A DNA stretch of 64,000 nucleotides. Source: a virus. The notes below the pieces were generated by a model that did not search any database, was not told where the DNA came from, and saw nothing but the letters and a program-made list of their open reading frames with translations. The stretch spans positions 1-64,000 of IMG/VR virus record IMGVR_UViG_3300008261_000018. One strand, 5' to 3'. The position numbers were made by a program, and so were the translations under genes. Positions 1 to 64,000 of this stretch are shown here, piece by piece (positions within the stretch are counted from its first letter, which is position 1; every line of letters starts with the position of its first letter).

Positions 1-6
1 TTTTTC

Positions 7-30
7 GTGCACTCCTTCAGCAGTGCATTT
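7..30 (+). promoter_or_regulatory. Leader hairpin element, copy 1
   Basis: A short inverted repeat (GCACT ... AGTGC) ending in CAGTGCATTT lies 19 bases before the first gene. The same CAGC(A/G)GTGCATT core recurs before the genes at 4074, 10240 and 14778. It follows a T-run, as do the other copies. It could be a phage promoter or a translational operator; the sequence does not decide which. Confidence 0.5.
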
Positions 31-49
31 GTCGTTTCTGGTCAATCGC

Positions 50-187
50 ATGACTGAAATCAAAGACGTCCTCGGTGAGCTCTACCCCGAGATCGCCGAC
101 TTCCTGGCCGAGCAGGCTTACTTCAGCCAGCTCGCCATGCAAGAGGAGTACGACCACCTCCTCGAGCTCATCCCTGCTCGGCAGTGA
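50..187 (+). CDS. Small acidic protein, unknown
   Basis: A 45-residue acidic, probably helical protein starting MTEIKDVLGELYPEIADFL. The ATG lies 19 bases after a recurring leader hairpin, and a strong terminator follows the stop, so it looks like a single-gene transcription unit. I see no clear Shine-Dalgarno sequence. I do not recognise the family. Small single-gene early units of this kind are often host-takeover proteins in phages, but that is only inference here. Confidence 0.6.
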   Translation: MTEIKDVLGELYPEIADFLAEQAYFSQLAMQEEYDHLLELIPARQ

Positions 188-206
188 CGCGAGTTTCTGA
201 CACTCC

Positions 207-237
207 GCCCCGGTGGCCCTGCTGCCGGGGCTCTTTC
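207..237 (+). terminator. Rho-independent terminator
   Basis: GCCCCGG (207-213) pairs with CCGGGGC (225-231) around an 11-base loop, followed by TCTTT. It closes the 45-residue gene unit. Confidence 0.75.
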
Positions 238-285
238 ATGTCAACCTGCACGCCAGGTCGGACGTAACGCAACCCACATCACACC

Positions 286-1977
286 ATGCAATTCACCGTT
301 CCATCCACCCTCCAGCAGCGCATCGCCAAGTACGACCCCGAACTGCGCCGCAGACTCAAGGCCGAGGCCGCTTCCCAGCGCTCGGCCACACGGGGTCCCT
401 CCTACCCACTTGGCCTGCCGGTCGGACTGATCCCTCCTGGGATCGTCCCGGCCGACGCTTTCCTGCGGGCGCTGCAAACCATCAACACCTCTCCCGCCGT
501 TCGTCAGCACGAGCACTGGCTCGACGACGACGGCAACTTCAAAGCCGTCATCTGGCATGCCAATGCCGGCAGCGGCCGCAAACTCTGGGTCGCCGCCTAC
601 GCCGATCCCACCGAGGGGCTGCATCTGGCATGGGCCGCCAGACCAGGTGCAGCCAATGCGCCGCACCGGCTTTACCTCTACGAGGGAACGCCCGGCTTTA
701 ATCCCTTCAAAGCTGACACCGCCGAGGATCTCGAGTGCGGTCGCTCCACCTTCCGTGTGCACCGCTGGCATTTCACAGAAGCCAGCGTTGCCAGCGATCC
801 CCGCTACCTCCACGTCGCCAACATCTGGACCGTTGGCCAAGGCAACGGCCGCGCCGCTTGTTCTGATCGCGAGTTCATCCAGCAGACAGGCGACCGCGTC
901 CACCGCTACGCCACATCCATGCTCAGCAAGTCCTGGGAAGAGCGGGGCAACTGTCCCTTCGCTCGCGTCCAGGACACCTGGACCTCCATCCTCAGCAACT
1001 CAGGCGCACCGGCGAACTGGGTGCCGTCCCATTCAGACCTCCTGAAAGGCACCCCGATTGATACGCCCTGGTTCCGCAACCAGATCCAGGGCAGGCTCAA
1101 CGACATGCTCACTGAGTACGACGCACCAGTGGCGTCACCTCACCGCATTCGCAATCACTGGGCTGCCCTGAAGGATCAGTGCAAGGGCCTCAAGCCCATC
1201 ACTGAGATCTGGCCCGACGCCAGCCTTGATCATCTTCAAGCGCTCTGGCCCTTCAGCGATCAGATCAGCCGGCGGCTTTCCATCGACGACATCACCTGCG
1301 CCAACCAGCGCTACAGCCCCGGCGGCTTCCGGGCGCATGGCGAGAACCCAGTGATCGCCTGGATCAGGGAGCACCTGCCCCTGGCCACCTACGTCCACTG
1401 GATGCGCCGTGCCGCCGAGGAGAAAGACAACTACTGGTACTCCGACATCCGCCAGTTCAACCAGCAACTGGCCGCCTACATCACCAATGGCATGCAGTGG
1501 TCCGACGAGCAGCAGCGCTGGGTTGGCGTGCGCGAGCTGCCCAAGCCCAAGCGCCTGCGCCTCTCTGACCTCAACCGCCAACTGGAAGAGCGGCTCTGGA
1601 AAGTCAAGACCCCTGATGCACCCCTGCCTCAGGATCTTTTCCCGAGTCCCGTGCGCGTCACCACCAGTGACACACGGCTCTCGTTCTTCCAGCCCAACTC
1701 CGTCCACCAGCTGGCTGAGTGGGGCAACGCCGTCCGCAATTGCGTCGGCAATGGCACCTACGCCGATCGCATCAAGAAGTTCCAGAACTTCATCGTGCTC
1801 GGCATGGTCGACGGCAAGCCCACCTTCACCATCCAGCTCAGCCACCGAGACGGCCGGCTCCACACCGACCAGGTCGTCTCCATCTCCAACCAAGCACTGA
1901 GCGCCGACCAACGCCTGCTCTACCAGCAAGGCATGGAACTGGCGCTCGTCCAGCAAGCCGAGGCACTCGCTCAATGA
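286..1977 (+). CDS. PcfJ-like protein
   Basis: A 563-residue soluble protein. The C-terminal third carries the pattern of the PcfJ-like family: a leucine/histidine-rich stretch, then NAVRNCVGNGTY near residue 480, then a KPTFTIQL beta segment and a QVVSISNQALSAD region. PcfJ-like proteins occur on plasmids and phages, and their biochemical role is unknown to me. The N-terminal half (Trp-rich, residues 80-300) is not recognised. The stop overlaps the ATG of the next gene by ATGA, so the two are probably co-translated. The family call is moderately secure; the function is unknown. Confidence 0.7.
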   Translation: MQFTVPSTLQQRIAKYDPELRRRLKAEAASQRSATRGPSYPLGLPVGLIPPGIVPADAFLRALQTINTSPAVRQHEHWLDDDGNFKAVIWHANAGSGRKLWVAAYADPTEGLHLAWAARPGAANAPHRLYLYEGTPGFNPFKADTAEDLECGRSTFRVHRWHFTEASVASDPRYLHVANIWTVGQGNGRAACSDREFIQQTGDRVHRYATSMLSKSWEERGNCPFARVQDTWTSILSNSGAPANWVPSHSDLLKGTPIDTPWFRNQIQGRLNDMLTEYDAPVASPHRIRNHWAALKDQCKGLKPITEIWPDASLDHLQALWPFSDQISRRLSIDDITCANQRYSPGGFRAHGENPVIAWIREHLPLATYVHWMRRAAEEKDNYWYSDIRQFNQQLAAYITNGMQWSDEQQRWVGVRELPKPKRLRLSDLNRQLEERLWKVKTPDAPLPQDLFPSPVRVTTSDTRLSFFQPNSVHQLAEWGNAVRNCVGNGTYADRIKKFQNFIVLGMVDGKPTFTIQLSHRDGRLHTDQVVSISNQALSADQRLLYQQGMELALVQQAEALAQ

Positions 1978-2171
1978 CCAAACCCGTACCCACAGGCGAT
2001 AGCGATCCCACCCGAGATCAGCTGCTCAAGCTCCTTGCCGACCTCAATGCCCAGTCCAAAGCCGTAGGCGGCGTGGGCTTCGGCTTCTTCATGGACGGCA
2101 AGGGCAACACCTACTTCCAATCCTCAACCGACCTCGACACACCTGATCACCCTGAACTTCCTGAAGCCTGA
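1974..2171 (+). CDS. Small unknown protein coupled to the PcfJ-like gene
   Basis: A 65-residue protein starting MTKPVPTGDSDPTRDQLLKL whose ATG overlaps the preceding stop (ATGA). It has an N-terminal helix and a glycine/phenylalanine turn region (GGVGFGFFMDGKGNTYFQS). Coupling to the PcfJ-like gene suggests a shared process. No family is recognised. Confidence 0.55.
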   Translation: MTKPVPTGDSDPTRDQLLKLLADLNAQSKAVGGVGFGFFMDGKGNTYFQSSTDLDTPDHPELPEA

Positions 2172-2219
2172 CCAATTACTACGAATCTGACTAACCGCCA
2201 ACTATCACGAATCCAACTA

Positions 2220-2693
2220 ATGGCCAACAACTACGAAGTCGGCGCCACCCGTGTCCCCGCCGCCTGCTTTGCTCCAGGCGGGGCCGAGGCAGCCGTCTTA
2301 ATCAACGGCGAACTCCAGGACATCCTTGAACAAGATGACCGCCCAGAAGAGTTCGACGACTACTACGCAGGCTGCCTCGATACCGAGATGGGCGCCGATG
2401 GCTCCCTCTATCTCTCCAGCGGCGACGAATACTTCTGCCAAATGAGCTTCGAGTATCTGATCGCGAAGCTCGCAGAACGCAAGCTCATCACCAAGAGCTT
2501 CGGCATCCAGCTCGCCTACTACTGCAGCAAGCTCCGCCCCGACGAACACGGCGGCATCTACTGGCGAGCCCTGCCCAGCGGTGAAGTTCTAGCCATCGGC
2601 ACTCAGCTCGATGACCTTACCGACGAGCAGTTCCGCTATCTCGTCAACGTCCGCGAACGCCCTGCCACCTACACCTCCGCTCCCGACGCATGA
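2220..2693 (+). CDS. Unknown acidic protein
   Basis: A 157-residue acidic protein (MANNYEVGATRVPAACFAPG) with several DDYY/DEYF stretches. Two imperfect 14-base direct repeats (ACGAATC..ACTAA, about 2181 and 2207) lie just before its ATG. The last codons overlap the next gene by 4 bases. Not recognised. It is unlikely to be a shadow, because GC-rich third positions and packing match its neighbours. Confidence 0.6.
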   Translation: MANNYEVGATRVPAACFAPGGAEAAVLINGELQDILEQDDRPEEFDDYYAGCLDTEMGADGSLYLSSGDEYFCQMSFEYLIAKLAERKLITKSFGIQLAYYCSKLRPDEHGGIYWRALPSGEVLAIGTQLDDLTDEQFRYLVNVRERPATYTSAPDA

Positions 2694-2971
2694 ACCACTC
2701 CCTGATCTCTCAGGCCAAGCGCTCATCGCGGCGCATCACTATCACCATCCCTCAATACGTCTTTGAGGCCGTGACTGCGGCCTCTGATCTCCAGGGCCGC
2801 TCCTTCTCCAACCTCGCCGCCTACCTCCTAGAGCGCAGCCTTGAATTCCTGAACCCACCAGAACCATGCCCGACCACATCGAAGCCACCTACATCGAAGA
2901 CCGCCTCGCTGTCGGCACCCTCGCCATCGAGGGCTATCTCCCCATCGCGGAGCACCTGCGCAACCGACTAG
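2690..2971 (+). CDS. Ribbon-helix-helix (CopG-like) protein
   Basis: A 93-residue protein. Residues about 12-52 (SSRRITITIPQYVFEAV, then GRSFSNLAAYLLERSL) fit the beta strand and two helices of a ribbon-helix-helix DNA-binding domain. The Pro/Ser-rich tail after residue 56 overlaps the next gene in another frame by 106 bases and may be a read-on extension. The predicted role is a dimeric DNA-binding regulator of nearby genes; the target is unknown. Confidence 0.6.
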   Translation: MNHSLISQAKRSSRRITITIPQYVFEAVTAASDLQGRSFSNLAAYLLERSLEFLNPPEPCPTTSKPPTSKTASLSAPSPSRAISPSRSTCATD

Positions 2972-3057
2972 AGCTCACCGAGTCTGTCGGCGATTGCATG
3001 CAGTTCACGCATGACTTCCGCAAACTCCTCGGCCCAATCGAGGACTACGCCCCGTAG
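2866..3057 (+). CDS. Small unknown protein
   Basis: A 63-residue protein (MPDHIEATYIEDRLAVGTLA) rich in Glu and Leu. It overlaps the tail of the ribbon-helix-helix gene on its left and meets the end of a convergent minus-strand gene on its right (13-base overlap). Not recognised. Confidence 0.5.
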   Translation: MPDHIEATYIEDRLAVGTLAIEGYLPIAEHLRNRLELTESVGDCMQFTHDFRKLLGPIEDYAP

Positions 3058-3269
3058 GTCACCTCGGGCTGGTACCGGCCGCGCAGCGAGTATCCAGGCT
3101 CGCTGTGCTCCGGTGCCATCGCATGGAAGTCGCCCATCAGCGATTGCGGCACCAACCTCCCAGTGCCAAAGCCCTGGCGCAAACCGCCAATGCTCCCATT
3201 GCTCAACCCCTCACGAATATCCAACCCCAAACCTGTACCCGCCAACCGCAGCGGAAAATCACTGTCCAT
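3045..3269 (-). CDS. Small Gly-rich protein, last gene of a minus-strand trio
   Basis: A 74-residue protein (MDSDFPLRLAGTGLGLDIRE) with Gly/Arg-rich composition like the late proteins elsewhere on the minus strand. Its ATG overlaps the preceding small gene by 11 bases. It is the distal gene of a three-gene unit read from 3995 downwards. Function unknown; a virion component is possible. Confidence 0.5.
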   Translation of the reverse strand: MDSDFPLRLAGTGLGLDIREGLSNGSIGGLRQGFGTGRLVPQSLMGDFHAMAPEHSEPGYSLRGRYQPEVTYGA

Positions 3270-3399
3270 CACACAACCTGCACAAACGAACAGCTTCCTC
3301 AGCCATGTAGTAATACGACGTCCGATAGCAGCTCCTCGCCCGAAGAGCCGCTAATACCCGCTCCCAGATCTCACACTCCCAGGGCTCAGGCTTGGTCAT
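3259..3399 (-). CDS. Small Cys/Tyr-rich protein
   Basis: A 46-residue protein (MTKPEPWECEIWERVLAALR) with four cysteines and a YYYM stretch. The ATG overlaps the stop of the upstream gene as ATGA, and its stop overlaps the next ATG, so all three minus-strand genes look translationally coupled. It is too short for most gene finders. Not recognised. Confidence 0.5.
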   Translation of the reverse strand: MTKPEPWECEIWERVLAALRARSCYRTSYYYMAEEAVRLCRLCDGQ

Positions 3400-3995
3400 C
3401 AAGCCAGCTCGCGATTGCGCGCTTCCTGCTGCTCGGTTCCGTTCTGGATGTACTCCATCAGAGCCATCAGACCCTGACCGGCAGCAGTCAAGCCCATCAC
3501 GCTGCCACCTGCAGCAGCAGTGACCACGCCTGCACGGGCGATATCGCCACGAGTTCCTTCTGCTTGCAGTTGCTCGTTGGCATACAACTGCGCCTGACGC
3601 AGACGCTCCATCGGGCCAGAGCGACCATTGGCCGCCATGGATCCGATGAGCCGAGAGCGCTCATCCTTGTTGAGGCTCTGCAGGTTCTTACGAATATCGT
3701 CCGGTTCCACATTGGCGGCATCGGTTGTGCCTGTATAGGCATACATATCCCGAGCCGACATCGGAGTCGACTGCCCCCGGCTCATCCGCTTCAGCTGGGA
3801 AGCTGCTGCTTCTGACAGCTCCTGATCGGTACGACCGCTTAGCTCTTTCGCGCGGCGGGTGTAGCGATCGCCCTGCATCTTGGCGATCGAGCCCTCAAGA
3901 CCGCTCCGATCTGCCTGTGCGCGCCGGATGATTTCATCCTTCAGTGACTGAAGAGGATTCACGGATCTAGATGAAGCGCCTATGGGTGTCTTCAT
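3399..3995 (-). CDS. Probable virion or ejection-type protein
   Basis: A 198-residue protein. Residues 1-130 are charged and probably helical (many Arg/Glu/Gln, SLKDEIIRRAQADRSGLE). A hydrophobic alanine/glycine segment (GVVTAAAGGSVMGLTAAGQG) lies near residues 155-180. This pattern resembles the minus-strand protein at 40057-40716 and internal virion proteins of podoviruses, but no family is recognised. It heads a three-gene minus-strand unit inside a plus-strand block. Confidence 0.5.
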   Translation of the reverse strand: MKTPIGASSRSVNPLQSLKDEIIRRAQADRSGLEGSIAKMQGDRYTRRAKELSGRTDQELSEAAASQLKRMSRGQSTPMSARDMYAYTGTTDAANVEPDDIRKNLQSLNKDERSRLIGSMAANGRSGPMERLRQAQLYANEQLQAEGTRGDIARAGVVTAAAGGSVMGLTAAGQGLMALMEYIQNGTEQQEARNRELA

Positions 3996-4020
3996 TCTAG
4001 ATCTGTTTTTGTTTTGACCT

Positions 4021-4037
4021 CATGCAGCAGTGCATTT
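4021..4037 (+). promoter_or_regulatory. Leader hairpin element, copy 2
   Basis: CATGCAGCAGTGCATTT, with ATGCA/TGCAT arms. It shares the CAGCAGTGCATTT core with copy 1 exactly and lies 36 bases before the ATG at 4074, in the divergent gap behind the minus-strand gene that starts at 3995. Confidence 0.5.
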
Positions 4038-4073
4038 AAGAGGTCTGCTTCGTTTACTCATTCCTCCTTTCTC

Positions 4074-4412
4074 ATGGAACTCAACCTCGGCCCTCTCTCC
4101 TTCCGCGCCTATCGCGGCAATGGCTGGTGGAGCGCAGTCGGCGCTGTTGTCACCAACCGTGGATGCGGCCTCGCTCAACGTGAGTCCGCCATCCGCGCCA
4201 GCGCCAAGTCCGAGCACCTCACCGACATCACCGGCAAGGACAACCCGGAAGACACCTTCACCTGCCCGGTGTCCGGTGAGCTGTTCTACGGCAAGACCGG
4301 CTTCTCACCCCTCAGTGCGCAGCAGGTCTACGCCGCAACCCTGATCAAGCGCGCCCAGGCCGTCGGCCTCCAGGACGCCAAGGCCGCAACCGCTGAGCTG
4401 GCGAACGCCTGA
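4074..4412 (+). CDS. Unknown conserved-looking small protein
   Basis: A 112-residue protein (MELNLGPLSFRAYRGNGWWS). Contains an FTCPVSGELFYG segment and an Ala-rich C-terminal helix. It follows leader hairpin copy 2, with CCTCCTTT (not a Shine-Dalgarno) before the ATG. A strong terminator follows, giving another single-gene plus-strand unit. Function unknown. Confidence 0.6.
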   Translation: MELNLGPLSFRAYRGNGWWSAVGAVVTNRGCGLAQRESAIRASAKSEHLTDITGKDNPEDTFTCPVSGELFYGKTGFSPLSAQQVYAATLIKRAQAVGLQDAKAATAELANA

Positions 4413-4418
4413 TCCCGC

Positions 4419-4457
4419 GCCCCGGCTTGCAATCCGTAAGCCGGGGCTTCCCTTTTC
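4419..4457 (+). terminator. Rho-independent terminator
   Basis: GCCCCGGCTT (4419-4428) and AAGCCGGGGC (4438-4447) form a perfect 10-bp stem with a 9-base loop, followed by a T-rich tail. Confidence 0.8.
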
Positions 4458-4509
4458 TGGAATCCCCGCCACAATGCGCAAGCCATGTCATGCACCGGAT
4501 GACCCAGGC

Positions 4510-4743
4510 ATGTCCATCGATCCCAGCCGCTATCGCCACCTCCTTGCTCTGCGTGATGAGGCGGCTCGCCTCTGCGCTTCTGCCGAGGCCGAGATCGGGC
4601 CGTCCCCGACATCGGGCGAACTCAAGGCCCTCCGCCGCATCCGCTCGATCCAGCACTGCTTCGAGCAGCGCATTGCCCAGCTCGATCGAACGCTTCCAGA
4701 TCACCCACTACCAGAAGAAACTCCTCGTTCTTCTCATCCATGA
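4510..4743 (+). CDS. Small helical protein
   Basis: A 77-residue protein from MSIDPSRYRHLLALRDEAARL, rich in Ala, Arg and Glu and probably a helical hairpin. It overlaps the next ATG by 4 bases. An upstream in-frame ATG at 4474 is possible. A second frame through 4700-4885 (QWIVQCADPSDLAHYVLEL) also looks coding but has no usable start. Not recognised. Confidence 0.5.
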   Translation: MSIDPSRYRHLLALRDEAARLCASAEAEIGPSPTSGELKALRRIRSIQHCFEQRIAQLDRTLPDHPLPEETPRSSHP

Positions 4744-5384
4744 CACACACACCAACCTCCAATGGATCGTCCAGTGCGCGGACCCGTCGGACCTCGCGCA
4801 CTACGTCCTCGAACTCCACGCCGGCACTAACGACCGGATCCCCGACTTCCTTGTATCACCTGGGTCTGCAAGCCCAAGAGATTAGTGGCGAGATCGCCCT
4901 GGCTCTTGAGCTCATCGACTCCGAGGACATCGAGGAAAGAGAGACCGGCGAGGCACTGATTCAGCAGTACTTCGCCGCCAAGGGAGAAGTCGAGACCAAA
5001 GCAGACAACTACTGCTTCGTGATTCAGAGCGTCCTGCGTGATCGCGCTCGCTTCCGTAAGGAGCAAGCCAAGCGCGAGTACGAGCGTCTCGTCTCCTTGG
5101 CCGAGTCCGATGAACGCAAGGCGGACCGTATGGAACGCCTGCTCATCGACGTGCTCACCAAGCTCGACCCCGGCCAGAGCCGCTTCGATCTCCCGCGCTA
5201 CCGCATCTCCAGCCGGAGCAGCACCTCCGTCGAGATCACCGACGAGGACCTCATTCCCGAGGACATGCTCCGCGTCAAGACCACCACAGCGCCCGACAAG
5301 ACCCTGATCAAACAGGCCATCCAGTCCGGCCAAGACATTCCCGGCGCACAACTGAAGACCAACACCAACTGGACCATCAAATGA
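4740..5384 (+). CDS. Gp157-like phage protein
   Basis: A 214-residue protein. Residues about 38-214 match the layout of the Siphovirus Gp157 family: an N-terminal LYHLGLQAQEISGEIALA helix, a long Glu/Lys/Arg coiled coil (ETKADNYCFVIQSVLRDRAR), a strand region (FDLPRYRISSRSS), and a tail with DKTLIKQAIQSG and PGAQLKTNTNWTIK. Members have been linked to resistance to other phages, but the mechanism is not established. The Ser/Thr-rich first 37 residues overlap another coding-like frame, so translation may start at the TTG at 4851. Stop and next ATG overlap. Confidence 0.7.
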   Translation: MTHTPTSNGSSSARTRRTSRTTSSNSTPALTTGSPTSLYHLGLQAQEISGEIALALELIDSEDIEERETGEALIQQYFAAKGEVETKADNYCFVIQSVLRDRARFRKEQAKREYERLVSLAESDERKADRMERLLIDVLTKLDPGQSRFDLPRYRISSRSSTSVEITDEDLIPEDMLRVKTTTAPDKTLIKQAIQSGQDIPGAQLKTNTNWTIK

Positions 5385-5605
5385 ACCGTCACTACCAACT
5401 CGACTGGCCCACCTTCATTGACAACAAGCACGCCATCCTCGAGACCATGCAGCACTACGGCGGCAACTTCGCCCAGAAACTTGCCGCCCTTCTTATTTGC
5501 TCAGACCCCGGCAGGCTCAGAGCTAACTTCCTCGCCAATCTCGACACCATCGCCGAGTACGCGCCGGGATCTCCCCTCTTTCAAAGGACCCAGAAATCCT
5601 CCTGA
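5381..5605 (+). CDS. Small unknown protein
   Basis: A 74-residue protein (MNRHYQLDWPTFIDNKHAIL) starting in an ATGA overlap with the Gp157-like gene, so probably coupled to it. Helical in composition, no known motif. The next 213 bases contain no ORF I can support, though one frame (around 5606-5830) is weakly coding-like. Confidence 0.5.
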   Translation: MNRHYQLDWPTFIDNKHAILETMQHYGGNFAQKLAALLICSDPGRLRANFLANLDTIAEYAPGSPLFQRTQKSS

Positions 5606-5818
5606 TTTCTTCCTGGTCCCAACCCCAAACCGCAAGCAGCGCCTGCTCACTCCCAACCCCGGGAGCCCAGCAGGTCGCTGCTTTCTCGCAGACATCGGCT
5701 CGATCCTCTGTGATCCCCCCAACCTCTACCGCCGTCTGGGCCCTGCTCTCCTTCTGTCTCCAGAAGAAGCCGACTTCGTTGTCTCTGTCCTTCGCTCTAG
5801 CCACTACTCCGTTCAACC

Positions 5819-6415
5819 ATGGCAACCCGCATCGTCACAACAGACCCCAAGCAAAGCAACAAATCACCTGACTACTACTACGTCCGCTTCAACGACAAGA
5901 CTCCTACTGGAACCGAGAAAACCTTCTCCTTCCCTAAGGCTCTCGCCGGCATCATCTCCAAGAACTATATGTTCGACGACTCCGCTCTCAAGTGGATCGA
6001 CCCGGTCGGCTGGGTTCTTCAGCTCGATTTCGACGCTGCGCCAACTGAAGATCCTCAACTCCCTCCTAACCCTGAAGCCGGGTGGTCCGATCCTGACCAT
6101 CTCACTGCCATCGCTCTCCCTGAGCCAGCTCCCCAGCCCGTCATCCCGAATCGCGGCGTGACTCCGCAGACCGCGCGCAAACATGCCGCTGCTGCACTGG
6201 CTGCCGAGCACAACTTGCCGGTCGAATTCCTCGAGCGGCTCTGGCTCTTGGGCCGGGGGCAGAACTTCATGGCCAAGCTGATCGGCGTCAGCGAGAAGCC
6301 CAGGCCTGAGGTTGCTCAACGCCTCGTTGTTACCGCCTTCATCGACTACTGCAGAGGCGAAGGCGTCAACCTCGGCGAACAAGAAGAGAAGCTCCTGCGC
6401 ACCCTGGCCGGCTGA
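5819..6415 (+). CDS. Unknown protein with a C-terminal helical domain
   Basis: A 198-residue protein (MATRIVTTDPKQSNKSPDYY). The N-terminal 75 residues look like beta strands (YYYVRFNDKTPTGTEKTFSF). A Pro-rich linker follows, then a C-terminal helical domain (TARKHAAAALAAEHNLPVEF). Its stop overlaps the next gene's ATG. Function unknown. Confidence 0.55.
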   Translation: MATRIVTTDPKQSNKSPDYYYVRFNDKTPTGTEKTFSFPKALAGIISKNYMFDDSALKWIDPVGWVLQLDFDAAPTEDPQLPPNPEAGWSDPDHLTAIALPEPAPQPVIPNRGVTPQTARKHAAAALAAEHNLPVEFLERLWLLGRGQNFMAKLIGVSEKPRPEVAQRLVVTAFIDYCRGEGVNLGEQEEKLLRTLAG

Positions 6416-6627
6416 TGAATCGATCAGCTCTCTTCCGCAAGGACCCCTGCCTCAAGCTCGCCCTCGAGCTCGGTTTCACCATCACGCCCGGCCGCAGGCA
6501 CTGGCACCTCAGCCACCCGAATGGCAATCACACGATTGCTTCTTTCGGTCGCAAGCGCCACGCCCGCAGCGAACGCAACACCATGGCCGCCATCAAGCGG
6601 GCGGCCCTTCTTCCTGTAGGTCCATGA
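6415..6627 (+). CDS. HicA-like small protein
   Basis: A 70-residue basic protein. The core, LALELGFTITPGRRHWHLSH, then PNGNHTIASFGR, then a C-terminal TMAAIKRA helix, has the strand-strand-strand-helix order and the GF...GxxH signature of HicA-type toxins (double-stranded-RNA-binding fold). No HicB partner lies next to it, so a free-standing RNA-binding or nuclease-like role is more likely than a classic toxin-antitoxin pair. The family call is from pattern only. Confidence 0.5.
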   Translation: MNRSALFRKDPCLKLALELGFTITPGRRHWHLSHPNGNHTIASFGRKRHARSERNTMAAIKRAALLPVGP

Positions 6628-6785
6628 ACCACCCCTACCTCTATCCAGACGAGGCCCCCTGGACCGACGACTACTACGAACTCCGCGCCATTCGTAACCA
6701 CACCTTCAAGCCCGATGACCAACCTGAAATCACTGAAACGTACCTTGATGGCCTTTGCGCTCATGCTTCAGCCACTGAGTGCTGA
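6624..6785 (+). CDS. Small acidic Tyr-rich protein
   Basis: A 53-residue acidic protein (MNHPYLYPDEAPWTDDYYEL). It overlaps the upstream stop by 4 bases and the RlpA-like gene start by 71 bases in another frame. Not recognised; short acidic proteins in phage early regions are often inhibitors, but there is no direct evidence here. Confidence 0.45.
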   Translation: MNHPYLYPDEAPWTDDYYELRAIRNHTFKPDDQPEITETYLDGLCAHASATEC

Positions 6786-7053
6786 GGCGCGCACCGTCAC
6801 CGCCACTGTCTACGACGAGTGGTATCACGGCCGCACCGCCTACTGCGGCCAGACCTACATCCACTGGGGCGTCAGCGCCGCTCACCCCTGGCTGCCCTGC
6901 GGCACCAAGGTTCGCGTCTCTCATAAGGGCAGATCGCTGACGGTCCCGATCACGGACCGCTGCGAGTGCAATTCAATCGACCTCTCCGCCGGAGCGGCCT
7001 GGCGCCTTGGCGTCCCGCTCGACGGCATCGCTTCTGTGCAAATCAGCTACTGA
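6715..7053 (+). CDS. RlpA-like exported protein
   Basis: A 112-residue protein with an N-terminal signal peptide (MTNLKSLKRTLMAFALMLQP, cleavage likely after LSAEA) and a double-psi beta-barrel from about residue 28. The GTKVRV strand and the ITDRC motif with Asp81 match the RlpA/expansin-like active site. RlpA proteins act on peptidoglycan (glycan-strand lytic transglycosylase in some bacteria), in the periplasm. In this phage it could help lysis or alter the wall during infection. Four cysteines (YCGQ, PCGT, RCEC) could form disulfides. The position in the early-type block, away from the lysis genes, is odd. Confidence 0.75.
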   Translation: MTNLKSLKRTLMAFALMLQPLSAEARTVTATVYDEWYHGRTAYCGQTYIHWGVSAAHPWLPCGTKVRVSHKGRSLTVPITDRCECNSIDLSAGAAWRLGVPLDGIASVQISY

Positions 7054-7056
7054 TTC

Positions 7057-7464
7057 ATGAACCTCATCGCCCGCATGCTTCAGCCGCTCGTTGCCGCTGA
7101 AGTCAAACGCCAGATCAACTCGATTGACTACAGGCAAATCGCCGACTGGATGTGTGTCGTTGCCCTGGCTGAGCACATCAGTGTTCGCGGGGTCGCCGAG
7201 CAGATCGATGTCAATGACATTGCTTGCGAGCTCGATGTCAGTGACATCGCTGATGAGCTCGATCACGCCAAGGTCGCAGACGAGATCCGTCTCGACAACC
7301 TTGCCGCTGAGATCCGCCTTGACGAGCTCAGCCGCGAGATCGACTACTGCCAGCTGGCCGAGCAGGTCTCCTTCGATGACCTCGAAGCCAAGCTCGACTA
7401 CAGCCAGATCGCCAAAGAAGTCGCCATCTTCTTGTCCCGCAAACACCTTCGCTTCCATGACTGA
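7057..7464 (+). CDS. Nonapeptide-repeat protein
   Basis: A 135-residue acidic protein. From about residue 22 to 126 it is built of roughly ten tandem 9-residue units of form (I/L)Dxxx(I/L)A(D/E)E, for example IDVNDIACE, LDVSDIADE, LDHAKVADE, IRLDNLAAE, IRLDELSRE. A 9-residue period with alternating hydrophobic positions suggests a regular helical or solenoid rod. It lies 3 bases after the RlpA-like gene. Function unknown; a scaffold or spacer role is conceivable. Confidence 0.6.
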   Translation: MNLIARMLQPLVAAEVKRQINSIDYRQIADWMCVVALAEHISVRGVAEQIDVNDIACELDVSDIADELDHAKVADEIRLDNLAAEIRLDELSREIDYCQLAEQVSFDDLEAKLDYSQIAKEVAIFLSRKHLRFHD

Positions 7465-7622
7465 TGAAACCGTCAGCCAACCTCGATCGATTTGAGCGCT
7501 TCCTGATTGTCACTGCCTTGGAGTATTACATCCTTAACAAAGAGGCAGACCCCATCGCCGGTGGCGTCCCTTATCAGGAGCACATGCAACACCTACGCAG
7601 CAGGTTTCTCGCCAATGACTGA
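7464..7622 (+). CDS. Small unknown protein
   Basis: A 52-residue protein (MKPSANLDRFERFLIVTALE) whose ATG shares its first base with the previous stop. It overlaps the following gene by 8 bases. Mixed helix composition; not recognised. Confidence 0.45.
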   Translation: MKPSANLDRFERFLIVTALEYYILNKEADPIAGGVPYQEHMQHLRSRFLAND

Positions 7623-7959
7623 CCCCGCCTTCGTTTTTCTGGATCCATCCCGGAAAGAACCCATCTTTCCGGACAAGGATGCAGACATCTTTCGCTGTCT
7701 CAGAATCTCCACGCAGCACATGCCCGACCCTGACGAAGACCTTGAGGATTGGTCGTTCGGGAATCTGCACGCATTCGGTCTCCAATGGTTTTTCGCTTAC
7801 GAAGAACAATACATTCTCTGCAATGACAAGGCAGATAAGCCAATCCCGGATTGGCTCTTCAATATCTGTATCGCCGCAAGAGAAATGTATGACTGCGAAT
7901 TCATCCTCCTTGACCCCAGTACAGCGCCCCTTGACATCTTCCCCACTTATGACCACTAA
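7615..7959 (+). CDS. Unknown acidic protein
   Basis: A 114-residue acidic, aromatic-rich protein starting MTDPAFVFLDPSRKEP. The MTDPAF start recurs in the gene at 8082, which hints at local duplication of gene starts. It overlaps the next gene by 11 bases. Not recognised. Confidence 0.5.
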   Translation: MTDPAFVFLDPSRKEPIFPDKDADIFRCLRISTQHMPDPDEDLEDWSFGNLHAFGLQWFFAYEEQYILCNDKADKPIPDWLFNICIAAREMYDCEFILLDPSTAPLDIFPTYDH

Positions 7960-8089
7960 TCACTGGGACAGTCATCCCGACTTCCCCGTCGAAGACTGGC
8001 GGTACGAAGTCGCAAACAACGATACGCGACTCGGCTACCAGGATTGGCTTGAGTCTCGCCTTGAACTTGCATCCGAAGACAATGACTGA
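7949..8089 (+). CDS. Small acidic protein
   Basis: A 46-residue protein (MTTNHWDSHPDFPVEDWRYE), Asp/Trp-rich, overlapping both neighbours by 8-11 bases in a tight chain of small plus-strand genes. No family recognised. Confidence 0.45.
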   Translation: MTTNHWDSHPDFPVEDWRYEVANNDTRLGYQDWLESRLELASEDND

Positions 8090-8411
8090 CCCCGCCTTCA
8101 ACCTCGCTCAACTCGAGCAAAGACCCAACTGGTACCAACACCTAGACGCCGTGGAAAACGCTATCGCAGCAGAAGATGAGCTCTACCGCATTCGCTGGCA
8201 GGCCGGCTGGACCTGCGACGAGGGCGGCTGGTACGCACCCGACTGCACCCATGAGTACGACTGGATCCTCTGCGGGTATCCCTTCCCAGAGGAACCTGGC
8301 TATCAGGAATGGGCCGATGCCTTCTGGCATTACGAGCGTCTCGACAGCGAGCAGCACGCCGATCCCACTGGATCTAGCGTGAACGCTGAGTCGCACAGCC
8401 ACCCTGAATAA
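8082..8411 (+). CDS. Unknown Trp/Tyr-rich acidic protein
   Basis: A 109-residue protein (MTDPAFNLAQLEQRPNWYQH). The middle part is rich in Trp, Tyr, Asp and Glu. It shares the first six residues with the gene at 7615. Not recognised. Confidence 0.5.
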   Translation: MTDPAFNLAQLEQRPNWYQHLDAVENAIAAEDELYRIRWQAGWTCDEGGWYAPDCTHEYDWILCGYPFPEEPGYQEWADAFWHYERLDSEQHADPTGSSVNAESHSHPE

Positions 8412-8442
8412 CCACGAAGCCAACCAGCGCGCGCAGGTTCCG

Positions 8443-8643
8443 ATGTACGACCTCCTCGACATCGCCTGCGCCGCCCAGGCCGCCCTGGAGCACGAGAAGA
8501 TCTCTGAAAAGGAATACGCCTTCAAGCACGTCCTCAACCGAGTCTTCGGCTACATGACTCCCGAGGCCAAGGCCGAGTTCAACGAATGGGTCGACCGCAA
8601 GGGTTGGCGCGCCAAAGAAACCATCATCCTCTCGACTACATGA
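8443..8643 (+). CDS. Small helical protein
   Basis: A 66-residue protein (MYDLLDIACAAQAALEHEKI) with an Ala/Glu-rich helical pattern. Its end overlaps the next start. No family recognised. Confidence 0.45.
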   Translation: MYDLLDIACAAQAALEHEKISEKEYAFKHVLNRVFGYMTPEAKAEFNEWVDRKGWRAKETIILSTT

Positions 8644-8834
8644 ACCTTGACCAGATCCGCGCGTCAGTTGACGCCGGGCGCACCGTCTTTTGGCGTCACA
8701 AGTCCTACCGCGTCGTCAAATCACCGACTGCTGACGCCTACCTCGTCTGCCACAACAACGGTCAGTGCTTCTCCATCACTGGCCCCGATGGCAAGACACT
8801 CCTCTGCAACGAATTCGACTTCTCACTGAACTGA
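8640..8834 (+). CDS. Small beta-rich protein
   Basis: A 64-residue protein (MNLDQIRASVDAGRTVFWRH) with several short strand-like segments. It lies immediately before the oxygenase gene (8-base gap). Not recognised. Confidence 0.45.
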   Translation: MNLDQIRASVDAGRTVFWRHKSYRVVKSPTADAYLVCHNNGQCFSITGPDGKTLLCNEFDFSLN

Positions 8835-8842
8835 GATCGCCC

Positions 8843-9604
8843 ATGGATCTGACCCTTCTCGCTGGGCGCTACAACGCCCTCAGCAACGACGCCTACCACG
8901 CCTTCAGGCGCTCGACTGAGAGCGGAGAAGATCCATGGACCGCAGCCATCAACGCAGCCAGAGTTCCCGACGACGAGTGGTCGCGCTGGAATGATCCGCC
9001 GATCCTCCTGCGTGACCACAAGCCCAGGGCCTGGCGCGTTGATACCGACTTCATCGACATCCTCGAGATCCCGTCCTTCCTCTCACTCATCGAGTGCCAG
9101 CGGCTGATCGACGTCATCGACTCCTCGCTCAGCCCCTCACTCGTTACCCACGGCCCAGACGACTACCGCACCAGCTCCACCTGCTATCTCGATAGCGCCG
9201 ACCCTGACCTCACCGACCAGCTCGACCAGCGCTTCGCTGATCTGCTGGGTGTCCCGCCCAGCTTCTCCGAGTCACTGCAGGGCGCCCGCTACGACAAAGG
9301 CCAGTACTTCAAGGAGCACCACGACTGGTTCGACCCGCACCACTACACCTGGCTCGAGCACGGCAACCTCGGCCAGCGCACCTGGACCGTCATGGTCTAT
9401 CTCAACACCGTGGAGCAAGGCGGCGAGACCTACTTCCCTGAGATCGAGCGCGCCTTTGCTCCCATTGCCGGCACCGCCCTGGCCTGGAACAACCTCTACG
9501 AAGACGGCACACCCAACGAGGACACCCTGCACGAAGCACGGCCCGTCCTCGCCGGACGTAAATACGTCATCACCAAGTGGTTCCGTTCCAAGCCGGCGGC
9601 CTAA
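8843..9604 (+). CDS. Prolyl 4-hydroxylase-like 2-oxoglutarate/Fe(II) oxygenase
   Basis: A 253-residue protein. The C-terminal half is a P4H-type double-stranded beta-helix: GQYFKEHHDWFDP carries the metal-binding His-x-Asp (about residues 159-161), GGETYFPEI is the family strand, and LHEARPVLAGRKYVITKWF carries the distal His and the Lys that binds 2-oxoglutarate. It would hydroxylate a protein or peptide side chain using O2, Fe(II) and 2-oxoglutarate. Such genes are common in cyanophages. The substrate cannot be told. The ATG at 8843 was chosen over longer in-frame starts because it avoids overlap with the previous gene. Its stop overlaps the convergent Dps-like gene by 4 bases. Confidence 0.8.
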   Translation: MDLTLLAGRYNALSNDAYHAFRRSTESGEDPWTAAINAARVPDDEWSRWNDPPILLRDHKPRAWRVDTDFIDILEIPSFLSLIECQRLIDVIDSSLSPSLVTHGPDDYRTSSTCYLDSADPDLTDQLDQRFADLLGVPPSFSESLQGARYDKGQYFKEHHDWFDPHHYTWLEHGNLGQRTWTVMVYLNTVEQGGETYFPEIERAFAPIAGTALAWNNLYEDGTPNEDTLHEARPVLAGRKYVITKWFRSKPAA

Positions 9605-10113
9605 CAGCCGCGCAGGATTGCCTTGAGGAACCAGGCAGCCTTGCTCGCTGCCGCCACCAGCTCAGCCATGTAGTTCGCCACATCGATGGCGCCCACCTGC
9701 TGAGCGCTCGGCTCGATCTGCACCGCCAGGTCAGCCAGGTCGTCCAGGTTCTTCAGGTACACGGCAAGCATCTCCTTGCCGTTGTGCGATTCCACGTTCT
9801 GGAAGCAGGGCAGGGCATCCTTCAGGCCGCATGCACACATCGGCATCCAGAAGTCCTGCGCCCGCACGAACTCAGCAACGGTGTCGAACTGCTCGAGATG
9901 CGCCTCGTACTGACCCTTCAGGAACTGGTGCACATCTAAGAAGTTCGCACCCTCATAGTTCAGGTGGATCAGATGGCTCTGCGTCTCCATCTCCTTGAGG
10001 AACGCCGCCAGCATGATCAGCTGATTCACCATGCCAGCGCAGGGATTGCGCAGCTCATCGGCCTCTGCCACCACGATCGCCATGGGCTCTTGACCATGGA
10101 GCATCCCCTGCAT
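9601..10113 (-). CDS. Dps/ferritin-like protein
   Basis: A protein of about 170 residues on the opposite strand to its neighbours. The segment IHLNYEGANFLDVHQFL followed by QFDTVAEFVR aligns with the Dps signature (HWNxxGxNFxxVH ... DxxAE). His at about 48 and 61 and the distal Asp and Glu are kept, but the Asp that normally follows the second His is Lys. Dps proteins form dodecameric cages that bind DNA and oxidise Fe(II). Here one ferroxidase ligand seems lost, so it may bind DNA or another partner rather than store iron. Several start codons are possible (10113, 10104, 10083). Confidence 0.6.
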   Translation of the reverse strand: MQGMLHGQEPMAIVVAEADELRNPCAGMVNQLIMLAAFLKEMETQSHLIHLNYEGANFLDVHQFLKGQYEAHLEQFDTVAEFVRAQDFWMPMCACGLKDALPCFQNVESHNGKEMLAVYLKNLDDLADLAVQIEPSAQQVGAIDVANYMAELVAAASKAAWFLKAILRGC

Positions 10114-10149
10114 TGTCGTTCGCTCTGATCGCCAGAGCACACTCTATCC

Positions 10150-10195
10150 AGCCCCGCCAGGCAGCCCAGATCTGGGTTGTCAGGTGGGGCTTTTG
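10150..10195 (+). terminator. Rho-independent terminator upstream of a new plus-strand unit
   Basis: GCCCCGCC (10151-10158) pairs with GGTGGGGC (10183-10190), followed by TTTTG. Inside the loop CCCAGATCTGGG can form a second hairpin. It lies between two divergent genes, so its likely job is to stop plus-strand readthrough that would be antisense to the Dps-like gene. Confidence 0.65.
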
Positions 10196-10197
10196 TT

Positions 10198-10221
10198 GTG
10201 CACCGCTTCAGCGGTGCATTC
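10198..10221 (+). promoter_or_regulatory. Leader hairpin element, copy 3
   Basis: The best-paired copy: GCACCGC (10200-10206) and GCGGTGC (10211-10217) with a TTCA loop, then ATTC. It lies directly after a terminator T-run and 18 bases before the ATG at 10240. Confidence 0.55.
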
Positions 10222-10239
10222 AAGTGACCTGTCATCAGC

Positions 10240-10881
10240 ATGACTTCTGCTCTTACTCCTGCCCACTCCGACCACGAACTCACCGAGATCCGGGCCGATG
10301 GGCTCTGCCCCGCCAGCCCTCAGCCCAATGTCAAAGTCCTCGGCATCGACAACGGCCGGCTCTACTTCTATTCCGAAACCCCAGGTGGCACCAGGGATTA
10401 CCTGCCTGATGGAGCCTGCGCGATCTACGGCGCCATCCTCGATGCCTCCGTTGCCAAGTACGGCAAGGCCGGCGAGCGCAAGGGCAACACCTGGGACGCC
10501 GACCGCGACCACCTCAGCCTGCTGATCCAGTCACCGACCCTTGGCCTGCAGTACCGCCTGCTCATCCCAGCGCACGCAAGCCAAGTCTCATATCGGACTC
10601 TTCTGGGTCACCTGGTCACACTTGACCTGCGAGCCACGGCAGTCAAACTGGAAGCCAAGCCCGGCAATACGCACGGCGTCACCATCTTCAACGTCTACCT
10701 GGACCCCGTCGGCTTGCCGCAGAACCAGGTGAAGGGCAACTGGATCGGCCCCAGCACGGCCGACCTCCAGATCGCAGTTGACGCCTGCCGCCGCTCCCTT
10801 GGCCTCCCTCCTCAATTTCCCGAATGGGTGACTCCAGCATCCCCAATTCCGTCTCAGCCGAGCACCTGCAGCGACTACTGA
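10240..10881 (+). CDS. Unknown protein, first gene of a plus-strand unit
   Basis: A 213-residue protein (MTSALTPAHSDHELTEIRAD), mixed alpha/beta with a Pro-rich C-terminus. It follows leader hairpin copy 3. The last 58 bases overlap the next gene in another frame. Not recognised. Confidence 0.55.
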   Translation: MTSALTPAHSDHELTEIRADGLCPASPQPNVKVLGIDNGRLYFYSETPGGTRDYLPDGACAIYGAILDASVAKYGKAGERKGNTWDADRDHLSLLIQSPTLGLQYRLLIPAHASQVSYRTLLGHLVTLDLRATAVKLEAKPGNTHGVTIFNVYLDPVGLPQNQVKGNWIGPSTADLQIAVDACRRSLGLPPQFPEWVTPASPIPSQPSTCSDY

Positions 10882-11408
10882 GTCGCACGCTGGAGCTGCC
10901 GAACTCCGACGTGATCCCCGAGCTCAACCTTGGCGATGGCGATCAGGCCCCTGGCGGTATCTGCGATCTGCAGGTCCCGCTCATGCAGATCATCAACCGC
11001 TCGGCGCATGGGACCAACCTCATGCAGGAGTTCACCGCAGCCCTGTATCTGCTGCACTCCGTCGGCGAATGCCTGCAGCGGCGGCAGAAGCAAGCCAAGG
11101 CAAACACCGAGCCATTCAACCGGCTCAGTATGTCGGAGCGCCTCGAGATCCTCGAGGTTCTGAACGAATACATCACCGTTCACTCCGCCATTGTTCAACT
11201 CGCAGAGCGGCTACATGTCGCTTTCATGATGGGCTCCAGCCAGGAAACCATCATCAATATCCGTAAGCGACTTGGCGATGAAGCCTCTCTTGAAGAGGTC
11301 CGCAGTCACCTGATGGTTGGCGACGGCTTACTGCAATCGCTCGGTATCGAGCGCAGCACCTTCACCGACTACATCAACAAGTTCGATCAGTTCGATCACC
11401 TCAGTTAA
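10824..11408 (+). CDS. Unknown helical protein
   Basis: A 194-residue protein (MGDSSIPNSVSAEHLQRLLS) predicted to be mostly helical, with SERLEILEVLNEYITVHSAI in the middle. It lies just upstream of the DUF932 gene and is probably co-transcribed with it. No family recognised. Confidence 0.5.
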   Translation: MGDSSIPNSVSAEHLQRLLSRTLELPNSDVIPELNLGDGDQAPGGICDLQVPLMQIINRSAHGTNLMQEFTAALYLLHSVGECLQRRQKQAKANTEPFNRLSMSERLEILEVLNEYITVHSAIVQLAERLHVAFMMGSSQETIINIRKRLGDEASLEEVRSHLMVGDGLLQSLGIERSTFTDYINKFDQFDHLS

Positions 11409-11432
11409 CACCCACTTCGTCCTTTCTCAACC

Positions 11433-12446
11433 ATGTCCTACAACCTCACCAAGTCCGACCGCAAGCTGTTCCGTGGCAATGCAGCTGGTGTTGACGGCTC
11501 CATGGATACCACCTCCATGCTTGAGCTGGTCAACGGCAACTTCGAGATCATCAACGAGCCCTGCCACGGCTCTGATGGCCGGGCTTACAACGATCACCGC
11601 CTCTGGCTGCGCAGCGACAACCGCGATGCCCTCGGCCAGTTCGGCACCCTGCGTGTCCCGCAGCAACCCACCAGCGTTGTCCAGCACTACAAGGACTTCT
11701 GCGCCAGCTCCGAGAAGGCCGTCACCCTCGATGTGATCGGCACGATCGACGGCGGCAAGGTCTTCTACATGGCCTCCAAACTCCACGGCAACAACGCTGC
11801 GCTGCTGGACCAGGAGACCTACGGCGACGGCGGCGGCCTCGCGATCTCCCGCCGTGGCACCAGTCAATACATCGCCAGCGAGGACCGCACCGATCACTGG
11901 CTGATGCTCATGACCCACTACGGCAAGGCCCTCGCCACCACTGCCACGGTCGTCTCGCTCGAGCTGGTCTGCAGCAATGGCATGACCCGCCGTCACATCG
12001 ACCAGAAGCTCAGCCTCTCTAACCGGATGATGCAGGACTCGATCCGAGTCGGCGACATATTGAACCGAGCCCTGCGTAACGCACGGGCCTACGAGTTCAT
12101 GAAGAACCGCTTTGTCGAGACACCCCTCACCATCGCCGAGGGCATCAATGCCATCCGCCACTTCCATGGCGATCCCGATGGCCAGAGCCGCACGGTCAAG
12201 AACCTCGAGCGCATCTACCGCCACGAACTGATCGGCGGCGAACTCGATACCCGTCAAGACAACGTCTGGCGCCTGCTCAGTGCTCAGACCCAGTACACCA
12301 GCCACTCGCGTATCTGCCGGGCTGACGGCGGCAAGACCCTGCTCTCCCAGGTCGAGGGCTCCAAGGCGCAGTCCAACCGCAAGTTCCTCGACTTCCTCGA
12401 GGCCCAGTTCGCTCCTGAACTCAGCGCCCAGCTCGCACTGGTCTGA
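11433..12446 (+). CDS. DUF932-type phage/plasmid-like protein
   Basis: A 337-residue protein. The pattern LRVPQQPTSVVQHYKDF, GGKVFYMASKLHG, THYGKALATTATVVSLELVC and CSNGMTR matches the DUF932 (phage/plasmid-like, TIGR03299-like) family, which is widespread on plasmids and phages and is of unknown biochemical role. Length is normal for the family. A terminator follows its stop. Confidence 0.7.
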   Translation: MSYNLTKSDRKLFRGNAAGVDGSMDTTSMLELVNGNFEIINEPCHGSDGRAYNDHRLWLRSDNRDALGQFGTLRVPQQPTSVVQHYKDFCASSEKAVTLDVIGTIDGGKVFYMASKLHGNNAALLDQETYGDGGGLAISRRGTSQYIASEDRTDHWLMLMTHYGKALATTATVVSLELVCSNGMTRRHIDQKLSLSNRMMQDSIRVGDILNRALRNARAYEFMKNRFVETPLTIAEGINAIRHFHGDPDGQSRTVKNLERIYRHELIGGELDTRQDNVWRLLSAQTQYTSHSRICRADGGKTLLSQVEGSKAQSNRKFLDFLEAQFAPELSAQLALV

Positions 12447-12460
12447 TCACAAACCAACAC

Positions 12461-12486
12461 GGGTCGCTTGCGCGGCCCTTTCTTTG
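12461..12486 (+). terminator. Probable rho-independent terminator
   Basis: GGGTCGC (12461-12467) and GCGGCCC (12472-12478) form a 7-bp stem (one G-T pair) with a 4-base loop, followed by TTTCTTT. Confidence 0.65.
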
Positions 12487-12493
12487 ACCCATC

Positions 12494-12697
12494 ATGCAAG
12501 ACATGTCACACACCGTGATCGCCCCTTACCGCAGCCACCTCGTCACTGACGACATGATCGACGACTACGTCAACTACCGCAGAGCCGTAGCCAAGAACTG
12601 CCCGCGCTATGGCGCCGAGCCGCTGTTCTTCCACCAGTGGTTCGACAACCTCTGGCAAGCCGCCCCCGTTGATCTCCTGGTGGGGCGCAATGACTAG
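12494..12697 (+). CDS. Small unknown protein
   Basis: A 67-residue protein (MQDMSHTVIAPYRSHLVTDD); the ATG at 12503 is an alternative start. Rich in aromatic residues near the C-terminus (FFHQWFDNLW). It overlaps the next gene by 8 bases. Not recognised. Confidence 0.45.
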   Translation: MQDMSHTVIAPYRSHLVTDDMIDDYVNYRRAVAKNCPRYGAEPLFFHQWFDNLWQAAPVDLLVGRND

Positions 12698-12893
12698 CAG
12701 CACCCTCGAGAAGATCGCCACCATCGCGGTCTTCGTCTTTGCCGCCAGCGTCCTTGTCGCCACACCCTGGCCGGATATCGACGAGCTGCTCGGGATTGAT
12801 CCCGCCATCAGTAACCGATACAAGGCCTGTCTTTCACTCCCTAAACCACACCCCGACTGTCCAGCCATCCATGGCACCCGGCCTCAGCCCTGA
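12690..12893 (+). CDS. Small protein with one membrane segment
   Basis: A 67-residue protein with an N-terminal hydrophobic segment (IATIAVFVFAASVLVATPW, about residues 9-27) that would span the inner membrane or act as an uncleaved signal. The rest is short and polar. Function unknown. Confidence 0.45.
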   Translation: MTSSTLEKIATIAVFVFAASVLVATPWPDIDELLGIDPAISNRYKACLSLPKPHPDCPAIHGTRPQP

Positions 12894-13320
12894 CGACGTC
12901 GCCCTCATCCTCACCTCCCCCCAGCCAGCCGCTGCCATTGGCCGCCAGCTGGGGGTTTCCCATCAAACCATTTGCGATGTTCGCAACAACAAGACCCATC
13001 GCTCTGTTCACCCGGAGCTGCCACGCACGAACAAGTACGCCACCCGCAGACTCAACCCCGAGCAGGTCGCCTACATCCGCAACTCAGGGGAATCACTCTC
13101 AACACTGAGCAAGCGGTTCAACGTCTCGAACCGCACCATCCTCTCGGCCAAGCGAGGCGAGACCTATAGGGAACTTGCCAACGGCGCTCCTCGCTCAAGC
13201 ACCGAACCCCATTGCCTCAATTGCAAGCACTGGGATTCCGGCTGTGGTCTTGGCTTCCCTGAAGCACTCGAAGACCTCAGCTTCGCCGCTGAATGCAGCC
13301 TCTTCGATTTACCGGCCTGA
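12871..13320 (+). CDS. Helix-turn-helix protein with a Cys-rich tail
   Basis: A 149-residue protein with two helix-turn-helix-like segments: AAAIGRQLGVSHQTICDVRN near residue 18 and TLSKRFNVSNRTILSAKRG near residue 75. Each resembles DNA-recognition helices of homing endonuclease C-termini and of resolvase-like proteins. The C-terminus has CLNCKHWDSGCG and a later Cys, a possible zinc site. Probably DNA-binding; it could be a regulator or an endonuclease remnant. Confidence 0.5.
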   Translation: MAPGLSPDDVALILTSPQPAAAIGRQLGVSHQTICDVRNNKTHRSVHPELPRTNKYATRRLNPEQVAYIRNSGESLSTLSKRFNVSNRTILSAKRGETYRELANGAPRSSTEPHCLNCKHWDSGCGLGFPEALEDLSFAAECSLFDLPA

Positions 13321-13323
13321 GCC

Positions 13324-13500
13324 ATGACCATCGATCTCATCAGGCATCAGCGACTCAAGGTGATCCTCCCCGACGGATCGCACCTTTTCCTGGATCACAC
13401 CGACGGCAACCTTCACCTTGAACGCAAAGTCGATGGACGGCTCGACACCCTCATTCGCATCCCTCTCGACGATCACGATAGGCCTACGGGATCCAGCTGA
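13324..13500 (+). CDS. Small beta-rich protein
   Basis: A 58-residue protein (MTIDLIRHQRLKVILPDGSH) with a clear beta pattern. It starts 4 bases after the previous stop. A 3' overlap with the next frame is likely. Not recognised. Confidence 0.45.
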   Translation: MTIDLIRHQRLKVILPDGSHLFLDHTDGNLHLERKVDGRLDTLIRIPLDDHDRPTGSS

Positions 13501-13639
13501 CCTAGCCCTTATCCGCAGGGCCCTAATGCAACTTCCTCGCCTCGATCCTGATAGCAGCACTGCCGTCATGGAGCTTTTGTTGCATATCCATGACACAGAG
13601 CAACACCACTCACAAGACCTCCCCAAGTTCTTCTTCTGA
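13418..13639 (+). CDS. Possible small protein overlapping its neighbours
   Basis: An open frame of up to 73 residues. Only its C-terminal part (LRDPADLALIRRALMQLPRL and on) has a coding-like composition. No good start codon or ribosome site lies after the end of the preceding gene, so the start is uncertain. Weak call. Confidence 0.3.
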   Translation: MNAKSMDGSTPSFASLSTITIGLRDPADLALIRRALMQLPRLDPDSSTAVMELLLHIHDTEQHHSQDLPKFFF

Positions 13640-13958
13640 AATGACCATTCCCGGCCCCAGTTACTCCAACACCAAGAACGTCTCACGCATCGAACGCTGG
13701 CTCAAACTAACCGGCAGGCCTCACTCCATTCGTGGTGCCAGTCCTTATCGCGGCGTCTCTAAAAACAACGGCAACCCCGAGTTTCCCTGGCGCGCATCAC
13801 TCAAGTACCAGGGTCGCACCTACCACGGTGGCAATTTCGCCACACAAGAGGAAGCAGCTGCAGCCTGGAACCGCTTGGTCCTTCGCTACATCGGCCCAGA
13901 AGCTGAGCCCCGCCTTAACCCCGTCGACCTCCCCATCGCAAGTGAGATCAATGACTGA
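13590..13958 (+). CDS. AP2-domain protein
   Basis: A 122-residue protein. Residues about 50-110 (SPYRGVSKNNGNPEFPWRAS, then GRTYHGGNFATQEEAAAAWN) fit the three-strand plus helix AP2/ERF DNA-binding domain, including YRGV, WRA and the F-x-T-xEEAAxAxN helix. In phages AP2 domains usually occur with HNH nucleases in homing endonucleases. No HNH motif is visible here, so this is a stand-alone DNA-binding protein or a remnant. The ATG at 13641 is an alternative start. Confidence 0.75.
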   Translation: MTQSNTTHKTSPSSSSEMTIPGPSYSNTKNVSRIERWLKLTGRPHSIRGASPYRGVSKNNGNPEFPWRASLKYQGRTYHGGNFATQEEAAAAWNRLVLRYIGPEAEPRLNPVDLPIASEIND

Positions 13959-14271
13959 GCACTACCTCACCAAGCTGACCATCAGCATCGACTACTCCGG
14001 TGGCGACTCACTTGATGACACCGGCCCGATCAAGACAGTGATCGAGACCGACATGACGGACTGCTCGGTTCACGCCTGGTACAAGGTATTCGAGCAAGTC
14101 CTGCACCTCGCCGGGTTCCAGGACCGCGTGATCATGAGCGGCGCAACGCAGCTTGCGTTCAATGAGATGCGCGACATCAAGGACATGCGCACAACAGCCA
14201 AGTTCTACGACCTCAAGCTGCTCGAGGACGTTGCTGACATGCCCACCCCCGTCGATACCCCACAGTCATGA
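13951..14271 (+). CDS. Unknown protein
   Basis: A 106-residue acidic protein (MTEHYLTKLTISIDYSGGDS) with an N-terminal beta pattern and a central helix. It overlaps both neighbours by 4-8 bases. Not recognised. Confidence 0.5.
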   Translation: MTEHYLTKLTISIDYSGGDSLDDTGPIKTVIETDMTDCSVHAWYKVFEQVLHLAGFQDRVIMSGATQLAFNEMRDIKDMRTTAKFYDLKLLEDVADMPTPVDTPQS

Positions 14272-14486
14272 AACCCAAATTCGCACCTCGTGATCTCTGG
14301 CTGGACATGGAAGCGGCCTTTGATTCCGTCATGGAGGACGGCAGCGCCTATCACTTCCACGAAGCTGCGGCTGCAATGCTGCGCGTCATCGCAGTCCGCA
14401 TGGATATTCAGCAGCCCGATCATCCCTTCCTGTGGCTCAACACTGAAGCCAACAAGGCCAAGGCAGCTAAGAACTCCCCCGACTAG
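14268..14486 (+). CDS. Small helical protein
   Basis: A 72-residue protein (MKPKFAPRDLWLDMEAAFDS), probably helical, with an ATGA start overlap. It is the last gene before a 291-base structured intergenic region. Not recognised. Confidence 0.5.
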   Translation: MKPKFAPRDLWLDMEAAFDSVMEDGSAYHFHEAAAAMLRVIAVRMDIQQPDHPFLWLNTEANKAKAAKNSPD

Positions 14487-14705
14487 GCATTACTCCTAGG
14501 GTTCTCAATGATAGAGCCCAAGCCTCTGCGCGCCCTCGAGGCGTCTCACGCTTGGGCCATCAATCTTCGTCACTCGTACTTGATGGGTACTTGCTGACAG
14601 TCTTACAAGCACGTCCGTATCCCATACGGACACGTTCGTATTTACACGTACTTGTCCGTAACTCCTAATGAACTTCTAATTCTCCCCAAATTAGGAGTTG
14701 CCAGT

Positions 14706-14740
14706 ATCCCCCTGTCTTCACCGGCAGGGGGATCTTTTTG
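14706..14740 (+). terminator. Rho-independent terminator
   Basis: ATCCCCCTG (14706-14714) and CAGGGGGAT (14725-14733) form a perfect 9-bp stem followed by CTTTTTG. Confidence 0.8.
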
Positions 14741-14764
14741 TGCCGCTTTTCAGCGGTGCATTTT
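14740..14764 (+). promoter_or_regulatory. Leader hairpin element, copy 4
   Basis: GCCGC ... GCGGTGCATTTT right after a terminator T-run and 13 bases before the ATG at 14778; same core and placement as copies 1-3. Confidence 0.5.
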
Positions 14765-14777
14765 GATTCCTGCTGCG

Positions 14778-15428
14778 ATGACAGTTAGCTTCTCTTCTCT
14801 TACAGAGGTCTCACAGAACTCCAAGACCGGGCCCATCGCCGTCAGCTCCACCGGCTGGTCCAGCTGCCCGCCTGAATGCGGCATGAAGGATGAGTGCTAC
14901 GCCATGAAGGGCTACCACACCAGACTTCACGGCGATGCCATCACCCGCCACGAGCGCGGCGTCCCGCCCGATCAGTTCATCAAGCAGGTCGCTGCCCTGC
15001 GTCCCGGCACCATGTTCCGCCACAACGTCGGCGGTGACCTCTGGCACCAGCGTGGTCGCATCGATCGGACCCTGCTCAAGCTTTTAACCCAGGCTGTCCA
15101 GCACCTCTCGCATGCCTGGACTTACACGCACCACAGGCCCGACAGCTGGAACCAGTACGCCATTCGCCTTGCCAACCGCACTGGTTTCACGGTGAACGTC
15201 TCGACCGAAACCCTCGACGACGCCATCAAGTACTACCGCCGGGGCTATCCCGTCACCTGCGTGATCGACGGGAGCGATACCGCCACCTTCCGCCACAAGG
15301 GCGTCCCCTTCAAGGTCTGCGAGAACCAGGCCACCAACAAGACGACCCAGTGCTGCGGCTGCGGCAACGGCACCCCCATGTGTGCCATCCCTGATCGGGA
15401 TTACATCGTGGCCTTCATCAAGCACTGA
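14778..15428 (+). CDS. DUF7227-like Cys-rich protein
   Basis: A 216-residue protein. Its order of motifs is NSKTGPIAVSSTG, CPPECGMKDECYA, FRHNVGGDLWH, HAWTYTHH, GFTVNVSTETLDDA and a C-terminal CCGCG...C cluster. I recall this arrangement from a widespread phage family (DUF7227). Conserved cysteines at both ends suggest a metal site or Fe-S centre. Role unknown. The ATG at 14778 fits the leader hairpin arrangement; upstream in-frame starts would run through the terminator. Confidence 0.65.
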   Translation: MTVSFSSLTEVSQNSKTGPIAVSSTGWSSCPPECGMKDECYAMKGYHTRLHGDAITRHERGVPPDQFIKQVAALRPGTMFRHNVGGDLWHQRGRIDRTLLKLLTQAVQHLSHAWTYTHHRPDSWNQYAIRLANRTGFTVNVSTETLDDAIKYYRRGYPVTCVIDGSDTATFRHKGVPFKVCENQATNKTTQCCGCGNGTPMCAIPDRDYIVAFIKH

Positions 15429-15482
15429 TTCATCGACACAGCGCAAGACCAGGCATACACTTCGCCCACCCTCTCCTTTCTC

Positions 15483-15662
15483 ATGGCCAACGTCACCGTC
15501 AACCCCCTCGTCCCCGGGCTCCAGCCCGTCACCCTCGCCAATGCCACCCCTGACGCCCTCTCTGATGTCATCCGCACCTACCGCGCCAACGGCATCCCCT
15601 ACCGCATTCACTACGGCACAACCAAGCACTACCCCATCGCAGCCAGCTTCATCAGTCGCTGA
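15483..15662 (+). CDS. Small protein
   Basis: A 59-residue protein (MANVTVNPLVPGLQPVTLAN) with a compact alpha/beta pattern. Not recognised. Confidence 0.45.
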   Translation: MANVTVNPLVPGLQPVTLANATPDALSDVIRTYRANGIPYRIHYGTTKHYPIAASFISR

Positions 15663-15663
15663 G

Positions 15664-15849
15664 CTGCAACTGAGCGCCCACTGCGTCTATCGCTACTGGG
15701 CAGCACTGCAGGACATCCTGCACCGCGAAGCAGCGACCGAGGAGCTCAATGACTCCACCGGTCGCCGCTATACCGCAGCTCAGTGGTACCGAATCCTCAA
15801 CCCCTACATGGAGCAGATGATGGCGCCACCACCGAGGGGCGACATCTGA
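15664..15849 (+). CDS. Possible small protein with a CTG start
   Basis: The frame from 15664 (LQLSAHCVYRYWAALQDILH) reads as a convincing 61-residue helical protein ending at 15849, but no ATG, GTG or TTG precedes it in frame after the previous gene. The CTG lies one base after the upstream stop, so re-initiation by coupling is possible. It overlaps the end of a convergent gene. Confidence 0.35.
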   Translation: MQLSAHCVYRYWAALQDILHREAATEELNDSTGRRYTAAQWYRILNPYMEQMMAPPPRGDI

Positions 15850-15982
15850 ACACCACACCGTCAACAGCGCAGGCGGGCAGGGCCCCCAGCCCGTCTACCT
15901 GTTGGCAGCGCTCCACATGACGCAAGGCCTGCGCACGATCGTTCTGCTGGCGCATCAGCCAGCTCAAGCGAACAGCTTCCAT
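15797..15982 (-). CDS. Small unknown protein, end of minus-strand cluster
   Basis: A 61-residue protein (MEAVRLSWLMRQQNDRAQAL) with an N-terminal helix and a Cys/Val-rich tail. It starts 1 base after the stop of the upstream minus-strand gene. Not recognised. Confidence 0.45.
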   Translation of the reverse strand: MEAVRLSWLMRQQNDRAQALRHVERCQQVDGLGALPACAVDGVVFRCRPSVVAPSSAPCRG

Positions 15983-15983
15983 C

Positions 15984-16151
15984 TCAGCCCTCCAGGATTC
16001 CCCAGTGGCCGGCACGTCCGCTGCACTCGTACTTCAAGCCGCGATACGTGCACAGTTGCGGAGTCTCGCTCCGACCCCGCTTCTTCAGTTCCTCAAGGAA
16101 CTGCCGCTCAAGGGAGCTAAATCCCTTCAGCCAGGCCCGCAGAACCTGCAT
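15984..16151 (-). CDS. Small basic protein
   Basis: A 55-residue protein (MQVLRAWLKGFSSLERQFLE) with a helical first half and a CTYRGLKYECSG strand region. A Shine-Dalgarno-like GGAGGG stands 5 bases before the ATG. Too short for many gene finders. Not recognised. Confidence 0.5.
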   Translation of the reverse strand: MQVLRAWLKGFSSLERQFLEELKKRGRSETPQLCTYRGLKYECSGRAGHWGILEG

Positions 16152-16226
16152 CACACGCCCTCCAAACGCGGCATCCCCGTCGTCTGATGCCGTGATTGCA
16201 GCCCGAAGGCTCGACGATTTCCATCA

Positions 16227-16245
16227 CTCTAGGAATTTCCTAGAG
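16227..16245. promoter_or_regulatory. 19-bp palindrome
   Basis: CTCTAGGAA-T-TTCCTAGAG is a perfect inverted repeat with 9-base arms and a single central base. It contains the stop codon of the 34-residue membrane gene and lies before the gene starting at 16151. The near-zero loop argues for a dimeric protein-binding operator rather than an RNA hairpin. Confidence 0.45.
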
Positions 16246-16344
16246 GTCGAGCAGCATCCCAATCAACGTGACGATGATCAGCCCCAGGAGCGGCGCCGCC
16301 ATCAACGTCGCGAAGATCATCACATCGGCACTCGGCCCTTCCAT
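16240..16344 (-). CDS. 34-residue membrane protein
   Basis: The frame MEGPSADVMIFATLMAAPLL and on to LDL is almost entirely one hydrophobic segment (IFATLMAAPLLGLIIVTLIG) and would span the inner membrane. It resembles small holin-like or membrane-perturbing phage peptides only by composition. The neighbouring minus-strand genes are also small. Confidence 0.45.
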   Translation of the reverse strand: MEGPSADVMIFATLMAAPLLGLIIVTLIGMLLDL

Positions 16345-16348
16345 GGCC

Positions 16349-16672
16349 TCACAACTGGCACTGGCCAGCGCCTGGGTCGCCGCATCCGCAGTCTTGCGGC
16401 TTCTCGTCGATCAGCCCGAGCACCTTGACTCCCTCGAGCAGTTTTTCTGTTTCAGCCTCGCTAAAGAGCTCACTGAGTAGACTCTCGAGGATGAATTCAG
16501 GCTCAACCGTTTCAAGGAACTCCCACTTTGAGCCCGGTTCCCAATCCAAATCCAGGAATCTAGCCCCGCTTTCTGATCGATAGCAGCGGATTGTCAGCCC
16601 ATCCTCTATCTCAAGCACCTCTTCTTCCACTGCATCATCAATGCTGTGGACTTCTACAAGGCTGTCATCCAT
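16349..16672 (-). CDS. Acidic unknown protein
   Basis: A 107-residue strongly acidic protein (MDDSLVEVHSIDDAVEEEVL) with a WEPGSKWEF segment and a Cys-containing C-terminus (CGCGDPGAGQC). It lies just before the 34-residue membrane gene on the same strand. Not recognised. Confidence 0.5.
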   Translation of the reverse strand: MDDSLVEVHSIDDAVEEEVLEIEDGLTIRCYRSESGARFLDLDWEPGSKWEFLETVEPEFILESLLSELFSEAETEKLLEGVKVLGLIDEKPQDCGCGDPGAGQCQL

Positions 16673-16710
16673 TGCTGGACTCCGATTTTGTTCACTCTAA
16701 GGAGATCTCC

Positions 16711-16926
16711 ATGCTGCTAACCACAGCCAAGCTCTCGTTCATTAGCCTCACCCCGATCGCTTCGCTTGATCTGCCGCCTCAGATGCAGGTACCCGCCATC
16801 ACCGCTCAGGCGTCCGTATCCTCCACGGCAGACAGCTCGCTGAAGACCGTCTCGACCGAAGCAAACAAGAACTTCCCTTCCTCGCTCACCACCACATACG
16901 CCTCTCCTTCGGCGATCGACTCGTAG
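16711..16926 (+). CDS. Possible small protein antisense to the AbrB-like gene
   Basis: An open frame of 71 codons with a strong Shine-Dalgarno (TAAGGAGAT, 5 bases before ATG) and a plausible start MLLTTAKLSFISLTPIASLD. Its second half is antisense to the AbrB-like gene and Ser/Thr-rich, so only the start signal speaks for it. Confidence 0.3.
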   Translation: MLLTTAKLSFISLTPIASLDLPPQMQVPAITAQASVSSTADSSLKTVSTEANKNFPSSLTTTYASPSAIDS

Positions 16927-17114
16927 TAGTCATCAAACCAAAGACTCAAGTCCATGGGGCTGATCTCGGCGCAACGCTTGACCGAGACAGCCCCTTTTTC
17001 TATGCGGCGCCAGTGCAGCACATCACCGCTCTTCCAGCCCAGGTCTCGCGTGACCTCCTCGGGCAGCTGCAGCACACCGTTGTCCTGCACTTGGATTGTC
17101 CAGGTCTTGTTCAT
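16806..17114 (-). CDS. AbrB/MazE-type DNA-binding protein
   Basis: A 102-residue protein. Residues about 3-47 (WTIQVQDNGVLQLPEEVTRD, then GWKSGDVLHWRR) match the swapped-hairpin AbrB/MazE fold (V...G.v.lP.e....lgw..Gd.l.w). The C-terminal half is acidic with LWFDDYYESIAEGEAYVVVS. Such proteins act as dimeric DNA-binding antitoxins or transition regulators. No toxin is recognisable beside it. It may regulate this minus-strand cluster, perhaps via the palindrome at 16227. Confidence 0.6.
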   Translation of the reverse strand: MNKTWTIQVQDNGVLQLPEEVTRDLGWKSGDVLHWRRIEKGAVSVKRCAEISPMDLSLWFDDYYESIAEGEAYVVVSEEGKFLFASVETVFSELSAVEDTDA

Positions 17115-17116
17115 GA

Positions 17117-17377
17117 TCACTCGTCCTTGGTTTGACGGCTCAAGCTGATCAGCGTTGTCAACACGCTCATCAGTACAGCCACGCTTCTGTTGTCGCTGTC
17201 TTCGCAGCCGAGGCGGCGTGGATCCAGCTTCTCGGACACATCAGTTCCGATGTACTTGGCATAGAACGGCCACTGCCGTGGCGCCACGACGAATGCGCAG
17301 TTCATCCACTGAGCAACCGACAACGCCGCCGTTGCCAGCGCCACGCCAACGACCGAACGCCAGAGCCAATTAGGCAT
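17117..17377 (-). CDS. Small membrane protein
   Basis: An 86-residue protein with an N-terminal hydrophobic segment (WRSVVGVALATAALSVAQW) and a second hydrophobic stretch near residue 67 (SVAVLMSVLTTLISL). Probably two membrane passes. It overlaps the upstream gene by 8 bases. Holin-like by size and topology, but no family is recognised and it lies far from the lysin. Confidence 0.45.
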   Translation of the reverse strand: MPNWLWRSVVGVALATAALSVAQWMNCAFVVAPRQWPFYAKYIGTDVSEKLDPRRLGCEDSDNRSVAVLMSVLTTLISLSRQTKDE

Positions 17378-17705
17378 CGCCCTGCCGCTCGCGATACACC
17401 GTCAGCACCAGGTGGCGACCCATCAAGGCCATGTCCACCTCCTTGACGCCCGGCTGCCGCATCAATCGATTGCGGTGATAGATGCCGTCCTCGATCAACT
17501 TCGCGTACGACAGTGGCTCAGTAGATCCAGTAGCAGGCTTGGGCGCAGGAGCCGTAGGTGGTGCTTGCTCCGCACCAAGCGAATTCAGCCAATGCCACAC
17601 CAATCCCGCCACGCTGCTGGCCTGGAACCGTCCGCTTTCGCCGATCCAGTCACTCGCTATGCCGTATGAGAAGCCCAGGACGGCGATCCAATCCCGCAGC
17701 TCCAT
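17370..17705 (-). CDS. Unknown protein with Pro-rich linker
   Basis: A 111-residue protein. A hydrophobic, Trp-rich N-terminal part (residues 1-45) is joined by a Pro/Ala linker (APPTAPAPKPATGSTEP) to a C-terminal charged domain. It is the first gene of the minus-strand cluster. Not recognised. Confidence 0.45.
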   Translation of the reverse strand: MELRDWIAVLGFSYGIASDWIGESGRFQASSVAGLVWHWLNSLGAEQAPPTAPAPKPATGSTEPLSYAKLIEDGIYHRNRLMRQPGVKEVDMALMGRHLVLTVYRERQGDA

Positions 17706-17806
17706 CGCTCGCGAGCGGTGTTCCTGGGCATTCTATGAGCGCTCTGTCGGGCGAAATCTGTCATGCCTCTTAAGAGTTTTTAGGTTGAGCGTCCACCTGA
17801 AGAACG

Positions 17807-18019
17807 ATGCAGCGATACCGCGCCATCCTGATCGATACCCGCACCAACCAACCCCTCAGCCCGGACTGGCACCCGACGATTTGGCCCACCGAACTCGAAA
17901 GCGCCAATGCCAGCCTGGCCAGCCGTGACATGACTTACCGCTGGCGGTGGCTTGATCGCGTGACTACCCTTCATGGATCTGTCACCCTGCAAGCTGCAGC
18001 ACACGATGCTGACTCTTGA
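17807..18019 (+). CDS. Small unknown protein
   Basis: A 70-residue protein (MQRYRAILIDTRTNQPLSPD) opening the plus-strand replication block, divergent from the minus-strand cluster. A beta-rich small domain with two Trp residues. Its end overlaps the following gene. Not recognised. Confidence 0.45.
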   Translation: MQRYRAILIDTRTNQPLSPDWHPTIWPTELESANASLASRDMTYRWRWLDRVTTLHGSVTLQAAAHDADS

Positions 18020-18617
18020 CTCGGCGCTCATTGCGATCGTTGCCGAATTCACAGGCCCCTACGCCCCCTATCAAGGCGTAGCACTGACGCCTTGCTCGGG
18101 TGGCGGCGTCTTTGTGTCAGCAACCGACAGCGGCAAGATTGCCTGCATGGCATACGACCGCAAGGGACGCGGCGACGAATCGATCTATCTGCTGCCATCC
18201 ACTGAACTCGTTCGCAGCTGCAAAGGACTCAAGACAGCCGAACGCGAGATCACCATTGGCGACCAGACCGCCCTGATCACCACGTTTCGCAAGAGCGCAG
18301 CCAATGAGGTCAAGGAGATCCCGATCACCAAAAGCCAGACGACACCACCCCCGCTGGCCAAGATCATGCGCCACTGCATCGACACCTGGGGCGCCACTCC
18401 CGTGGCTAGCAATACCGCTGGTCGCTATGCCACGGACTATGTCGAGAAGGCGATCAAAGTCTTAAGCACGCGCGAAAAGTCGCTGGTCTTCAGCGCATTC
18501 GACGGCGGCCCCCTGCGGATCCAAAGCGACTGCGGTGACATCGTTGTCCTGGTCATGCCGCAAACAGCGGAGCCCATTCCGCCCCTACCCAGCTGGCTCG
18601 AACTGTTTGCCCAGTAA
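18006..18617 (+). CDS. Possible sliding-clamp-like protein
   Basis: A 203-residue protein. The pattern fits part of a beta-clamp fold: an N-terminal helix (LDSALIAIVAEF), strands with VFVSATDSGKIACMAY, a YLLPSTELVRSCKG helix, and near the end LVFSAFDGGPLRIQSD and DIVVLVMPQ, which recalls the VLMPMR end of DnaN. It is shorter than a bacterial DnaN (about 370 residues). Position just before SSB supports a replication role. Weak fold-level call; ATG at 17973 is an alternative start. Confidence 0.35.
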   Translation: MLTLDSALIAIVAEFTGPYAPYQGVALTPCSGGGVFVSATDSGKIACMAYDRKGRGDESIYLLPSTELVRSCKGLKTAEREITIGDQTALITTFRKSAANEVKEIPITKSQTTPPPLAKIMRHCIDTWGATPVASNTAGRYATDYVEKAIKVLSTREKSLVFSAFDGGPLRIQSDCGDIVVLVMPQTAEPIPPLPSWLELFAQ

Positions 18618-18677
18618 TGCAACCTGCTTGCCACATGCAATTTGCTGGTTAGCCTGGAGCGCACCCAAGCAACCCAC

Positions 18678-19340
18678 GTGTCCTTCTGCACGATCGTCGT
18701 TGCTCTGGCAGCTTCTCCCGTCGCGGCTGTTGCTGACGGCAAAGAGGTCCTCGAGGCCTACGCCGAAACCACTACAGACGAACCCGTCAATCTTTTGCTA
18801 CGTGTTCGCAGTGGCACCAGCCCCGCGCAGCGTTTCGCTGCCAAGAGCAAAGGAGACCTTCTGATCATCTCAGGTGATCTGATCCTCTCCACCGATGGCA
18901 ACCAGCCCATCATTTTGATTCGCACGCTCTGCAACGCCCAGCCCGATCAGTTCGTCAACGAAACACTGATCGTGGGCCGCCTCAGCAGCGATGCCAAGGA
19001 GTCACCCTCCTCCAAGAGCGTGAGTCGCAGCGTTGCCGTCAACCGCTACGTCAACCAGGAGGAGATCACCGACTGGTTCCGTGTTCGCGCTTACGGCTAC
19101 TCGAAGGATCGCCTTCAGCAGGCCGATAAAGGCTCACTCGTTTCCGTCAGCGGCGTTCTCGAGCAACGCCGCAACCGAGACGGAGCTCCCTACCCCGAGC
19201 TCAAAGTCCGCCAGATCAAGGTCCACAACAAGAGCCGAGCTAGCAGTAGTTCGGCCAAGGACCCCGCTGCTGGTACCTCCGCAGTTGGCTACAGCCACTC
19301 GGACTTCACAGAAGACCTCGACATGCCCTCCACCTGGTAA
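18678..19340 (+). CDS. Single-stranded DNA-binding protein (OB-fold)
   Basis: A 220-residue protein from the GTG at 18678 (MSFCTIVVALAASPVAAVAD). Two OB-like stretches follow: residues about 1-85 and 90-180, the second with ETLIVGRLSSDA, WFRVRAYGYSKDRLQQADKG and SVSGVLEQRRNRDGAPYP, typical of SSB. A Ser-rich linker leads to an acidic tail ending DLDMPSTW, like the protein-interaction tail of bacterial SSB (which usually ends in DIPF). It would coat ssDNA during replication. A longer TTG start at 18642 is possible. Confidence 0.65.
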   Translation: MSFCTIVVALAASPVAAVADGKEVLEAYAETTTDEPVNLLLRVRSGTSPAQRFAAKSKGDLLIISGDLILSTDGNQPIILIRTLCNAQPDQFVNETLIVGRLSSDAKESPSSKSVSRSVAVNRYVNQEEITDWFRVRAYGYSKDRLQQADKGSLVSVSGVLEQRRNRDGAPYPELKVRQIKVHNKSRASSSSAKDPAAGTSAVGYSHSDFTEDLDMPSTW

Positions 19341-19346
19341 TCACCC

Positions 19347-20063
19347 ATGGGATTCTTTCCTTCTGACTACCGTCCGGCTTCCGGCTCCAGCGCAGGCAAC
19401 GACGCCGCCTCGTCGTCCAAGCGCTACTTCGAGTGCTCCGGCAAGTACCTCAAAGACGGCGAGAGCGTGACCCTGCGGCCCTGCGGTTCGCATGACACAG
19501 GCCACGTCATTGCCGGCTTCAGCTACTTCTCGATGGAAGGGCGGCCCAAGCGTTTCCCGAAATGGCCCGAGAACTACCTCGAGGACATCGGCCTGACCTG
19601 GGAAGCCAAGCAGAACGGCCTTGACCCCGCCGATCCTGCCAACCGCAGCAAGCCCAAGTACTTCCTCAGCTTCACCGCTCTGAGCCGCGAGGTCGATGAC
19701 TTCATCGTCGTCACCCTCGACAAGAAGGGCATCCGCGAGCAGTTCGAGGAGATCCTCGCCATGGAGGACTACACCATCCTTCCCAGCGGCGTCGCGAATT
19801 TCTTCGTGACGATCAAGCGCAAGGGCAGCGACATGAACACCAGCTGGCTGCTGACCCCTACCCTGAAGGCGCCGACCAAAGCGGACGAGAAGCGTTGGGC
19901 CGAATCCGGCCCCGGCATCTGGCTGCCTGCTCTCTACAACGGCGCCGATCCCTTCGCAGGGAAACCTGCCGACGGCCGGCCCGAGGGGCTGCCTCCTACC
20001 CATCGCGATGCCCTTGGTGCTGACCAAGAGGTAGCGACAGCCTCGATGCCAGAAGGCTGGTAA
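19347..20063 (+). CDS. Unknown protein paired with SSB
   Basis: A 238-residue protein (MGFFPSDYRPASGSSAGNDA) 6 bases after the SSB gene. Beta-rich core (KYFLSFTALSREVDDFIVVT), then a flexible C-terminus ending SMPEGW. The SSB next door ends DMPSTW, so the two share a MPxxW terminus that could bind the same partner. It may be a second ssDNA-binding or recombination mediator protein. Not recognised. Confidence 0.5.
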   Translation: MGFFPSDYRPASGSSAGNDAASSSKRYFECSGKYLKDGESVTLRPCGSHDTGHVIAGFSYFSMEGRPKRFPKWPENYLEDIGLTWEAKQNGLDPADPANRSKPKYFLSFTALSREVDDFIVVTLDKKGIREQFEEILAMEDYTILPSGVANFFVTIKRKGSDMNTSWLLTPTLKAPTKADEKRWAESGPGIWLPALYNGADPFAGKPADGRPEGLPPTHRDALGADQEVATASMPEGW

Positions 20064-20082
20064 GTCTCTTTACCAACTCCTG

Positions 20083-20121
20083 AAAGCCCCTTTATGCGTT
20101 AGTTGCATAAAGGGGCTTTTG
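20083..20121. terminator. Bidirectional rho-independent terminator
   Basis: AAAGCCCCTTTATGC (20083-20097) and GCATAAAGGGGCTTT (20105-20119) form a perfect 15-bp stem with a 7-base loop and T/A runs on both sides. It closes the SSB unit and can also stop the opposing gene at 20191. Confidence 0.9.
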
Positions 20122-20190
20122 CTATAGGGCTTCTACCATTCGCAGCGCTTTTCGGGCTATGGTCTCAAGCCAAGCCGCGCGACTGATGCA

Positions 20191-20466
20191 TCACTCTGCT
20201 GCACCTTTCGTTAAGCCGCGCAACAGCTGCTCTGACCGCTGTTCACTCCAGTAGTGACCAGACATATTCTTTGCGGCTTCATTGGCTAGGAATCGCATCG
20301 CTGCTGGATAGGTCACCAAGACCTGCTGTGCCATCAGCTTTGAGATCTCTCTGAGCTCCTGTTCTGACGCTTTATCTAAGGCGTTAACGAACTGAGCCAG
20401 CCTGAGCTGCTCACCTACGGTCGGCTCAAAACTGGCGTCACCGCCAGCTTCCGGGTGTTCGATCAT
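20191..20466 (-). CDS. Small helical protein, possibly NblA-like
   Basis: A 91-residue protein. Residues about 18-65 (TVGEQLRLAQFVNALDKASE, then ELREISKLMAQQVL) have the EQLRLxxF...ASxxEL pattern of the two-helix NblA proteins that trigger phycobilisome breakdown in cyanobacteria. The similarity is weak and the C-terminal 30 residues do not match. If right, it would be an auxiliary gene for recycling host pigment protein. It is alone on the minus strand between terminators and divergent genes. Confidence 0.3.
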   Translation of the reverse strand: MIEHPEAGGDASFEPTVGEQLRLAQFVNALDKASEQELREISKLMAQQVLVTYPAAMRFLANEAAKNMSGHYWSEQRSEQLLRGLTKGAAE

Positions 20467-20515
20467 GGACACCACGCCTCGTTAATTTGACCAACGCTAA
20501 CCATTTATCCGGGTC

Positions 20516-20746
20516 ATGTCTGCTGTTGCCTATTACAAAGCCTGCTTAAACATATCATCGGTTTCCATTCCTTATTCAGGCGGCATTGCTCTCGCCATTC
20601 CTCCCAGGCAGATCCCTCCAGACGACTCCGACTTCCAAGCCCTTGACCTCCTGACTCAGTCGGGCGAACTGAGCGACTACCGGTACATTGAGGAGCAGTC
20701 ACAGCCGATCTTTCTTGCAACCCGACCCGACTCAGGAGATCGTTGA
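20516..20746 (+). CDS. Small unknown protein
   Basis: A 76-residue protein (MSAVAYYKACLNISSVSIPY). Divergent from the gene at 20466. Overlaps the next frame by 59 bases, so one of the two starts may be misplaced. Not recognised. Confidence 0.4.
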   Translation: MSAVAYYKACLNISSVSIPYSGGIALAIPPRQIPPDDSDFQALDLLTQSGELSDYRYIEEQSQPIFLATRPDSGDR

Positions 20747-20936
20747 CGCTCTTGAAGCCGCAAGGGTGTCAGAGGACGTTCGCGTTTTGATCGCCCGCTA
20801 CGGCTACGACGTCGTTGCACCCCTGTGGCAATACGTCAACCCGGCGCAACGCGGTGCCTTGGCTCTCGCCCGCAACTTCGACGGTGTCATCGTCCATGAA
20901 CTCAGCACCCAGCCCGGACAGCCTGACCCTCTTTGA
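20688..20936 (+). CDS. Small helical protein
   Basis: An 82-residue frame whose coding-like part begins near QEIVDALEAARVSEDVRVLI; the first ~15 residues overlap the upstream gene and may not be translated. It overlaps the next gene by 41 bases. Not recognised. Confidence 0.4.
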   Translation: MRSSHSRSFLQPDPTQEIVDALEAARVSEDVRVLIARYGYDVVAPLWQYVNPAQRGALALARNFDGVIVHELSTQPGQPDPL

Positions 20937-21327
20937 CACCAGCAAGCTCATTCTCGATGAGCTGCGCAGGCACAACCAACTGCAAGAGCGCAGCCTGCAG
21001 CAGCAGGAGCACATCATGCAGCAGCTGCAGGATTTGCTCTACCTGATCAACGGCTTTACCTCCGGCGGCGCCAGCTTCAATGGCTACCTGCCGGATGCTT
21101 TCGTCTCGGCCTACCTCTCGATCCTCGGCCCCGTCCTGGCGCACAAAATCCAGAACGACGACATCGGCCTCGAGGAAATGATGAAGGGCGGCACCATGCT
21201 GGCTCGCCGTCTCCTGGAAGAACTCTCTGCCTACCGCAGCGAGCAGGGCGCACGAGACGTGCTCAGCGACGCCCTCGAGCTCCTTGACGATCCCTGGCAG
21301 CGCGATAGCTCCGAGGAGGAGGCATGA
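20896..21327 (+). CDS. Coiled-coil protein
   Basis: A 143-residue protein with a Gln/Glu/Leu-rich coiled coil (LILDELRRHNQLQERSLQQQ, residues about 17-50), a small Gly/Phe domain and an acidic tail (DSSEEEA). Stop overlaps the next ATG by 4 bases. Function unknown. Confidence 0.5.
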   Translation: MNSAPSPDSLTLFDTSKLILDELRRHNQLQERSLQQQEHIMQQLQDLLYLINGFTSGGASFNGYLPDAFVSAYLSILGPVLAHKIQNDDIGLEEMMKGGTMLARRLLEELSAYRSEQGARDVLSDALELLDDPWQRDSSEEEA

Positions 21328-21533
21328 CCCCTCTGCGCTTGTTCCGTCAGTGGCGACTGATCACCGATCTCGCCAGCCAGAAGCGTCGCGCTCAACGTGA
21401 TCTTGACGGCATGCTCGTTGGCCTAGAAGGCAGGCACTATGAGATCACAGCAGAAGGAATGCGCTGGTCACTCACAATTTCTACACAATCTCCAGCTGCT
21501 CTAACTGTCGAAGCACTCGGTACTATTGAATAG
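21324..21533 (+). CDS. Small protein
   Basis: A 69-residue protein (MTPLRLFRQWRLITDLASQK): basic helix then a beta hairpin. Coupled to the coiled-coil gene by an ATGA overlap. Not recognised. Confidence 0.45.
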   Translation: MTPLRLFRQWRLITDLASQKRRAQRDLDGMLVGLEGRHYEITAEGMRWSLTISTQSPAALTVEALGTIE

Positions 21534-21557
21534 TTCTGGATTGCCATAGAGCTGGGC

Positions 21558-21692
21558 ATGCTCTTTGTCGATCTCCCTGTTGATGCCAGCCACTGCTCGG
21601 ACTATGCGGTGGGCTACGACTGGCCTCTCACCTGCAAGCCAAGGGTCCCGTCGAGGACGTTCGGTAGCTCCTGGGTCGTTGTTCCTGTCTGA
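21558..21692 (+). CDS. Possible 44-residue protein
   Basis: An open frame (MLFVDLPVDASHCSDYAVGY) between the 21324 gene and a terminator. Composition is protein-like but there is no ribosome-binding site. Weak call. Confidence 0.3.
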   Translation: MLFVDLPVDASHCSDYAVGYDWPLTCKPRVPSRTFGSSWVVVPV

Positions 21693-21734
21693 CCGAACGC
21701 AAGGTCGACATGGCTTCCAGAATTGTCGCGCTTG

Positions 21735-21759
21735 CCCCGGAAGCCCTCCGGGGTTTTCT
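21735..21759 (+). terminator. Rho-independent terminator
   Basis: CCCCGGA ... TCCGGGG hairpin followed by TTTTCT. Confidence 0.7.
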
Positions 21760-21824
21760 ATTGCTTGGCACTCTTTGATACAGACAAGTTGCTCTTCGTT
21801 ACATTGGATCAAAGCTGTTGATTC

Positions 21825-22592
21825 ATGCCCGCGCCAACGCGCTTTGAGGTCAACGGCGAACGCCATTACGCCACCGATAGGCCAGGCAAGGCCTATCCAT
21901 CGGTCACCACCATCCTTGGCAAGACGGCATCAGCCCATGCCAAGAAGATGCTCAGCAACTGGAACGCCAAGAACCCAGGCGGCAAGGAGGCTGCAGCCGC
22001 TCGTGGTACGGCCATCCACGCTGCCTGCGAGAACTACATTCGTGGCTTGCCCGTTAATGTCCCTGAGGCATACCTCCCATTTTGGGAGGGGCTCAGTCAG
22101 CACCTCGATCGCTACGACTACTTCCTGTGGTCCGAAAAGCCGCTCAAGCCTGAATGGAAATTCTGCACTGGCGAGGACGGGATCTCTCGCGTCTGGTCGC
22201 ACGAGTACGGCTTCTGCGGCTGCCCCGACCTGATCGGAGTCCGCAACAACGTCATCATCCTGGGCGACTTCAAGACTTCCAACCAGCCCTATTGCCGCTA
22301 CTTCCCCAAGGAAACCGATCGCTCCAACTTCACTGGCTGGAGCAAGATGAACAAATGCGGCTTGCAGCTCGCTGCTTACGCCCTGGCCGTTGAAGAGACC
22401 CTCGGTCTGCACGTCGACTGCGCTCAGATCCTGGTCAGTACACCCGAGATCGATCAGAACTTCTTCATCCACGGCGACGAGCTTGCACGCTTTCGCATTC
22501 GCTGGCTACAGAAGGTCCGCCACTACCGCGAACTCAAGGAGCTTGAGGCTCTCGCGCCTGAACAAGCAGAGCAAGAAGCTGTTCCTGCCTAG
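21825..22592 (+). CDS. PD-(D/E)XK exonuclease (RecB/Cas4-like)
   Basis: A 255-residue protein. RGTAIHAACENYI is the helix found before the nuclease core. CGCPDLIG supplies the first acidic residue, ILGDFKTS the D-x-K, and LQLAAYALA the QxxxY of the RecB-like nuclease family. Related cyanophage proteins are called exonucleases and are thought to act in recombination or host DNA breakdown. The start MPAPTRFEVNGERHYATDRP is the first ATG after a terminator. Confidence 0.75.
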   Translation: MPAPTRFEVNGERHYATDRPGKAYPSVTTILGKTASAHAKKMLSNWNAKNPGGKEAAAARGTAIHAACENYIRGLPVNVPEAYLPFWEGLSQHLDRYDYFLWSEKPLKPEWKFCTGEDGISRVWSHEYGFCGCPDLIGVRNNVIILGDFKTSNQPYCRYFPKETDRSNFTGWSKMNKCGLQLAAYALAVEETLGLHVDCAQILVSTPEIDQNFFIHGDELARFRIRWLQKVRHYRELKELEALAPEQAEQEAVPA

Positions 22593-22616
22593 GCTGTAAC
22601 CAACAGCGGCATCTAT

Positions 22617-22931
22617 ATGCTGTCAACTCGTGTTCGCCTTAAGGCTGAATTTATCTGCGCTCGCATCGCCAAGCGACAAGAAGTTCAGCTGGCGGACATG
22701 CAGTGGATCCAGAAGTGGGCCAAGAGCAACCACACTGTTGACTCCATGCTGCGCCGTGCGCGACGGCAGGCCATCCATGGCGATGAACCGATGAGCGAAC
22801 TCGACGCGTTCATGCAAGCCATGGACCTGGGGGATCCCGACCCAGCCAATCATCTCAACGGACCGCAGAGCCCCGTCAACTTGGCGGAGTGGTTCTCGGA
22901 AGAACGAAAGTGGTTCCAAGGCAATGACTGA
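22617..22931 (+). CDS. Unknown basic/helical protein
   Basis: A 104-residue protein (MLSTRVRLKAEFICARIAKR); the first 60 residues are basic and helical, the tail acidic. It overlaps the next gene by 8 bases. Not recognised. Confidence 0.5.
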   Translation: MLSTRVRLKAEFICARIAKRQEVQLADMQWIQKWAKSNHTVDSMLRRARRQAIHGDEPMSELDAFMQAMDLGDPDPANHLNGPQSPVNLAEWFSEERKWFQGND

Positions 22932-23112
22932 CTCCACCCAGCTCCTCACCGAAGCGCTCCGGCTCCTGGCCACGCTCGAGGATCTGATGACGACAGCCGA
23001 CATCCTGGGCGATACGGTCGGCTACCACCGGTATCGCGATGCCGTTCACAACGCCAAGATCCGCTACGCCCGCCGGCATCGGCGCTACATCAACGAGCGT
23101 CAGCAGGCATAA
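22924..23112 (+). CDS. Small helical protein
   Basis: A 62-residue protein (MTDSTQLLTEALRLLATLED) ending in a basic tail (RYARRHRRYINERQ). Probably two helices. Followed at once by a bidirectional terminator. Confidence 0.5.
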   Translation: MTDSTQLLTEALRLLATLEDLMTTADILGDTVGYHRYRDAVHNAKIRYARRHRRYINERQQA

Positions 23113-23141
23113 AAAAAGCTCCCGCTGCGGTGGGAGCTTTG
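23111..23141. terminator. Bidirectional terminator
   Basis: AAAGCTCCC (23115-23123) and GGGAGCTTT (23132-23140) with an A-run before and T-run after, between convergent genes. Confidence 0.85.
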
Positions 23142-23168
23142 TCCTTTCTCGTCTTGCAGACTAGCAGC

Positions 23169-23939
23169 TCAGGCAGCCACTGGCCCCCGCTTTTCAAACG
23201 CTTGTCGCACTGCATCAGACGCATAGCCGGTCACCAGGGCAAAACCCTCGACCATCTCGTCGTCATAGATGCCCTCGGTGGCCAACAGGTTCAGGGCCGA
23301 CAGCGTCAGACCCAAGCGTTCGCGGATCGCATCGCTCACGCCCGCCTGCTTCAGAGCCACGATCGGCCAGGTGTACGGCGCTGATGCGGCAGGTGCATTC
23401 TCGTCGCCGGCCATCTTGAGAGCCGCTTCGTGCATGGACTTCATCAGGGCAGGCAGGTCCTGCTGCCCGGCGCTGCTGCGAATCCAGCTCTCGACGTCTG
23501 AGAGGGACACACCGGTCAGATACTCGCCGGTCTCGTAGTACGCCACCAACGCGTCGAGGGTCACGCCCAGCTCCTTGGCCAGGTGCCGCTGGATACCCAG
23601 TCCAACTTTGAACGGCGGCACCACCTGCTTGAGGTATTTCGTCATGGTGCCGATCGTTATACCGATCCGCTCACTCAGCTCCCGCTGGGAATAGTTGTTG
23701 AGCGTCAGAGCTTGCAGCAGCGCTCGCTTGAAGCGCTCTGTATGCAGCTGGTCTTCCTGACCCCTGAGAACGGATGCACTGTCCATAATCGATTCACGGT
23801 CTTTGGCTTGCAGTGCGGCAACCATAGGTCGTCGAAATGGCCAAATGGGCAGGCTTTCGATTTGGTCCAGATTCGTGGACTGCGTCACTGTAAGACCCGT
23901 CGGCACTGCAGGCGGCACGTAAGAATCCCTGCACTGCAA
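23169..23939 (-). CDS. XRE-type helix-turn-helix regulator
   Basis: A protein of up to 256 residues. The segment LNNYSQRELSERIGITIGTM, then TKYLKQ, matches the lambda-repressor-like HTH (QreLAerigit..tmtkyLk). The C-terminal half is helical and unrecognised, with no S24 protease motif. Divergent from the primase-helicase gene with a 93-base gap, the classic layout of a replication or lysogeny repressor. A start at MDSASVLRGQEDQ is also plausible because the first ~50 residues look unstructured. Confidence 0.6.
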   Translation of the reverse strand: MQCRDSYVPPAVPTGLTVTQSTNLDQIESLPIWPFRRPMVAALQAKDRESIMDSASVLRGQEDQLHTERFKRALLQALTLNNYSQRELSERIGITIGTMTKYLKQVVPPFKVGLGIQRHLAKELGVTLDALVAYYETGEYLTGVSLSDVESWIRSSAGQQDLPALMKSMHEAALKMAGDENAPAASAPYTWPIVALKQAGVSDAIRERLGLTLSALNLLATEGIYDDEMVEGFALVTGYASDAVRQAFEKRGPVAA

Positions 23940-24032
23940 GCGCTTTTACGAAATCTTGACGCTGCAGCTTGACGCCCGTGGCATCATCTGCGTGCGACAC
24001 GGCGTGCATGGTGCGCGCCAGAATCGCCATTT
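23940..24032. promoter_or_regulatory. Divergent control region
   Basis: The gap between the XRE regulator and primase-helicase holds two direct GCTTGACGC/TCTTGACGC copies, the spacing and sequence suiting a -35 element or operator half-sites. No full promoter is certain. Confidence 0.35.
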
Positions 24033-26501
24033 ATGCCTCACACGTCCCGCACTATGACGCTGATTTTCTGCACGCACCCGGCCATCAAGAACAAGCCGGA
24101 GCACTGGGATCCAGCCTTCGCCTCTAACTGGCAGGTCCAGAGCGCCGACCTCGAAGCCCTCAAAGAACACGTTGCCGCTGGCGGCGCCTTCATTCCAGCG
24201 GGCATGACCTCCGCGCATCGCAGCAGCAGCGCATTTGATGCAGCCGACCTCGCCGTTGTCGACATCGACAGCGGTCTGAGCACCGAGGACTTTCTCGCCC
24301 ACCCACTCGCACCCTCCGCCTGCTGGGCCTACACGACAGCGAGTCACGCGCCAGAACAGGGCAAGCACCGCTTCCGTGCTGCCTTCCGGCTCCCGACCCG
24401 CCTGCACGATCCTGACCTCTACAAGGCGGTCATCACGCTGCTGTCCCGTGCACTCGGTGGCGACAAGAGCTGCACTGACCCCTGCCGCCTGTTCTATGGC
24501 AACGACCAATGCACTCATTTGCTTTGGCAGCCGGATGCAGTACTGCCGTTTGAGCTGATCGATGACGCTCAGCGGGAAGCAGAGCGCCAGCGCCGGCACT
24601 ACGACCGGCAGACCGCTGACTACGACGAGATCTCGATTGACCGAGCAATCTTTTGCCTCGAGCAGATCATCGAACCCACCAACGATGGCGAGCGAGACCG
24701 CTTCATCAAAGTCACCGCTGCCGCTCGTTCGGCCGGGGACCGTCTCTTTACCGCCTGGTCCGACTGGGCCTCGCGCGGTCACCACGGCAAAGGCAAGAAC
24801 TCCCGCCAAACCTCAGAGAGATTCTTTCGCGGCCTGAACGGCACATCACTCGGCAGCCTGTTCTATCTCGCCAGCGAGGACGACCCCGACTGGCGCGACA
24901 AGCTGCCTGAGGAACTGCGCTCCAGTGGCGGCGAAAGCAAGCTCGGCATCTTCGGTGACGCCTTCGCTGGCTATGCCCATGAGGACTTCCTTGGCGAACC
25001 CGAGGAGCTGCCGCCCGACGAGGAGACCATGTCGCTCTTCGATGCCGAGCGGCCCTGGACTCGGATCGCTGTGGTTCAGCAACAGGGCGCTTCCGCCGCA
25101 GTGGTAGACGCCCCGCCCCGCATTCAGCACGTTGCCGCGCCCGAGCTCGATGAGGATTACGACGACGACTACGACGACGAACTTGGCGCCGATGACGACA
25201 TGTTCAACCCGCCTCTTGCCGCCGGGCGAGGCAACCTTGACCGGCAGGGGGGCGGACGCCCTGCAGCCGGTGCTGACCAAGACCAGATCGACCTGATCCG
25301 CACCCGTCTTACGCGCCTCTACCCAGGGCTCAGGCTCAATGCCATGAACCAGGAGATGGAGTTCGGCCCCAAAGAGAACCCCCAGCAGGTCCACGACATC
25401 ACAACCGCCTACGTCCGAATCTCTCGGGGGCTGCAGCGCGTCCTCCCAAAGATGCTCACGCACGACACCGCCAGCATCATTGCCTACGAGAACCGCTATC
25501 ACCCCGTCCGCAGTTACCTCGAGCACTGCGCGTCCTCGGCGGCCCCCTGCCCGTACTTCGACCGACTGGCCTCTGAGCTGCTTGGCCTGCCGCCCAATGA
25601 GATCGACAATCCACGCATGCCCAATGGCAACCTCGTTGCCGACGAGGTCATGCGTCGCTTCTTGATCGGCGCTGTGGCCAGGGTCTTCCAGCCCGGCTGC
25701 ACCCATGACTGGATGCCTGTCCTGATCGGTCCGCAGAACGCAGGCAAGACAACCTTCTATCAGTACCTGACACCGCCCAGCCCGAACGACCCGGGCAGCT
25801 ATCCATGGGTGACAACCATGCAGCAAGGCATCAGCTACATCAAGGACAAGCCCCACGTCCTGCACTGCGGCTGGGTTGTCGTCCTCGATGAAGTGGAGCG
25901 CTACTTCAAGCGAGCCACCACCGAGGAACTCAAGAACATCGTCTCGGTCAGCAACGATCGCTCTGCCAGGAAGTACGAGAACGAACGGTCCTTCCAGCGC
26001 GCCTTCGTCCTGGCCGGTGCCACCAACAGCAACGACTTCCTGGTGGATCCCACCGGCAACCGTCGCTTCATGCCGATCGTCGTGACCGGCAAGGTGCCGA
26101 GCCGCGAGAACCCCAAGATCAAGATCATCGACCTTGACCGCCTCAAGGCCGACCGCGACGCCATCTGGTCAGCGGCTTACCAGGCGTACCTCGATAACCC
26201 GGTCCATACCTTCTCCAGCTACGAGCTCTCCCACATTGCCGAGTACGTGGATTGCTTCACCCGCGACAACCCCGTCGATGATCCATTGGCTCGCGTCCTG
26301 GAGCGTAATCACAGCGGCTACCACCAGGGCCAGGTCTACTGGTGCCTCGCCGATATCTTCAAGTGGCTGGAGATCTCGATCCGCGACCAGTCATCCATGA
26401 CCATGGCGATCACCGATTCCCTTAAGCGCTCCGGCCACAAGCAACGTCGTTGCCGCATCGGCGGGCGGGTCCGCAGGATCTGGGTCAAGGGCGAAGACTG
26501 A
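24033..26501 (+). CDS. Primase-helicase (VapE/VirE family)
   Basis: An 822-residue protein. The N-terminal third has DLAVVDIDSG (acidic pair), GKHRFRAAFRL and CTDPCRLFYGN, in the order seen in archaeo-eukaryotic-type primase domains. An acidic low-complexity linker (residues 360-410) follows. The C-terminal half is a virulence-associated E type ATPase: Walker A GPQNAGKTTF near residue 565, Walker B WVVVLDEVER near 615, and a sensor-like LAGATNSNDF. It would prime and unwind DNA at the origin. No polymerase is visible in the window. ATG at 24054 is an alternative start. Confidence 0.75.
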   Translation: MPHTSRTMTLIFCTHPAIKNKPEHWDPAFASNWQVQSADLEALKEHVAAGGAFIPAGMTSAHRSSSAFDAADLAVVDIDSGLSTEDFLAHPLAPSACWAYTTASHAPEQGKHRFRAAFRLPTRLHDPDLYKAVITLLSRALGGDKSCTDPCRLFYGNDQCTHLLWQPDAVLPFELIDDAQREAERQRRHYDRQTADYDEISIDRAIFCLEQIIEPTNDGERDRFIKVTAAARSAGDRLFTAWSDWASRGHHGKGKNSRQTSERFFRGLNGTSLGSLFYLASEDDPDWRDKLPEELRSSGGESKLGIFGDAFAGYAHEDFLGEPEELPPDEETMSLFDAERPWTRIAVVQQQGASAAVVDAPPRIQHVAAPELDEDYDDDYDDELGADDDMFNPPLAAGRGNLDRQGGGRPAAGADQDQIDLIRTRLTRLYPGLRLNAMNQEMEFGPKENPQQVHDITTAYVRISRGLQRVLPKMLTHDTASIIAYENRYHPVRSYLEHCASSAAPCPYFDRLASELLGLPPNEIDNPRMPNGNLVADEVMRRFLIGAVARVFQPGCTHDWMPVLIGPQNAGKTTFYQYLTPPSPNDPGSYPWVTTMQQGISYIKDKPHVLHCGWVVVLDEVERYFKRATTEELKNIVSVSNDRSARKYENERSFQRAFVLAGATNSNDFLVDPTGNRRFMPIVVTGKVPSRENPKIKIIDLDRLKADRDAIWSAAYQAYLDNPVHTFSSYELSHIAEYVDCFTRDNPVDDPLARVLERNHSGYHQGQVYWCLADIFKWLEISIRDQSSMTMAITDSLKRSGHKQRRCRIGGRVRRIWVKGED

Positions 26502-26885
26502 GTCCCGCAATGAGACCAGTCTCGATCTGGTCTAACTTGATACGCCTGCCGCTCCAGTGAGGGCGGCTTTTTTGTGCTTGCTCGTCACGGGGTCACGCCA
26601 TCAGGAAGACCTGGCGTCACGCTGCATCCCTTGCAGCAAAGTGAGTCTTAGCCCGTGCCGGGGCGTGCTAGGCGATTTCTACCCCCTCTTTATTTGATGA
26701 GGCGCGACTCTCCCGCTTTATCTCCCTGCTTTTCCCACTTCACGTCGTTCTCGCTACGATGACTCGTGACATCGGTATGGGTTTTCTTGGTTGTCCCTCT
26801 AAACCAAGAAAGGGGAGGAATTTAATTTAGAAGTTGTAGAAATAGCCTGTCACCCCGTACACCCCGTCAGTCTCATTCCAGCGCA
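26502..26885. other. 384-base non-coding structured region
   Basis: No convincing gene. In order: an AGACCAG/CTGGTCT hairpin, a terminator, an ACGC-CAGG/CCTG-GCGT hairpin (about 26594-26616), a GCTGCA/TGCAGC hairpin (about 26621-26637), an AT-rich stretch unlike the GC-rich surroundings, an AAGGGGAGG purine box, and CACCCCGT repeats. It follows the primase-helicase, so an origin or a small RNA is possible. A 23-codon frame (ATG near 26758) has no support. Confidence 0.4.
26546..26574 (+). terminator. Rho-independent terminator
   Basis: GCCGCTC (26548-26554) pairs with the GCGGC-ending arm (26563-26567), followed by TTTTTT; it closes the primase-helicase gene. Confidence 0.7.
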
Positions 26886-27302
26886 ATGGATTTGCACGTA
26901 CCGGGGTCTGGCACACCTGCGAGACGCCGTGACACAGTCTTGCAAAAAGCAAGACAGGGCCTACGATCTGTGCGACGTACGCTTCATAGGGCCGTGCCTC
27001 AGCTGTCTCAAGGCCAGTCTCATCCGCTCTACAAACAAGACAGGGCGATCATTGATCAACTGCTCCAGGCGCCCACCCCCGACGCTCAGCACTGCACCGA
27101 CGCCGGGCGGCTCATGATTCGCTACGACGGCTACCCCGGCTGCTACGACATCCAGCAGGACCTGCAGCGCTGCCTCGCTCGCTGGCAGATGTCGCGCGAT
27201 GACCTCAACCGCCGCTGCCGCTCCCTCTGGGCTGGCGGCTGGCGTCCCGCCATCGTCGATGCCATAGAGGTCGGCTCAGGCGCCGACGTCAACGCCGCCT
27301 GA
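26886..27302 (+). CDS. Unknown protein
   Basis: A frame of 138 codons. Residues 1-50 are Arg/Gln-rich and may not be translated; from QDRAIIDQLLQAPTPDAQHC on it reads as a compact domain with GYPGCYDIQQDLQRCLARW. Not recognised. The stop meets the stop of a convergent gene. Confidence 0.45.
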   Translation: MDLHVPGSGTPARRRDTVLQKARQGLRSVRRTLHRAVPQLSQGQSHPLYKQDRAIIDQLLQAPTPDAQHCTDAGRLMIRYDGYPGCYDIQQDLQRCLARWQMSRDDLNRRCRSLWAGGWRPAIVDAIEVGSGADVNAA

Positions 27303-27509
27303 TCAGCGACGCTCCAGCTCTCGCAGCCGAATTTCGTGGTCACCGACGCGGCCTTCCAGGCCCTGGATGTCCTTTGACAGGTCGGTCCGCAGCATCTGCA
27401 CTTCGCGCAAGATTGCATCCATGCCGCGCTGCATCTTGCCTTGTTCAAAGGCCATGCGCCAAAGCGCACCTACTGCAGCAACGCCGATCACGGCTGCGAC
27501 TTCGACCAC
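27303..27509 (-). CDS. Small membrane-anchored coiled-coil protein
   Basis: A 68-residue protein: a hydrophobic N-terminal segment (VAAVIGVAAVGALWRM) and then a coiled coil (ILREVQMLRTDLSKDIQGLE). The same layout as the larger protein at 34205. Such proteins are often lysis accessory or spanin-like factors, but no motif proves it. Confidence 0.45.
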   Translation of the reverse strand: MVEVAAVIGVAAVGALWRMAFEQGKMQRGMDAILREVQMLRTDLSKDIQGLEGRVGDHEIRLRELERR

Positions 27510-27577
27510 GCCACGGCGTCAGAGGCTCTCACTAAGTATAGAAATCTCCGTCTCATTCACGTCTCACATAAGCCACG

Positions 27578-28126
27578 ATGGACAACCTCAAACCACCCCG
27601 TCCGCCCAAGCACTGGGACCAGCGCTTTCTTGTCATCGCCTCTCACGTTGCCGGCTGGTCGAAAGACCCCAGCACCAAAGTTGGTGCCGTCGCAGTTCGT
27701 GATCGCCGCATCCTGGCGACCGGCTTCAACGGCCTCCCGGTCGGGGTTGCCGATAGCGAGACACGTCTCATGAATCGAGACATCCGTCTCAGCATGACCA
27801 CCCATGCCGAGATGAACTGCATTGCCTACGCCGCCCGGAACGGCGTTTGCCTCGCTGGCGCCACGATGTACGTCTGGCCGCTCATGACCTGCGCTACCTG
27901 CGCGGCCATGCTCATCCAGGCCGACATCACCAAAGTCGTTGTCCCCGATTTTGTCGAGCCCCTCCGCTGGCAGGAGAGCTTTGGCCTAGCCCGCGAGATG
28001 TTCATCGAGGCCGGCGTTGCCGTGCATCGCATCCCCATCAAGGGCCCGATCAACCCGATCATCGAGGAAGACGGCGATCACGCCGACGAGCTTGAGTCGT
28101 TGGGCTTGCAATGTCTTGCAGAGTGA
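27578..28126 (+). CDS. dCMP deaminase family protein
   Basis: A 182-residue protein of the deoxycytidylate deaminase family. KDPSTKVGAVAVRDRRILAT begins the fold; THAEMNCI (about residue 75) gives the zinc-binding His and catalytic Glu; MTCATCAAMLIQ (about 103-106) gives the two zinc cysteines, although the usual PC is TC here. It would convert dCMP to dUMP, feeding ThyX downstream. Together with ThyX this is a phage thymidylate pathway. Confidence 0.8.
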   Translation: MDNLKPPRPPKHWDQRFLVIASHVAGWSKDPSTKVGAVAVRDRRILATGFNGLPVGVADSETRLMNRDIRLSMTTHAEMNCIAYAARNGVCLAGATMYVWPLMTCATCAAMLIQADITKVVVPDFVEPLRWQESFGLAREMFIEAGVAVHRIPIKGPINPIIEEDGDHADELESLGLQCLAE

Positions 28127-28157
28127 CTACCGTGGCGTGCGTTGATCACTCCTTGGT

Positions 28158-28406
28158 ATGGCTTCTCTCCGTCTTGGGGAGCGCGTCACGCATGCAGTTG
28201 ATGGGCGCAGTGCTCTGATCATCGGCAAGGCCGAGGCCGCTGGCTGGAACCGCGCCCTGATCCTGGTCGCCATTGAAGGCAGTACACGCAATGAGTACTG
28301 GCCCTTGCGTCACGTCGTCTCGCGTCCCAAGCGAGAACAGGTGCCCGCCTTGGGTGGTCGCTTTCAACCACCCAAGGGCTTTCCCTTGATTCCTGCTGCA
28401 GCTTAA
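28158..28406 (+). CDS. Small beta-barrel-like protein
   Basis: An 82-residue protein (MASLRLGERVTHAVDGRSAL) with the GERVTH...ALIIGKAE pattern of an SH3/KOW-like barrel. The following gene has the same kind of fold, so they may be ancient duplicates. Function unknown. Confidence 0.5.
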   Translation: MASLRLGERVTHAVDGRSALIIGKAEAAGWNRALILVAIEGSTRNEYWPLRHVVSRPKREQVPALGGRFQPPKGFPLIPAAA

Positions 28407-28408
28407 TC

Positions 28409-28702
28409 ATGAGCAAACCCAAAGCGCCGACGCTTCAGATCGGCGATCGCGTTCGCGAGCGCGACTCACTCAAGATGTTCATTGCCAAGCCCACCTCTCC
28501 GGGGTTCGCGATTGCGCGCGACATCGTTAAATCCGAGCGTCGCGGTGAGATCGTCGCGATCGAGACGCGCAAGGCGGCGAACGGCAGCGCCTACACCTAC
28601 GTCAGCGTTCTTTGGGACGGCGATCACCGCCCGAAAACCCATGCACGCCAGCGCATTGAGCTCGCTCCCGTTGATTCGGCACCAGCCGATACATTGCTTT
28701 AA
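28409..28702 (+). CDS. Small SH3/KOW-like protein
   Basis: A 97-residue protein. QIGDRVRERDSLKMF, then RRGEIVAIETRK, and TYVSVLWDGDHRPKTH suggest a small beta barrel like those of KOW or phage DUF proteins. It starts 2 bases after the previous stop. Function unknown. Confidence 0.5.
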   Translation: MSKPKAPTLQIGDRVRERDSLKMFIAKPTSPGFAIARDIVKSERRGEIVAIETRKAANGSAYTYVSVLWDGDHRPKTHARQRIELAPVDSAPADTLL

Positions 28703-28717
28703 GCATGCTTCTTTGCA

Positions 28718-29395
28718 ATGGGGCACTGGCAACTCCCTCCCAATCTTCACGCTCAGATTGAAGGGGGGCCCATTTGCCCTTTTGCTGATCATTCACTGGG
28801 CTCCCGCGACGGCCGCATCCCCCGCTATACCGATAGCCATGCCTGCGTCCGCTGCGTCAGCTCATTGACGGAAGGGCGCCTCAGCCTGGACGTCCATCGA
28901 ATCCATAAGTCGTTTAGGCGCCGGTTCCTCGAGTTCTGGAGCTTCGTCGATATCGATGACCCCGAGGAGTGCTGGGAGTGGCGCGGGCTGATCCATTCCC
29001 GCCACGGCACGTCTTATTTCTCATTTCCGCGCTTCTGGACCAGCAATCAACAATGGAGCGCCCCGCGCGTTGCTGCCTGGCTGACGTGGGGTGACATCGG
29101 TCGACTACCCGTCAAGACCGTCTGCGGCAACCCCAACTGCTGTAACCCGCTGCACATCCGAGTCAGGGGCGTTCCCCACTACTTCCATAACCGCCACATC
29201 CAGGCCATCGATCTGGAGTTCAACTCTCACAAGCTCATCAACGAAACCCAGTCGTTCCTGCTAACCACGCGCGATCGAGACCCCAAGCGCTTCGAGAAGC
29301 TGGAGAAAAGCAATAAGCTCTGGATCGAGTCACGCCTGAACTCAGACGGACCCGTCGATGTACGTGCGCTCGCTAAGCAAGAGGGAACGGAATAG
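28718..29395 (+). CDS. HNH-type homing endonuclease
   Basis: A 225-residue protein. FWSFVDIDDPEECWEWRG is the strand typical of phage HNH_3 endonucleases (RFWxKVD....CWxWxG). RVAAWLTWG and CGNPNCCNPLHIRV are the rest of the active region (H.C.N..C.NP.HL family; the first His is replaced by Cys, so activity is doubtful). An N-terminal HACVRC pair may bind zinc. It is a free-standing gene, likely selfish, inserted between nucleotide-metabolism genes. No intron is visible around it. Confidence 0.65.
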   Translation: MGHWQLPPNLHAQIEGGPICPFADHSLGSRDGRIPRYTDSHACVRCVSSLTEGRLSLDVHRIHKSFRRRFLEFWSFVDIDDPEECWEWRGLIHSRHGTSYFSFPRFWTSNQQWSAPRVAAWLTWGDIGRLPVKTVCGNPNCCNPLHIRVRGVPHYFHNRHIQAIDLEFNSHKLINETQSFLLTTRDRDPKRFEKLEKSNKLWIESRLNSDGPVDVRALAKQEGTE

Positions 29396-29443
29396 CGGCA
29401 GTTTCTATGATGAACGCATCACATACGGCCTCCTTCTTGCGTC

Positions 29444-30235
29444 ATGAGTAGCTGGGAAAAGGAACTCAGGGACAAGGCCAAGGCTCAGGCCGAGAAGGTG
29501 ATCCGCAGGGCCGCCAGGGACGGCAAGATCACGAAGAAGGATTTCAGGGATGTCGCCGAGCGGACCTTCCCCCTCTCGGGTAGCGCCCTGAACAATACGT
29601 ACATGGCGAACGAGATCGCCCGTGCGCTCAAGAAAGATCCCACCCTCCGAATTGGCAAGAAGTCAGCCGAGGTTACAGGCGTCAGGCTGAACAAGCGCGG
29701 GCAGTTGACCCACGAATTCCCGGAAGACCGGACCGCAAATTTCAACGGCAATAGCAGCCCTGTCACCTTCCCCGGCCGAGGGGGCTACGACAAAGGATCT
29801 GCGAACTGGGTCCAAAACTCCAGGGGCTCGTACACCTACATCGGTGACATCCCCAGCCGCACCAAAAAAGAAGAAGACGCACCCGAGACTCCGGCCGGCA
29901 CCGATGATCCCCCGCGCGATCCTTTCGCGGGATTGACCGGCGGCGAAAGCGGTAACGACACGAGCTCCGCCGGCGGCAACTCGAGCTCCGGCGGCTCCGG
30001 CAGCATCCACTTCAACCCCGGCGCTGACATGATCCAGGCCGTGGCGGATTACGGGAATGCCGCCACAGACGACTATTTCAATCGCTTCCTGCCCGACCTT
30101 TACAACAGTGCCAACCTCCAGGCGCGCGAGGTTGGTGCGGCAGGAGCTTTCCATCTGGATCGCTTTGTTGGCAAAGTCCCTGAGTTGGGTGACGCCAAGG
30201 ACATGTTTAAGTGGTATAAAAAAAGGATTGCCTGA
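29444..30235 (+). CDS. Unknown protein, possibly virion-associated
   Basis: A 263-residue protein. Basic helical N-terminus (WEKELRDKAKAQAEKVIRRA), a beta middle with GRGGYDKGSANWV, a Ser/Gly-rich linker (residues 170-200), and a helical C-terminus (YNSANLQAREVGAAGAFHLD). Low-complexity linkers are common in internal virion proteins. Not recognised. Confidence 0.5.
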   Translation: MSSWEKELRDKAKAQAEKVIRRAARDGKITKKDFRDVAERTFPLSGSALNNTYMANEIARALKKDPTLRIGKKSAEVTGVRLNKRGQLTHEFPEDRTANFNGNSSPVTFPGRGGYDKGSANWVQNSRGSYTYIGDIPSRTKKEEDAPETPAGTDDPPRDPFAGLTGGESGNDTSSAGGNSSSGGSGSIHFNPGADMIQAVADYGNAATDDYFNRFLPDLYNSANLQAREVGAAGAFHLDRFVGKVPELGDAKDMFKWYKKRIA

Positions 30236-30318
30236 TCCTGAAGATCAGCAATTACTGAGCGACAGGGCTTGCGCTGCGTAAGAGCACTCCCTACTCTCTG
30301 CTTACCTGCCCTCGCTGT

Positions 30319-31032
30319 TTGGCTGACCTGTTTCGCGCGAGAACCGTTGCGGCTACCGAGATGCCGCAACGCGTCGCCTACCTTGCGCTGCATACCGACT
30401 ACTCCGAGGATTTCGCGCCGTCCACGGATCTCAGCGAGGATCGCTGCGGTGAGATCGTTGTTGAACGCTTACTCAAAGGGAACCGCGGTCATTACGGTCC
30501 TCTAGAGCACCCCTCGCTTTCACTGCTGATCTGCGCTGATCACAACACCATTGTCCAGATGCGAACCCATCGCATCGGCATGAGCTTTGACGTTCAGTCG
30601 ATGCGCTACACCGGCGAAAGGATTATGCGCGTCGCTCGCCGGGAAGTCTCACCCGAAGAGGTCTTTTACGTCAGGCAGCCCGGCATTTACTGGGATCGGC
30701 AAGGCGATCGCTACACATGGACCGCCGATGACGCCGAAGAATCTCTTGCTATCGCACTCTCTTCCGCCATCGATTACGCCCGACTCCGCGACAAAGGCGT
30801 CTCCGAGGAGCACGCTCGGCAGGTCCTGGTGACCTCGTACTACCAGAACGCCATGGTCACCGGCAACCTGCGCTCATGGTTGCACATGCTTGACGTTCGC
30901 CTGAAGAGCGACGCGCAGTCTGAAATCCGCCAACTGATGGACCTTATCTCAACCGAAGTCCAGCGTTGGGCACCCGAGGTTTACTCCTGGTGGGCCAGCC
31001 ATCGCAAAGGCAAGGCACAGCTGGCTCCTTGA
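30319..31032 (+). CDS. thyX: Flavin-dependent thymidylate synthase
   Basis: A 237-residue ThyX. QMRTHRIGMSFDVQSMRY (near residue 81) is the signature motif in the RTHR form found in cyanobacteria and cyanophages. RVAYLALHTDYSEDF and GPLEHPSLSL are further family segments. It makes dTMP from dUMP using FAD, NADPH and methylenetetrahydrofolate. The frame has no ATG upstream of the conserved N-terminus, so the TTG at 30319 is the likely start. It follows the dCMP deaminase gene by 2.2 kb on the same strand. Confidence 0.85.
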   Translation: MADLFRARTVAATEMPQRVAYLALHTDYSEDFAPSTDLSEDRCGEIVVERLLKGNRGHYGPLEHPSLSLLICADHNTIVQMRTHRIGMSFDVQSMRYTGERIMRVARREVSPEEVFYVRQPGIYWDRQGDRYTWTADDAEESLAIALSSAIDYARLRDKGVSEEHARQVLVTSYYQNAMVTGNLRSWLHMLDVRLKSDAQSEIRQLMDLISTEVQRWAPEVYSWWASHRKGKAQLAP

Positions 31033-31033
31033 T

Positions 31034-31282
31034 ATGGACTTCATGACCGGCCAGTCCCTAGCGGATTTCATCAACAGCTTTGACGACAAGGATGACCTCC
31101 CCGAGCTGGAAGCTCATCACCTGTTCGACAAGCTCATTCAGTCTCACGGCCTACTCAGCGAAGTTGTCGACTACCTCCAGCAGGACAACTTTGATCCCGA
31201 ACTGCAGGGCATGATCAAAGCAGCTGAGCAGCTTACAGATTTCATCGTCATCACCTTTCAACAGCGCATGCCCCATGACTAG
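31034..31282 (+). CDS. Small acidic helical protein
   Basis: An 82-residue protein (MDFMTGQSLADFINSFDDKD) rich in Asp, Glu and Leu. Starts 1 base after ThyX and overlaps the next gene by 8 bases. Not recognised. Confidence 0.5.
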   Translation: MDFMTGQSLADFINSFDDKDDLPELEAHHLFDKLIQSHGLLSEVVDYLQQDNFDPELQGMIKAAEQLTDFIVITFQQRMPHD

Positions 31283-31718
31283 GCCTTCTCGTTTTGAACT
31301 GCTCAGCAAGTTCTTCCCCGAGCTCAAGCAGCCTGGAACCCAAGGAGACAAAGAGGCTTCACTGCGTTTCAACACGCTGGCGTGTGAGGCGATCCTTGCC
31401 GATCAACTGCATCTCTTTGATATCGGGTTTCGGCACAACGGTCCAGGGCTCCTGTGCGTACGCCTCCGCGATGGCGCCCAGTGCAGTGAATACCTGCCTG
31501 TTGACGACCTGCGCGTCGATCAGGCGGAAGCCAAGCGGACTGGTGACAGCGATGTCGAGCAGTTCCTCGCTGATGCCATCTCCCAGATCGGCTCCACCAA
31601 CTTTGAGAAGTGCGGGCTTGTCCTGCTCATCGATAACAGCTCGATGCAAGTCTTCCCGATTGATCGCGACTATCCGGCCCGGGCAATCCAGGCCATGCTC
31701 GAAGAATTTGCAGCTTGA
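31275..31718 (+). CDS. Unknown protein
   Basis: A 147-residue protein (MTRPSRFELLSKFFPELKQP), mixed alpha/beta, with KCGLVLLIDNSSMQVFPID near the end. It lies in a chain of overlapping genes after ThyX. Not recognised. Confidence 0.5.
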   Translation: MTRPSRFELLSKFFPELKQPGTQGDKEASLRFNTLACEAILADQLHLFDIGFRHNGPGLLCVRLRDGAQCSEYLPVDDLRVDQAEAKRTGDSDVEQFLADAISQIGSTNFEKCGLVLLIDNSSMQVFPIDRDYPARAIQAMLEEFAA

Positions 31719-31721
31719 CCG

Positions 31722-32342
31722 ATGGGTGAACAACACAGGGCCCGCCTTGCTCCGCCCCAGGACTTCGTGCTTGCAGCACGCTCGGTCATGGGCGCCATCG
31801 ACTTCGATGCCTTCGCGAATTCCGATATCAACAGGCTCGTTCAAGCCAGTCGCTTTCACGACCGTGACAAAGACGACCTCGAGCTTCTCCTCGCTCAGCC
31901 ATGGGATCTGCCAGGAGACAAGCGCGTGCTTGTCGCCCCTCCCATGAGCGCCGTGCTCTCCAGGCGCTTGATCAATAAGACTCTGCGCGAGTACCGGGCC
32001 GGTCGAGTCAATCAGGCCATGCTTTGGATCTCGCATAACGAGACCATCATCAAAGCTCCATGGCTGTGGGACTTCCCCGCCTGTATGCCATTTCGCCGCT
32101 TGCGCCCCTGCTGGTGGGATGACGAACTGGAAGTCTTCCGCAACGTCGCGCTTTCGGACTGGTCTGCTGTTTTCTACTTGCCGCCGCCCGATCCCGTCGC
32201 CGAATTCCAGAACCGCGTCTCTCGCTTTCACACCGTCTTCAGCGCACTGGGCCGCGTCGTCTTCAACGAGATGAGCGGCGAAGGTGACTGGGAGAAGTCC
32301 TACCAGGCGCTGCAGAAGAAGCCCTACAACTACCGTGAGTAA
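31722..32342 (+). CDS. Degenerate Dam-like (N6-adenine methyltransferase fold) protein
   Basis: A 206-residue protein. The layout IDFDAFANSDINRLVQASRF, then KRVLVAPPMSAVLSRR, then QAMLWISHNETIIKAP and FRRLRPCWWDDE resembles phage Dam-type N6-adenine methyltransferases (DLDPCAS..., NPPY, LLxxNTxTxWF, R.....F). The catalytic NPPY is replaced by APPM, so it probably cannot methylate, and may instead bind DNA or S-adenosylmethionine. The call is from motif order only. Confidence 0.4.
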   Translation: MGEQHRARLAPPQDFVLAARSVMGAIDFDAFANSDINRLVQASRFHDRDKDDLELLLAQPWDLPGDKRVLVAPPMSAVLSRRLINKTLREYRAGRVNQAMLWISHNETIIKAPWLWDFPACMPFRRLRPCWWDDELEVFRNVALSDWSAVFYLPPPDPVAEFQNRVSRFHTVFSALGRVVFNEMSGEGDWEKSYQALQKKPYNYRE

Positions 32343-32769
32343 GTTTCACGTACCCGGCTCTGAGTGCGCGGCAGACGAGTTCCAGGCTCCTGATGGGGCC
32401 TGGTTCAGCATCTTCCGCGCCATTGTCTTCGACTCATGGCTGATTTGGCGCGACGCCTTGCCATCTGAGCCGGAGCTGCGCGAGCAACTCGACGGCTCAG
32501 CCTATGAATGCGTCACGGCTCTGGCTAAGCAGCTCCATCTGTTCCACCAGTCATTGCCTTGCTACCGGGGCTTGACGATCTCACCCTTCCACGTCTCGCG
32601 TTGGTGGGACCCAACCGATACCGATCAAGCGTGGAATTCAGGAGGCTCGGTCCTGTTTTACATGGATGACTACAGCGCTGCAGACCTGTTGCGCCTCTGC
32701 GTTAAACGACCAGGGCTCAAGCTCCGGGCCGTATCGCAACGCTACGTCGAAGCATCCTTAGTGGAGTGA
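32335..32769 (+). CDS. Unknown protein
   Basis: A 144-residue protein (MSKFHVPGSECAADEFQAPD) from the GTG at 32335, which overlaps the previous stop by 8 bases. Trp/Asp-rich centre (SRWWDPTDTDQAWNSGG). Not recognised. Confidence 0.45.
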   Translation: MSKFHVPGSECAADEFQAPDGAWFSIFRAIVFDSWLIWRDALPSEPELREQLDGSAYECVTALAKQLHLFHQSLPCYRGLTISPFHVSRWWDPTDTDQAWNSGGSVLFYMDDYSAADLLRLCVKRPGLKLRAVSQRYVEASLVE

Positions 32770-32787
32770 CTACCCAGTATTGGGTAC

Positions 32788-33075
32788 TCACTCCGGCAAG
32801 ACCCTGGCTTCGCTGAAAGCTTTGCGGGCACCCAACGCGCCGCTGCCGAAGTCCTTGAACACCTGACGTGCCTGGGCAATGGACTGCGCGCGCTCCTGCA
32901 TCACCTCCAGGCCGCGCCCGTTGTCGATACTCCGCAAGCCGCCCGTGCTGCCGCCATAGGCATTGGCCGTGTGGGCCTGGCTTCTGGCCCTGGCCTGTAG
33001 TCGCTTAGCTGTCGCATCACGCTGGGCTTGCCCGCCTAACGAGAAACCTTGAGCTTCTTTGTATCGGCGGTCCAT
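32788..33075 (-). CDS. Unknown Gln/Arg/Ala-rich protein
   Basis: A 95-residue basic protein (MDRRYKEAQGFSLGGQAQRD) on the minus strand, low in hydrophobics, similar in character to minus-strand virion-type proteins further right. Not recognised. Confidence 0.4.
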   Translation of the reverse strand: MDRRYKEAQGFSLGGQAQRDATAKRLQARARSQAHTANAYGGSTGGLRSIDNGRGLEVMQERAQSIAQARQVFKDFGSGALGARKAFSEARVLPE

Positions 33076-33150
33076 GGCTGCGCCCTATCGTTCAGACCGC
33101 TTGCCACAGCATGGTCCTGTTCTTATCCTACTTCCAATAACAAAGGCGCC

Positions 33151-33582
33151 ATGAAGCCCAAGACGCGGTTCGACCTCGTGCCATTCGCCGCGCTCGAGGA
33201 GATTGCCGATGTCCTGACCTACGGCGCCGATAAGTATTCCGCCAATAACTGGTGCCGTGGTACGCCCTGGAGCCGCTATTTCTCGGCGCTCTGCAGGCAT
33301 ATCTTCGCCTGGTGGCGCGGCGAGAATACGGACCCCGAGACCGGGCTCTCGCATCTAGCTCATGCCGGCTGCTGCTTGATCTTCCTCATGGAATACCAGC
33401 GCAATCGCTGGGGGGAAGATGACCGTTTTGTCAGCCCCGACGGCCAGGAATTCATGAAGCACGACGGACGCACAGACCCGCAAACCATTCGCTCGACCTG
33501 CTGGGTTGACGCATCTGGCACGCGGACCTGCCGCGACGTCTCAGTCAGGGACCTTGATCACGATGAAGACGGATGCGAGTGA
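33151..33582 (+). CDS. dATP/dGTP diphosphohydrolase-like protein
   Basis: A 143-residue protein. FDLVPFAALEEIADVLTYGA, then DKYSANNW, SRYFSALCRHIFAWW and LSHLAHAGCCLIFLMEYQ fit the phage dATP/dGTP diphosphohydrolase N-terminal family (all-helical MazG-like fold), whose acidic residues bind Mg. Related proteins adjust purine dNTP pools, including in phages with modified bases. The start MKPKTRFDL follows a CAAAGGCG ribosome-site-like stretch. Its last 25 bases overlap the convergent oxygenase gene. Confidence 0.6.
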   Translation: MKPKTRFDLVPFAALEEIADVLTYGADKYSANNWCRGTPWSRYFSALCRHIFAWWRGENTDPETGLSHLAHAGCCLIFLMEYQRNRWGEDDRFVSPDGQEFMKHDGRTDPQTIRSTCWVDASGTRTCRDVSVRDLDHDEDGCE

Positions 33583-34202
33583 TCTGATCTCTGTACTACT
33601 GCATTAAACGCCAGAGACCACCGCTCTCCTTCCCCTTGAAACGGGTTTACTGAATGCGGCTGCCAGGCCGGGAAGACGAAGTACTCGCCAACCTTCGGCT
33701 GGAAATACTGCAGCATCCCCATCTGGAAACGGCTTGGGTCGAAGCATTCCGGGCCGTGGAAACAAATGGCTCCGCCCTTCCTTTCGCCATCGATCTGCTC
33801 AGGGACCTTCAGATACAGAACACCTGAGAAGGCCCCGCCATGGACGTGAACCGGGTTGAAATCTCCTGCAACCTGTCGGTTCAACCAAATTTCATAGACA
33901 TCCGCTCTATAGGATCCCGCCGGCCAGAACCGATGCGCCGCCCCGTCCCAGTCACGCGAGGACTCCTGGATCCACAGTTCACAGGCTTGCTCGAATTCAG
34001 CCTTCAGTGCCTTGGCCACCGGCAGCGTCAAAGGCAGAGCGATCTGCTCGGCTAGCTCGCCTGCCAGCTGCCGTGACATGTCGATGGCATCTTTACTCCC
34101 AAACAGCTTGCCGGCCTGATGCAGGAGCGACTTCAGTAGATCTGGCTCGATCGTGCCCGCCCCGATATTCCGGGGGAACAGGCGGTACATGCGATCCAGC
34201 AC
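33558..34202 (-). CDS. 2-oxoglutarate/Fe(II) oxygenase
   Basis: A 214-residue protein. NPVHVHGGAFSGVLYLKVP carries the His-x-His of the cyanophage-type 2OG-Fe(II) oxygenases, and VFPAWQPHSVNPFQGEGERW the distal His and the Arg that binds 2-oxoglutarate. This is a different subfamily from the P4H-like gene at 8843. Phage T4-like cyanophages encode many such enzymes; substrates are mostly unknown. It follows the membrane-anchored coiled-coil gene with a 2-base gap. Confidence 0.7.
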   Translation of the reverse strand: MLDRMYRLFPRNIGAGTIEPDLLKSLLHQAGKLFGSKDAIDMSRQLAGELAEQIALPLTLPVAKALKAEFEQACELWIQESSRDWDGAAHRFWPAGSYRADVYEIWLNRQVAGDFNPVHVHGGAFSGVLYLKVPEQIDGERKGGAICFHGPECFDPSRFQMGMLQYFQPKVGEYFVFPAWQPHSVNPFQGEGERWSLAFNAVVQRSDHSHPSSS

Positions 34203-34204
34203 AA

Positions 34205-34546
34205 TCAGCCGATTCCAAACTGGTTGTTGATCGCGCTGATCCGATCACTGAGTGCAGCCAGCTGATCATTGATTTGCTTGTTCAAGCCAGGGGGCTGCTG
34301 CTGCGCGGGGAATGCAGCTGCCTGTCTGGCCTGTTGCTGGCTCTCGGCCATGCGGCGGGCTTCGATGGCAGCTGCCTGAGCGAACGCGTTTTGCACTTCC
34401 GCCCGGGTAATCAGCTCAGGCATGGCCTGCTCGAGGGCACTGATGCGGCCGCTGGATTTCTTGTGCTGCGCTGCCAGGACCAGCCCCTGGCCGGAGAGCA
34501 CGCCGATCAGCGCCGCTGCTGCACCGGCCACGAACGATTCGAGCAT
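34205..34546 (-). CDS. Membrane-anchored coiled-coil protein
   Basis: A 113-residue protein. N-terminal hydrophobic segment (FVAGAAAALIGVLSGQGLVL, residues 5-24) and a Gln/Ala-rich coiled coil (ISALEQAMPELITRAEVQNA), then LNKQINDQLAALSDRISAIN. Next to the transglycosylase/peptidase gene, so a holin or spanin-like lysis factor is the best guess. Confidence 0.5.
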   Translation of the reverse strand: MLESFVAGAAAALIGVLSGQGLVLAAQHKKSSGRISALEQAMPELITRAEVQNAFAQAAAIEARRMAESQQQARQAAAFPAQQQPPGLNKQINDQLAALSDRISAINNQFGIG

Positions 34547-34596
34547 GTCAATGGTGATCAGTCACCAAAATGTATCTCGTATCGCGCAGCCCCGCA

Positions 34597-35556
34597 CTAC
34601 GACATCCGCAAAATCGCGCGCACTCGTCTTGATAACTCCTGCTCCTTGCCGCGTGGAACTTGTGCCGCAGGGACATCAAACGCTTGTCCGCTGTAGTGGT
34701 AGGAGTTTGGCGAGTGCCCGCCCACTGCATTCACTCCCTTGAGCTCGGTTGTCTTAATGCCGGCTTGGTTCAGTAATGACGCAGCGGCCCTGGCTTCTTC
34801 CGGCGTGGAGAAGGCCAGGTGCTCGTGGTAGTTCTCCCCGCCGTGGTCGTCTCGATATCCAGCATGGGAGCGATCACCTGTCAGATATTCGATGGGCTTG
34901 AACCCGCCTGCTGATGTGGCGGGTGTCATTGCATCGAGGCCGCCTGTCTCGACGATCTGCTTGGTCTCCTGCGGCGTCTCCGGATTCAGTGACGCGATTG
35001 CAACCGCCAACGGGCTCTGCGCTGCCATGCGCTGGCCGCTGGAGGTTCGTGCCACCGGTCGGTACTGGTCTCCGCCAATCAGCGCGAGTGCTGTTGCTGC
35101 CACCGGATCCATCGTTTGCTGTGGCGCTGCAGTGCTGGCCACCGGCTGAACGGATGGAAGGCCCCCGATCTCAAGTCCACCACCGCCAGACAGGCTCGGC
35201 ATCGGATCTTTGCTGGCCGCGCCGGCGGTTGTCCAGGCATTGATGCCGGAGCTCTTGAGGATCCTGGCTGCGGCCTGGGCGTTCTTCCAGGGATCCTTGA
35301 GATCGTCGTACGAGCGAACACCAATATCAGCAAATTGCCTCAGTCGCTCTTGCCCTAGTTGATAGCCGGGCTGATCAATCATGTTGATCTGCCACAAGCC
35401 ATAACTGTTGTCACCGGTTGCCCGGTTTGGGTTGTGCGCCAACGGGTTTAGACCTGACTCCCGTTTGGCGATATTCACCATCAAGGGAACTTTGTCCTCG
35501 GGGACCCCAGCGCGCCGCAGAAGCTCAGCTACTTGGCCTTCCGAAAGCGCCGCCAT
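34597..35556 (-). CDS. Virion lysin: lytic transglycosylase plus M15-like peptidase
   Basis: A 319-residue protein with two domains. Residues about 15-120 are a lysozyme-like SLT domain: NIAKRESGLNP holds the catalytic Glu, and SYGLWQINM is the family motif. The C-terminal part (residues 230-300) has GHSPNSYHYSGQAFDVPA, the His-x-Ser-Gly-x-Ala-x-Asp of M15-like metallopeptidases, with an earlier GYRDDHGGENYHEHL. Together they could cut both glycan and peptide parts of peptidoglycan. A Pro/Gly-rich linker joins them. Probably a virion-borne lysin used in entry, or an endolysin. Confidence 0.7.
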   Translation of the reverse strand: MAALSEGQVAELLRRAGVPEDKVPLMVNIAKRESGLNPLAHNPNRATGDNSYGLWQINMIDQPGYQLGQERLRQFADIGVRSYDDLKDPWKNAQAAARILKSSGINAWTTAGAASKDPMPSLSGGGGLEIGGLPSVQPVASTAAPQQTMDPVAATALALIGGDQYRPVARTSSGQRMAAQSPLAVAIASLNPETPQETKQIVETGGLDAMTPATSAGGFKPIEYLTGDRSHAGYRDDHGGENYHEHLAFSTPEEARAAASLLNQAGIKTTELKGVNAVGGHSPNSYHYSGQAFDVPAAQVPRGKEQELSRRVRAILRMS

Positions 35557-35897
35557 CAGTCTTCAGATTCCAGGACAATTGCGTCCATGTCCAGCTCCAT
35601 TGTGGCATTTTCCCATAGGCCACGCATATAATCTTCTGCTTCTTCGTCACTCGGGACGTAGCCAAAAATCTCAGCGAAGTCTTCCTCAGTCTCAGGCGCA
35701 AACAGCGTCGCCCCCTCGTCCATCCTGAAGATGTAACCAGCTGATCGCGTCGTCGACAGAAAGATCTGCTTCTGCCGAAATCGCGCCTCCCAGCAATCGA
35801 GTAGCGCAGCTTTCAATTCCTCCCTTGAGAGGTCGCTGATCTCGAGTTCGATGCGACGCAGTAGGTACTGCTGTTCGTGCGTCAGGTTCTCGTCCAT
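35556..35897 (-). CDS. Acidic unknown protein
   Basis: A 113-residue acidic protein (MDENLTHEQQYLLRRIELEI). A GGAGG ribosome site stands before the ATG. It ends on the first base of the lysin gene. The HNH frame overlaps its first 206 bases out of frame. Not recognised. Confidence 0.55.
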   Translation of the reverse strand: MDENLTHEQQYLLRRIELEISDLSREELKAALLDCWEARFRQKQIFLSTTRSAGYIFRMDEGATLFAPETEEDFAEIFGYVPSDEEAEDYMRGLWENATMELDMDAIVLESED

Positions 35898-36282
35898 GAG
35901 CCGATCCTCCGATGGTCCAGGGCTGAGCCACGCCTGGGCAGGAATATGGACGCATCCATTCCTCAATTCTGGCGGCTCGTTCAGTGCAGTAAAACTCCTG
36001 CTCTTGAAACCATTTGCGCCACTCCCGCACCGACCCCTTGGCGAGATTGCAGCGGCGGCAGGCGGGCACCAAGTTGGAGCGCATGCTGCTGCCGCCCCAG
36101 GCCCGTGGCTTGATGTGGTCCAGGGTGAGATTGAGCCGGCTCCCGGCTTCATCGCTATCGCGCCCGCAGTAGGCGCAGCAGCCCCACTCTTCCTTGATTG
36201 ACTGCCGGAATCGGCGTCGCGCCGAACCCGGAGACAGATCGATGAGACTGAACACGTAGGTATCCCAGTGTTCCGGCGTCAT
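35692..36282 (-). CDS. HNH endonuclease
   Basis: A 196-residue frame. CAYCGRD...LDHIKPRAWGGSS and NLVPACRRCNLAKG form a canonical HNH nuclease with two zinc CxxC pairs. Only about the first 125 residues look like the protein; the remaining C-terminal stretch overlaps the next gene out of frame and has shadow-like composition, so the stop may have been lost. Such genes in phages act in homing or DNA packaging (next to terminase); no terminase is seen nearby. Confidence 0.7.
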   Translation of the reverse strand: MTPEHWDTYVFSLIDLSPGSARRRFRQSIKEEWGCCAYCGRDSDEAGSRLNLTLDHIKPRAWGGSSMRSNLVPACRRCNLAKGSVREWRKWFQEQEFYCTERAARIEEWMRPYSCPGVAQPWTIGGSAHGREPDARTAVPTASHRTRDQRPLKGGIESCATRLLGGAISAEADLSVDDAISWLHLQDGRGGDAVCA

Positions 36283-36465
36283 CGGCGATGGTCCGTCGTG
36301 ACCTCACCGTAGGCAGAGCGATGCAGGGCGAAATCTGAGCGACCGATCCCGGCTTCCTAGGATTGCAGCTTGCGAGGCGAAAGCTGTGGCATACTTCGCG
36401 CAGCAACGCACGACAGGTCGCGCATGACTGGGCAGGAGGCGCTTGAGCGCATCGCAGAGCGCGCC

Positions 36466-37743
36466 TTAGCGCAACGTGATCTCCAGGCTCTCCAGTCCTC
36501 CGGGCCAGACAAGTTCGCTGACGAATTGCAGGATCACCGCCCGCAGTTCCTCGTCCGTCGCAAGTTCAAGCGTCCGCCGGTCTGCAAACAGCTCGACCAG
36601 AAGCTCATAGCGAGCTGAGCTATCCACTTGCTGCAGCGCCTGCAGCTGACGATGCAGCGCCGCCAACTTGTCCTCCAATCCATCGACTCCAGCAGCCTGC
36701 GCTGCCTGCAGCGCTGAGATCTGATTGCGAATTGGTCCTGCTTCCGCTGGCTCCTTCTTTTCGCTGATAGCTGCGCTGGCGAGCTCCGCTGCCTTGGTGG
36801 TCAACGCATCAATCACCTTCCTGCGCACAACCTCGACACGGATGCCCTGGCCGTAGCGAGCGCAAATGCGGTTGTGGCATTTCAGGCGAGGGACCGCCCG
36901 ATCGCGGATGTTGTGCAGGGACTTGCCGCAGCTCTCGCAGCGCACCAGCCCGGTAAACAGATGCACGGTGTGAGCAGCTCTACCCCGCATGTTTGATCGG
37001 GCCTTGAGCTTGTTTTCGGCTTCCGCCCATTCCTGCCAGCTGATCAACGGCTTGGTCCCGCCGTGCTCACCGCGCACAATGCCGCGCAGCATCGGATTGG
37101 CAATCCAGCTTTTGACGCCCTTCGGGGTCCACTTCGATTGCGTCTTAGCAATCCAGCCAGAGACGTTGAAGTCGAGCTCCATCAGCTCGTCCCACATCTG
37201 GCGCGCGGCATCCCAGTGATCCGGGCATGGCACGACGTACTGCCCGTCGTAGCTGTACCCAAAGGGAACCTTGCCGCAGGCGTAGTACCCCTGGGCCTTG
37301 CGTCGCCTCAGGCCGTCTCTGACCTTGGCCGCCGTGAGCCGGCTCTGCATCTGCGAGAACACGCTCATCATCCCGGCCTGCACGAAGCCGCCGATCGACT
37401 CGGTTTCAATGGTGCCGCCGACCAGGGCCACCACCTTGGTGCCGCGAGCGGCGCAGAGCTCGAGGAATGCCATGTCATCACCCGAGCGGCTCAGGCGAGA
37501 CTGATCGGCCACGAGGATCTCGTCGACGCCGCCCCGGCCAACCAGCGACCAGAGCTCATCCCAGCCCGGGCGTGCGTTGCCCTTGAAGGCTGACCTCCGC
37601 TCGGCAATGACCCGCTCACAGCCAGCGCGCTTGAGCTCGACGACTTGGCCCTCGATCGACTTGTCCTGCTCCTCTTGGGCCGTCGAGGTGCGGGCGTATC
37701 CGATTCTCACGACCATGGTTGACACACGCGCTGCAGGGGGCAC
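36466..37743 (-). CDS. Large serine recombinase
   Basis: A 425-residue recombinase. RIGYARTSTAQEEQDKSIEG carries the catalytic Ser20; VADQSRLSRS and QMQSRLTAAKVRDGL are further resolvase-domain motifs. The recombinase domain follows (GKVPFGYSYDGQYVV), then a zinc ribbon (LVRCESCGKSL...CHNRIC) and a C-terminal coiled coil. This is the layout of phage integrases of the serine family (phiC31-like). It suggests integration or excision of this element. The GTG at 37743 was chosen because a strong AAAGGAGGT stands 10 bases before it; an internal ATG at 37716 has no ribosome site. Confidence 0.85.
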   Translation of the reverse strand: MPPAARVSTMVVRIGYARTSTAQEEQDKSIEGQVVELKRAGCERVIAERRSAFKGNARPGWDELWSLVGRGGVDEILVADQSRLSRSGDDMAFLELCAARGTKVVALVGGTIETESIGGFVQAGMMSVFSQMQSRLTAAKVRDGLRRRKAQGYYACGKVPFGYSYDGQYVVPCPDHWDAARQMWDELMELDFNVSGWIAKTQSKWTPKGVKSWIANPMLRGIVRGEHGGTKPLISWQEWAEAENKLKARSNMRGRAAHTVHLFTGLVRCESCGKSLHNIRDRAVPRLKCHNRICARYGQGIRVEVVRRKVIDALTTKAAELASAAISEKKEPAEAGPIRNQISALQAAQAAGVDGLEDKLAALHRQLQALQQVDSSARYELLVELFADRRTLELATDEELRAVILQFVSELVWPGGLESLEITLR

Positions 37744-37827
37744 ACTTGCGCAGACCTCCTTTAGGGGTGGTCAAAGGTACTCCAGAAACGAGTACCACCT
37801 AAGACACACGACAGATCCTCTGCAGAA

Positions 37828-38241
37828 ATGCAACGCATCACAGAAGACACCGCCCTGTTCGGTTGGACGGAGCGCGACCTCGCCCAAGAAGCTCACGAGC
37901 TCACGATTTGCAGCATCGCAGTCGATGGACTCATGGAGCTCACCGGCGACGAGGACGATGACGAACTCGCCGCGAAAGTCGACAGCCATCCCGCCGCACG
38001 GAGCGCCTCGGCCTTCCAGGAGTTCAAGGACTCCATCGAGCTCAAAATCGAAGAGGCTTTCGAGCAGGCAGCTCTGGCCTCGCACCCGAACGCATTCAGC
38101 GCCGACAAAGTGACAGGTGGGCAGAACGTCACCAGAGTCACAGCCGTGTCCGCTGACGGCGGCAAGCAGGGGGGGGCATTGGTTGCGATCCAGGTTTGGG
38201 TGCCCTGGAGCGCCCTGCCCGATGGCTTCCTTGCGGCCTAG
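37828..38241 (+). CDS. Unknown acidic protein
   Basis: A 137-residue protein (MQRITEDTALFGWTERDLAQ) on the plus strand, divergent from the serine recombinase with an 84-base gap. Acidic middle (ELTGDEDDDELAAKV). The position hints at a role in controlling the recombinase (for example a directionality factor), but it is not basic or HTH-like. Not recognised. Confidence 0.45.
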   Translation: MQRITEDTALFGWTERDLAQEAHELTICSIAVDGLMELTGDEDDDELAAKVDSHPAARSASAFQEFKDSIELKIEEAFEQAALASHPNAFSADKVTGGQNVTRVTAVSADGGKQGGALVAIQVWVPWSALPDGFLAA

Positions 38242-38268
38242 TCGAGATCCCCTGGCTCCGCCCGCTCG

Positions 38269-39654
38269 TTAGCGGAAGAACAGGCCGCCTGCCTCTGAGA
38301 GGCCCAGCTCGGGAACCGTAAAGGGACCGAGCCTCCATTTGCCGCCACGCCGCCGCGCCGCCTCCGCTCGCAGCAACTGAGGATTAGCGCTTGGGCCTTG
38401 GGCACCGAACGCCCCGGGGTCCAGGCGCTTTTCTTCTGCGCGCTGCCGCTGACTGGGCTTGGCACTGCCGCCCAGCTGCGACACCACCGCGACGGGATTG
38501 CCGATGCGAGCGCCGGTAGCCACTGCCGGCAACACTTGGGCCGCGGCCGCCGGTGCCAGGCGCTGCAGCGCGCCTGCACCCATGCCAACAACAGGGGCGG
38601 CAAGCAGGCCCGTGGCGTATTCCTGCGCTACCCGCTCACCCGCCTTGCGGACATTTCCGGTCTCGACCGCTTGGCGGAACTCCGGATCGAAGAGCGGAAC
38701 CGATCCAGCCAGATCGGTCGTGGCATTGAAGCCAGCCCCGACAGCATTCCGCACCCTTTCAAAGGCGCGGCCAGCGCGGGCGTTCTCCGCGAACTGGATA
38801 GCCATGTCCTTCTCGTACGTCGCCGGGATCCTGGCGGGAGGATTCGAGAGGGCGCTGATCTTGTCTTGATAAGGGAAGATCCCTTCATCAGCCCAACCCC
38901 GTCCGATCTCCAGGCTTCCGTCCATGGCAGCGTCTGAGAGATCAGCGGCGTGAATCGAGCCGCCAGCCGTCCAGCGCTTCGGGGTATAGCGGCCTTCATC
39001 GACGGCACGCTGATAGCCCTGAATCAATTCATCGGCGTACTTCTCGCCGCGAATCCGCGCAGTCCCAACATCCTGATCGGCGATAGCGCGAGTGTTGCGA
39101 GTCTGCGGGGTCGGCATGAAGCCTTCGTCCCAATCAAACTCGCCGGCATCCATGAAATCGAGGTCGCCTCTCTTGAATGAGGGAGCGGCGAGATTGAAGA
39201 CCCGGGTCAGATTTCCCTGCTTGTCTGTCAGGGAGTCCGCAAGCTTTTGGTCCCAGCTCCCTTCTCCGCCGGGCGCGAAGTAGCTGGGATCTACGCCCAG
39301 TTCAATTTGTTTGAGCTTCCGAACCGTAAATGCATCGCGATCCGGCATGGCGCCGTAATTCACGAAGTTGCTGTAGTTCGGGGTGCCCGGCCCTCGATCA
39401 GGGCCGTACCATCCAGGATTGCCGTGAATCGCGCCTGACGCATACAGCTTGTCGAGCGCTGCGTGATCGGTGACGTTCTCGAGAAGCTCGCCATAGACCG
39501 TGGCCGGGACATTCGAGAAACGATGGCCCGCGTCATGGATCGCAAAGGGTCCTGACTCCAGCGGCGGCTGGACATCGAGGCCATAGGGATTGACGAACTC
39601 CTCGCCGAGCTTCAGGACAGAAGTGCGCTTCTGACTTGGATCTCTAGGCGCCAT
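38269..39654 (-). CDS. Large unknown protein, probable virion component
   Basis: A 461-residue protein from MAPRDPSQKRTSV. The ATG at 39654 has a GGAG 7 bases upstream and overlaps the previous stop (TAATG), which favours it over a longer start. Arg/Asp/Gly-rich with a hydrophobic Ala/Pro/Val region near residues 350-390 (TGLLAAPVVGMGAGALQRLA). Size, composition and place beside small late-type genes suggest an ejection or capsid-internal protein. Not recognised. Confidence 0.5.
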   Translation of the reverse strand: MAPRDPSQKRTSVLKLGEEFVNPYGLDVQPPLESGPFAIHDAGHRFSNVPATVYGELLENVTDHAALDKLYASGAIHGNPGWYGPDRGPGTPNYSNFVNYGAMPDRDAFTVRKLKQIELGVDPSYFAPGGEGSWDQKLADSLTDKQGNLTRVFNLAAPSFKRGDLDFMDAGEFDWDEGFMPTPQTRNTRAIADQDVGTARIRGEKYADELIQGYQRAVDEGRYTPKRWTAGGSIHAADLSDAAMDGSLEIGRGWADEGIFPYQDKISALSNPPARIPATYEKDMAIQFAENARAGRAFERVRNAVGAGFNATTDLAGSVPLFDPEFRQAVETGNVRKAGERVAQEYATGLLAAPVVGMGAGALQRLAPAAAAQVLPAVATGARIGNPVAVVSQLGGSAKPSQRQRAEEKRLDPGAFGAQGPSANPQLLRAEAARRRGGKWRLGPFTVPELGLSEAGGLFFR

Positions 39655-39932
39655 TACCAGCTCCAGTTGCAACTCCAGTAGCCCGGAGTGGTTTTGTCTT
39701 TTTTCTCGTCACAGTTGTGACGACTCTTGAAATCGGCGCGGCGATCTTCGTCGCCATGGCCGCCGCGACCGTTTGGGCCATTGCGGTAGTTCTCCATCGA
39801 CGGATCACCGAAGCGCACAATCTTGTCGGTGTCGCCATCTTTGACGACAACCGCAAACTTCTTACTCTCACCCGGCGTGCGCTTGGGCTTGTTGTAGCCC
39901 TCGAAGACTTCTCCGGCTTTGCGGACAGTCAT
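39654..39932 (-). CDS. DUF5754-like small protein
   Basis: A 92-residue basic protein. KAGEVFEGYNKPKRTPGESK, then KIVRFGDPSMENYR, RRADFKSRHNCDEKKDKTTP and GYWSCNWSW form a pattern I recall from many marine phages (DUF5754-like). The C-terminal RHNCD and WSC residues may bind metal. Part of a chain of three coupled small genes. Function unknown; likely late expressed. Confidence 0.65.
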   Translation of the reverse strand: MTVRKAGEVFEGYNKPKRTPGESKKFAVVVKDGDTDKIVRFGDPSMENYRNGPNGRGGHGDEDRRADFKSRHNCDEKKDKTTPGYWSCNWSW

Positions 39933-40054
39933 GGCTTGTCCTTCTTCGGCACGCAGTTCGGCACCTTTTTGCCGTCTTTGACCTTCATGCCGATGGCCTC
40001 ATAGCCCTTCCAGCACGCGTCTTTGAGTTTGTCGCCTGCCTTGCGGACTGCCAT
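39929..40054 (-). CDS. 41-residue Lys-rich protein
   Basis: The frame MAVRKAGDKLKDACWKGYEA and on to PNCVPKKDKP. It resembles small Lys/Cys peptides (GYxxIGxKxKxGKKVPNCVP) frequent in marine phages, often next to the DUF5754-like gene. ATGA overlap with the next gene. Below the size used by many annotation tools. Confidence 0.6.
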   Translation of the reverse strand: MAVRKAGDKLKDACWKGYEAIGMKVKDGKKVPNCVPKKDKP

Positions 40055-40056
40055 GG

Positions 40057-40716
40057 TCAGCGCTCCTTCTTGCGACTGCCGTCTTCCTGGCCGCCGCGAT
40101 CCTGCATCAACATCACCGCCGGCACGGAACCAAGCAGAGCGCCAATGCCACCGCCTCGGATCAGATTGCGACCCGAGCGAACAACTGCGGACTCGGCGGC
40201 GCGGGCAATCGGCACGCCCGACGGCTGCGGACCGTACTTGGTGTAATCGCTGCCAATCTTGCGCAGCACTTCGTCTTCAATGCGCTGAGCCCTTGCGCTG
40301 ACCTTACGGGCCGCGTCATCGACGGCCCCGCGGTCAGGCGTGGCTGTCTGGCCACCCGAGAGCATGGTCATTACAGCGTCCCCGCCGTACTGGGATGCCA
40401 CTTGCCTCGCCGCTGCTGTATCGCCAAGTAGGCCGACCATTTCGTTGGCCAGCGGATCTCGAGCCATCACCAGGCCAACACCGGCCGCGGCGGTACCCAA
40501 GGGAATAGCGGTAATAGCAGCATTAGCCAGGTACTCACCACTGTTATTGATCGTGGCATCTCCCATGAAGTAATCCAGGAGGTTCACGATCCCTGTTGTT
40601 GTCAGGCCTCCCACCCCGCTGAGGGCGGCCAGGGCGGTTACGAAATCAATGGAGTCAAGATCATCGCGTCCGAGATCTTGCTTAAGGCGATCGCCAGCGA
40701 GTCGGTTCACAGTCAA
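40057..40716 (-). CDS. Unknown protein with hydrophobic helices
   Basis: A 219-residue protein. Several hydrophobic/Gly segments (FVTALAALSGVGGLTTTGIV; AITAIPLGTAAAGVGLVMA; RGGGIGALLGSVPAVMLMQD) alternate with charged helices. Similar in style to internal virion proteins that enter the membrane at DNA ejection. Coupled to the genes on both sides. Confidence 0.5.
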   Translation of the reverse strand: MTVNRLAGDRLKQDLGRDDLDSIDFVTALAALSGVGGLTTTGIVNLLDYFMGDATINNSGEYLANAAITAIPLGTAAAGVGLVMARDPLANEMVGLLGDTAAARQVASQYGGDAVMTMLSGGQTATPDRGAVDDAARKVSARAQRIEDEVLRKIGSDYTKYGPQPSGVPIARAAESAVVRSGRNLIRGGGIGALLGSVPAVMLMQDRGGQEDGSRKKER

Positions 40717-41186
40717 GCCCTCTTAACAAAGCCTGGCAGGTCTTGGCCGTGATCAGGATTCTTGAGCAGGCGCTGACGCAGCTTCTCGCGCATCACCGGA
40801 TCATTGGCATTCGGGATGCCTTCCACGTTCCGGCCAGGGATCTTGGGATAACTCAGATCGAAGCTCGGGCTACCCGCAAGGATCTCAGGCGCTCCCCCTT
40901 CGTCCCACTGTCCGGGGAACGCACGGTTCCGGTAGTCCTCCATCTGCTGGTCGTACAGGCGCTCGTCGCCTTCCTCCCATGGGATGACAGGCATATTCGA
41001 GTAGTCGCCCTCTTGCGGGCCGCCACCAACTGTGTCTACCAGTGTTCCGGCAATGGCCTCAGCAATTTGCTGATCTTCCGGTGTCAGGATACGCGGATCG
41101 GTGCGACCTTGCTGCGACTGTCTGCCGATGTAATTCACTAGATCAGGCGACAGCCCAAGCCCTTCTCCAGCAAACGCTTGTCGCAC
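40713..41186 (-). CDS. Unknown protein
   Basis: A 157-residue protein (MRQAFAGEGLGLSPDLVNYI), Gly/Pro/Asp-rich and probably extended. First gene of the chain that runs down to 38269; ATGA overlap with the next. Not recognised. Confidence 0.5.
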   Translation of the reverse strand: MRQAFAGEGLGLSPDLVNYIGRQSQQGRTDPRILTPEDQQIAEAIAGTLVDTVGGGPQEGDYSNMPVIPWEEGDERLYDQQMEDYRNRAFPGQWDEGGAPEILAGSPSFDLSYPKIPGRNVEGIPNANDPVMREKLRQRLLKNPDHGQDLPGFVKRA

Positions 41187-41234
41187 TGTCCGGCAGTTAA
41201 GAGTTAGATCAAGTCTACAAAGACTTGCTTCTTC

Positions 41235-41450
41235 CTATTCCAAGTTCTCCTCCAAGATCGGCCGCAGTTGATCGGCAATCGGGAAGTGCCGCAGCAGTGC
41301 CTTGGCTTCTCGCCTGACTTCCCTTGGGATCCTCGGTGTCACTTTCGCGTTGGTCAGACGCAGCAAGAAGTCGCGGGTCGCAACCACCGCTGCCACCCGC
41401 TGCGTCGTGCTGGAAATCTGAGCCCTAGGCCGCTGCGGAAAATTCAGCAT
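41235..41450 (-). CDS. Small basic helical protein
   Basis: A 71-residue basic protein (MLNFPQRPRAQISSTTQRVA). It overlaps the upstream gene by 26 bases. Not recognised. Confidence 0.45.
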   Translation of the reverse strand: MLNFPQRPRAQISSTTQRVAAVVATRDFLLRLTNAKVTPRIPREVRREAKALLRHFPIADQLRPILEENLE

Positions 41451-41673
41451 CAGAAATGCGGATCGATTCCTCTTCTTCGTCGAACCACTGCAACCGGGCT
41501 TCGGCTACATCAGCGCCGACGCGCTCAACGTACATCCGGTGTAGCCCTGTGTATGTGAAGCAGTGCTCGGTGGCAGGGTTGCCGCGATCAAACAACTCGT
41601 AGAGATACTCCACGTAGTCCGCTCGGTTCTGATCCTGCTGAACAGCTGCTGTCGTTTTCATGTCATATCGCAT
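41425..41673 (-). CDS. Small acidic protein
   Basis: An 82-residue protein (MRYDMKTTAAVQQDQNRADY). The start is set at 41673 by an AAGG box just upstream; an ATG four codons on is also possible. The acidic tail (FDEEEESIRISDAEF) is a possible protein-interaction site. Not recognised. Confidence 0.45.
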   Translation of the reverse strand: MRYDMKTTAAVQQDQNRADYVEYLYELFDRGNPATEHCFTYTGLHRMYVERVGADVAEARLQWFDEEEESIRISDAEFSAAA

Positions 41674-41767
41674 CGTGCCTTGCAAGGCTAAGCAGTTACC
41701 AACCGATTGCCAAGGCTTGCAAAGCGCATGACACGGCCCATAATGGGCCCGACTCATCGCGCTAGCC

Positions 41768-41920
41768 GTGGACCTGCCGACCCCCGAACAGATCGACGCT
41801 CACTACAAGCAGTGGTTCACCGAGAACTACGTCGCCCCCTGCGGTAAGACCCCGCCGACCGTGATCGCCTTCGTGCAGGACGTGCTCGAGACCTTCATCA
41901 AGCCGCAGCTCGAGCAGTGA
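41768..41920 (+). CDS. 50-residue protein
   Basis: From the GTG at 41768: VDLPTPEQIDAHYKQWFTEN, then a helical C-terminus (TVIAFVQDVLETFIKPQLEQ). Stop and next ATG overlap (TGATG). Too short for default gene finding, but composition and coupling support it. Not recognised. Confidence 0.5.
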   Translation: MDLPTPEQIDAHYKQWFTENYVAPCGKTPPTVIAFVQDVLETFIKPQLEQ

Positions 41921-42111
41921 TGGATGCATACCGGCTGTCACTGACCCGCAGCTACCCCGATGAGGAGTACTGCCAGACGATCACAGTTCGCGTCGAAACC
42001 GAGGAGATCCACGCCTTGGTGCATGCCTTCTCGGACTTCCTGGAATCCTCGGGATTCCTCAGGGCTTCGATCGCGGCGTCGCTACAGTCCGCCGCGGCAC
42101 GCATGCTGTAG
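41920..42111 (+). CDS. Small protein
   Basis: A 63-residue protein (MDAYRLSLTRSYPDEEYCQT): two beta strands then a long Ala/Leu-rich helix. Coupled to the 50-residue gene. Not recognised. Confidence 0.5.
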   Translation: MDAYRLSLTRSYPDEEYCQTITVRVETEEIHALVHAFSDFLESSGFLRASIAASLQSAAARML

Positions 42112-42158
42112 GCCATGGCAGGCGATGTCTTTACACTGAGGGAAGCATCGCCTGTCTA

Positions 42159-42296
42159 ATGGATCCCACCACTGCTGCGATTATTGCGATCATCATTGCC
42201 GCCGGTAGTGAGATCATTGCCCTGCTGCCGATTCGCAGCAACAGCTGGATTCAGCTGCTGATGCGCGCGCTGAAGTCACTCTTCCCAAAGCGCTGA
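42159..42296 (+). CDS. 45-residue membrane protein
   Basis: The frame MDPTTAAIIAIIIAAGSEII, then ALLPIRSNSWIQLLMRALKS, has one membrane segment followed by an amphipathic basic helix. Very similar small proteins (ASEIxxxLPI, LKxLFPK) are common next to structural genes in phages of marine bacteria. A holin-like role is possible but unproved. Confidence 0.55.
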   Translation: MDPTTAAIIAIIIAAGSEIIALLPIRSNSWIQLLMRALKSLFPKR

Positions 42297-42316
42297 AGCC
42301 GGGAACGACGTGGCTC

Positions 42317-42532
42317 TTGCGCTTTGGCGATAAGGACTGGAGGCATCAACTCCAGAAAGCTGCTCAGGACCGCAAGTTCGAGGCGACGCTAAAACCTCGC
42401 TTAGATGCGGCCATCGAAGACTGGCACGCAACGCAACCGCGAACGATTGCTCCGAAAATAAATCAACACGAAGACGGCTCTATGGAAATCAGATCACCAT
42501 GGAGTCATCATTCCGATGAATCAAGAAAATAG
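42317..42532 (+). CDS. Small basic protein, start uncertain
   Basis: A 71-residue frame from a TTG (MRFGDKDWRHQLQKAAQDRK). The frame is open back into the preceding gene (LKPGTTWLL), so translation might begin at an unseen start or by coupling. It ends antisense to the fibre gene. Weak start evidence. Confidence 0.4.
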   Translation: MRFGDKDWRHQLQKAAQDRKFEATLKPRLDAAIEDWHATQPRTIAPKINQHEDGSMEIRSPWSHHSDESRK

Positions 42533-43657
42533 TCGGGCGTACTGGAGAATCACGAGTCCGGCACCACCGGGAGCGTCGCCATCGGGATAGTAATTGTAAT
42601 AGCCAATGCCACCGCCGCCGCCGGCGTTCCCGCCGCGACCGTATGTAGGGGCGTAGGTTGTCGCGCCACCCCCGCCGCCGAGAATGCCCCCGAGGCCTGT
42701 GGACATGTAGCGTTACGGACTAGCGTCACACCCCCCGCAACCGCCGCCACCGCCGCCTGGGCCACCGGCCGTGCCTTCAATGGTGCGCGAAAGCGTACTT
42801 TCGTAATGCCACATTCCGGCCGAGCCGCCACCGCCGCCTAGGTAAATCTCATTTGGACTAATAAGAAAGTCGCCCCGCCCGGGTGTACCAGATCTGCCTG
42901 TAGCGCCACCGTAGCTGACATAGCAATTCACTACTGTTCCTGACGCACCGCCCGGACCAAATAGACCATTGCCGCCTGGCTCGGGGGTGTAGTTACTCGC
43001 CCGACTATTGGAAAACGCAGGCCTGCGCATTGAGCCACCACCGGCGCCCCCGGTGTAGCTGCCATTGTTGCCAGGGCCACCTATGCCGCCACCACCGCCC
43101 GAGGCGTAGGAGGAGCCATTACCGCCAGCAAACCCATCACGAATGCCATAAGGGGCGGGGGCGCTGCCACCACCTCCGCCGCCGGCGTTAGTGCTCGAAG
43201 CATAGTAACCAGTGCCGCCAGTGCCGCCTCGACGGTTGATATCTCCGCCAATGCCTAGGCCACCTACTCCATAATTCGCAGTTCCAGCGACTCCGCCATT
43301 GCTCCCCGAGTTCGACACCTCGCAGGCGCCGCCATTGCCCCCAGTCGCCGAGCAATGACTGCCAAAGCTAGAGGTTCCAGACTGAGTTGTTGAGTTGTTG
43401 TTTGGGGCGCCAATTGTGATGGTCTCAGTGGAGCCAAGGCTGGCTGGGGTGATGTGCTTTACTGCCAAGCCGCCGCCGCCGCCGCCATTCGGGGTGACCG
43501 CTCTTGTGTAGTAGGAACAGCCCGTACCACCAGCGCCCCAAACATGGACGAGGATGGGTTTCGAGCCATCTAGATCAGCGGGTTTGGTCCAGGTAAACGT
43601 GCCCTGTGTTCTAAAGATCTCGTAGCAGTTGTAGTTATAGGACTTGAAGTTGGCCAT
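42521..43657 (-). pseudogene. Glycine-rich fibre protein A1, interrupted by an in-frame stop
   Basis: Paralogue of the gene at 44913. It begins MANFKSYNYNCYEIFRTQGT and runs through the Gly/Asn/Ser-rich fibre body, then meets a TAA at 42713. After two codons the same frame continues (MSTGLGGILGGGGGA ... LVILQYARLFS) to 42521, matching the C-terminus of A2. With the stop read through, the length is 379 codons including two stops, almost the same as A2. So this is either a recent nonsense mutation, a readthrough gene or a sequencing error. Family context: polyglycine-rich receptor-binding fibres. Confidence 0.75.
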
Positions 43658-43663
43658 CCCTGG

Positions 43664-44803
43664 TTACACCACCTTGTACTGAATAATGATCAGGCCGTCC
43701 CCACCGTCGCCGGCGTAATTGTCGTTGCCATAGCCACTCCCACCACCGCCGCCGGCGTTGCCGCCATGGCCACCACTGCTGTAGTGGCACGCGCCGCCAC
43801 CGCCAGCGAGAATCCCGCCGCTGCCGGCCACCAGGTATCCGCCGTTAGTGGATACAGCCCCAACCCCGCCGCCGCCGCCGCCCGGAGCACCGTTGGCGCC
43901 GTTGGCAAAGAAAAAGCCGGAGCTTTGATTGAATGCTCCGCCGCCGCCGCCGCCGCCACCGCCAAAGATGATCTCGTTAGGAGACAGGATCACTCCGCCT
44001 TCCCCGGGCTGAGCCGGACCAGCTACGTCGCCGCCATAGCTGACATAACCCAGATACGTCCTGGCCCCTTGGCCCCCGCCACCGAGAATGCCGGGGCCTC
44101 CCTGCCCAGCGCTGTAGTAACCCAAGTTCGAGGAGAAGCCTGGGCCAGCAGAGCCGCCGCCGCCGCAACCCATGTAATAGCCGTCACCGCCCTCGCCGCC
44201 GATGCCAGCACCACCACCAGCGCCGCGCGTGCTGAAGCCGTGCCCTCCGCGGTATCCGTCAGATAACCCGTACGGGGCAGGAGCAGATCCCCCGCCGCCG
44301 CCGCCAGCATTGGTCGACGCTGCGTTGTAGCCATCGCCCCCTGTTCCGCCCCGACGATTGATATCGCCGCCAACGCCAAGTCCGCCAACGCCGTAAGTCG
44401 AACCGCTGCCCTGATTGGGAGTGCCATTACCGCCACTGTTACCACCAGTTGCTGAGCAGTGAGCGCCGAATGAGCTCGTGCCTCCTACCCCGTCAAAGGC
44501 GGTAGCACCAGTACCAATCACGAGAGTCTCAGTAGAGCCCAGTGCGCTGGTATTGATATATTTCAATGCCAGTCCGCCACCACCGCCGCCCTTCGCGTAC
44601 GGCGCGGGTGCCCCTGAGTTCCCGTAGTCGCCAGCACCACCAGCTCCCCAGACGTGCACGAGAATACGGGTACCGATGAGCCCGGCAGGCTTCTCCCATG
44701 TATATGTTCCAGCAATATGGAAGATCTCGTACTGGTTAAATTCACCCGGCAAGCCGCCGCCACCGCCGCCACCGCCGCTGCTACCCGGAAATCTCCTTCC
44801 CAT
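43664..44803 (-). CDS. Glycine-rich fibre protein B1
   Basis: A 379-residue protein of type B (start MGRRFPGSSGGGGGGGGLPG). The N-terminal ~60 residues hold a small beta domain (TYTWEKPAGLIGTRILVHVW), shared by all four paralogues; the rest is GGGGG blocks separated by aromatic and polar residues, ending LIIIQYKVV. Proteins with this Gly-rich domain act as tail-fibre tips; polyglycine type II helices form the receptor-binding module of T-even gp38 adhesins. It starts 110 bases after A2 ends and finishes 6 bases before A1. Confidence 0.7.
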   Translation of the reverse strand: MGRRFPGSSGGGGGGGGLPGEFNQYEIFHIAGTYTWEKPAGLIGTRILVHVWGAGGAGDYGNSGAPAPYAKGGGGGGLALKYINTSALGSTETLVIGTGATAFDGVGGTSSFGAHCSATGGNSGGNGTPNQGSGSTYGVGGLGVGGDINRRGGTGGDGYNAASTNAGGGGGGSAPAPYGLSDGYRGGHGFSTRGAGGGAGIGGEGGDGYYMGCGGGGSAGPGFSSNLGYYSAGQGGPGILGGGGQGARTYLGYVSYGGDVAGPAQPGEGGVILSPNEIIFGGGGGGGGGAFNQSSGFFFANGANGAPGGGGGGVGAVSTNGGYLVAGSGGILAGGGGACHYSSGGHGGNAGGGGGSGYGNDNYAGDGGDGLIIIQYKVV

Positions 44804-44912
44804 TGAAAACCAGTGTCAGTCTGAGTGGATCAGAGGAGATTCGCGGTTGCGCGAACCCACGCATCTATAGATAGGTTAGCGCCAACAATGGGCCGCTCAG
44901 TCGTGCAAATAA

Positions 44913-46049
44913 CTAGACCAGTCGTGCGTATTGAATGACGACCAGTCCATCCCCACCGCGACCAGGCTGGGTCGGATCTCCATTCATGTAATACCCCGCA
45001 CTGCCTCCACCGCCTGCATTGCCGCCCTTCCCGGGGGAGGCGTAATCAGAGCAGCCGCCACCACCGCCAAGCAAGCCGCCATCGCCAGCGCAGCCATAAA
45101 AGCCCGTCGTCGTGTATTTCCCTGTGCCGCCGCCGCCGCCGCCTGGGCCTCCAGGGCTGCCGTTATGCATGGCACGAGGGCTTGACGGCAAATCGTTGTA
45201 CTGCCCTGCGGTGCCGCCGCCGCCGCCCAGATAGATCTCATTGGGTGAGAGCAGGAAATCACCCCCGGCCCTACTTGGATTGCGGCCAGCGCTGCCGCCA
45301 TAGGTGACGTAGCAGACGTAAGTGGTTCCAGAGCAGCTTCCTGGGCCGAACAATCCATTCCCCCCAGGTTCGGGTGTGTAGCTGCTTGAGCGGGAATACG
45401 AGACCGGCCCGCTACGCATGGAGCCACCACCGGACCCTCCGCTGTAGGACCCGCTTCTACCTATTCCACCTATGCCGCCACCGCCGCCACCGGCATAGGT
45501 GGAGCCGTTCCCACCATTGAAGCCGTCCCTGGCACCGTATGGGGCAGGTGCGCTACCGCCGCCGCCGCCGCCAGCGTTGTCGTAAGTCGAGTAATAACCC
45601 GTTCCGCCTTGTCCGCCTCGACGGTTGATATCTCCGCCGATACCTAGGCCACCTACTCCGTAATTTGCAATGCCATTCGTCCCGCCATTACTGCCTGCAT
45701 TCGATGTCGAACAGACGCCGCCGTTTCCCCCCGTAGCCGAACAATGCGAACCAAAGCTCGATGTACCGCCTGGGAGGTTCGAGCTGTAATCGTAGGCACC
45801 GACGGTGATTGTTTCTGTGCCGCCAAGACTGGCTGGGGTGATCAGCTTGACGGCTAAGCCACCACCACCACCACCTCTCCAGTTGCTGTCACTGCCGCTG
45901 TAGTAATCATTCCCGCTCCCGCCTGCTCCCCAGACGTGCACCAGGATCGGCTTACCGCCGTCTAAATCAGTCGGTTTTGTCCAGGTGTAACTCCCAGACA
46001 ATTGAAAGATCTCGACACAGTTGTATAGATACGACTTGAAGTTGGTCAT
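44913..46049 (-). CDS. Glycine-rich fibre protein A2
   Basis: A 378-residue protein of type A (MTNFKSYLYNCVEIFQLSGS). Same layout as A1: beta domain with SYTWTKPTDLDGGKPILVHV, then Gly-rich repeats, then a C-terminal GLVVIQYARLV strand. It is full length, unlike A1. Likely a receptor-binding fibre in the virion. Confidence 0.7.
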   Translation of the reverse strand: MTNFKSYLYNCVEIFQLSGSYTWTKPTDLDGGKPILVHVWGAGGSGNDYYSGSDSNWRGGGGGGLAVKLITPASLGGTETITVGAYDYSSNLPGGTSSFGSHCSATGGNGGVCSTSNAGSNGGTNGIANYGVGGLGIGGDINRRGGQGGTGYYSTYDNAGGGGGGSAPAPYGARDGFNGGNGSTYAGGGGGGIGGIGRSGSYSGGSGGGSMRSGPVSYSRSSSYTPEPGGNGLFGPGSCSGTTYVCYVTYGGSAGRNPSRAGGDFLLSPNEIYLGGGGGTAGQYNDLPSSPRAMHNGSPGGPGGGGGGTGKYTTTGFYGCAGDGGLLGGGGGCSDYASPGKGGNAGGGGSAGYYMNGDPTQPGRGGDGLVVIQYARLV

Positions 46050-46052
46050 GGC

Positions 46053-47186
46053 TCAACCCCCCTTCTTGTACTGAATGATGATTAGGCCGTCGCCGCCAAA
46101 GCCCACGAACGAACTCCCGTAGCCGCTACCGCCGCCGCCGCCGCCGTTGCCGCCGTTGCCGCCATAGCAGTAGTGAGCTGCACCGCCTCCACCGCCCAGC
46201 ATGCCTCCACTGCCAGCGCGACCGTAAAAGGATTCTGATGATTGAACCCCCAAGCCGCCGCCGCCAGCGCCAGGGCCGCCATTGCCACCGTCTTGCATGA
46301 TGCCGACGGTGCTTTGGGTGTAACAAACGCCACCTCCACCACCACCTCCGCCGAAGACGATCAGATTTGGTTCAAGGATCATTCGGCCGCCACCATTTTG
46401 CGCAAAGTCACCAACGTCATGTGAGTAACTTGCGTACGCCATGTATGCAGTCGCTGCGATTCCGCCGGCGCCGAGAATGCCTGTACCGCCGTTGCCTGGT
46501 TGTCTGTACGAGCTTGTTCCAAATGCTCCTGGGCCCGCACTCCCGCCGCCGCCACCACCAGCGGTAATTCCCTCGCCTCCTTTGCCACCTATTCCACCAC
46601 CACCACCACCACCGCGCGTGCTGTAGCCATCCCCGCCACGGAATCCATTTCTGTATCCATAGGGAGCAGGGGCAGATCCGCCACCACCACCGCTGCCGTT
46701 AGTAGACGAGCCGGTGATGCCATCCCCTCCTTGGCCGCCCCGGCGGTTGATGTCACCGCCAATGCCCATACCGCCGACGCCGTATAAGGATGCGCTCCCC
46801 TGATTTACCGCGTTATTGCCACCACTGTTCCCACCCGTAGCGGAACAGTGTGCGCCGAAGGACGAGCTGCCACCAGTGCCGACATGAGAGGTCGAGCCTG
46901 CGCCCACCGTAATGGCGACAGTGCTGGCTAACGAGCCAATCGGGATTGACTTGAATGCTAAGCCTCCACCGCCTCCTCCTTGCCCTACGGTATAACCGGA
47001 TCCGCCGTAATCACCGCAGCCTCCGGCGCCCCAGACGTGCACGAGAATACGGGTCCCACTGATATCGCTGGGGACGGTCCACGTGAATGTTCCGCTTTCT
47101 CGATACATCAAGTAAGCGTTAAATTCGCCGAACGAACCGCCACCACCGCTGCTGGCGTTTCCTGTTCCTGGAAACCGTCGTCCCAC
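46053..47186 (-). CDS. Glycine-rich fibre protein B2
   Basis: A 377-residue protein of type B (MGRRFPGTGNASSGGGGSFG). Beta domain with TFTWTVPSDISGTRILVHVW, Gly-rich body, C-terminal LIIIQYKKGG. It is separated from A2 by only 3 bases. B2-A2 and B1-A1 together look like a duplicated two-gene unit. Confidence 0.7.
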   Translation of the reverse strand: MGRRFPGTGNASSGGGGSFGEFNAYLMYRESGTFTWTVPSDISGTRILVHVWGAGGCGDYGGSGYTVGQGGGGGGLAFKSIPIGSLASTVAITVGAGSTSHVGTGGSSSFGAHCSATGGNSGGNNAVNQGSASLYGVGGMGIGGDINRRGGQGGDGITGSSTNGSGGGGGSAPAPYGYRNGFRGGDGYSTRGGGGGGGIGGKGGEGITAGGGGGGSAGPGAFGTSSYRQPGNGGTGILGAGGIAATAYMAYASYSHDVGDFAQNGGGRMILEPNLIVFGGGGGGGGVCYTQSTVGIMQDGGNGGPGAGGGGLGVQSSESFYGRAGSGGMLGGGGGAAHYCYGGNGGNGGGGGGSGYGSSFVGFGGDGLIIIQYKKGG

Positions 47187-47193
47187 GTTCTCC

Positions 47194-47631
47194 TTAGCGA
47201 CTTTCCGTGATCTTCTGAACTGAAGCTTCGCTCAGTACGCCTGCTGTTTTCAGTCTCTCCAGCAGAGCAATATCATCCTGATTGTCCAAGTCAAGATGAC
47301 CTAGAGCCTCCAGCATCGCCAAAAAGTCCCGCAGCTCTGCGTCCTCGCCTGACAGATCAGTCAGAGCAATGCGCTCGCCACGAGTCAACGCGCTCATGAA
47401 CTCCGCCTTTGAAACCAGGCGCTTCTCCACAGGCGCGGCAGGCGCGGGCAGCTCTGCCGGGGCAGGCGCTTTCTTGAGCTTCCCGTCTTCTACCGTGTCA
47501 CCCGGCTCGGCACCTTCTGGAGCTTCCTGGAATTCTTTAGCGATATCAGGATGGAAGCACTGAGCAATATCCTCGCAGCAGCAGACCTCGAGCACCAGGC
47601 CTGTTTCACTCAACCGTGCAAAGTGTGCCAT
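47194..47631 (-). CDS. Fibre-associated protein, unknown
   Basis: A 145-residue protein. N-terminal strands (MAHFARLSETGLVLEVCCCE), a Pro/Ala linker (KKAPAPAELPAPAAPVEKRL) and a helical C-terminal domain. The N-terminus (HFARLSETGLVLEV) resembles small phage proteins found beside tail fibres. It lies 7 bases upstream of fibre B2. Possibly a fibre chaperone or collar protein. Confidence 0.5.
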   Translation of the reverse strand: MAHFARLSETGLVLEVCCCEDIAQCFHPDIAKEFQEAPEGAEPGDTVEDGKLKKAPAPAELPAPAAPVEKRLVSKAEFMSALTRGERIALTDLSGEDAELRDFLAMLEALGHLDLDNQDDIALLERLKTAGVLSEASVQKITESR

Positions 47632-47638
47632 GGCTTAA

Positions 47639-47974
47639 TCAGGACTCGAGACCGTATGCAACGAAGGAAATGTTTCCACTTCCGGAACCAACAAACATCC
47701 GCGCTCCAGTTTCAAGCGTGATGCCTGTGCGCTCGTATGCGCTCTTGGAAGACAGCGAATAGTCGTATTCGATGTAGTACGAATCGGCGATGGCGCCGCT
47801 GCTGGCGGTCACCGATGCAGGGACAACCGCAATTCGCACAGTATCAGCTGCGCTGCCCTGATTGCAGATCGACAGAATCAGCGTGGTTGTTGCTGTTGCC
47901 GTGACAATCGGGGTGCTGGCGTAAGTCGGCGCACCACCGCTTGGCTTGACGGCTCCCTTGACTCCCGAGGCCAT
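47639..47974 (-). CDS. Small virion-type beta protein
   Basis: A 111-residue Thr/Ser/Ala-rich protein (MASGVKGAVKPSGGAPTYAS), a beta-sandwich-like composition close to the proteins at 49188 and 53315. Probably a virion decoration or tail component. Confidence 0.5.
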   Translation of the reverse strand: MASGVKGAVKPSGGAPTYASTPIVTATATTTLILSICNQGSAADTVRIAVVPASVTASSGAIADSYYIEYDYSLSSKSAYERTGITLETGARMFVGSGSGNISFVAYGLES

Positions 47975-48038
47975 GTGAAATCAGCGATCAATCGGGCAGT
48001 GTGACTGCCACTTCTCTCAAGTATAGAAGCTGCTGACT

Positions 48039-48197
48039 CTATTCGTTCTCGGTTTCAACCCAACGCCTTAATTCCTCCTTTTCTTCCAAACGCGCCCGAC
48101 CCTGCTTTTGTCCTGAGCCCGATTCCGGCGCACGAACACGACCGGCCGTGCCCGGAGCGCCGGGGCCCTTCTTGGGCGCAGCCTTGCGGAAAATCAA
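48039..48197 (-). CDS. 52-residue basic protein with TTG start
   Basis: The frame (M)IFRKAAPKKGPGAPGTAGR to RRWVETENE is well formed and ends at 48039. Its TTG overlaps the stop of the repeat-fibre gene (TTGA), so it is probably made by coupled re-initiation. Lys/Arg-rich with an acidic end. Easily missed because it has no ATG. Not recognised. Confidence 0.5.
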   Translation of the reverse strand: MIFRKAAPKKGPGAPGTAGRVRAPESGSGQKQGRARLEEKEELRRWVETENE

Positions 48198-48922
48198 GTG
48201 CAGTTGGCGTAGAAGAACGCCAATTGACGATCCGCAATCGATGTCGTGTACGTACCAGAGACTAGAAGCTGCCAGTTGACGACCTCTCCGGGATCCGCAA
48301 TATTGCCGGCACTGGCCGTGTGATCCGTCAAGCAGAGATACAGATCCAGGTTCGGAGCGACCCCACTGGTTGCCAGGTCGCCCTTGAAGTAGGCGGTGCC
48401 ATTGACATAAGCGCCTCGGCTCTGGCTGCCGGAGGCGTACCGCTGCCAGTAGCTGCTGCTCAGGAAATCGGCAATAAAGCTAGCGCTAGCGGTGTGATTC
48501 ACCAGGCAGCGATAGCTCTGCCCCAGATGCACTACAACATCGTCGACTTTATAGGCCGTCGTCGCGGCCCAGGCGCCCCGCGGGTTGTATGCCTGAGCGA
48601 AGACCTCCCAGTAGCTTGCATTGGGCGGCTCGTTGTTCGTGCTGGCAGCCGTGTTGCGATAGTACGTACCGCCGTGTTTCACCAGGTCGTTCGGCAGATA
48701 CGCCGTTGCCGAACTCCAAGCACCACGCGGATTAAGGCCGCTAACCATTCGCGACCAGTAAGTCGCGTTGGTCGGAGCATTCCCGATGGTCGCTAATGCA
48801 TTGACATAGCAAAAGACGTCACCGCCATAGACGACAACGTCGTTGTATTCGTACTGCGTCGAGGAGACGTACGCGCCGCGGTACTGGAACCGCAGTTTGC
48901 CGAGATCAATAACGGTGCTCAT
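48194..48922 (-). CDS. Four-repeat carbohydrate-binding-like fibre protein
   Basis: A 242-residue protein with four tandem repeats of about 50 residues. Each begins with a (Y/P/S)RGAY/W-type motif (YRGAYVSSTQYEYNDVVVYG, PRGAWSSATAYLPNDLVKHG, PRGAWAATTAYKVDDVVVHL, SRGAYVNGTAYFKGDLATSG) and ends in a Y-W pair (NATYWSRM, NASYWEVF, SSYWQRY). The aromatic pattern matches the chitin/carbohydrate-binding CBM5/12-like module common in phage tail fibres. It likely binds the host surface polysaccharide. Confidence 0.65.
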   Translation of the reverse strand: MSTVIDLGKLRFQYRGAYVSSTQYEYNDVVVYGGDVFCYVNALATIGNAPTNATYWSRMVSGLNPRGAWSSATAYLPNDLVKHGGTYYRNTAASTNNEPPNASYWEVFAQAYNPRGAWAATTAYKVDDVVVHLGQSYRCLVNHTASASFIADFLSSSYWQRYASGSQSRGAYVNGTAYFKGDLATSGVAPNLDLYLCLTDHTASAGNIADPGEVVNWQLLVSGTYTTSIADRQLAFFYANCT

Positions 48923-49185
48923 ACGATCTCAACCTGCAGATGCCCGGGGTACAAAGTCGACCAGCTGAATCGAAGGAGTTTGTCAGACCACACCAGCTGA
49001 GCGTAGTCCTCAGTGTTGATTATAGAGTCGTCTCCTAGCTTCACAAAGCTGCCATCGTCGTGACGCACGACGTCGAGTGCCCCGCTCGCGATGTCGAAAT
49101 CAAACCCATAGGCCACCTTGCCGCTGGGCTCCGGAAATTCCAGGATCCCAGGGGCTATAACCTCTCTGACCAGTTGCACAGACAT
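48919..49185 (-). CDS. Small tail-type protein
   Basis: An 88-residue beta-rich protein (MSVQLVREVIAPGILEFPEP). ATGA overlap with the repeat-fibre gene. Not recognised. Confidence 0.45.
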   Translation of the reverse strand: MSVQLVREVIAPGILEFPEPSGKVAYGFDFDIASGALDVVRHDDGSFVKLGDDSIINTEDYAQLVWSDKLLRFSWSTLYPGHLQVEIV

Positions 49186-49187
49186 GG

Positions 49188-49535
49188 TTAGACGTCCTCA
49201 TACACCGAAACGACAACCGTAAAGCTGGGTGCACCCGTAGAGACTTCGGGGCCATCAGCCTTGACGAGATCATTAGCCAGAAGCACCATCTTCTCTGGAC
49301 CACTTAGCTTCTGCGCCTGACCAGGAGGAACCCGAAGATCCTTGGCGATGTACAGCAGCGTCCCTCCAGAATCGATCCAGACGCTGATCGGTAAATCAAA
49401 CGCCGTCGTATTGACCACGGTCAAGCCAGTAATCACCGACTTCTTCGCGGCCGGCACCGTGTACAGGGTTACCGGTACTGGGCTGGTTACAGAGCTGCCA
49501 ACAGAGGCGGAGGCTCCTCTGGTAAAAAAAGCCAT
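49188..49535 (-). CDS. Small virion-type beta protein
   Basis: A 115-residue protein (MAFFTRGASASVGSSVTSPV) with regular beta-strand pattern (VTLYTVPAAKKSVITGLTVV). Such small sandwich proteins are common as phage decoration or fibre-trunk proteins. Coupled to both neighbours. Confidence 0.5.
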   Translation of the reverse strand: MAFFTRGASASVGSSVTSPVPVTLYTVPAAKKSVITGLTVVNTTAFDLPISVWIDSGGTLLYIAKDLRVPPGQAQKLSGPEKMVLLANDLVKADGPEVSTGAPSFTVVVSVYEDV

Positions 49536-50032
49536 TATCCAAATGCCAGGATGTCAGCGATCGAGAGCTGTGAGCCCATCGGGAGCCAACTGTTGGTTGT
49601 GCCTCCGATATACATGCTAAACGTCCCAGTCAAGGGCCTGTACCACATATCACCCTGCTCGATGCCAACCGTCGGCTGCGTATTGTCGACAAATAATTGC
49701 GTTTGGCATGGCACCCAGGACGTGGTTGCGGCCAAGTAAATCTTGAGATATCCCTCTGTTGTGTCGTACCACAGCAGGCCATTCGTCGCGGGCGACGGCG
49801 CTGTTGCAGAGACTCCGACAGTGGAGCTTCCTGTGCCGCCGACAACCACTACCCAGGTAGTACCGTCGAAGACGCGCAGGCCATTAACCGACGTATTGAA
49901 CCATAGGTCGCCCTCGACAGGAGTCAGTGGCGCCGTTGCCGATCGGATAACATTTGCGGAGTGGATTATTCGGTCGCTTTCTGGCAGCTCCTGGGGGATG
50001 CCATTGACCAGAACAATTGGATAACGCTGCAT
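49535..50032 (-). CDS. Tail-fibre-type protein with repeats
   Basis: A 165-residue protein. Three similar segments contain GDLWFN, GLLWYDT and GDMWYRP followed by a (R/Y/F) aromatic strand, which is the repeated trimeric-fibre pattern of phage tail fibres (W-containing turn before a strand). Likely part of the tail fibre shaft. Confidence 0.55.
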   Translation of the reverse strand: MQRYPIVLVNGIPQELPESDRIIHSANVIRSATAPLTPVEGDLWFNTSVNGLRVFDGTTWVVVVGGTGSSTVGVSATAPSPATNGLLWYDTTEGYLKIYLAATTSWVPCQTQLFVDNTQPTVGIEQGDMWYRPLTGTFSMYIGGTTNSWLPMGSQLSIADILAFG

Positions 50033-50595
50033 TAACTCAGAAGCAACGGGGTTTCGGTCTGCACGTCTAGCGACACTGCGGACAAGGCCTGGCCAACTCG
50101 TGTCAAATACACGCCGCCACCAATTGGCGGCGTGGGACTCACGGCTCCGGCGGTTGTTAAGTAGTACTCCTGGCCAGTACTCAGTCCGGTGAAACCATCA
50201 ACACGCCCCCTCGCGATTACCGTCACGCTGGCACCTGCTATCACGCCCTCCCGGCAGAAGCCCAGTACATTTGCTTGCTGGAACGACCCCGTATTGCGTG
50301 CGCGGTAGACGAATCCATCCCCGGCTAGGTACACCGCGTCGCAGGCATTTAGGGCTTCGCCTGCATTCATAGGCAGGCGGACTGACAGGCCAGATCCGCC
50401 GGATCCGCCGCCTAGAGCCCCTTGCAGGTCAATCAGCGCTTGAATGATCCCGGCCGTATTACTTGGGTATGACGTCACGGTTCCTCCAGCGGCCACAATG
50501 CAGGCCGTGATTGCCGCAATAATCCCTGCGGTATTCTCCGCGTATCGACCCTGGAATAAGGGTGTAACAGACGGATTAAGAGGCTCTGTTGTCAC
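50032..50595 (-). CDS. Virion protein with parallel-beta C-terminus
   Basis: A 187-residue protein. N-terminal helices (TAGIIAAITACIVAAGGTVT) and a Gly-rich turn, then a C-terminal domain (LNACDAVYLAGDGFVYRARN ... VTVIARGRVDGFTGLSTGQE) which resembles small phage virion proteins with a hedgehog-like or head-fibre-like fold. One of the tail/head accessory proteins. Confidence 0.5.
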   Translation of the reverse strand: MTTEPLNPSVTPLFQGRYAENTAGIIAAITACIVAAGGTVTSYPSNTAGIIQALIDLQGALGGGSGGSGLSVRLPMNAGEALNACDAVYLAGDGFVYRARNTGSFQQANVLGFCREGVIAGASVTVIARGRVDGFTGLSTGQEYYLTTAGAVSPTPPIGGGVYLTRVGQALSAVSLDVQTETPLLLS

Positions 50596-50634
50596 GGCCG
50601 ATAGCTGCCTCCACCCTGAATTCTAAACAGCGCA

Positions 50635-52053
50635 TCAAGCAACAATTACCGGCGCCCCCGTGCTGCCGGGTTCTACGACCTGAATAAATGGATACGTTGC
50701 CGCTCCGATGATCACGTCTGATTCAAACCGAGCTGTTGAGGCGTTGTAGATCCGCAGCTGCTGCGTACCGCGCTGTAGCCACCAATCGTTCTGCCGGCAC
50801 CAAATCGCCAACGGTTCGGTTCCGTCATTCCACAGCATTGGGCGAGGATCAGACCTGATCGCGTCACGTACGTCGGAGCCTGGAAACAATTCAAGGCCGA
50901 CAACCTCAGCCAGCGACATCGCGTAACGGTCGTAGTTCATCTGCCGCAACGCGAAGTATTCGTTGGCGATCTGCGCGCTATATCGCCCCTCCGACGCCCC
51001 GGCCAACTCGAGGATGTCTCGTTCTTCCTGCGTCGGATAATCCGATGGCTCGTACCACGGAATCCCGCAAGACCAGCGCAGTGCATGCATGTGCTTGCAC
51101 TCACGGCGTTGGTCAATCCGGAACGGCAGGGTCCGCCATTGGCGGTAGTACCCCGCGCCCTGCCTCTCCCATGGCGCCCGCACCGTGCGGTTTGCATTCG
51201 GCAGCGGGAACTCGCGCATCGAGGCGGTCGCACCCGCCTCTTCCGGGTATTCCAGGTTGGCAAGCGCTCCGCCTAGGTGATCCGGGCAGCAGCAGAACAT
51301 CTTGAATGAGGAGCACAAGTGGCGGCCACTCGCCGTGTTCCAACTCAACGGAGCGTTTGGGTCGTATCCCAGAGCCTGCCAGTACACCCTCCCATTACGC
51401 TCAATACGCCCTTGCGGCTTGGATAGATCAAAGACCAACGTCATTGATCCGGGATTTGCCGCGATGAGTGTCAGAGCAATGCTCCCGACAGGGCGAGGAA
51501 TCAAGTCATCCGGATAACTGGGGCCAGAAGCACTGTCCTCGAACTGGTCTCCTATGAACACCGAGAAGATCCCGACCTGAGCAGGCGTCAGGACACCTGT
51601 CACGTCATACGTCAACGTGTGGTTATTCGGATCGGGATCCGATGTATTCAGCGATATCGCAGCAGCAGCAAGCGGTTGCGGAAACATAATGCTCCCGCGG
51701 GTCCTCATCGCCGCATACCAAGCTCTCTCCGGACTGGTGCCGCTAGGGAAGACCGTGACAATGTCCTTCGACGTGCCGTCAACAGCCCCGGTAACGAACC
51801 TGGCCAGGCTGTAAATCTGATAATCCGCCCAGCTTCGCCCGTTACCGAAGTAGTACTCTTGCCCCAGTTTCCAGCGTCTGTAATCAGACTCTCGGTTGTA
51901 TGCCTCGATCACGGACGGGAACGTGACCGAGCCGTATTCGCCCAGTCCGTTGCCTTTCGACGGATAGACACCGTTCGCCGTCTTGCGCATTGGCTTGGAC
52001 ACTGGGCTCAATCCGAAGCCCTGATCCATTCGCGCGCCCAGGCGTTTAGGCAT
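50635..52053 (-). CDS. Large virion protein, unknown
   Basis: A 472-residue protein (MPKRLGARMDQGFGLSPVSK). Contains WKLGQEYYFGNGRSWADYQI, a beta domain (residues 125-210) and a Cys/His-rich patch (FKMFCCCPDHLGGALANLEY ... ECKHMHALRWSCGIPWY) that may bind metal. Last 200 residues carry several Trp and Asp. Sits among tail/fibre genes; not recognised. Possible tail or baseplate-like component. Confidence 0.5.
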   Translation of the reverse strand: MPKRLGARMDQGFGLSPVSKPMRKTANGVYPSKGNGLGEYGSVTFPSVIEAYNRESDYRRWKLGQEYYFGNGRSWADYQIYSLARFVTGAVDGTSKDIVTVFPSGTSPERAWYAAMRTRGSIMFPQPLAAAAISLNTSDPDPNNHTLTYDVTGVLTPAQVGIFSVFIGDQFEDSASGPSYPDDLIPRPVGSIALTLIAANPGSMTLVFDLSKPQGRIERNGRVYWQALGYDPNAPLSWNTASGRHLCSSFKMFCCCPDHLGGALANLEYPEEAGATASMREFPLPNANRTVRAPWERQGAGYYRQWRTLPFRIDQRRECKHMHALRWSCGIPWYEPSDYPTQEERDILELAGASEGRYSAQIANEYFALRQMNYDRYAMSLAEVVGLELFPGSDVRDAIRSDPRPMLWNDGTEPLAIWCRQNDWWLQRGTQQLRIYNASTARFESDVIIGAATYPFIQVVEPGSTGAPVIVA

Positions 52054-53312
52054 TACCCGCCAAATCGCCGTGAGTAGTAGTTAGAGGCGGGGCCGCCGCC
52101 GCCGCTCAACCTGCTGGAGCCGCCGTTACCGGAATCTTCCGAGGCGTAGCTCCCGGCGATCATCGAACCACTGCCGCCGCCGCGCCCAGCTCTGCCGCTT
52201 TGGTAGGAAGAGCCGCCGGAGGCGAGACCGTAGCTGCTGAACACACTGCTCCCGCGCCCGGAGCCGCCACTACGGAGCGTTTGCAGTTCGTACTCGTTAG
52301 AACCGCCGCCTGATCCACCCATGGCGAGCAGCTCGTCAAGCTGCTTCTGGTAGCCAGACAGCGTCTCCTCTAACTGCTTTTTGTAACTCTCGTCGACATC
52401 GCTACCTTTGTTTTGGTATTCAGCTAGCCGACTATTGAAGTCTGACTCTAGCTGGCTGTATCGCGTATTGAATTCCTCCGACATCCGACTATTCGCGTCC
52501 TGGAGACCGCCGATCGTTCCCTCCAGATCTCCGATCGTGTCCTCGTAGCCCGAGACTGCATCGTCTAGGCGTCCCTGCCATTCTTCGTCCAGGCCGCCAA
52601 GACGACTCGTCAGCTCATCGAATGACGTCTTCAGTCCCCCGAGCTCTGTATCTTTACCGCTCAGTGAATCGTTCAAGGTCTTGATCTGATCTTTGAGCTT
52701 GTTGATCTTGTCTTTCTGCTTGTCGTTATTGGTCTTGCCGTTGCCACCTATCTTGCTGGGAGTATTCTTCTTGCCCCCAGTCAACACGGATTCTTTATTG
52801 GTCTTGCTCGTACCCGCATTCTTCCCACTGCCCTTGATCTGATCCTTGACCTGTGTGGCCATTTGATCAGCCTTTTTCTGCGCCGCGGGGGTCTTGCCTG
52901 GCTGCTTGCCGGATCCGCTGCCCTTCGATTCCGTGTATTGAGTGGTCCTAGCTACGGCATTGGCAGCAGCCTTGCTCCCTGCTGATTGCCCCTTAGTCGG
53001 GGTGGAATTTACTTTCTGCGGCGATACGCCTGCGACTGGGCGCGTCGCGGTGGCTGCCGCTGGGGTCTTGGCAGGTGCCGCACTCTTATTGGCAGCCTTC
53101 GCCGGAGCCTGGTTAGGCCTCGGAGCTGGAGCTGGGTTGGGCCTCGGAGCTTGAGCTGGGTTGGGCCTCGGAGCTGGGGCGGGATTAGGCCTCGGAGCTG
53201 GAGCCGGAGCCGGTGCTGGACGCGGCGCTGGGGCAGGGTTAGGCCTCGGAGCCGGAGCCGGAGCCGGAGCCGGACGAGGAGCTGGGCTGCCGCCGCCGCC
53301 TTTTTTCGCCAT
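52053..53312 (-). CDS. Pro/Ala-repeat and coiled-coil virion protein
   Basis: A 419-residue protein. Residues about 10-75 are tandem PAPAPRPNPAP-type units, then a Ser/Thr/Lys-rich stretch, then a long coiled coil (residues 185-330, DKINKLKDQIKTLNDSLSGK, LGGLKTSFDELTSRLGGLDE, EEFNTRYSQLESDFNSRLAE) and a Ser/Gly-rich tail. This extended, oligomeric architecture fits a fibre, neck or internal rod. Overlaps the next gene's ATG by one base. Confidence 0.5.
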   Translation of the reverse strand: MAKKGGGGSPAPRPAPAPAPAPRPNPAPAPRPAPAPAPAPRPNPAPAPRPNPAQAPRPNPAPAPRPNQAPAKAANKSAAPAKTPAAATATRPVAGVSPQKVNSTPTKGQSAGSKAAANAVARTTQYTESKGSGSGKQPGKTPAAQKKADQMATQVKDQIKGSGKNAGTSKTNKESVLTGGKKNTPSKIGGNGKTNNDKQKDKINKLKDQIKTLNDSLSGKDTELGGLKTSFDELTSRLGGLDEEWQGRLDDAVSGYEDTIGDLEGTIGGLQDANSRMSEEFNTRYSQLESDFNSRLAEYQNKGSDVDESYKKQLEETLSGYQKQLDELLAMGGSGGGSNEYELQTLRSGGSGRGSSVFSSYGLASGGSSYQSGRAGRGGGSGSMIAGSYASEDSGNGGSSRLSGGGGPASNYYSRRFGG

Positions 53313-53314
53313 GA

Positions 53315-53851
53315 CTAGAAGAAGCCGCCCTGGGCAAACACGTGGACACGCGTCGACGCGCTAGGCGCCGTCAGCACGGCGTTCACGCCGATATAGATCA
53401 GCGCGCCGGAGGGTACATATAGACCTGTGTTTTTCTTGTCGGTTTCCGATGCGAAGGTCGTCGTGGTCGCCGCAGGCCCCGCCAGGTTGGGTACCGGGAC
53501 ACACAGCGGCGGAAGCGAGATATTAGTGCGCTGACCTGCTGAGCTCGAGGCAATTGCCGCGCTGGCAACACAGGCCGTGTTACTCGTATTGATCCCGTTG
53601 GCAGACGTTGCCACGCTCAGGAACACCAACACCGTCGACGCTGTGGTGCTGGCCTCGTTGGCGACGATTGAGATGCTGTCAATGATGCCGCCATCATTAG
53701 ACGAGCAGTCCACCAGCAGCACGCAACCACCACCGTTGACAGTGTTGAAGTTGGTCGCCGTGTTGAGGCAGGCCGCGCCGCCAATCGTTGCGAATGAATG
53801 CAACGGCCGGTCGACCAGCAGTGGCATCTTATTGCTGGACGTCGTTGCCAC
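53315..53851 (-). CDS. Virion-type beta protein
   Basis: A 178-residue Thr/Ser/Ala-rich protein (MATTSSNKMPLLVDRPLHSF) with a beta-sandwich composition and a C-terminal LIYIGVNAVLTAPSASTRVH strand. Similar in style to the proteins at 47639 and 49188. Probable capsid or tail decoration. Confidence 0.5.
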   Translation of the reverse strand: MATTSSNKMPLLVDRPLHSFATIGGAACLNTATNFNTVNGGGCVLLVDCSSNDGGIIDSISIVANEASTTASTVLVFLSVATSANGINTSNTACVASAAIASSSAGQRTNISLPPLCVPVPNLAGPAATTTTFASETDKKNTGLYVPSGALIYIGVNAVLTAPSASTRVHVFAQGGFF

Positions 53852-53919
53852 TTACGGCCTCTCTAGTCTTCTCAGATTGTATCCAGAAACGAACTGCGGC
53901 GTTCCAAACGCAAGACGCT

Positions 53920-54372
53920 TCAGTTCATTGGTTCATTGCGACGAGGGCCGCCGCCTACTCCAAACCGAGTACCCCGCGCCTTACGCGGGCCCTGAATCGG
54001 ACCATCGCCCGGAGCACTGCCCCAGCCGATATGGCTTTGCACCTCCGCATCGTCCGTCGCACCGCCCCCTTCAGCGAAGGCGCCCCACTGATCAGGCCGC
54101 GTGAATTGCGGCCCCTCCGCGGTTGCATAGCGCTCACCATCGCCATAGGGATTACGGCTATGAACGACATTGCCCTCTGAGATAAACGACTTTGCGTTCT
54201 GCGGATTGTTCGGCACCGTACCGCGAGCGTCCGCAAAGAACTGCTTGGCTTCTTTGTGGCCCTCCTTGTTGAGGTACCACTCGTTAAAGCGTGTACTGCG
54301 CTTGGGTCCTTGCCGATGTTTCCGATCGGCGAGACCTTCTCCCCCCTCGACGGGTTTCTTATCGCTTTTCAT
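53920..54372 (-). CDS. Unknown basic protein
   Basis: A 150-residue Gly/Arg/Asp-rich protein (MKSDKKPVEGGEGLADRKHR). Low hydrophobicity, probably partly disordered. Late-block location suggests an internal or assembly factor. Not recognised. Confidence 0.45.
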   Translation of the reverse strand: MKSDKKPVEGGEGLADRKHRQGPKRSTRFNEWYLNKEGHKEAKQFFADARGTVPNNPQNAKSFISEGNVVHSRNPYGDGERYATAEGPQFTRPDQWGAFAEGGGATDDAEVQSHIGWGSAPGDGPIQGPRKARGTRFGVGGGPRRNEPMN

Positions 54373-54383
54373 TGTTTAGAACA

Positions 54384-55511
54384 TCAAAAGAGGGACTTGC
54401 CGTCGTAACCCGCCAGCTCTAACTTCTTCGCGGCAACAAGCTTGTTCCAGTCCATCCATTCGGGTGTCTCAGTGGTATCTGGCAGGTTGTATTTGCCAAA
54501 ATCCATGCCACCCGCATTTGCGCTCAAGACCCCTGGCCATGATGCCGCGGAGCTCTCAGGCTGCATGTTGAATGCACGCTCGCCCGCGCCGGTGCTTTTC
54601 GCCTGTGGCACGATCGCCTGTAGCTCTGCCATCTTGCTGCGATTAACTCCTGCAACAACGCCCGGCTCGTTCCCGATGGTGACACCAGGAGCCACAGGTG
54701 CGCCGTCGTAAAGCGCGTACTTGGCGTTCATCAACGCCTGCTCGCCCACCGTCGGCTTCGCCTGATCAATCGTTGGTGCCGAGGGTTCACCGGCGCCCAT
54801 GGTTGGCTGACCAGCTGGGAACTTCTTCATGTACTCGCGCAGGGCCATGCCCTTGTTCGCCCGTGCCCACTCAGCCATGGCGCCGGTGTAACCCATGCCC
54901 TGGATGATCTCGTCGATCGAGCCTTCGCCAAGGGCCCGCTGCGCGGCGTAGTAGCCAGCCAGGTTGTCGCCCTCGTATTTGTCCTGCAGGGCGAGATCTT
55001 TCATCGCCTTGCCCTGCTCGGTATTCCAGTACTCCTTGGAGGCGTACTGCTGCATCATGCGGCGCTGCTCGGACTCGCGGGCACGCGCAGCAGGATCGCC
55101 GTAAGAGTCAGGACGCTGCAGACCAGGGGCGACAGGCGGCGGCGCCTGATCTTTGGATGGGTCGATGGTCGGCGGGGCGGAACCCTCCCCCATCTGCGCT
55201 TTCCAGATGGCGTTTTGCTTTTCGCCTACGCTGATCGCCTGGTCAGCCTCGGCCTTGAGCCTGGCCTGCTTCGCCAGCTCTTTATCCATCCAGCCCCCGT
55301 AGCCAGGGATCCAGCCCAAGTACTGTTTACCGAGCTGCGCTTGCTGGGCAAGTGCGGACGCGTTCTGACTCAGAATTCTCTGACGCGCTAATTCTGCCTC
55401 GGTCTCTCGCCTGCTGGCGCGTGTCCGTGAAGCCGCTAGCGCGTCATTGTAATTCTTGTGCGCCTTCCCCTGATCATCGACGTATCGACCGTCCGGCAGT
55501 TTGTAGCCCAT
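54384..55511 (-). CDS. Unknown virion/assembly protein
   Basis: A 375-residue protein. N-terminal domain (MGYKLPDGRYVDDQGKAHKN), a coiled coil (ASRRETEAELARQRILSQNA), a Pro-rich linker, and a helical C-terminal half (KEYWNTEQGKAMKDLALQDK, AMAEWARANKGMALREYMKK). Located three genes from the capsid gene, so a scaffold, portal-associated or head protein is plausible. Not recognised. Confidence 0.5.
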   Translation of the reverse strand: MGYKLPDGRYVDDQGKAHKNYNDALAASRTRASRRETEAELARQRILSQNASALAQQAQLGKQYLGWIPGYGGWMDKELAKQARLKAEADQAISVGEKQNAIWKAQMGEGSAPPTIDPSKDQAPPPVAPGLQRPDSYGDPAARARESEQRRMMQQYASKEYWNTEQGKAMKDLALQDKYEGDNLAGYYAAQRALGEGSIDEIIQGMGYTGAMAEWARANKGMALREYMKKFPAGQPTMGAGEPSAPTIDQAKPTVGEQALMNAKYALYDGAPVAPGVTIGNEPGVVAGVNRSKMAELQAIVPQAKSTGAGERAFNMQPESSAASWPGVLSANAGGMDFGKYNLPDTTETPEWMDWNKLVAAKKLELAGYDGKSLF

Positions 55512-55514
55512 TGT

Positions 55515-56000
55515 CTACCTCCAGCTGATTGAGCCTGTTGCCTGGGCGATGCGCGTGCCCACGGCGGTGTCTGCTGGCCCCGGGATGGCCATGATGAATT
55601 CAGCGCCGGCACGCTCAAAGGCGTAACGGCGGACCTCGTCGCGGCGATAGTTCGCCACATACAAGGTCTCAGCCAGGCGATCTACCTCCCGCAGGTAGAC
55701 CTCCCGGTAGTCGCGATCAGCCTTCAGCGGATCAGACGAATAGATCGCACGATCCGTATCGCCTGTGATTCGCTCGATCCGACTGGGCTGAGGCTGATCT
55801 TCAACGCGGAAGATCTGCGAGACCTTGTACGCCTTATCGCAGCGATCAAGGTGCTCGAGCACCCGTGCGTAGAAGTAGCTATCAGGCACCCGCGCCATAG
55901 CCTCCTCCAATCTGGCGACATCGCCAGCGGGGAGGTTGGCACCTACGTTGTAGCCCAGGTGAAACCTGCAGCGACTTTTGTCGTAGTTGTTAAGTTCCAG
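55515..56000 (-). CDS. Conserved phage head/tail protein, CTG start likely
   Basis: A 161-residue protein. The frame extends upstream of any usual start: LELNNYDKSRCRFHLGYNVG, then LPAGDVARLEEAMARVPDSY, DRCDKAYKVSQIF and DPLKADRDYREVYLREVDRL form one continuous pattern I associate with a conserved head-to-tail or structural protein of cyanophages. An in-frame TGA stands just before, so the first codon is most likely the CTG at 56000, with GAGG a few bases upstream. The TTG at 55910 would lose the conserved N-terminus. Confidence 0.65.
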   Translation of the reverse strand: MELNNYDKSRCRFHLGYNVGANLPAGDVARLEEAMARVPDSYFYARVLEHLDRCDKAYKVSQIFRVEDQPQPSRIERITGDTDRAIYSSDPLKADRDYREVYLREVDRLAETLYVANYRRDEVRRYAFERAGAEFIMAIPGPADTAVGTRIAQATGSISWR

Positions 56001-56037
56001 GGAACCTCAACGCGACCTGGGCCTCATTCTAAGAAGC

Positions 56038-56469
56038 TCAGCCGATGTAGATCAGATCTTCTGCAATCACCTCGTCCCAATCCACGCGGCCGATCTTGCG
56101 CAGTTGCTCGAGATTCTTGAATCGCTCGCCGGGCAGAGACAGGCGCAGCTCGACAATCTTCTTGGCGGTTGCGTAGCCAATACCCTTGACGTGCTTGGCG
56201 ATGCCTTCAGCGGTGGCCACGTTGAGGTTCAAGCGGGTATCCGCAGGGATCGCGGATTCGGGCAGCTTGTCCTCATCCTCCTTGGGTTCTGCACTTTGGG
56301 GCTCGATCGACACCCCAGTGCGACCCTTGCCGGGTTCGTACGAGACAAGATCAGCCAGGGCCACATAGCTCACAGAGCCAGTGCTGTTCTTGACCATCGC
56401 CCACTCCTTGTCGTGGTGGCCGATGAATTCAACGATCTGACCGTTCTTGGTGTTCTGGTACAGCGCCAT
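56038..56469 (-). CDS. Helix-hairpin-helix protein (ComEA-like)
   Basis: A 143-residue protein from the ATG at 56469 (MALYQNTKNGQIVEFIGHHD). The N-terminus is a small beta barrel (residues 1-45). The C-terminal 65 residues, LNLNVATAEGIAKHVKGIGY and ATAKKIVELRLSLPGERF then NLEQLRKIGRV, are a (HhH)2 ComEA-like DNA-binding domain. In a head-gene neighbourhood it may bind packaged DNA or the DNA end. A terminator stands just upstream of it. Confidence 0.65.
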   Translation of the reverse strand: MALYQNTKNGQIVEFIGHHDKEWAMVKNSTGSVSYVALADLVSYEPGKGRTGVSIEPQSAEPKEDEDKLPESAIPADTRLNLNVATAEGIAKHVKGIGYATAKKIVELRLSLPGERFKNLEQLRKIGRVDWDEVIAEDLIYIG

Positions 56470-56473
56470 AAGA

Positions 56474-56511
56474 CACAAAAAAGAGGGCGCCTGACTTTGC
56501 AGACGCCCTCA
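56474..56511 (-). terminator. Terminator after the capsid-decoration gene
   Basis: On the minus strand GAGGGCG(T)CTG pairs with CAG(G)CGCCCTC (about 56483-56510), followed by TTTTTT. It lies between the gene ending at 56532 and the ATG at 56469, so it would reduce transcription beyond the abundant capsid genes. Confidence 0.8.
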
Positions 56512-56531
56512 TTGTAGGGATAAACAACCGA

Positions 56532-57170
56532 TCAGGACTCGGTGATGAACGGCAGGTAAGTGCTGTTCACGTCGGGCACCACATCTTCGATGTAGTAGCA
56601 GACTTCAACCACGATCGGAGTACCGCCAGTGGCGGTGGAGGTCAGGGTGGAGCCAGCGGCGGTGCCGGTGCTGTCGGTGACGAACACCTTCAGAGTCTCG
56701 GCGCCGGTCAGAGCCACGGGAGTGATCAGACCTTTGCTGTTAGCGACGGGAGCCACGGTGCCGCCGGAGACGGCCACGGCCGAAGAGGTCGTGGAGACTG
56801 CGGTAGCGGTGATGGTGTCGTCGTTCGCCAGGGCATCGGCCACCTTCAGGCGGTTGGTGTTGGTACCAACCAGGCCAGAGAAGGCGGTGCCCACGCCACG
56901 GTCCTTGCGCACATCGGGCACGCGGATGCCAACGCGGTAGATGTTGGCGCCAGCGGGCACGGTCAGACCGGTGATGTCGGGACGGGGCTTGTCGTCCTGA
57001 CGCAGGTCGGGGCTAGGGATGGTGATATCGAAGCTGGTACCACCAGTTGCACCCACCAGTGCGTAGCCGATCACCTGGTAGTAGGTGCGGCCGGGGAGAG
57101 CCACAACAGGCTGACCCTGGTAGCTGCTCAGTTCGGTAACCCAGTTACCGGGGTAGATCTTCTTCGCCAT
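56532..57170 (-). CDS. Probable capsid decoration protein
   Basis: A 212-residue Thr/Val/Gly-rich protein (MAKKIYPGNWVTELSSYQGQ). Beta-rich throughout (SFDITIPSPDLRQ, AGANIYRVGIRVPDV, GTPIVVEVCYYIEDVVP). It lies 16 bases downstream of the major capsid gene and upstream of a terminator, the usual place for a capsid cement or decoration protein. A family name is not certain. Confidence 0.6.
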   Translation of the reverse strand: MAKKIYPGNWVTELSSYQGQPVVALPGRTYYQVIGYALVGATGGTSFDITIPSPDLRQDDKPRPDITGLTVPAGANIYRVGIRVPDVRKDRGVGTAFSGLVGTNTNRLKVADALANDDTITATAVSTTSSAVAVSGGTVAPVANSKGLITPVALTGAETLKVFVTDSTGTAAGSTLTSTATGGTPIVVEVCYYIEDVVPDVNSTYLPFITES

Positions 57171-57186
57171 TGTTCGTTACCTCCTA

Positions 57187-58778
57187 TCAGTACACGAAGC
57201 TGTAGGCGACGGTGATGAAGTCCTTGTTCAGGATCTCAAAACCGGCGAAGAGCGACCAGATCATGATAATAAAACGACTGAAATCGTCGTTGTTATTCAA
57301 CAGGATCTGAGCGTTATTACCACCGATACCCACGCCCACGGCTTGAGGGCCGAAGAACAGCATGGGGGCGGCAGTAGTCACAGCAGAGGTGATCGACGCA
57401 TCAGCGATGGTCACCTGCAGAGACTTCTCGGGGAGGTTGGTCGACTCGAACCAGCGGACACCCTCAAAGAGGAAGCCGGTAGGCATCACGGGCTGACCAG
57501 CCACGAAGCCTGCCTGGCCGTAAGCGGGACCCATGCCATAGAAGAAGTTGGCGTTGGGAGCCTGCTCGGGCTGCAGGGGGTTGACCATACCGTTACCCGC
57601 GTAACGAGCGATCTCACGGAACGCGTCGTTCTGGCGCAGGTGCATCATTGCGGTGGGATCCGCGATGCAACGGTAGTAGCCATCGGCGAAGGTCGGGACA
57701 TTGCGCTTGCGCATGTCCTTGACCACAGCCAGGAGGTCGGTCTTGACGTCGAACTTCGCAGACTGACCGGCGCTGTAGCTCAGATAAGGAGCAGCAGAAC
57801 CTTTGGTCTTGTTCAGGGGGTAGTAGTAACCACCCTGGGTGCTGTCGGCCTTGCCATTGGCTTCGGCTTTGAACAGCTCGTCAGCAAACACGCGGTCTCG
57901 CCAGCGCCTATCACTACTGCCCCGGAGGGCTGCGAGGCTCTTTATCCTCGCACTTGCTCTTTGTCATCGAGCAAGGTCAGACTATATCTTCACCATCCTT
58001 GAACATCTGAAGACCCCCTTGAACGCGTTGTCGCGCGAAGCGCTTGAGCTGAGCGCTTACGCCTGGAACGCAAGTACAGGGTCTTCTTCAGTTGACAAGG
58101 TGCAGGTGCGGGGCACTCGTGGGTCCTTTACCGAGTTTCCTCTCGGGACCTAGTCGTTGAACCTGCCGGCTTGTTGGCCGGATTGGCTGCTGATTACCCA
58201 TGCAGCGACAGGATTTTTAAGCTTTCACGATTGCCCTTCCGGGCTGCGTTGTAGCTCCTGAGCTTTTTCCGACCGCTGGCTTGGTCGGGAAGGGCTTCCA
58301 GCAATTCACCCCGTGTTGCCCTAGACGTTTCCGACTAGGCGACCACAAGCCTTTGGGCCGAGTCATCCAGCAATGTCAGGCTTCCAATCGACTGATGGAA
58401 GACGTTCAGGTTGCCGGTATCCAGCAGCAGGCGCTGGGCGGTCAGCAGGGTCTCACGAGCCACCTTGAAGGTGGACGGAGCGGTGGGATCAAGGGGATCA
58501 GCGGGACCGGTGTACTCCTTGAGCGTCACCAGGACCTTGTCCTTGACGATATTGCGGCTAGATGCAGTGCCCAGCGTTTGATCGGCAGTGCGCTCGCGGG
58601 AATCCTTGTTGCCAGGATTGCCCCAGAAGCGGTAACGATCGAGCTGAACAGTCTGGCCCGGCTGCTTGGCGAAGTCATGCACGACGACGGGCTCAACCGC
58701 CATCTCGATGATGTAGCCAGGGTGGGGCCGATAAAGCTCTGCGCCTAGCAGCTTGGGAAAGTCATTATCGATCCACAT
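57187..58778 (-). CDS. Major capsid protein, gene split by a group I intron
   Basis: Exons 58778-58361 (418 bases) and 57911-57187 (725 bases) join to 1143 bases, 380 codons plus stop. Exon 1 starts MWIDNDFPKLLGAELYRPHP, exon 2 gives DRVFADELFKAEANGKADST. The junction codon TAT yields LLDDYRRWRDRVFADEL, a smooth continuation. Unspliced, translation stops at 58335. The layout (LSYSAGQSAKFDVK, DMRKRNVPTFADGYYRCIAD, PTAMMHLRQNDAFREIARY) resembles the N4 gp56-type capsid family. GAGGAG lies 11 bases before the ATG. A decoration-type gene follows. Confidence 0.75.
57912..58360 (-). ncRNA. Group I intron in the major capsid gene
   Basis: A 449-base intron. On the minus strand the core has GTTCAACGACTAGGTCCC (near 58145-58162, P7 5' strand GACTA) and GAAGATATAGTCTGACC (near 57975-57991, TAGTC of P7 and the S element), the hallmark of group I introns. 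The 5' exon ends GATGACT, so the last base is U, and GGTCG in the intron (near 58340) can form P1 with a U-G pair at the splice site. The intron ends in G (57912). No ORF is inside, so it is a ribozyme-only intron. Confidence 0.9.
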
Positions 58779-58837
58779 GGGTCGACAGGCTCCTCAGCTG
58801 GTAGAAGAAACAGCACGCAGAACGCGCGCTTGCTCTT

Positions 58838-58865
58838 ACTATAAAGTCGATTTGTAGGGTGAAAA
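58838..58865 (-). promoter_or_regulatory. Sigma-70-like promoter for the capsid gene
   Basis: On the minus strand TTTTCA (58865-58860) and TATAGT (58843-58838) are spaced by 16 bases, in the 90-base gap between the capsid gene and the divergent endonuclease gene. It would start transcription about 50 bases before the capsid ATG. Match is good for -10 (5 of 6), fair for -35. Confidence 0.45.
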
Positions 58866-58868
58866 AAT

Positions 58869-59582
58869 TTGGACGCGGCGGATGTCCGAGGCCTCCTGGG
58901 CCTACTCCTCCCTGACGGCAGCCTTGTCCCATATCGCAGTCCAGCAGGGGGTTACATCCAGCTGACGCTGACTGCTGGGGTTTCTGAGTCCGCATTTCTC
59001 GAGGACAAGGTCGCCGAATTTCGGCAATTCATCTCGACTTCGGCCGAAATTATTCCCTACAAGACGCGCCCCCGCGCCAACGGCAAGACGACCGAGGTGC
59101 TGCGCTTTCGGGTCTCGACCAACAAGCTGCGCCCTGTTTACAACCTTCTCTACCCGGGCGGCGAACGGCAAATCACTCAGAACGCTCTGGATCTCCTGGG
59201 CGCCAAGGCTGCCGCGTGGTGCTGGGCCGAAGGAGCTCGGCTGAACCGTGATGGATCTTCGTGCCTAGCCCGCGTCGGTAACTCCGTCGATGAAGGACAC
59301 ATGGTGTCGTCGTGGATTGAAGTCCTCACCGGCGCACGCTCCGAGATCGAGGGAGAACTGATCAAGCCAAGGCTTCGTTTTGATGCCGAACAGACCCGCA
59401 AGATCCGGGAGTCCTTGGCTCCCTACGCACCGCCCAGTCGTCAACACCTTTTCACCGGAGAGCAGTGGGATGTCCACTCAATTCGTAGCGCGCGTACTGA
59501 GCTACAGCATCGGCAAGGGGAAAATTGCTCTCAAGGGGAGCCGCAAGAGGCCCTGGCTGGAACTCAAGCGACCCGAGACTGA
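58869..59582 (+). CDS. LAGLIDADG homing endonuclease-like protein 1
   Basis: A 237-residue frame from a TTG with AGGGTGA just upstream; the only other in-frame possibility is cut off by a TGA. GLLGLLLPDGSL (residues 8-19, Asp16) is a good LAGLIDADG motif. Later segments (YNLLYPGGERQITQNALDLL, AAWCWAEGARL, GHMVSSWIEVLTG) follow the LAGLIDADG_2-type monomer; in the second motif the expected Asp is Glu. The last ~38 residues overlap gene 2 and read as shadow. Divergent neighbour of the intron-bearing capsid gene; it may cut intronless copies of that gene. Confidence 0.65.
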   Translation: MDAADVRGLLGLLLPDGSLVPYRSPAGGYIQLTLTAGVSESAFLEDKVAEFRQFISTSAEIIPYKTRPRANGKTTEVLRFRVSTNKLRPVYNLLYPGGERQITQNALDLLGAKAAAWCWAEGARLNRDGSSCLARVGNSVDEGHMVSSWIEVLTGARSEIEGELIKPRLRFDAEQTRKIRESLAPYAPPSRQHLFTGEQWDVHSIRSARTELQHRQGENCSQGEPQEALAGTQATRD

Positions 59583-60048
59583 GCGCGCGTATCTCGGTTC
59601 CCAGGTCTACCAGCTACGCAAACTCCATCCCGGGGAGCTCGAGATCTTCTGGGACCGAGTGCCAACCGAGGGTTTCTACGACCTCGATCGAGCCAGGATT
59701 CAAAGCGATGAACTCTGGCGCGCCTACGAGCTCCTCTACCCCCGCGACAAATTCACGCTGTCACCGACCGTGCTCGAGCTCACGGGGCTCCAGGGCGCTT
59801 GCGCGCTCTGGCTTGATCACGGCTCCTGGTATGGCCGAGCAGGGGAGATCACAGGGGGCTACAGCCCTCACGAGAAGAAGCTCATCGGTGAGTGGTTGAC
59901 CTCTTTGGGTTTCGAGGCCGCGAACAAGCGCGTTGACAGCCGATGCCGCCTTTGCATCTCCCCTGATTCGATGCGCAAATTCATCCCGGCGATCCGCCCG
60001 CTCGTACACGCATCGATGCGTAGCAAGCTTCAACGTAAAAGGACCTAG
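59470..60048 (+). CDS. LAGLIDADG homing endonuclease-like protein 2
   Basis: A 192-residue protein (MSTQFVARVLSYSIGKGKIA). The first motif is degenerate: ARVLSYSIGKGKI has Lys where the active Asp should be. The second, ACALWLDHGSWYG near residue 115, keeps its Asp. It aligns with gene 1 through YELLYPRDKFTLSPTVLELT and GYSPHEKKLIGEWLTSLGFE. The start lies inside gene 1 (113-base overlap) after GGAGAGCAGTGGG. The two genes could be duplicated halves of a pair that works as a heterodimer. Confidence 0.65.
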   Translation: MSTQFVARVLSYSIGKGKIALKGSRKRPWLELKRPETERAYLGSQVYQLRKLHPGELEIFWDRVPTEGFYDLDRARIQSDELWRAYELLYPRDKFTLSPTVLELTGLQGACALWLDHGSWYGRAGEITGGYSPHEKKLIGEWLTSLGFEAANKRVDSRCRLCISPDSMRKFIPAIRPLVHASMRSKLQRKRT

Positions 60049-60116
60049 GCTGAATTCTGCCCCGAAGCAGAACTACGTCAGGGGCCTCCAGGAGTTCGAG
60101 TTTTTGTAGTTTCCTC

Positions 60117-60281
60117 GTGGCGATTCCAGATCAGACGGAACAGCAGCAGCCCCCTCCCTCGCCCAATCCGAGCCAGCGCGGGGAGACCGACTACTGCATT
60201 GCCTCCGGCCTCAGGCGGAAGTTTCTCGATTACTGCTACGAAAATCCAGGCGCCGAGGAGTGCCGGATCTATGACGTCTAG
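60117..60281 (+). CDS. 54-residue acidic protein
   Basis: From the GTG at 60117: VAIPDQTEQQQPPPSPNPSQ, then ETDYCIASGLRRKFLDYCYE and a Glu/Cys tail ending YDV. The second half has the CxAS-LRxKFLDYC pattern of small phage proteins. Too short for default gene finding, but codon use is convincing. Confidence 0.5.
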   Translation: MAIPDQTEQQQPPPSPNPSQRGETDYCIASGLRRKFLDYCYENPGAEECRIYDV

Positions 60282-60341
60282 CCCACCTCGGAGGGCCTGA
60301 ATCAATCTCTTAGACTGCATTCATCGCGATAGCCTCGCCAG

Positions 60342-60782
60342 ATGGCAGTCTTCAATAAACTGAATGGCTTTGTCGAGCATCTCAGCCTTGGCGTCCACAA
60401 CCTGGCGACCAACCAGCTCGTCATCGCTCTAAGCAACGTCAACCCTACCGCCGAAGCGACTCCGCCGACCGGGACGACCGCTAACTGCATCCTGGCCAAT
60501 GTGACGCAGGTCTCATACACCAACCTAAGCAGCCGCAATATCACCACAACAAGCTCCGCGCAGTCGTCCGGAACTTACAGGCTCGTTCTCGCAGACTTGA
60601 CCCTTAATGCGACAGGGACCGTCGGCCCTTTCCGCTATGTCTACGTCTTCAATGACACTCCGACTTCCCCGGCGGACCCGTTGATTGGTTATTACGACTA
60701 CGGCTCGTCGCTAACTCTCAGCAACGGCGAAAGTCTCACTATTGACTTCGATCAAGTGAACGGCGCCCTGACCCTCGCGTAA
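60342..60782 (+). CDS. Tail/virion beta protein
   Basis: A 146-residue protein ([20 protein letters not shown]). Strand-rich, with [19 protein letters not shown] and [12 protein letters not shown] near the end. This pattern is common in small phage proteins that sit before tail-fibre genes (head or tail accessory). Not named with confidence. Confidence 0.55.
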
Positions 60783-60805
60783 ATCCTGACGCAGGGGGCG
60801 GGGCG

Positions 60806-62878
60806 ATGTCTATTTCTTTCATCTCAACTGCGGTTAGTTCCGCCACAACCCTTGCTCTCCCAGCGCATCAGGCAGGGGACGTCATCGTACTACTTGCCTA
60901 CAACTCACTTAGTAGCACATATCCAACCATCCCGATCGCCTCGGGAACGGTCCCCGCTTGGTCCAATGTAACCAATAATACGAGCGGAACCAGCGCGGGG
61001 CGACTGCTTTACGCGGTTGCCAGCAGTAGCTCGCATACCAGTGGCACCTGGACAAACGCTACCAGGCTCCTCGCAGTTGTTTACAGGGGCGCGTCGCGAA
61101 TTTCTCAGGGGTCCGTCGCGACCGGCAGCGGGACTAGCCTCTTCCATCCCTCCCTGACCCCATCCGAGGGGGCCGCTGGGAACAATATTGACGCAGTGCT
61201 CCGGGTATCCGCGCACAAGAGCGCAACCAACCTTAGCCAATCAGTTACCGGCTACACCTTCCGGAACGGTACAAGCAGTAGCACTGGCTCGACCGCCCTT
61301 CGTGATCAAGTCCAGTCCACAAGCTCTCTACCCAGCCTGTCCTTAAGTGTTAACGCGTCAAACTCTTATATAGCCTTTACTGCGATCCTTAGGGATAACA
61401 ATAGACGGCTAATCGCCGACACGCGTAACTATGTCGCGGCAGGTGCCAATGCGGTCGTATTCAGGCCGCTACCACCCTTCCCGGTCGATAGCAGCACGTA
61501 TGCATTACTTGGTGGAGTCACCGAGTTCTCCCCTGGGGTCTTCTTCGACGGGGCGGCAGGTGTATTCGCGTGCACGGGCAGTGACGCAACCCTTCGGTAC
61601 AATCAAAACCTGCTGCACGCTACTCGGCAACGCTACCAGGCCGAAGGCCCTGCGGCGGTTCTTAACTTTACTCGCCGAATCTACGCCGATGGCGGCGTTT
61701 TCGGATTAAGTGGTGGCGTCGTCACCTACCCACGCGGATACTATCTCGATCCTCTTAGTGTCCCGTATAACGTCGTAGCCCCCGAAGCCTTTCTAAAGGC
61801 GTCACTCCGCTTCATCCTGCTTAGGGGCGCGTTCAGCGTCACTGGCCGCTCAAACGCTTTCTATCGCGGCTACATCATTAACTCCAGCCCGGGCGCTTTC
61901 GCTGCAACCTGGTACGTCAGTCAGCTATATCTTTACGCTCGTGTCGTTGGTGTCTCCGCCTCCTACGAGGCCAACTGGCCTGATACGCCATTAAAGCGTG
62001 CCTTAATTGGGCTTATTTCGAGTGGCACCTTTACCTGGACCCTCAACCAAAGCGGCTTCCAATTTACCCCTCCAGCGCCTGCAAGCGGCCAACCGCGACC
62101 ACGCGCGCTGAATCCCTACGGCGGCAGTGACGACACCGGCGGATCTTTTGTCCGGCCTCAGTACGTCAAGTACAACTCTGCTAGTAAAGCGAAGGATTTC
62201 GGCATCGTCAGTAACCTCTTCTCGATAGCGGAGGGTGAGCTGGGCGGTCAGGCGGGCTCGAACACCGCTTTCTATAAGGTCGAGACCGATGGTCCCGCCC
62301 AGCTCTTTATCCAAAACAACACCGACTCCGCATTCACGAAGAACTACATTTCAGTCGGCGTCCTGGATTCAACCCGCAAGCCACTATCGCTTACCCCTCA
62401 AGGCTTCGCATATCTAAACGACAATGCGGCGACTCCAGCCCTCGAGTCAGCGGAATCCCTCCCGCCTGGGATCTATTACTTCACCATCTCCTGCAATCAG
62501 TGGCAAGCCATACCTTTCACTGTGACCATGCAGGTCATTCGCTTTAAGCCATTGATCGGTGCGGCAGGTGGAACCTTCGCCCCCTATGGACGGTTCGCCC
62601 AGGCCAAACTCTTCAGCGTTGCGACGCTGACCGCCCCATTCACGGGTACCATTCCTCCAGATAGCGCTATTGATCGGCTGTCTGGCGTGGCAACAGTGAC
62701 TGCGACTCCCTTGCTGTCATTGGCAATTATGCGTGGCGCCGCAGTTGGAACAATGGTTCCTTACGGCAGGCTCAAGCAGACTCATCGCATCTCGGGTACT
62801 GCAATTGGCAATGGGAACAGCATCGCCACCCTGAGCTCCATACCCCCCTATGGCGGTGGCTATGGCGGCGGCTATTAG
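60806..62878 (+). CDS. Large tail-fibre-like protein
   Basis: A 690-residue Ser/Thr/Ala-rich protein (MSISFISTAVSSATTLALPA). The N-terminal 200 residues form a beta-sandwich like adhesin domain (AGDVIVLLAYNSLSSTYPTI, SNSYIAFTAILRDN). The middle has repeated GGVTEFSPGVFFDGAAGVFA- and GGVVTYPRGYYLDPLSV-type strands. The C-terminal 100 residues hold ALIGAAGGTFAPYGRF-type segments and a GGGYGGGY end. Likely a host-recognition fibre. Codon use is less GC-rich than its neighbours, a sign of recent exchange. Confidence 0.55.
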   Translation: MSISFISTAVSSATTLALPAHQAGDVIVLLAYNSLSSTYPTIPIASGTVPAWSNVTNNTSGTSAGRLLYAVASSSSHTSGTWTNATRLLAVVYRGASRISQGSVATGSGTSLFHPSLTPSEGAAGNNIDAVLRVSAHKSATNLSQSVTGYTFRNGTSSSTGSTALRDQVQSTSSLPSLSLSVNASNSYIAFTAILRDNNRRLIADTRNYVAAGANAVVFRPLPPFPVDSSTYALLGGVTEFSPGVFFDGAAGVFACTGSDATLRYNQNLLHATRQRYQAEGPAAVLNFTRRIYADGGVFGLSGGVVTYPRGYYLDPLSVPYNVVAPEAFLKASLRFILLRGAFSVTGRSNAFYRGYIINSSPGAFAATWYVSQLYLYARVVGVSASYEANWPDTPLKRALIGLISSGTFTWTLNQSGFQFTPPAPASGQPRPRALNPYGGSDDTGGSFVRPQYVKYNSASKAKDFGIVSNLFSIAEGELGGQAGSNTAFYKVETDGPAQLFIQNNTDSAFTKNYISVGVLDSTRKPLSLTPQGFAYLNDNAATPALESAESLPPGIYYFTISCNQWQAIPFTVTMQVIRFKPLIGAAGGTFAPYGRFAQAKLFSVATLTAPFTGTIPPDSAIDRLSGVATVTATPLLSLAIMRGAAVGTMVPYGRLKQTHRISGTAIGNGNSIATLSSIPPYGGGYGGGY

Positions 62879-62930
62879 AACTAGCCGGCTTCAAGAACTT
62901 GCCAGAATGGTTCAGTAGAGAAGTAAGTCC

Positions 62931-63353
62931 ATGGCGTTCTCGCAGTATTTTGCAACCCAGGTATTGAACTGGGTCAAGGGATCTCCGTTTCCTACTGCGC
63001 TATCGAATGTCTACGTGTCCTTGCACACCGGCGATCCCGGCTCGGCTGGCACATCGAATGATGTAACCGGCACCATCAAAGGCAGTGCAACCCGGACTAC
63101 TGTCTCGAGCGCAGCATTTACCGCCGTCGCATCTGCATCGGGCGGCGGCTTCGAGATCACTAACACTGGCGTGGTGCAGATCACAACCAGTGCCGTGAAT
63201 ACAACAACTCAGACCGTTACGCATTTCGGTATTTGGGATGCCGCAACTGGCGGCAACTTCCTCGCCTCTGGTGCACTGACAACCTCTGTCGGTGTCCAGC
63301 TTGGTGACACCGTTCAATTCAATATCGGCGCCATGGCCGTGCGTGTGATCTGA
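62931..63353 (+). CDS. Small virion/tail protein
   Basis: A 140-residue protein (MAFSQYFATQVLNWVKGSPF). The pattern VYVSLHTGDPGSAGTSNDVT, HFGIWDAATGGNFLASGALT and VQFNIGAMAVRV is that of a widespread phage tail or head-completion family (short helix, then beta domain). Its stop overlaps the next ATG (TGATG). Confidence 0.65.
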   Translation: MAFSQYFATQVLNWVKGSPFPTALSNVYVSLHTGDPGSAGTSNDVTGTIKGSATRTTVSSAAFTAVASASGGGFEITNTGVVQITTSAVNTTTQTVTHFGIWDAATGGNFLASGALTTSVGVQLGDTVQFNIGAMAVRVI

Positions 63354-63487
63354 TGGCTAAGGTCAAGAAAAGCCCAACCGGCGCCATCCACAAGGAGCCA
63401 GTCGAGAAGATCACGCGCCAGGGAAACGGTCGACGCAGTCGCGCCAGTCACGGCCGCAAGCTGCGTCGCGGTCAAGGGAAGGGCTGA
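63353..63487 (+). CDS. 44-residue basic protein
   Basis: The frame MAKVKKSPTGAIHKEPVEKI, then QGNGRRSRASHGRKLRRGQG, is a strongly basic peptide with TGAIHKE and RRSRASHGRK, seen in small phage late genes. It overlaps the previous gene by one base. Possibly a nucleic-acid-binding virion protein. Confidence 0.6.
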   Translation: MAKVKKSPTGAIHKEPVEKITRQGNGRRSRASHGRKLRRGQGKG

Positions 63488-63501
63488 GAGTCTCGCCCTC
63501 C

Positions 63502-64000
63502 TTAGTAATTCCAGACAGTCGCCGGCTTCACGCCCGCCCGGGCATGGAAACACCCGCCATTCCTGGTGTCGATATGGATAAAGCCCTTGGGGCGCCCATC
63601 GCCATACCCGCCACTCCAGCGTTGAATCAGCCAGCGGTGGAAGTTCTCGAGTGATTCACCGATCGGATAAATATCGAGCGCCATGCCCTTTGTGTGGTAC
63701 GAACCAGGGACGCCACCAACTTGTCGATTGATTGGCTCAGGCCTGTAACCGCTAGTCACACCCAATGGTCCGTCCCAGCTCTTGCGAATGGCGTCGAACT
63801 CCTTGCAGATCTTGATGATCTCTTTTTCTTCCTGGCTCCCCGCCTTTGGCTTACGCCTCGCGTCGTACTGAAGCACTTCGCCAACGGTGATATATTCGCC
63901 AACGCGCGCACCGAAATCTCCCCAGTTGATGGCGGTTGTTGGCGCTAAGCCAGGCTTGGCTGTTTCCTCTCGCCAGTGAGGCAGGAAGAGCACCCATTTT
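63502..64000 (-). CDS. M15 peptidase (D-Ala-D-Ala carboxypeptidase-like), partial
   Basis: At least 163 residues. GVTSGYRPEPINRQVGGVPG followed by SYHTKGMALDIYP gives the metal-binding His and Asp (H-x6-D), and GFIHID the third ligand, as in M15A peptidases that cleave peptidoglycan peptides. The frame stays open to the window edge (KWVLFLPHWREETAKPG), so the true start is probably outside. Second peptidoglycan enzyme besides the lysin at 34597; a candidate endolysin. Confidence 0.7.
   Translation of the reverse strand, partial: KWVLFLPHWREETAKPGLAPTTAINWGDFGARVGEYITVGEVLQYDARRKPKAGSQEEKEIIKICKEFDAIRKSWDGPLGVTSGYRPEPINRQVGGVPGSYHTKGMALDIYPIGESLENFHRWLIQRWSGGYGDGRPKGFIHIDTRNGGCFHARAGVKPATVWNY

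Follow-up and report, generated by a model that had tools for sequence, protein, structure and literature searches.

A conserved oriented palindrome as a probable start switch for early genes in a clade of uncultured phages

Repeated sites, terminators and cassettes in the early region

The window analyzed here is the whole stretch of 64,000 nucleotides that forms bases 1-64000 of an 85,174-bp virus record. The last 114 bp of the record repeat its first 114 bp, and from this end overlap we consider the record probably complete and circular in the assembly. Four copies of a short site lie in the window, all on the plus strand and each in front of a plus-strand gene. Copy 1 (TG-N8-CAGCAGTGCATT; 8..29) precedes a gene for a 45-aa product (50..187), and copy 4 (CAGCGGTGCATT; 14741..14762) precedes a gene for a 216-aa protein with the Pfam domain DUF7227 (14778..15428). 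Copy 2 (4015..4036) is found between divergent genes at 3399-3995(-) and 4074-4412(+), the latter encoding a 112-aa protein that starts MELNLGP. Copy 3 (CAGCGGTGCATT; 10199..10220) occupies a similar place between genes at 9601-10140(-) and 10240-10881(+), with a 213-aa product encoded by the plus-strand gene. Because copies 2 and 3 separate divergent genes, the plus-strand genes behind them need a transcription start close by.

The original prediction, made from the letters of the window, had described these four copies as lying 13-36 bases before an ATG, each behind a T-run or terminator. All four are present, with cores at 18, 4025, 10209 and 14751, and the distances from core to ATG (at 50, 4074, 10240 and 14778) measure 20, 37, 19 and 15 nt, close to the predicted range. 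The T-run or terminator was likewise confirmed for each. Copy 4 follows an intrinsic terminator with 11 pairs and a T-rich tail (14706..14733, plus strand); copy 3 follows a long inverted repeat (GCCCC...GGGGC; 10151..10190, plus strand) that has a T-rich tail and was not among the structures listed by our terminator scan; and copy 2 follows an inverted repeat with T-runs (3964..4003, plus strand) that extends into the beginning of the gene on the minus strand.

Across the whole record, the exact 12-mer CAGCRGTGCATT occurs 13 times in the forward and never in the reverse direction, with no match for a reversed-pattern control. These represent 12 distinct copies, since the one at 85078 duplicates the core at 18 across the record ends and is physically the same as copy 1. 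In addition to the four cores in the window, eight lie beyond it (81337, 81599, 81878, 82510, 82782, 83177, 83666 and 84041), and two degenerate copies, at 82128 (CAGCGGTGCATC) and 83432 (CATCAGTGCCTT), hold the same place within their units. Scoring TG-N8-CANCNGTGCATT over 12 informative positions on both strands of the record gave 12 full matches (12/12) on the plus strand and none on the minus strand. At 11/12 there were two plus-strand matches, which are the unit starts at 82128 and 83432, and one minus-strand match; background begins at 10/12, with 7 matches on the plus versus 6 on the minus strand. The whole record thus holds 14 copies, all on the plus strand and before gene starts, mostly immediately behind a terminator, and within an early region that runs from 81.3 kb via the junction to 14.8 kb.

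Between 81.3 and 85.1 kb the record consists of a row of small genes, each arranged as site, gene and terminator, and this array contains 25 terminator-like structures versus 3.1 in shuffles. Strong terminators (plus strand, at least 11 pairs) are directly followed by a site in 9/10 cases in the array, 1/3 in positions 1-20000 of the window and 0/2 in positions 20001-36000; 5/15 strong plus-strand terminators of the early region have no site behind them. Behind the exception in the array (L010 4623) stands TTGACTCGCCAACACAGCATGC, which may be a decayed site.

Comparison with close relatives shows that whole units come and go, and that the breaks fall at the site: L012 and L016 lack unit F (82782-83176), L016 also lacks unit I (83666-84040), and L014 and L018 carry a replacement for unit A. 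Such exact site-to-site absences and the replacement of A, together with the oriented imperfect palindrome described below, could indicate a recombination site of an integron- or shufflon-like cassette system that is regulatory only incidentally. We consider this very improbable; the site also precedes conserved, fixed units in many lineages, and homologous recombination within the common terminator-site sequence accounts for the exchange with no need for a recombinase. Units A and B have a near-identical 64-bp terminator stretch in common, as would be expected if the repeats merely recorded that a single cassette had recently been duplicated in tandem. That explanation is scarcely credible, however, as it is contradicted by conservation across lineages: the site is kept before unrelated, distant genes in lineages that differ in GC content, core spelling and flanks.

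Ordinary promoter elements were sought alongside the sites. No sigma-70 promoter was detected in the array stretch L010 (0.6 in shuffles), and the 2 detected in positions 1-20000 of the window are fewer than in shuffles (5.4). The hexamer TANNNT was found between T-run and core in 0/14 of the phage's own copies and 0/38 GC-rich copies. On the promoter scans and the absence of TANNNT from these copies, we reject a sigma-70 promoter reading. In the GTAC lineage of G019 the core does spell TAC.TT, at a spacing to the upstream TG that misfits a -35/-10 arrangement.

Conservation and anatomy of the site among relatives

The terminase of the phage (68040-69572, minus strand) carries PF17289, and its best named match, from Synechococcus phage S-EIVl, is 51% identical, so that none of the named phages searched is close. 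Relatives are common in viral metagenomes: a single scan placed terminase relatives on 297 viral-contig stretches, of which the best 80 were kept. The nearest named phage provides a putative host assignment. A host search with the terminase returned five contigs, all in metagenome-assembled genomes labelled Euryarchaeota or Acidimicrobiales, which we take to be mis-binned viral contigs.

Among 30 records searched, 11 contain CAGCRGTGCAT, in every case (11/11) on a single strand. Sixteen phage records share the architecture, and searches with lineage-specific cores gave 127 sense versus 2 antisense hits. The clade-specific spellings include CAGCAGTGC, CAACAGTGC and CATCAGTAC, as well as CAACAGTGCATT (G013, G028 and G038), CAWCAGTGCATT and CACCAGTGCATT (both G022), YAACAGTGCAW (G025) and CATCAGTACNTT (G019, G016, G017 and G036). 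In the viral collection, TTTTNDTG-N8-CAACAGTGCATT occurs on 9 stretches in six contigs; five of these contigs are among the listed terminase relatives, and the sixth (G038) has a terminase that is 82% identical. A GTAC pattern matched nine contigs, some of them chance-like, and L163, L165 and L166 are without the site by a stricter pattern. The site array was not found in S-EIVl. G014 has the conserved 66-aa early protein (8443-8643 in our window), and the site was not seen in its stretch L151 or the near-identical L150. Other relatives contain TGACAGGGT and TATCAGTAT repeats, which we set aside as these are not at unit starts.

The genes behind the sites are related to differing extents. Relatives of the 4074..4412 product occur in G027, G004 and G009 (48-51%), with a weaker one in G028 (38%). 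Behind the copy placed like copy 3, relatives carry genes of 198-241 aa, and the 10240..10881 protein matches only those of G009 and G029.

For a closer view of the site we used 110 copies, which remain of the 127 hits after removal of 8 without an ATG open reading frame of at least 40 aa and 9 non-members, edges or duplicates; the copies are not independent of one another, whether they come from one genome or from related ones. The core alignment comprised 14 of the phage's own copies, 29 from lower-GC lineages, 38 from GC-rich lineages and 9 from G019. The conserved unit spans 20-22 bp and reads TGYMC-N10-GTRCA, with fixed spacing and a single dyad axis. Its strongest positions in the core-aligned copies are T at -10, G at -9, C at -6 and CANC[A/G]GTRC, and the first three are kept in 107/110, 108/110 and 98/110 copies, respectively. 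In a mirror test of positions -12 to -5, the axis (sum -1) gave a mean complementarity of 0.57 over the 110 copies, against 0.13-0.27 for ten neighboring axes. The mirror pairs -10/9, -9/8 and -6/5 are kept and -8/7 is partly kept, while -7/6 is mostly non-complementary.

The two halves also change together. Where position 7 is G (GTGC; n=88), position -8 is C in 42 copies and T in 27; where it is A (GTAC; n=22), position -8 is C in 1 copy and T in 18 (Fisher p 1.2e-5 over the 110 copies, kinship ignored). One or a few evolutionary events may be the source of this co-shift. The T-run ends mostly at -12 (44/110 copies; 22/110 have no T-run of four), so that terminator and site keep register, and both this register and the TG-N8-core spacing are fixed across lineages with GC contents of about 41 to 64%. 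The site is an imperfect palindrome with an oriented core, an arrangement that, judged by its sequence, would be expected for the DNA site of a dimer.

A dyad and a half-site co-shift would also fit an operator bound by a phage repressor or by a roadblock protein. Acting like a stoperator, it would silence early units transcribed from other promoters or by read-through. A serine recombinase in the phage suggests a temperate lifestyle, and a gene for a ribbon-helix-helix (CopG-like) protein, located in the stretch behind copy 1 (2690..2971, plus strand), offers a candidate reader whose family was detected in 7/7 GC-rich records searched, six of them above the family cut-off. However, separate promoters beside the sites were not seen, no match to the recombinase turned up in two or more of the 12 relatives compared, although the sites are kept, and at the sensitivity used the ribbon-helix-helix gene did not show up in G019, G025 or G028. 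We therefore regard a repressor operator as unlikely. One orientation and placement before genes do resemble stoperators, where the immunity repressor binds and stops elongation. The stoperators of cluster A mycobacteriophages are described in the accessible text as short oriented sites across the genome that are bound by repressor (PMC9283540); the sites here are likewise short and oriented, within the early region. The stoperators are asymmetric and their repressor monomeric, as far as that text goes (PMC9283540), whereas the site here has dyad symmetry.

Leaders and hairpins

Core-to-ATG distances fall into two classes, -3 to 8 nt in 50/110 copies and at least 13 nt in 60/110; some of the negative distances in GC-rich lineages may reflect wrong start codons. 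The original prediction had called the element a recurring leader hairpin and had pointed to GCACCGC/GCGGTGC arms in its best copies. These arms are located at 10199-10218, with related hairpins at 14739-14760 and 7-28, and the 4025 copy folds differently. The leader of copy 2 folds at z -2.24 and the hairpin of copy 3 at z -2.51. Across nine lineages, leaders at the place of copy 2 range from z -1.6 to -3.8, and the mean over 91 copies is z -1.4. The fold set comprises 91/96 rows, the five intragenic ones left out being 41292 in our own window, L010 2641, G027 2302, and 1194 and 5453 of G028 L128.

A stem test with shuffled flanks (115 copies, including one chance hit at window position 49470; p<=0.05) separates leaders by length and lineage. 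In lower-GC lineages, stems occur in 3/41 short leaders, which is the chance level, and in 11/24 long leaders; the corresponding values in GC-rich lineages are 9/12 and 9/38. The stems take several forms, in which the left half pairs with the right half, an enclosing stem surrounds the site (GACCTC..GAGGTC) or the core pairs with a downstream arm. Hairpins are thus real yet optional and of several kinds, and we reject a single conserved hairpin in view of the varying partners and the chance-level result for lower-GC short-leader copies. In a lineage-swap test, downstream arms fit the cores of other lineages about equally, which lends no support to lineage specificity.

These observations bear on whether the element acts in RNA, as a leader or hairpin that governs how early mRNAs are translated, stabilized or processed. 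The hairpins of long lower-GC leaders exceed chance, the mean z is negative, leaders at the copy-2 place fold in all nine lineages, and the cores of short leaders lie immediately 5' of the ATG, at the position expected for a ribosome-binding site. But the inner pair -7/6 is mostly unpaired, and the other pairs are kept even in short leaders: in lower-GC copies with an ATG within 8 nt, -9/8 is complementary in 37/37, -10/9 in 32/37 and -6/5 in 31/37. Pairing partners vary between copies, downstream arms suit the cores of other lineages about equally, and no mid-operon gene preceded by a site copy was found by TG-N8-CANCNGTGCATT scoring of both strands. Control at the RNA level is, in our view, distinctly doubtful. 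What is conserved in the first place is a DNA-like site and not a hairpin; the fixed-spacing dyad is kept even where the ATG abuts and no hairpin forms, and the predicted leader hairpin holds for some long-leader copies. The hairpins in this subset of leaders point to occasional transcription of the site, as would fit a start that lies before the site and not inside it.

A putative early start site and its known counterparts

The short site kept by this clade of uncultured relatives is probably an early-gene start switch with a putative protein reader. More specifically, we give about even credence to a clade-specific early transcription-start site, a promoter or operator with a putative dimeric reader, set within a terminator-promoter cassette. 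We prefer this reading because something must restart transcription after a strong terminator, and the site is the sole conserved item in 30-80 bp. Of the two roles first proposed, a phage-specific promoter is the better supported, given the location at unit starts behind terminators, the single orientation, the restriction to the early region and the lack of a nearby sigma-70 promoter. Against a promoter, ATGs that abut or overlap the site leave no room for ordinary promoter geometry. The 5/15 strong early terminators that lack a site, the few events that may underlie the co-shift, the hairpins in a subset of leaders and the searches that found no T7-like polymerase or sigma region 4 also count against it. 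The abutting start codons place the RNA start at or upstream of the 3' end of the core and thereby exclude an ordinary sigma-70 arrangement in which the core serves as the -10 element.

In the proposed mechanism, each early unit would consist of the terminator of the previous unit, the palindrome TGYMC-N10-GTRCA with its one-way core CANCA, 0-60 nt of leader, one or more genes, and a terminator. A clade-specific dimeric protein, or an RNA polymerase that such a protein has modified, would read the imperfect palindrome and fix where transcription of each small unit restarts past the terminator, with the asymmetric core setting the direction. Leaders would be very short or moderate in length, and some moderate ones would form a 5' hairpin that may serve stability. 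Identical terminator-plus-site bounds would allow small genes to be gained, lost and swapped as whole expression units.

The uniformity of the site within a genome and its difference between lineages suggest that the reader is encoded by the phage. The ribbon-helix-helix protein is a lead only: we found no publication in support of CopG reading TGCA boxes, and no solved relative of the phage protein was found. By PF01402, the family is also present in G038. Searches for a T7-like polymerase did not find PF00940, with a control that was also silent, and a motif scan without a positive control was empty. No sigma region 4 was found.

We speculate, with low expectation, that the clade may possess its own initiation code. 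This would comprise a 20-bp palindrome whose core is oriented and which has no -10/-35, a putative phage factor that redirects host polymerase, near-leaderless early mRNAs, an exchangeable terminator-site cassette, and a spelling that changes in concert in each lineage; the promoters of T7 and T3 are a likened precedent for such concerted change. Should the site prove to be a promoter that lacks sigma-70 elements, its reader would represent a novel transcription factor or modifier of polymerase, and the concerted change of half-sites would make site-reader coevolution directly testable. With the site as a marker, early units and their small genes, which are probably host-directed, can be recognized by sequence alone.

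A literature search, largely of freely accessible papers, listed no title that deals with the element in phages like S-EIVl, and several known systems invite comparison. Phage phiC31 has many phage-specific early promoters, which lie at short units and contain conserved inverted repeats. The operator-like repeat at every short early unit is similar here, and host group and sequence differ. Promoters of the N4 type are described as containing a short-stem hairpin in every case, whereas the hairpins of lower-GC short leaders here are at chance. The intergenic repeats of halovirus HF2 are demonstrated promoters with transcription starting inside class I repeats and, like the sites here, are repeated intergenic elements whose place is conserved, in that case within the genus; they are archaeal TATA-box promoters, and coupling to terminators is not described for HF2 in the accessible part of the source (PMC8707807).

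The SAS/ESAS elements of cluster K mycobacteriophages are likewise presented, in the accessible account, as short asymmetric repeats in one orientation before the starts of non-structural genes (PMC3203893). SAS is a 13-bp sequence, GGGATAGGAGCCC, that includes a Shine-Dalgarno core, whereas ESAS holds a SigA-like promoter; half are accompanied by inverted repeats whose spelling differs by subcluster, according to the accessible portions of the sources (PMC3203893, PMC11373665, PMC12699233). The single orientation and placement before gene starts are shared. Our site is unlike GGGATAGGAGCCC in sequence and without AGGAG, no SigA-like promoter was seen, and palindrome and core form one unit tied to terminators. 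SAS lies a few bases from the start codon; the distance here is bimodal, with 50/110 copies in the near class (-3 to 8 nt) and 60/110 at 13 nt or more.

The element is filed under none of these named systems, as the sigma-70 feature of PeSLs and the Shine-Dalgarno feature of SAS do not occur in it. PeSLs were reportedly described by Arbiol in 2010 and Comeau in 2014. They are composite promoter-terminator motifs of T4-like phages, as set out in the accessible part of PMC4503421. The PeSL contains a sigma-70-type early promoter, whereas here none was found and a dyad-symmetric, clade-spelled site stands in its place. In both, small early genes are separated by a terminator stem-loop coupled to a start element, here with the terminator directly upstream of the site (array 9/10, window 1-20000 1/3), and cassettes shuffle at the joint, which in near relatives of our phage falls at the site. 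By this analogy, the element would work like the PeSLs of T4-like phages.

Sequences flanking and within the cassette array

The array of small site-gene-terminator cassettes (record 81.3-85.1 kb) is immediately preceded, ahead of its first site, by a stretch of ~850 bp in which there is no evident gene and GCGC-type repeats are abundant (record 80430-81300; L010 430-1300, L010 being the stretch of the record that holds the array). It is possible that this stretch represents an origin or control region. In several lower-GC relatives (L161, L162, L169, L159 and L155), the site of the array's first unit is preceded not by a terminator but by a conserved stretch resembling TTTGATGTTAGTNNNATGTTA. 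Within the array, cassette F (82782-83176), which encodes a DUF4326 protein (L010 2811-3131), is gained or lost as one whole unit.

Other contigs

Contigs of the phage clade (L138-L142) were found inside MAGs labelled Euryarchaeota and Acidimicrobiales, and probably represent mis-binned viral DNA. A single site-like copy, GTGCACAGTACAGCAGTGCATT, lies on the minus strand of L017 (1969-1995), a contig of 9.4 kb and 45.7% GC, preceded by a T-rich stretch; it may reflect chance or another lineage.

Other genes and elements of the window

A minus-strand gene for a large serine recombinase/integrase (36466-37743; PHROG 95) had no match in two or more of the compared relatives. We also observed a minus-strand group I intron (57953-58355; Rfam RF00028, 60.3 bits) near the gene of a late protein (58335-58778) whose conservation is very strong, at 82-97% across the seven matching relatives. 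Among the early genes, a plus-strand gene (8443-8643) encodes a 66-aa protein with 64-92% identity in eight relatives; comparison with Pfam, PHROG and the named phages gave no match for it. The minus-strand ferritin-like/Dps-like gene (9601-10140) is conserved clade-wide and is also carried by the Synechococcus phage S-EIVl (46%).
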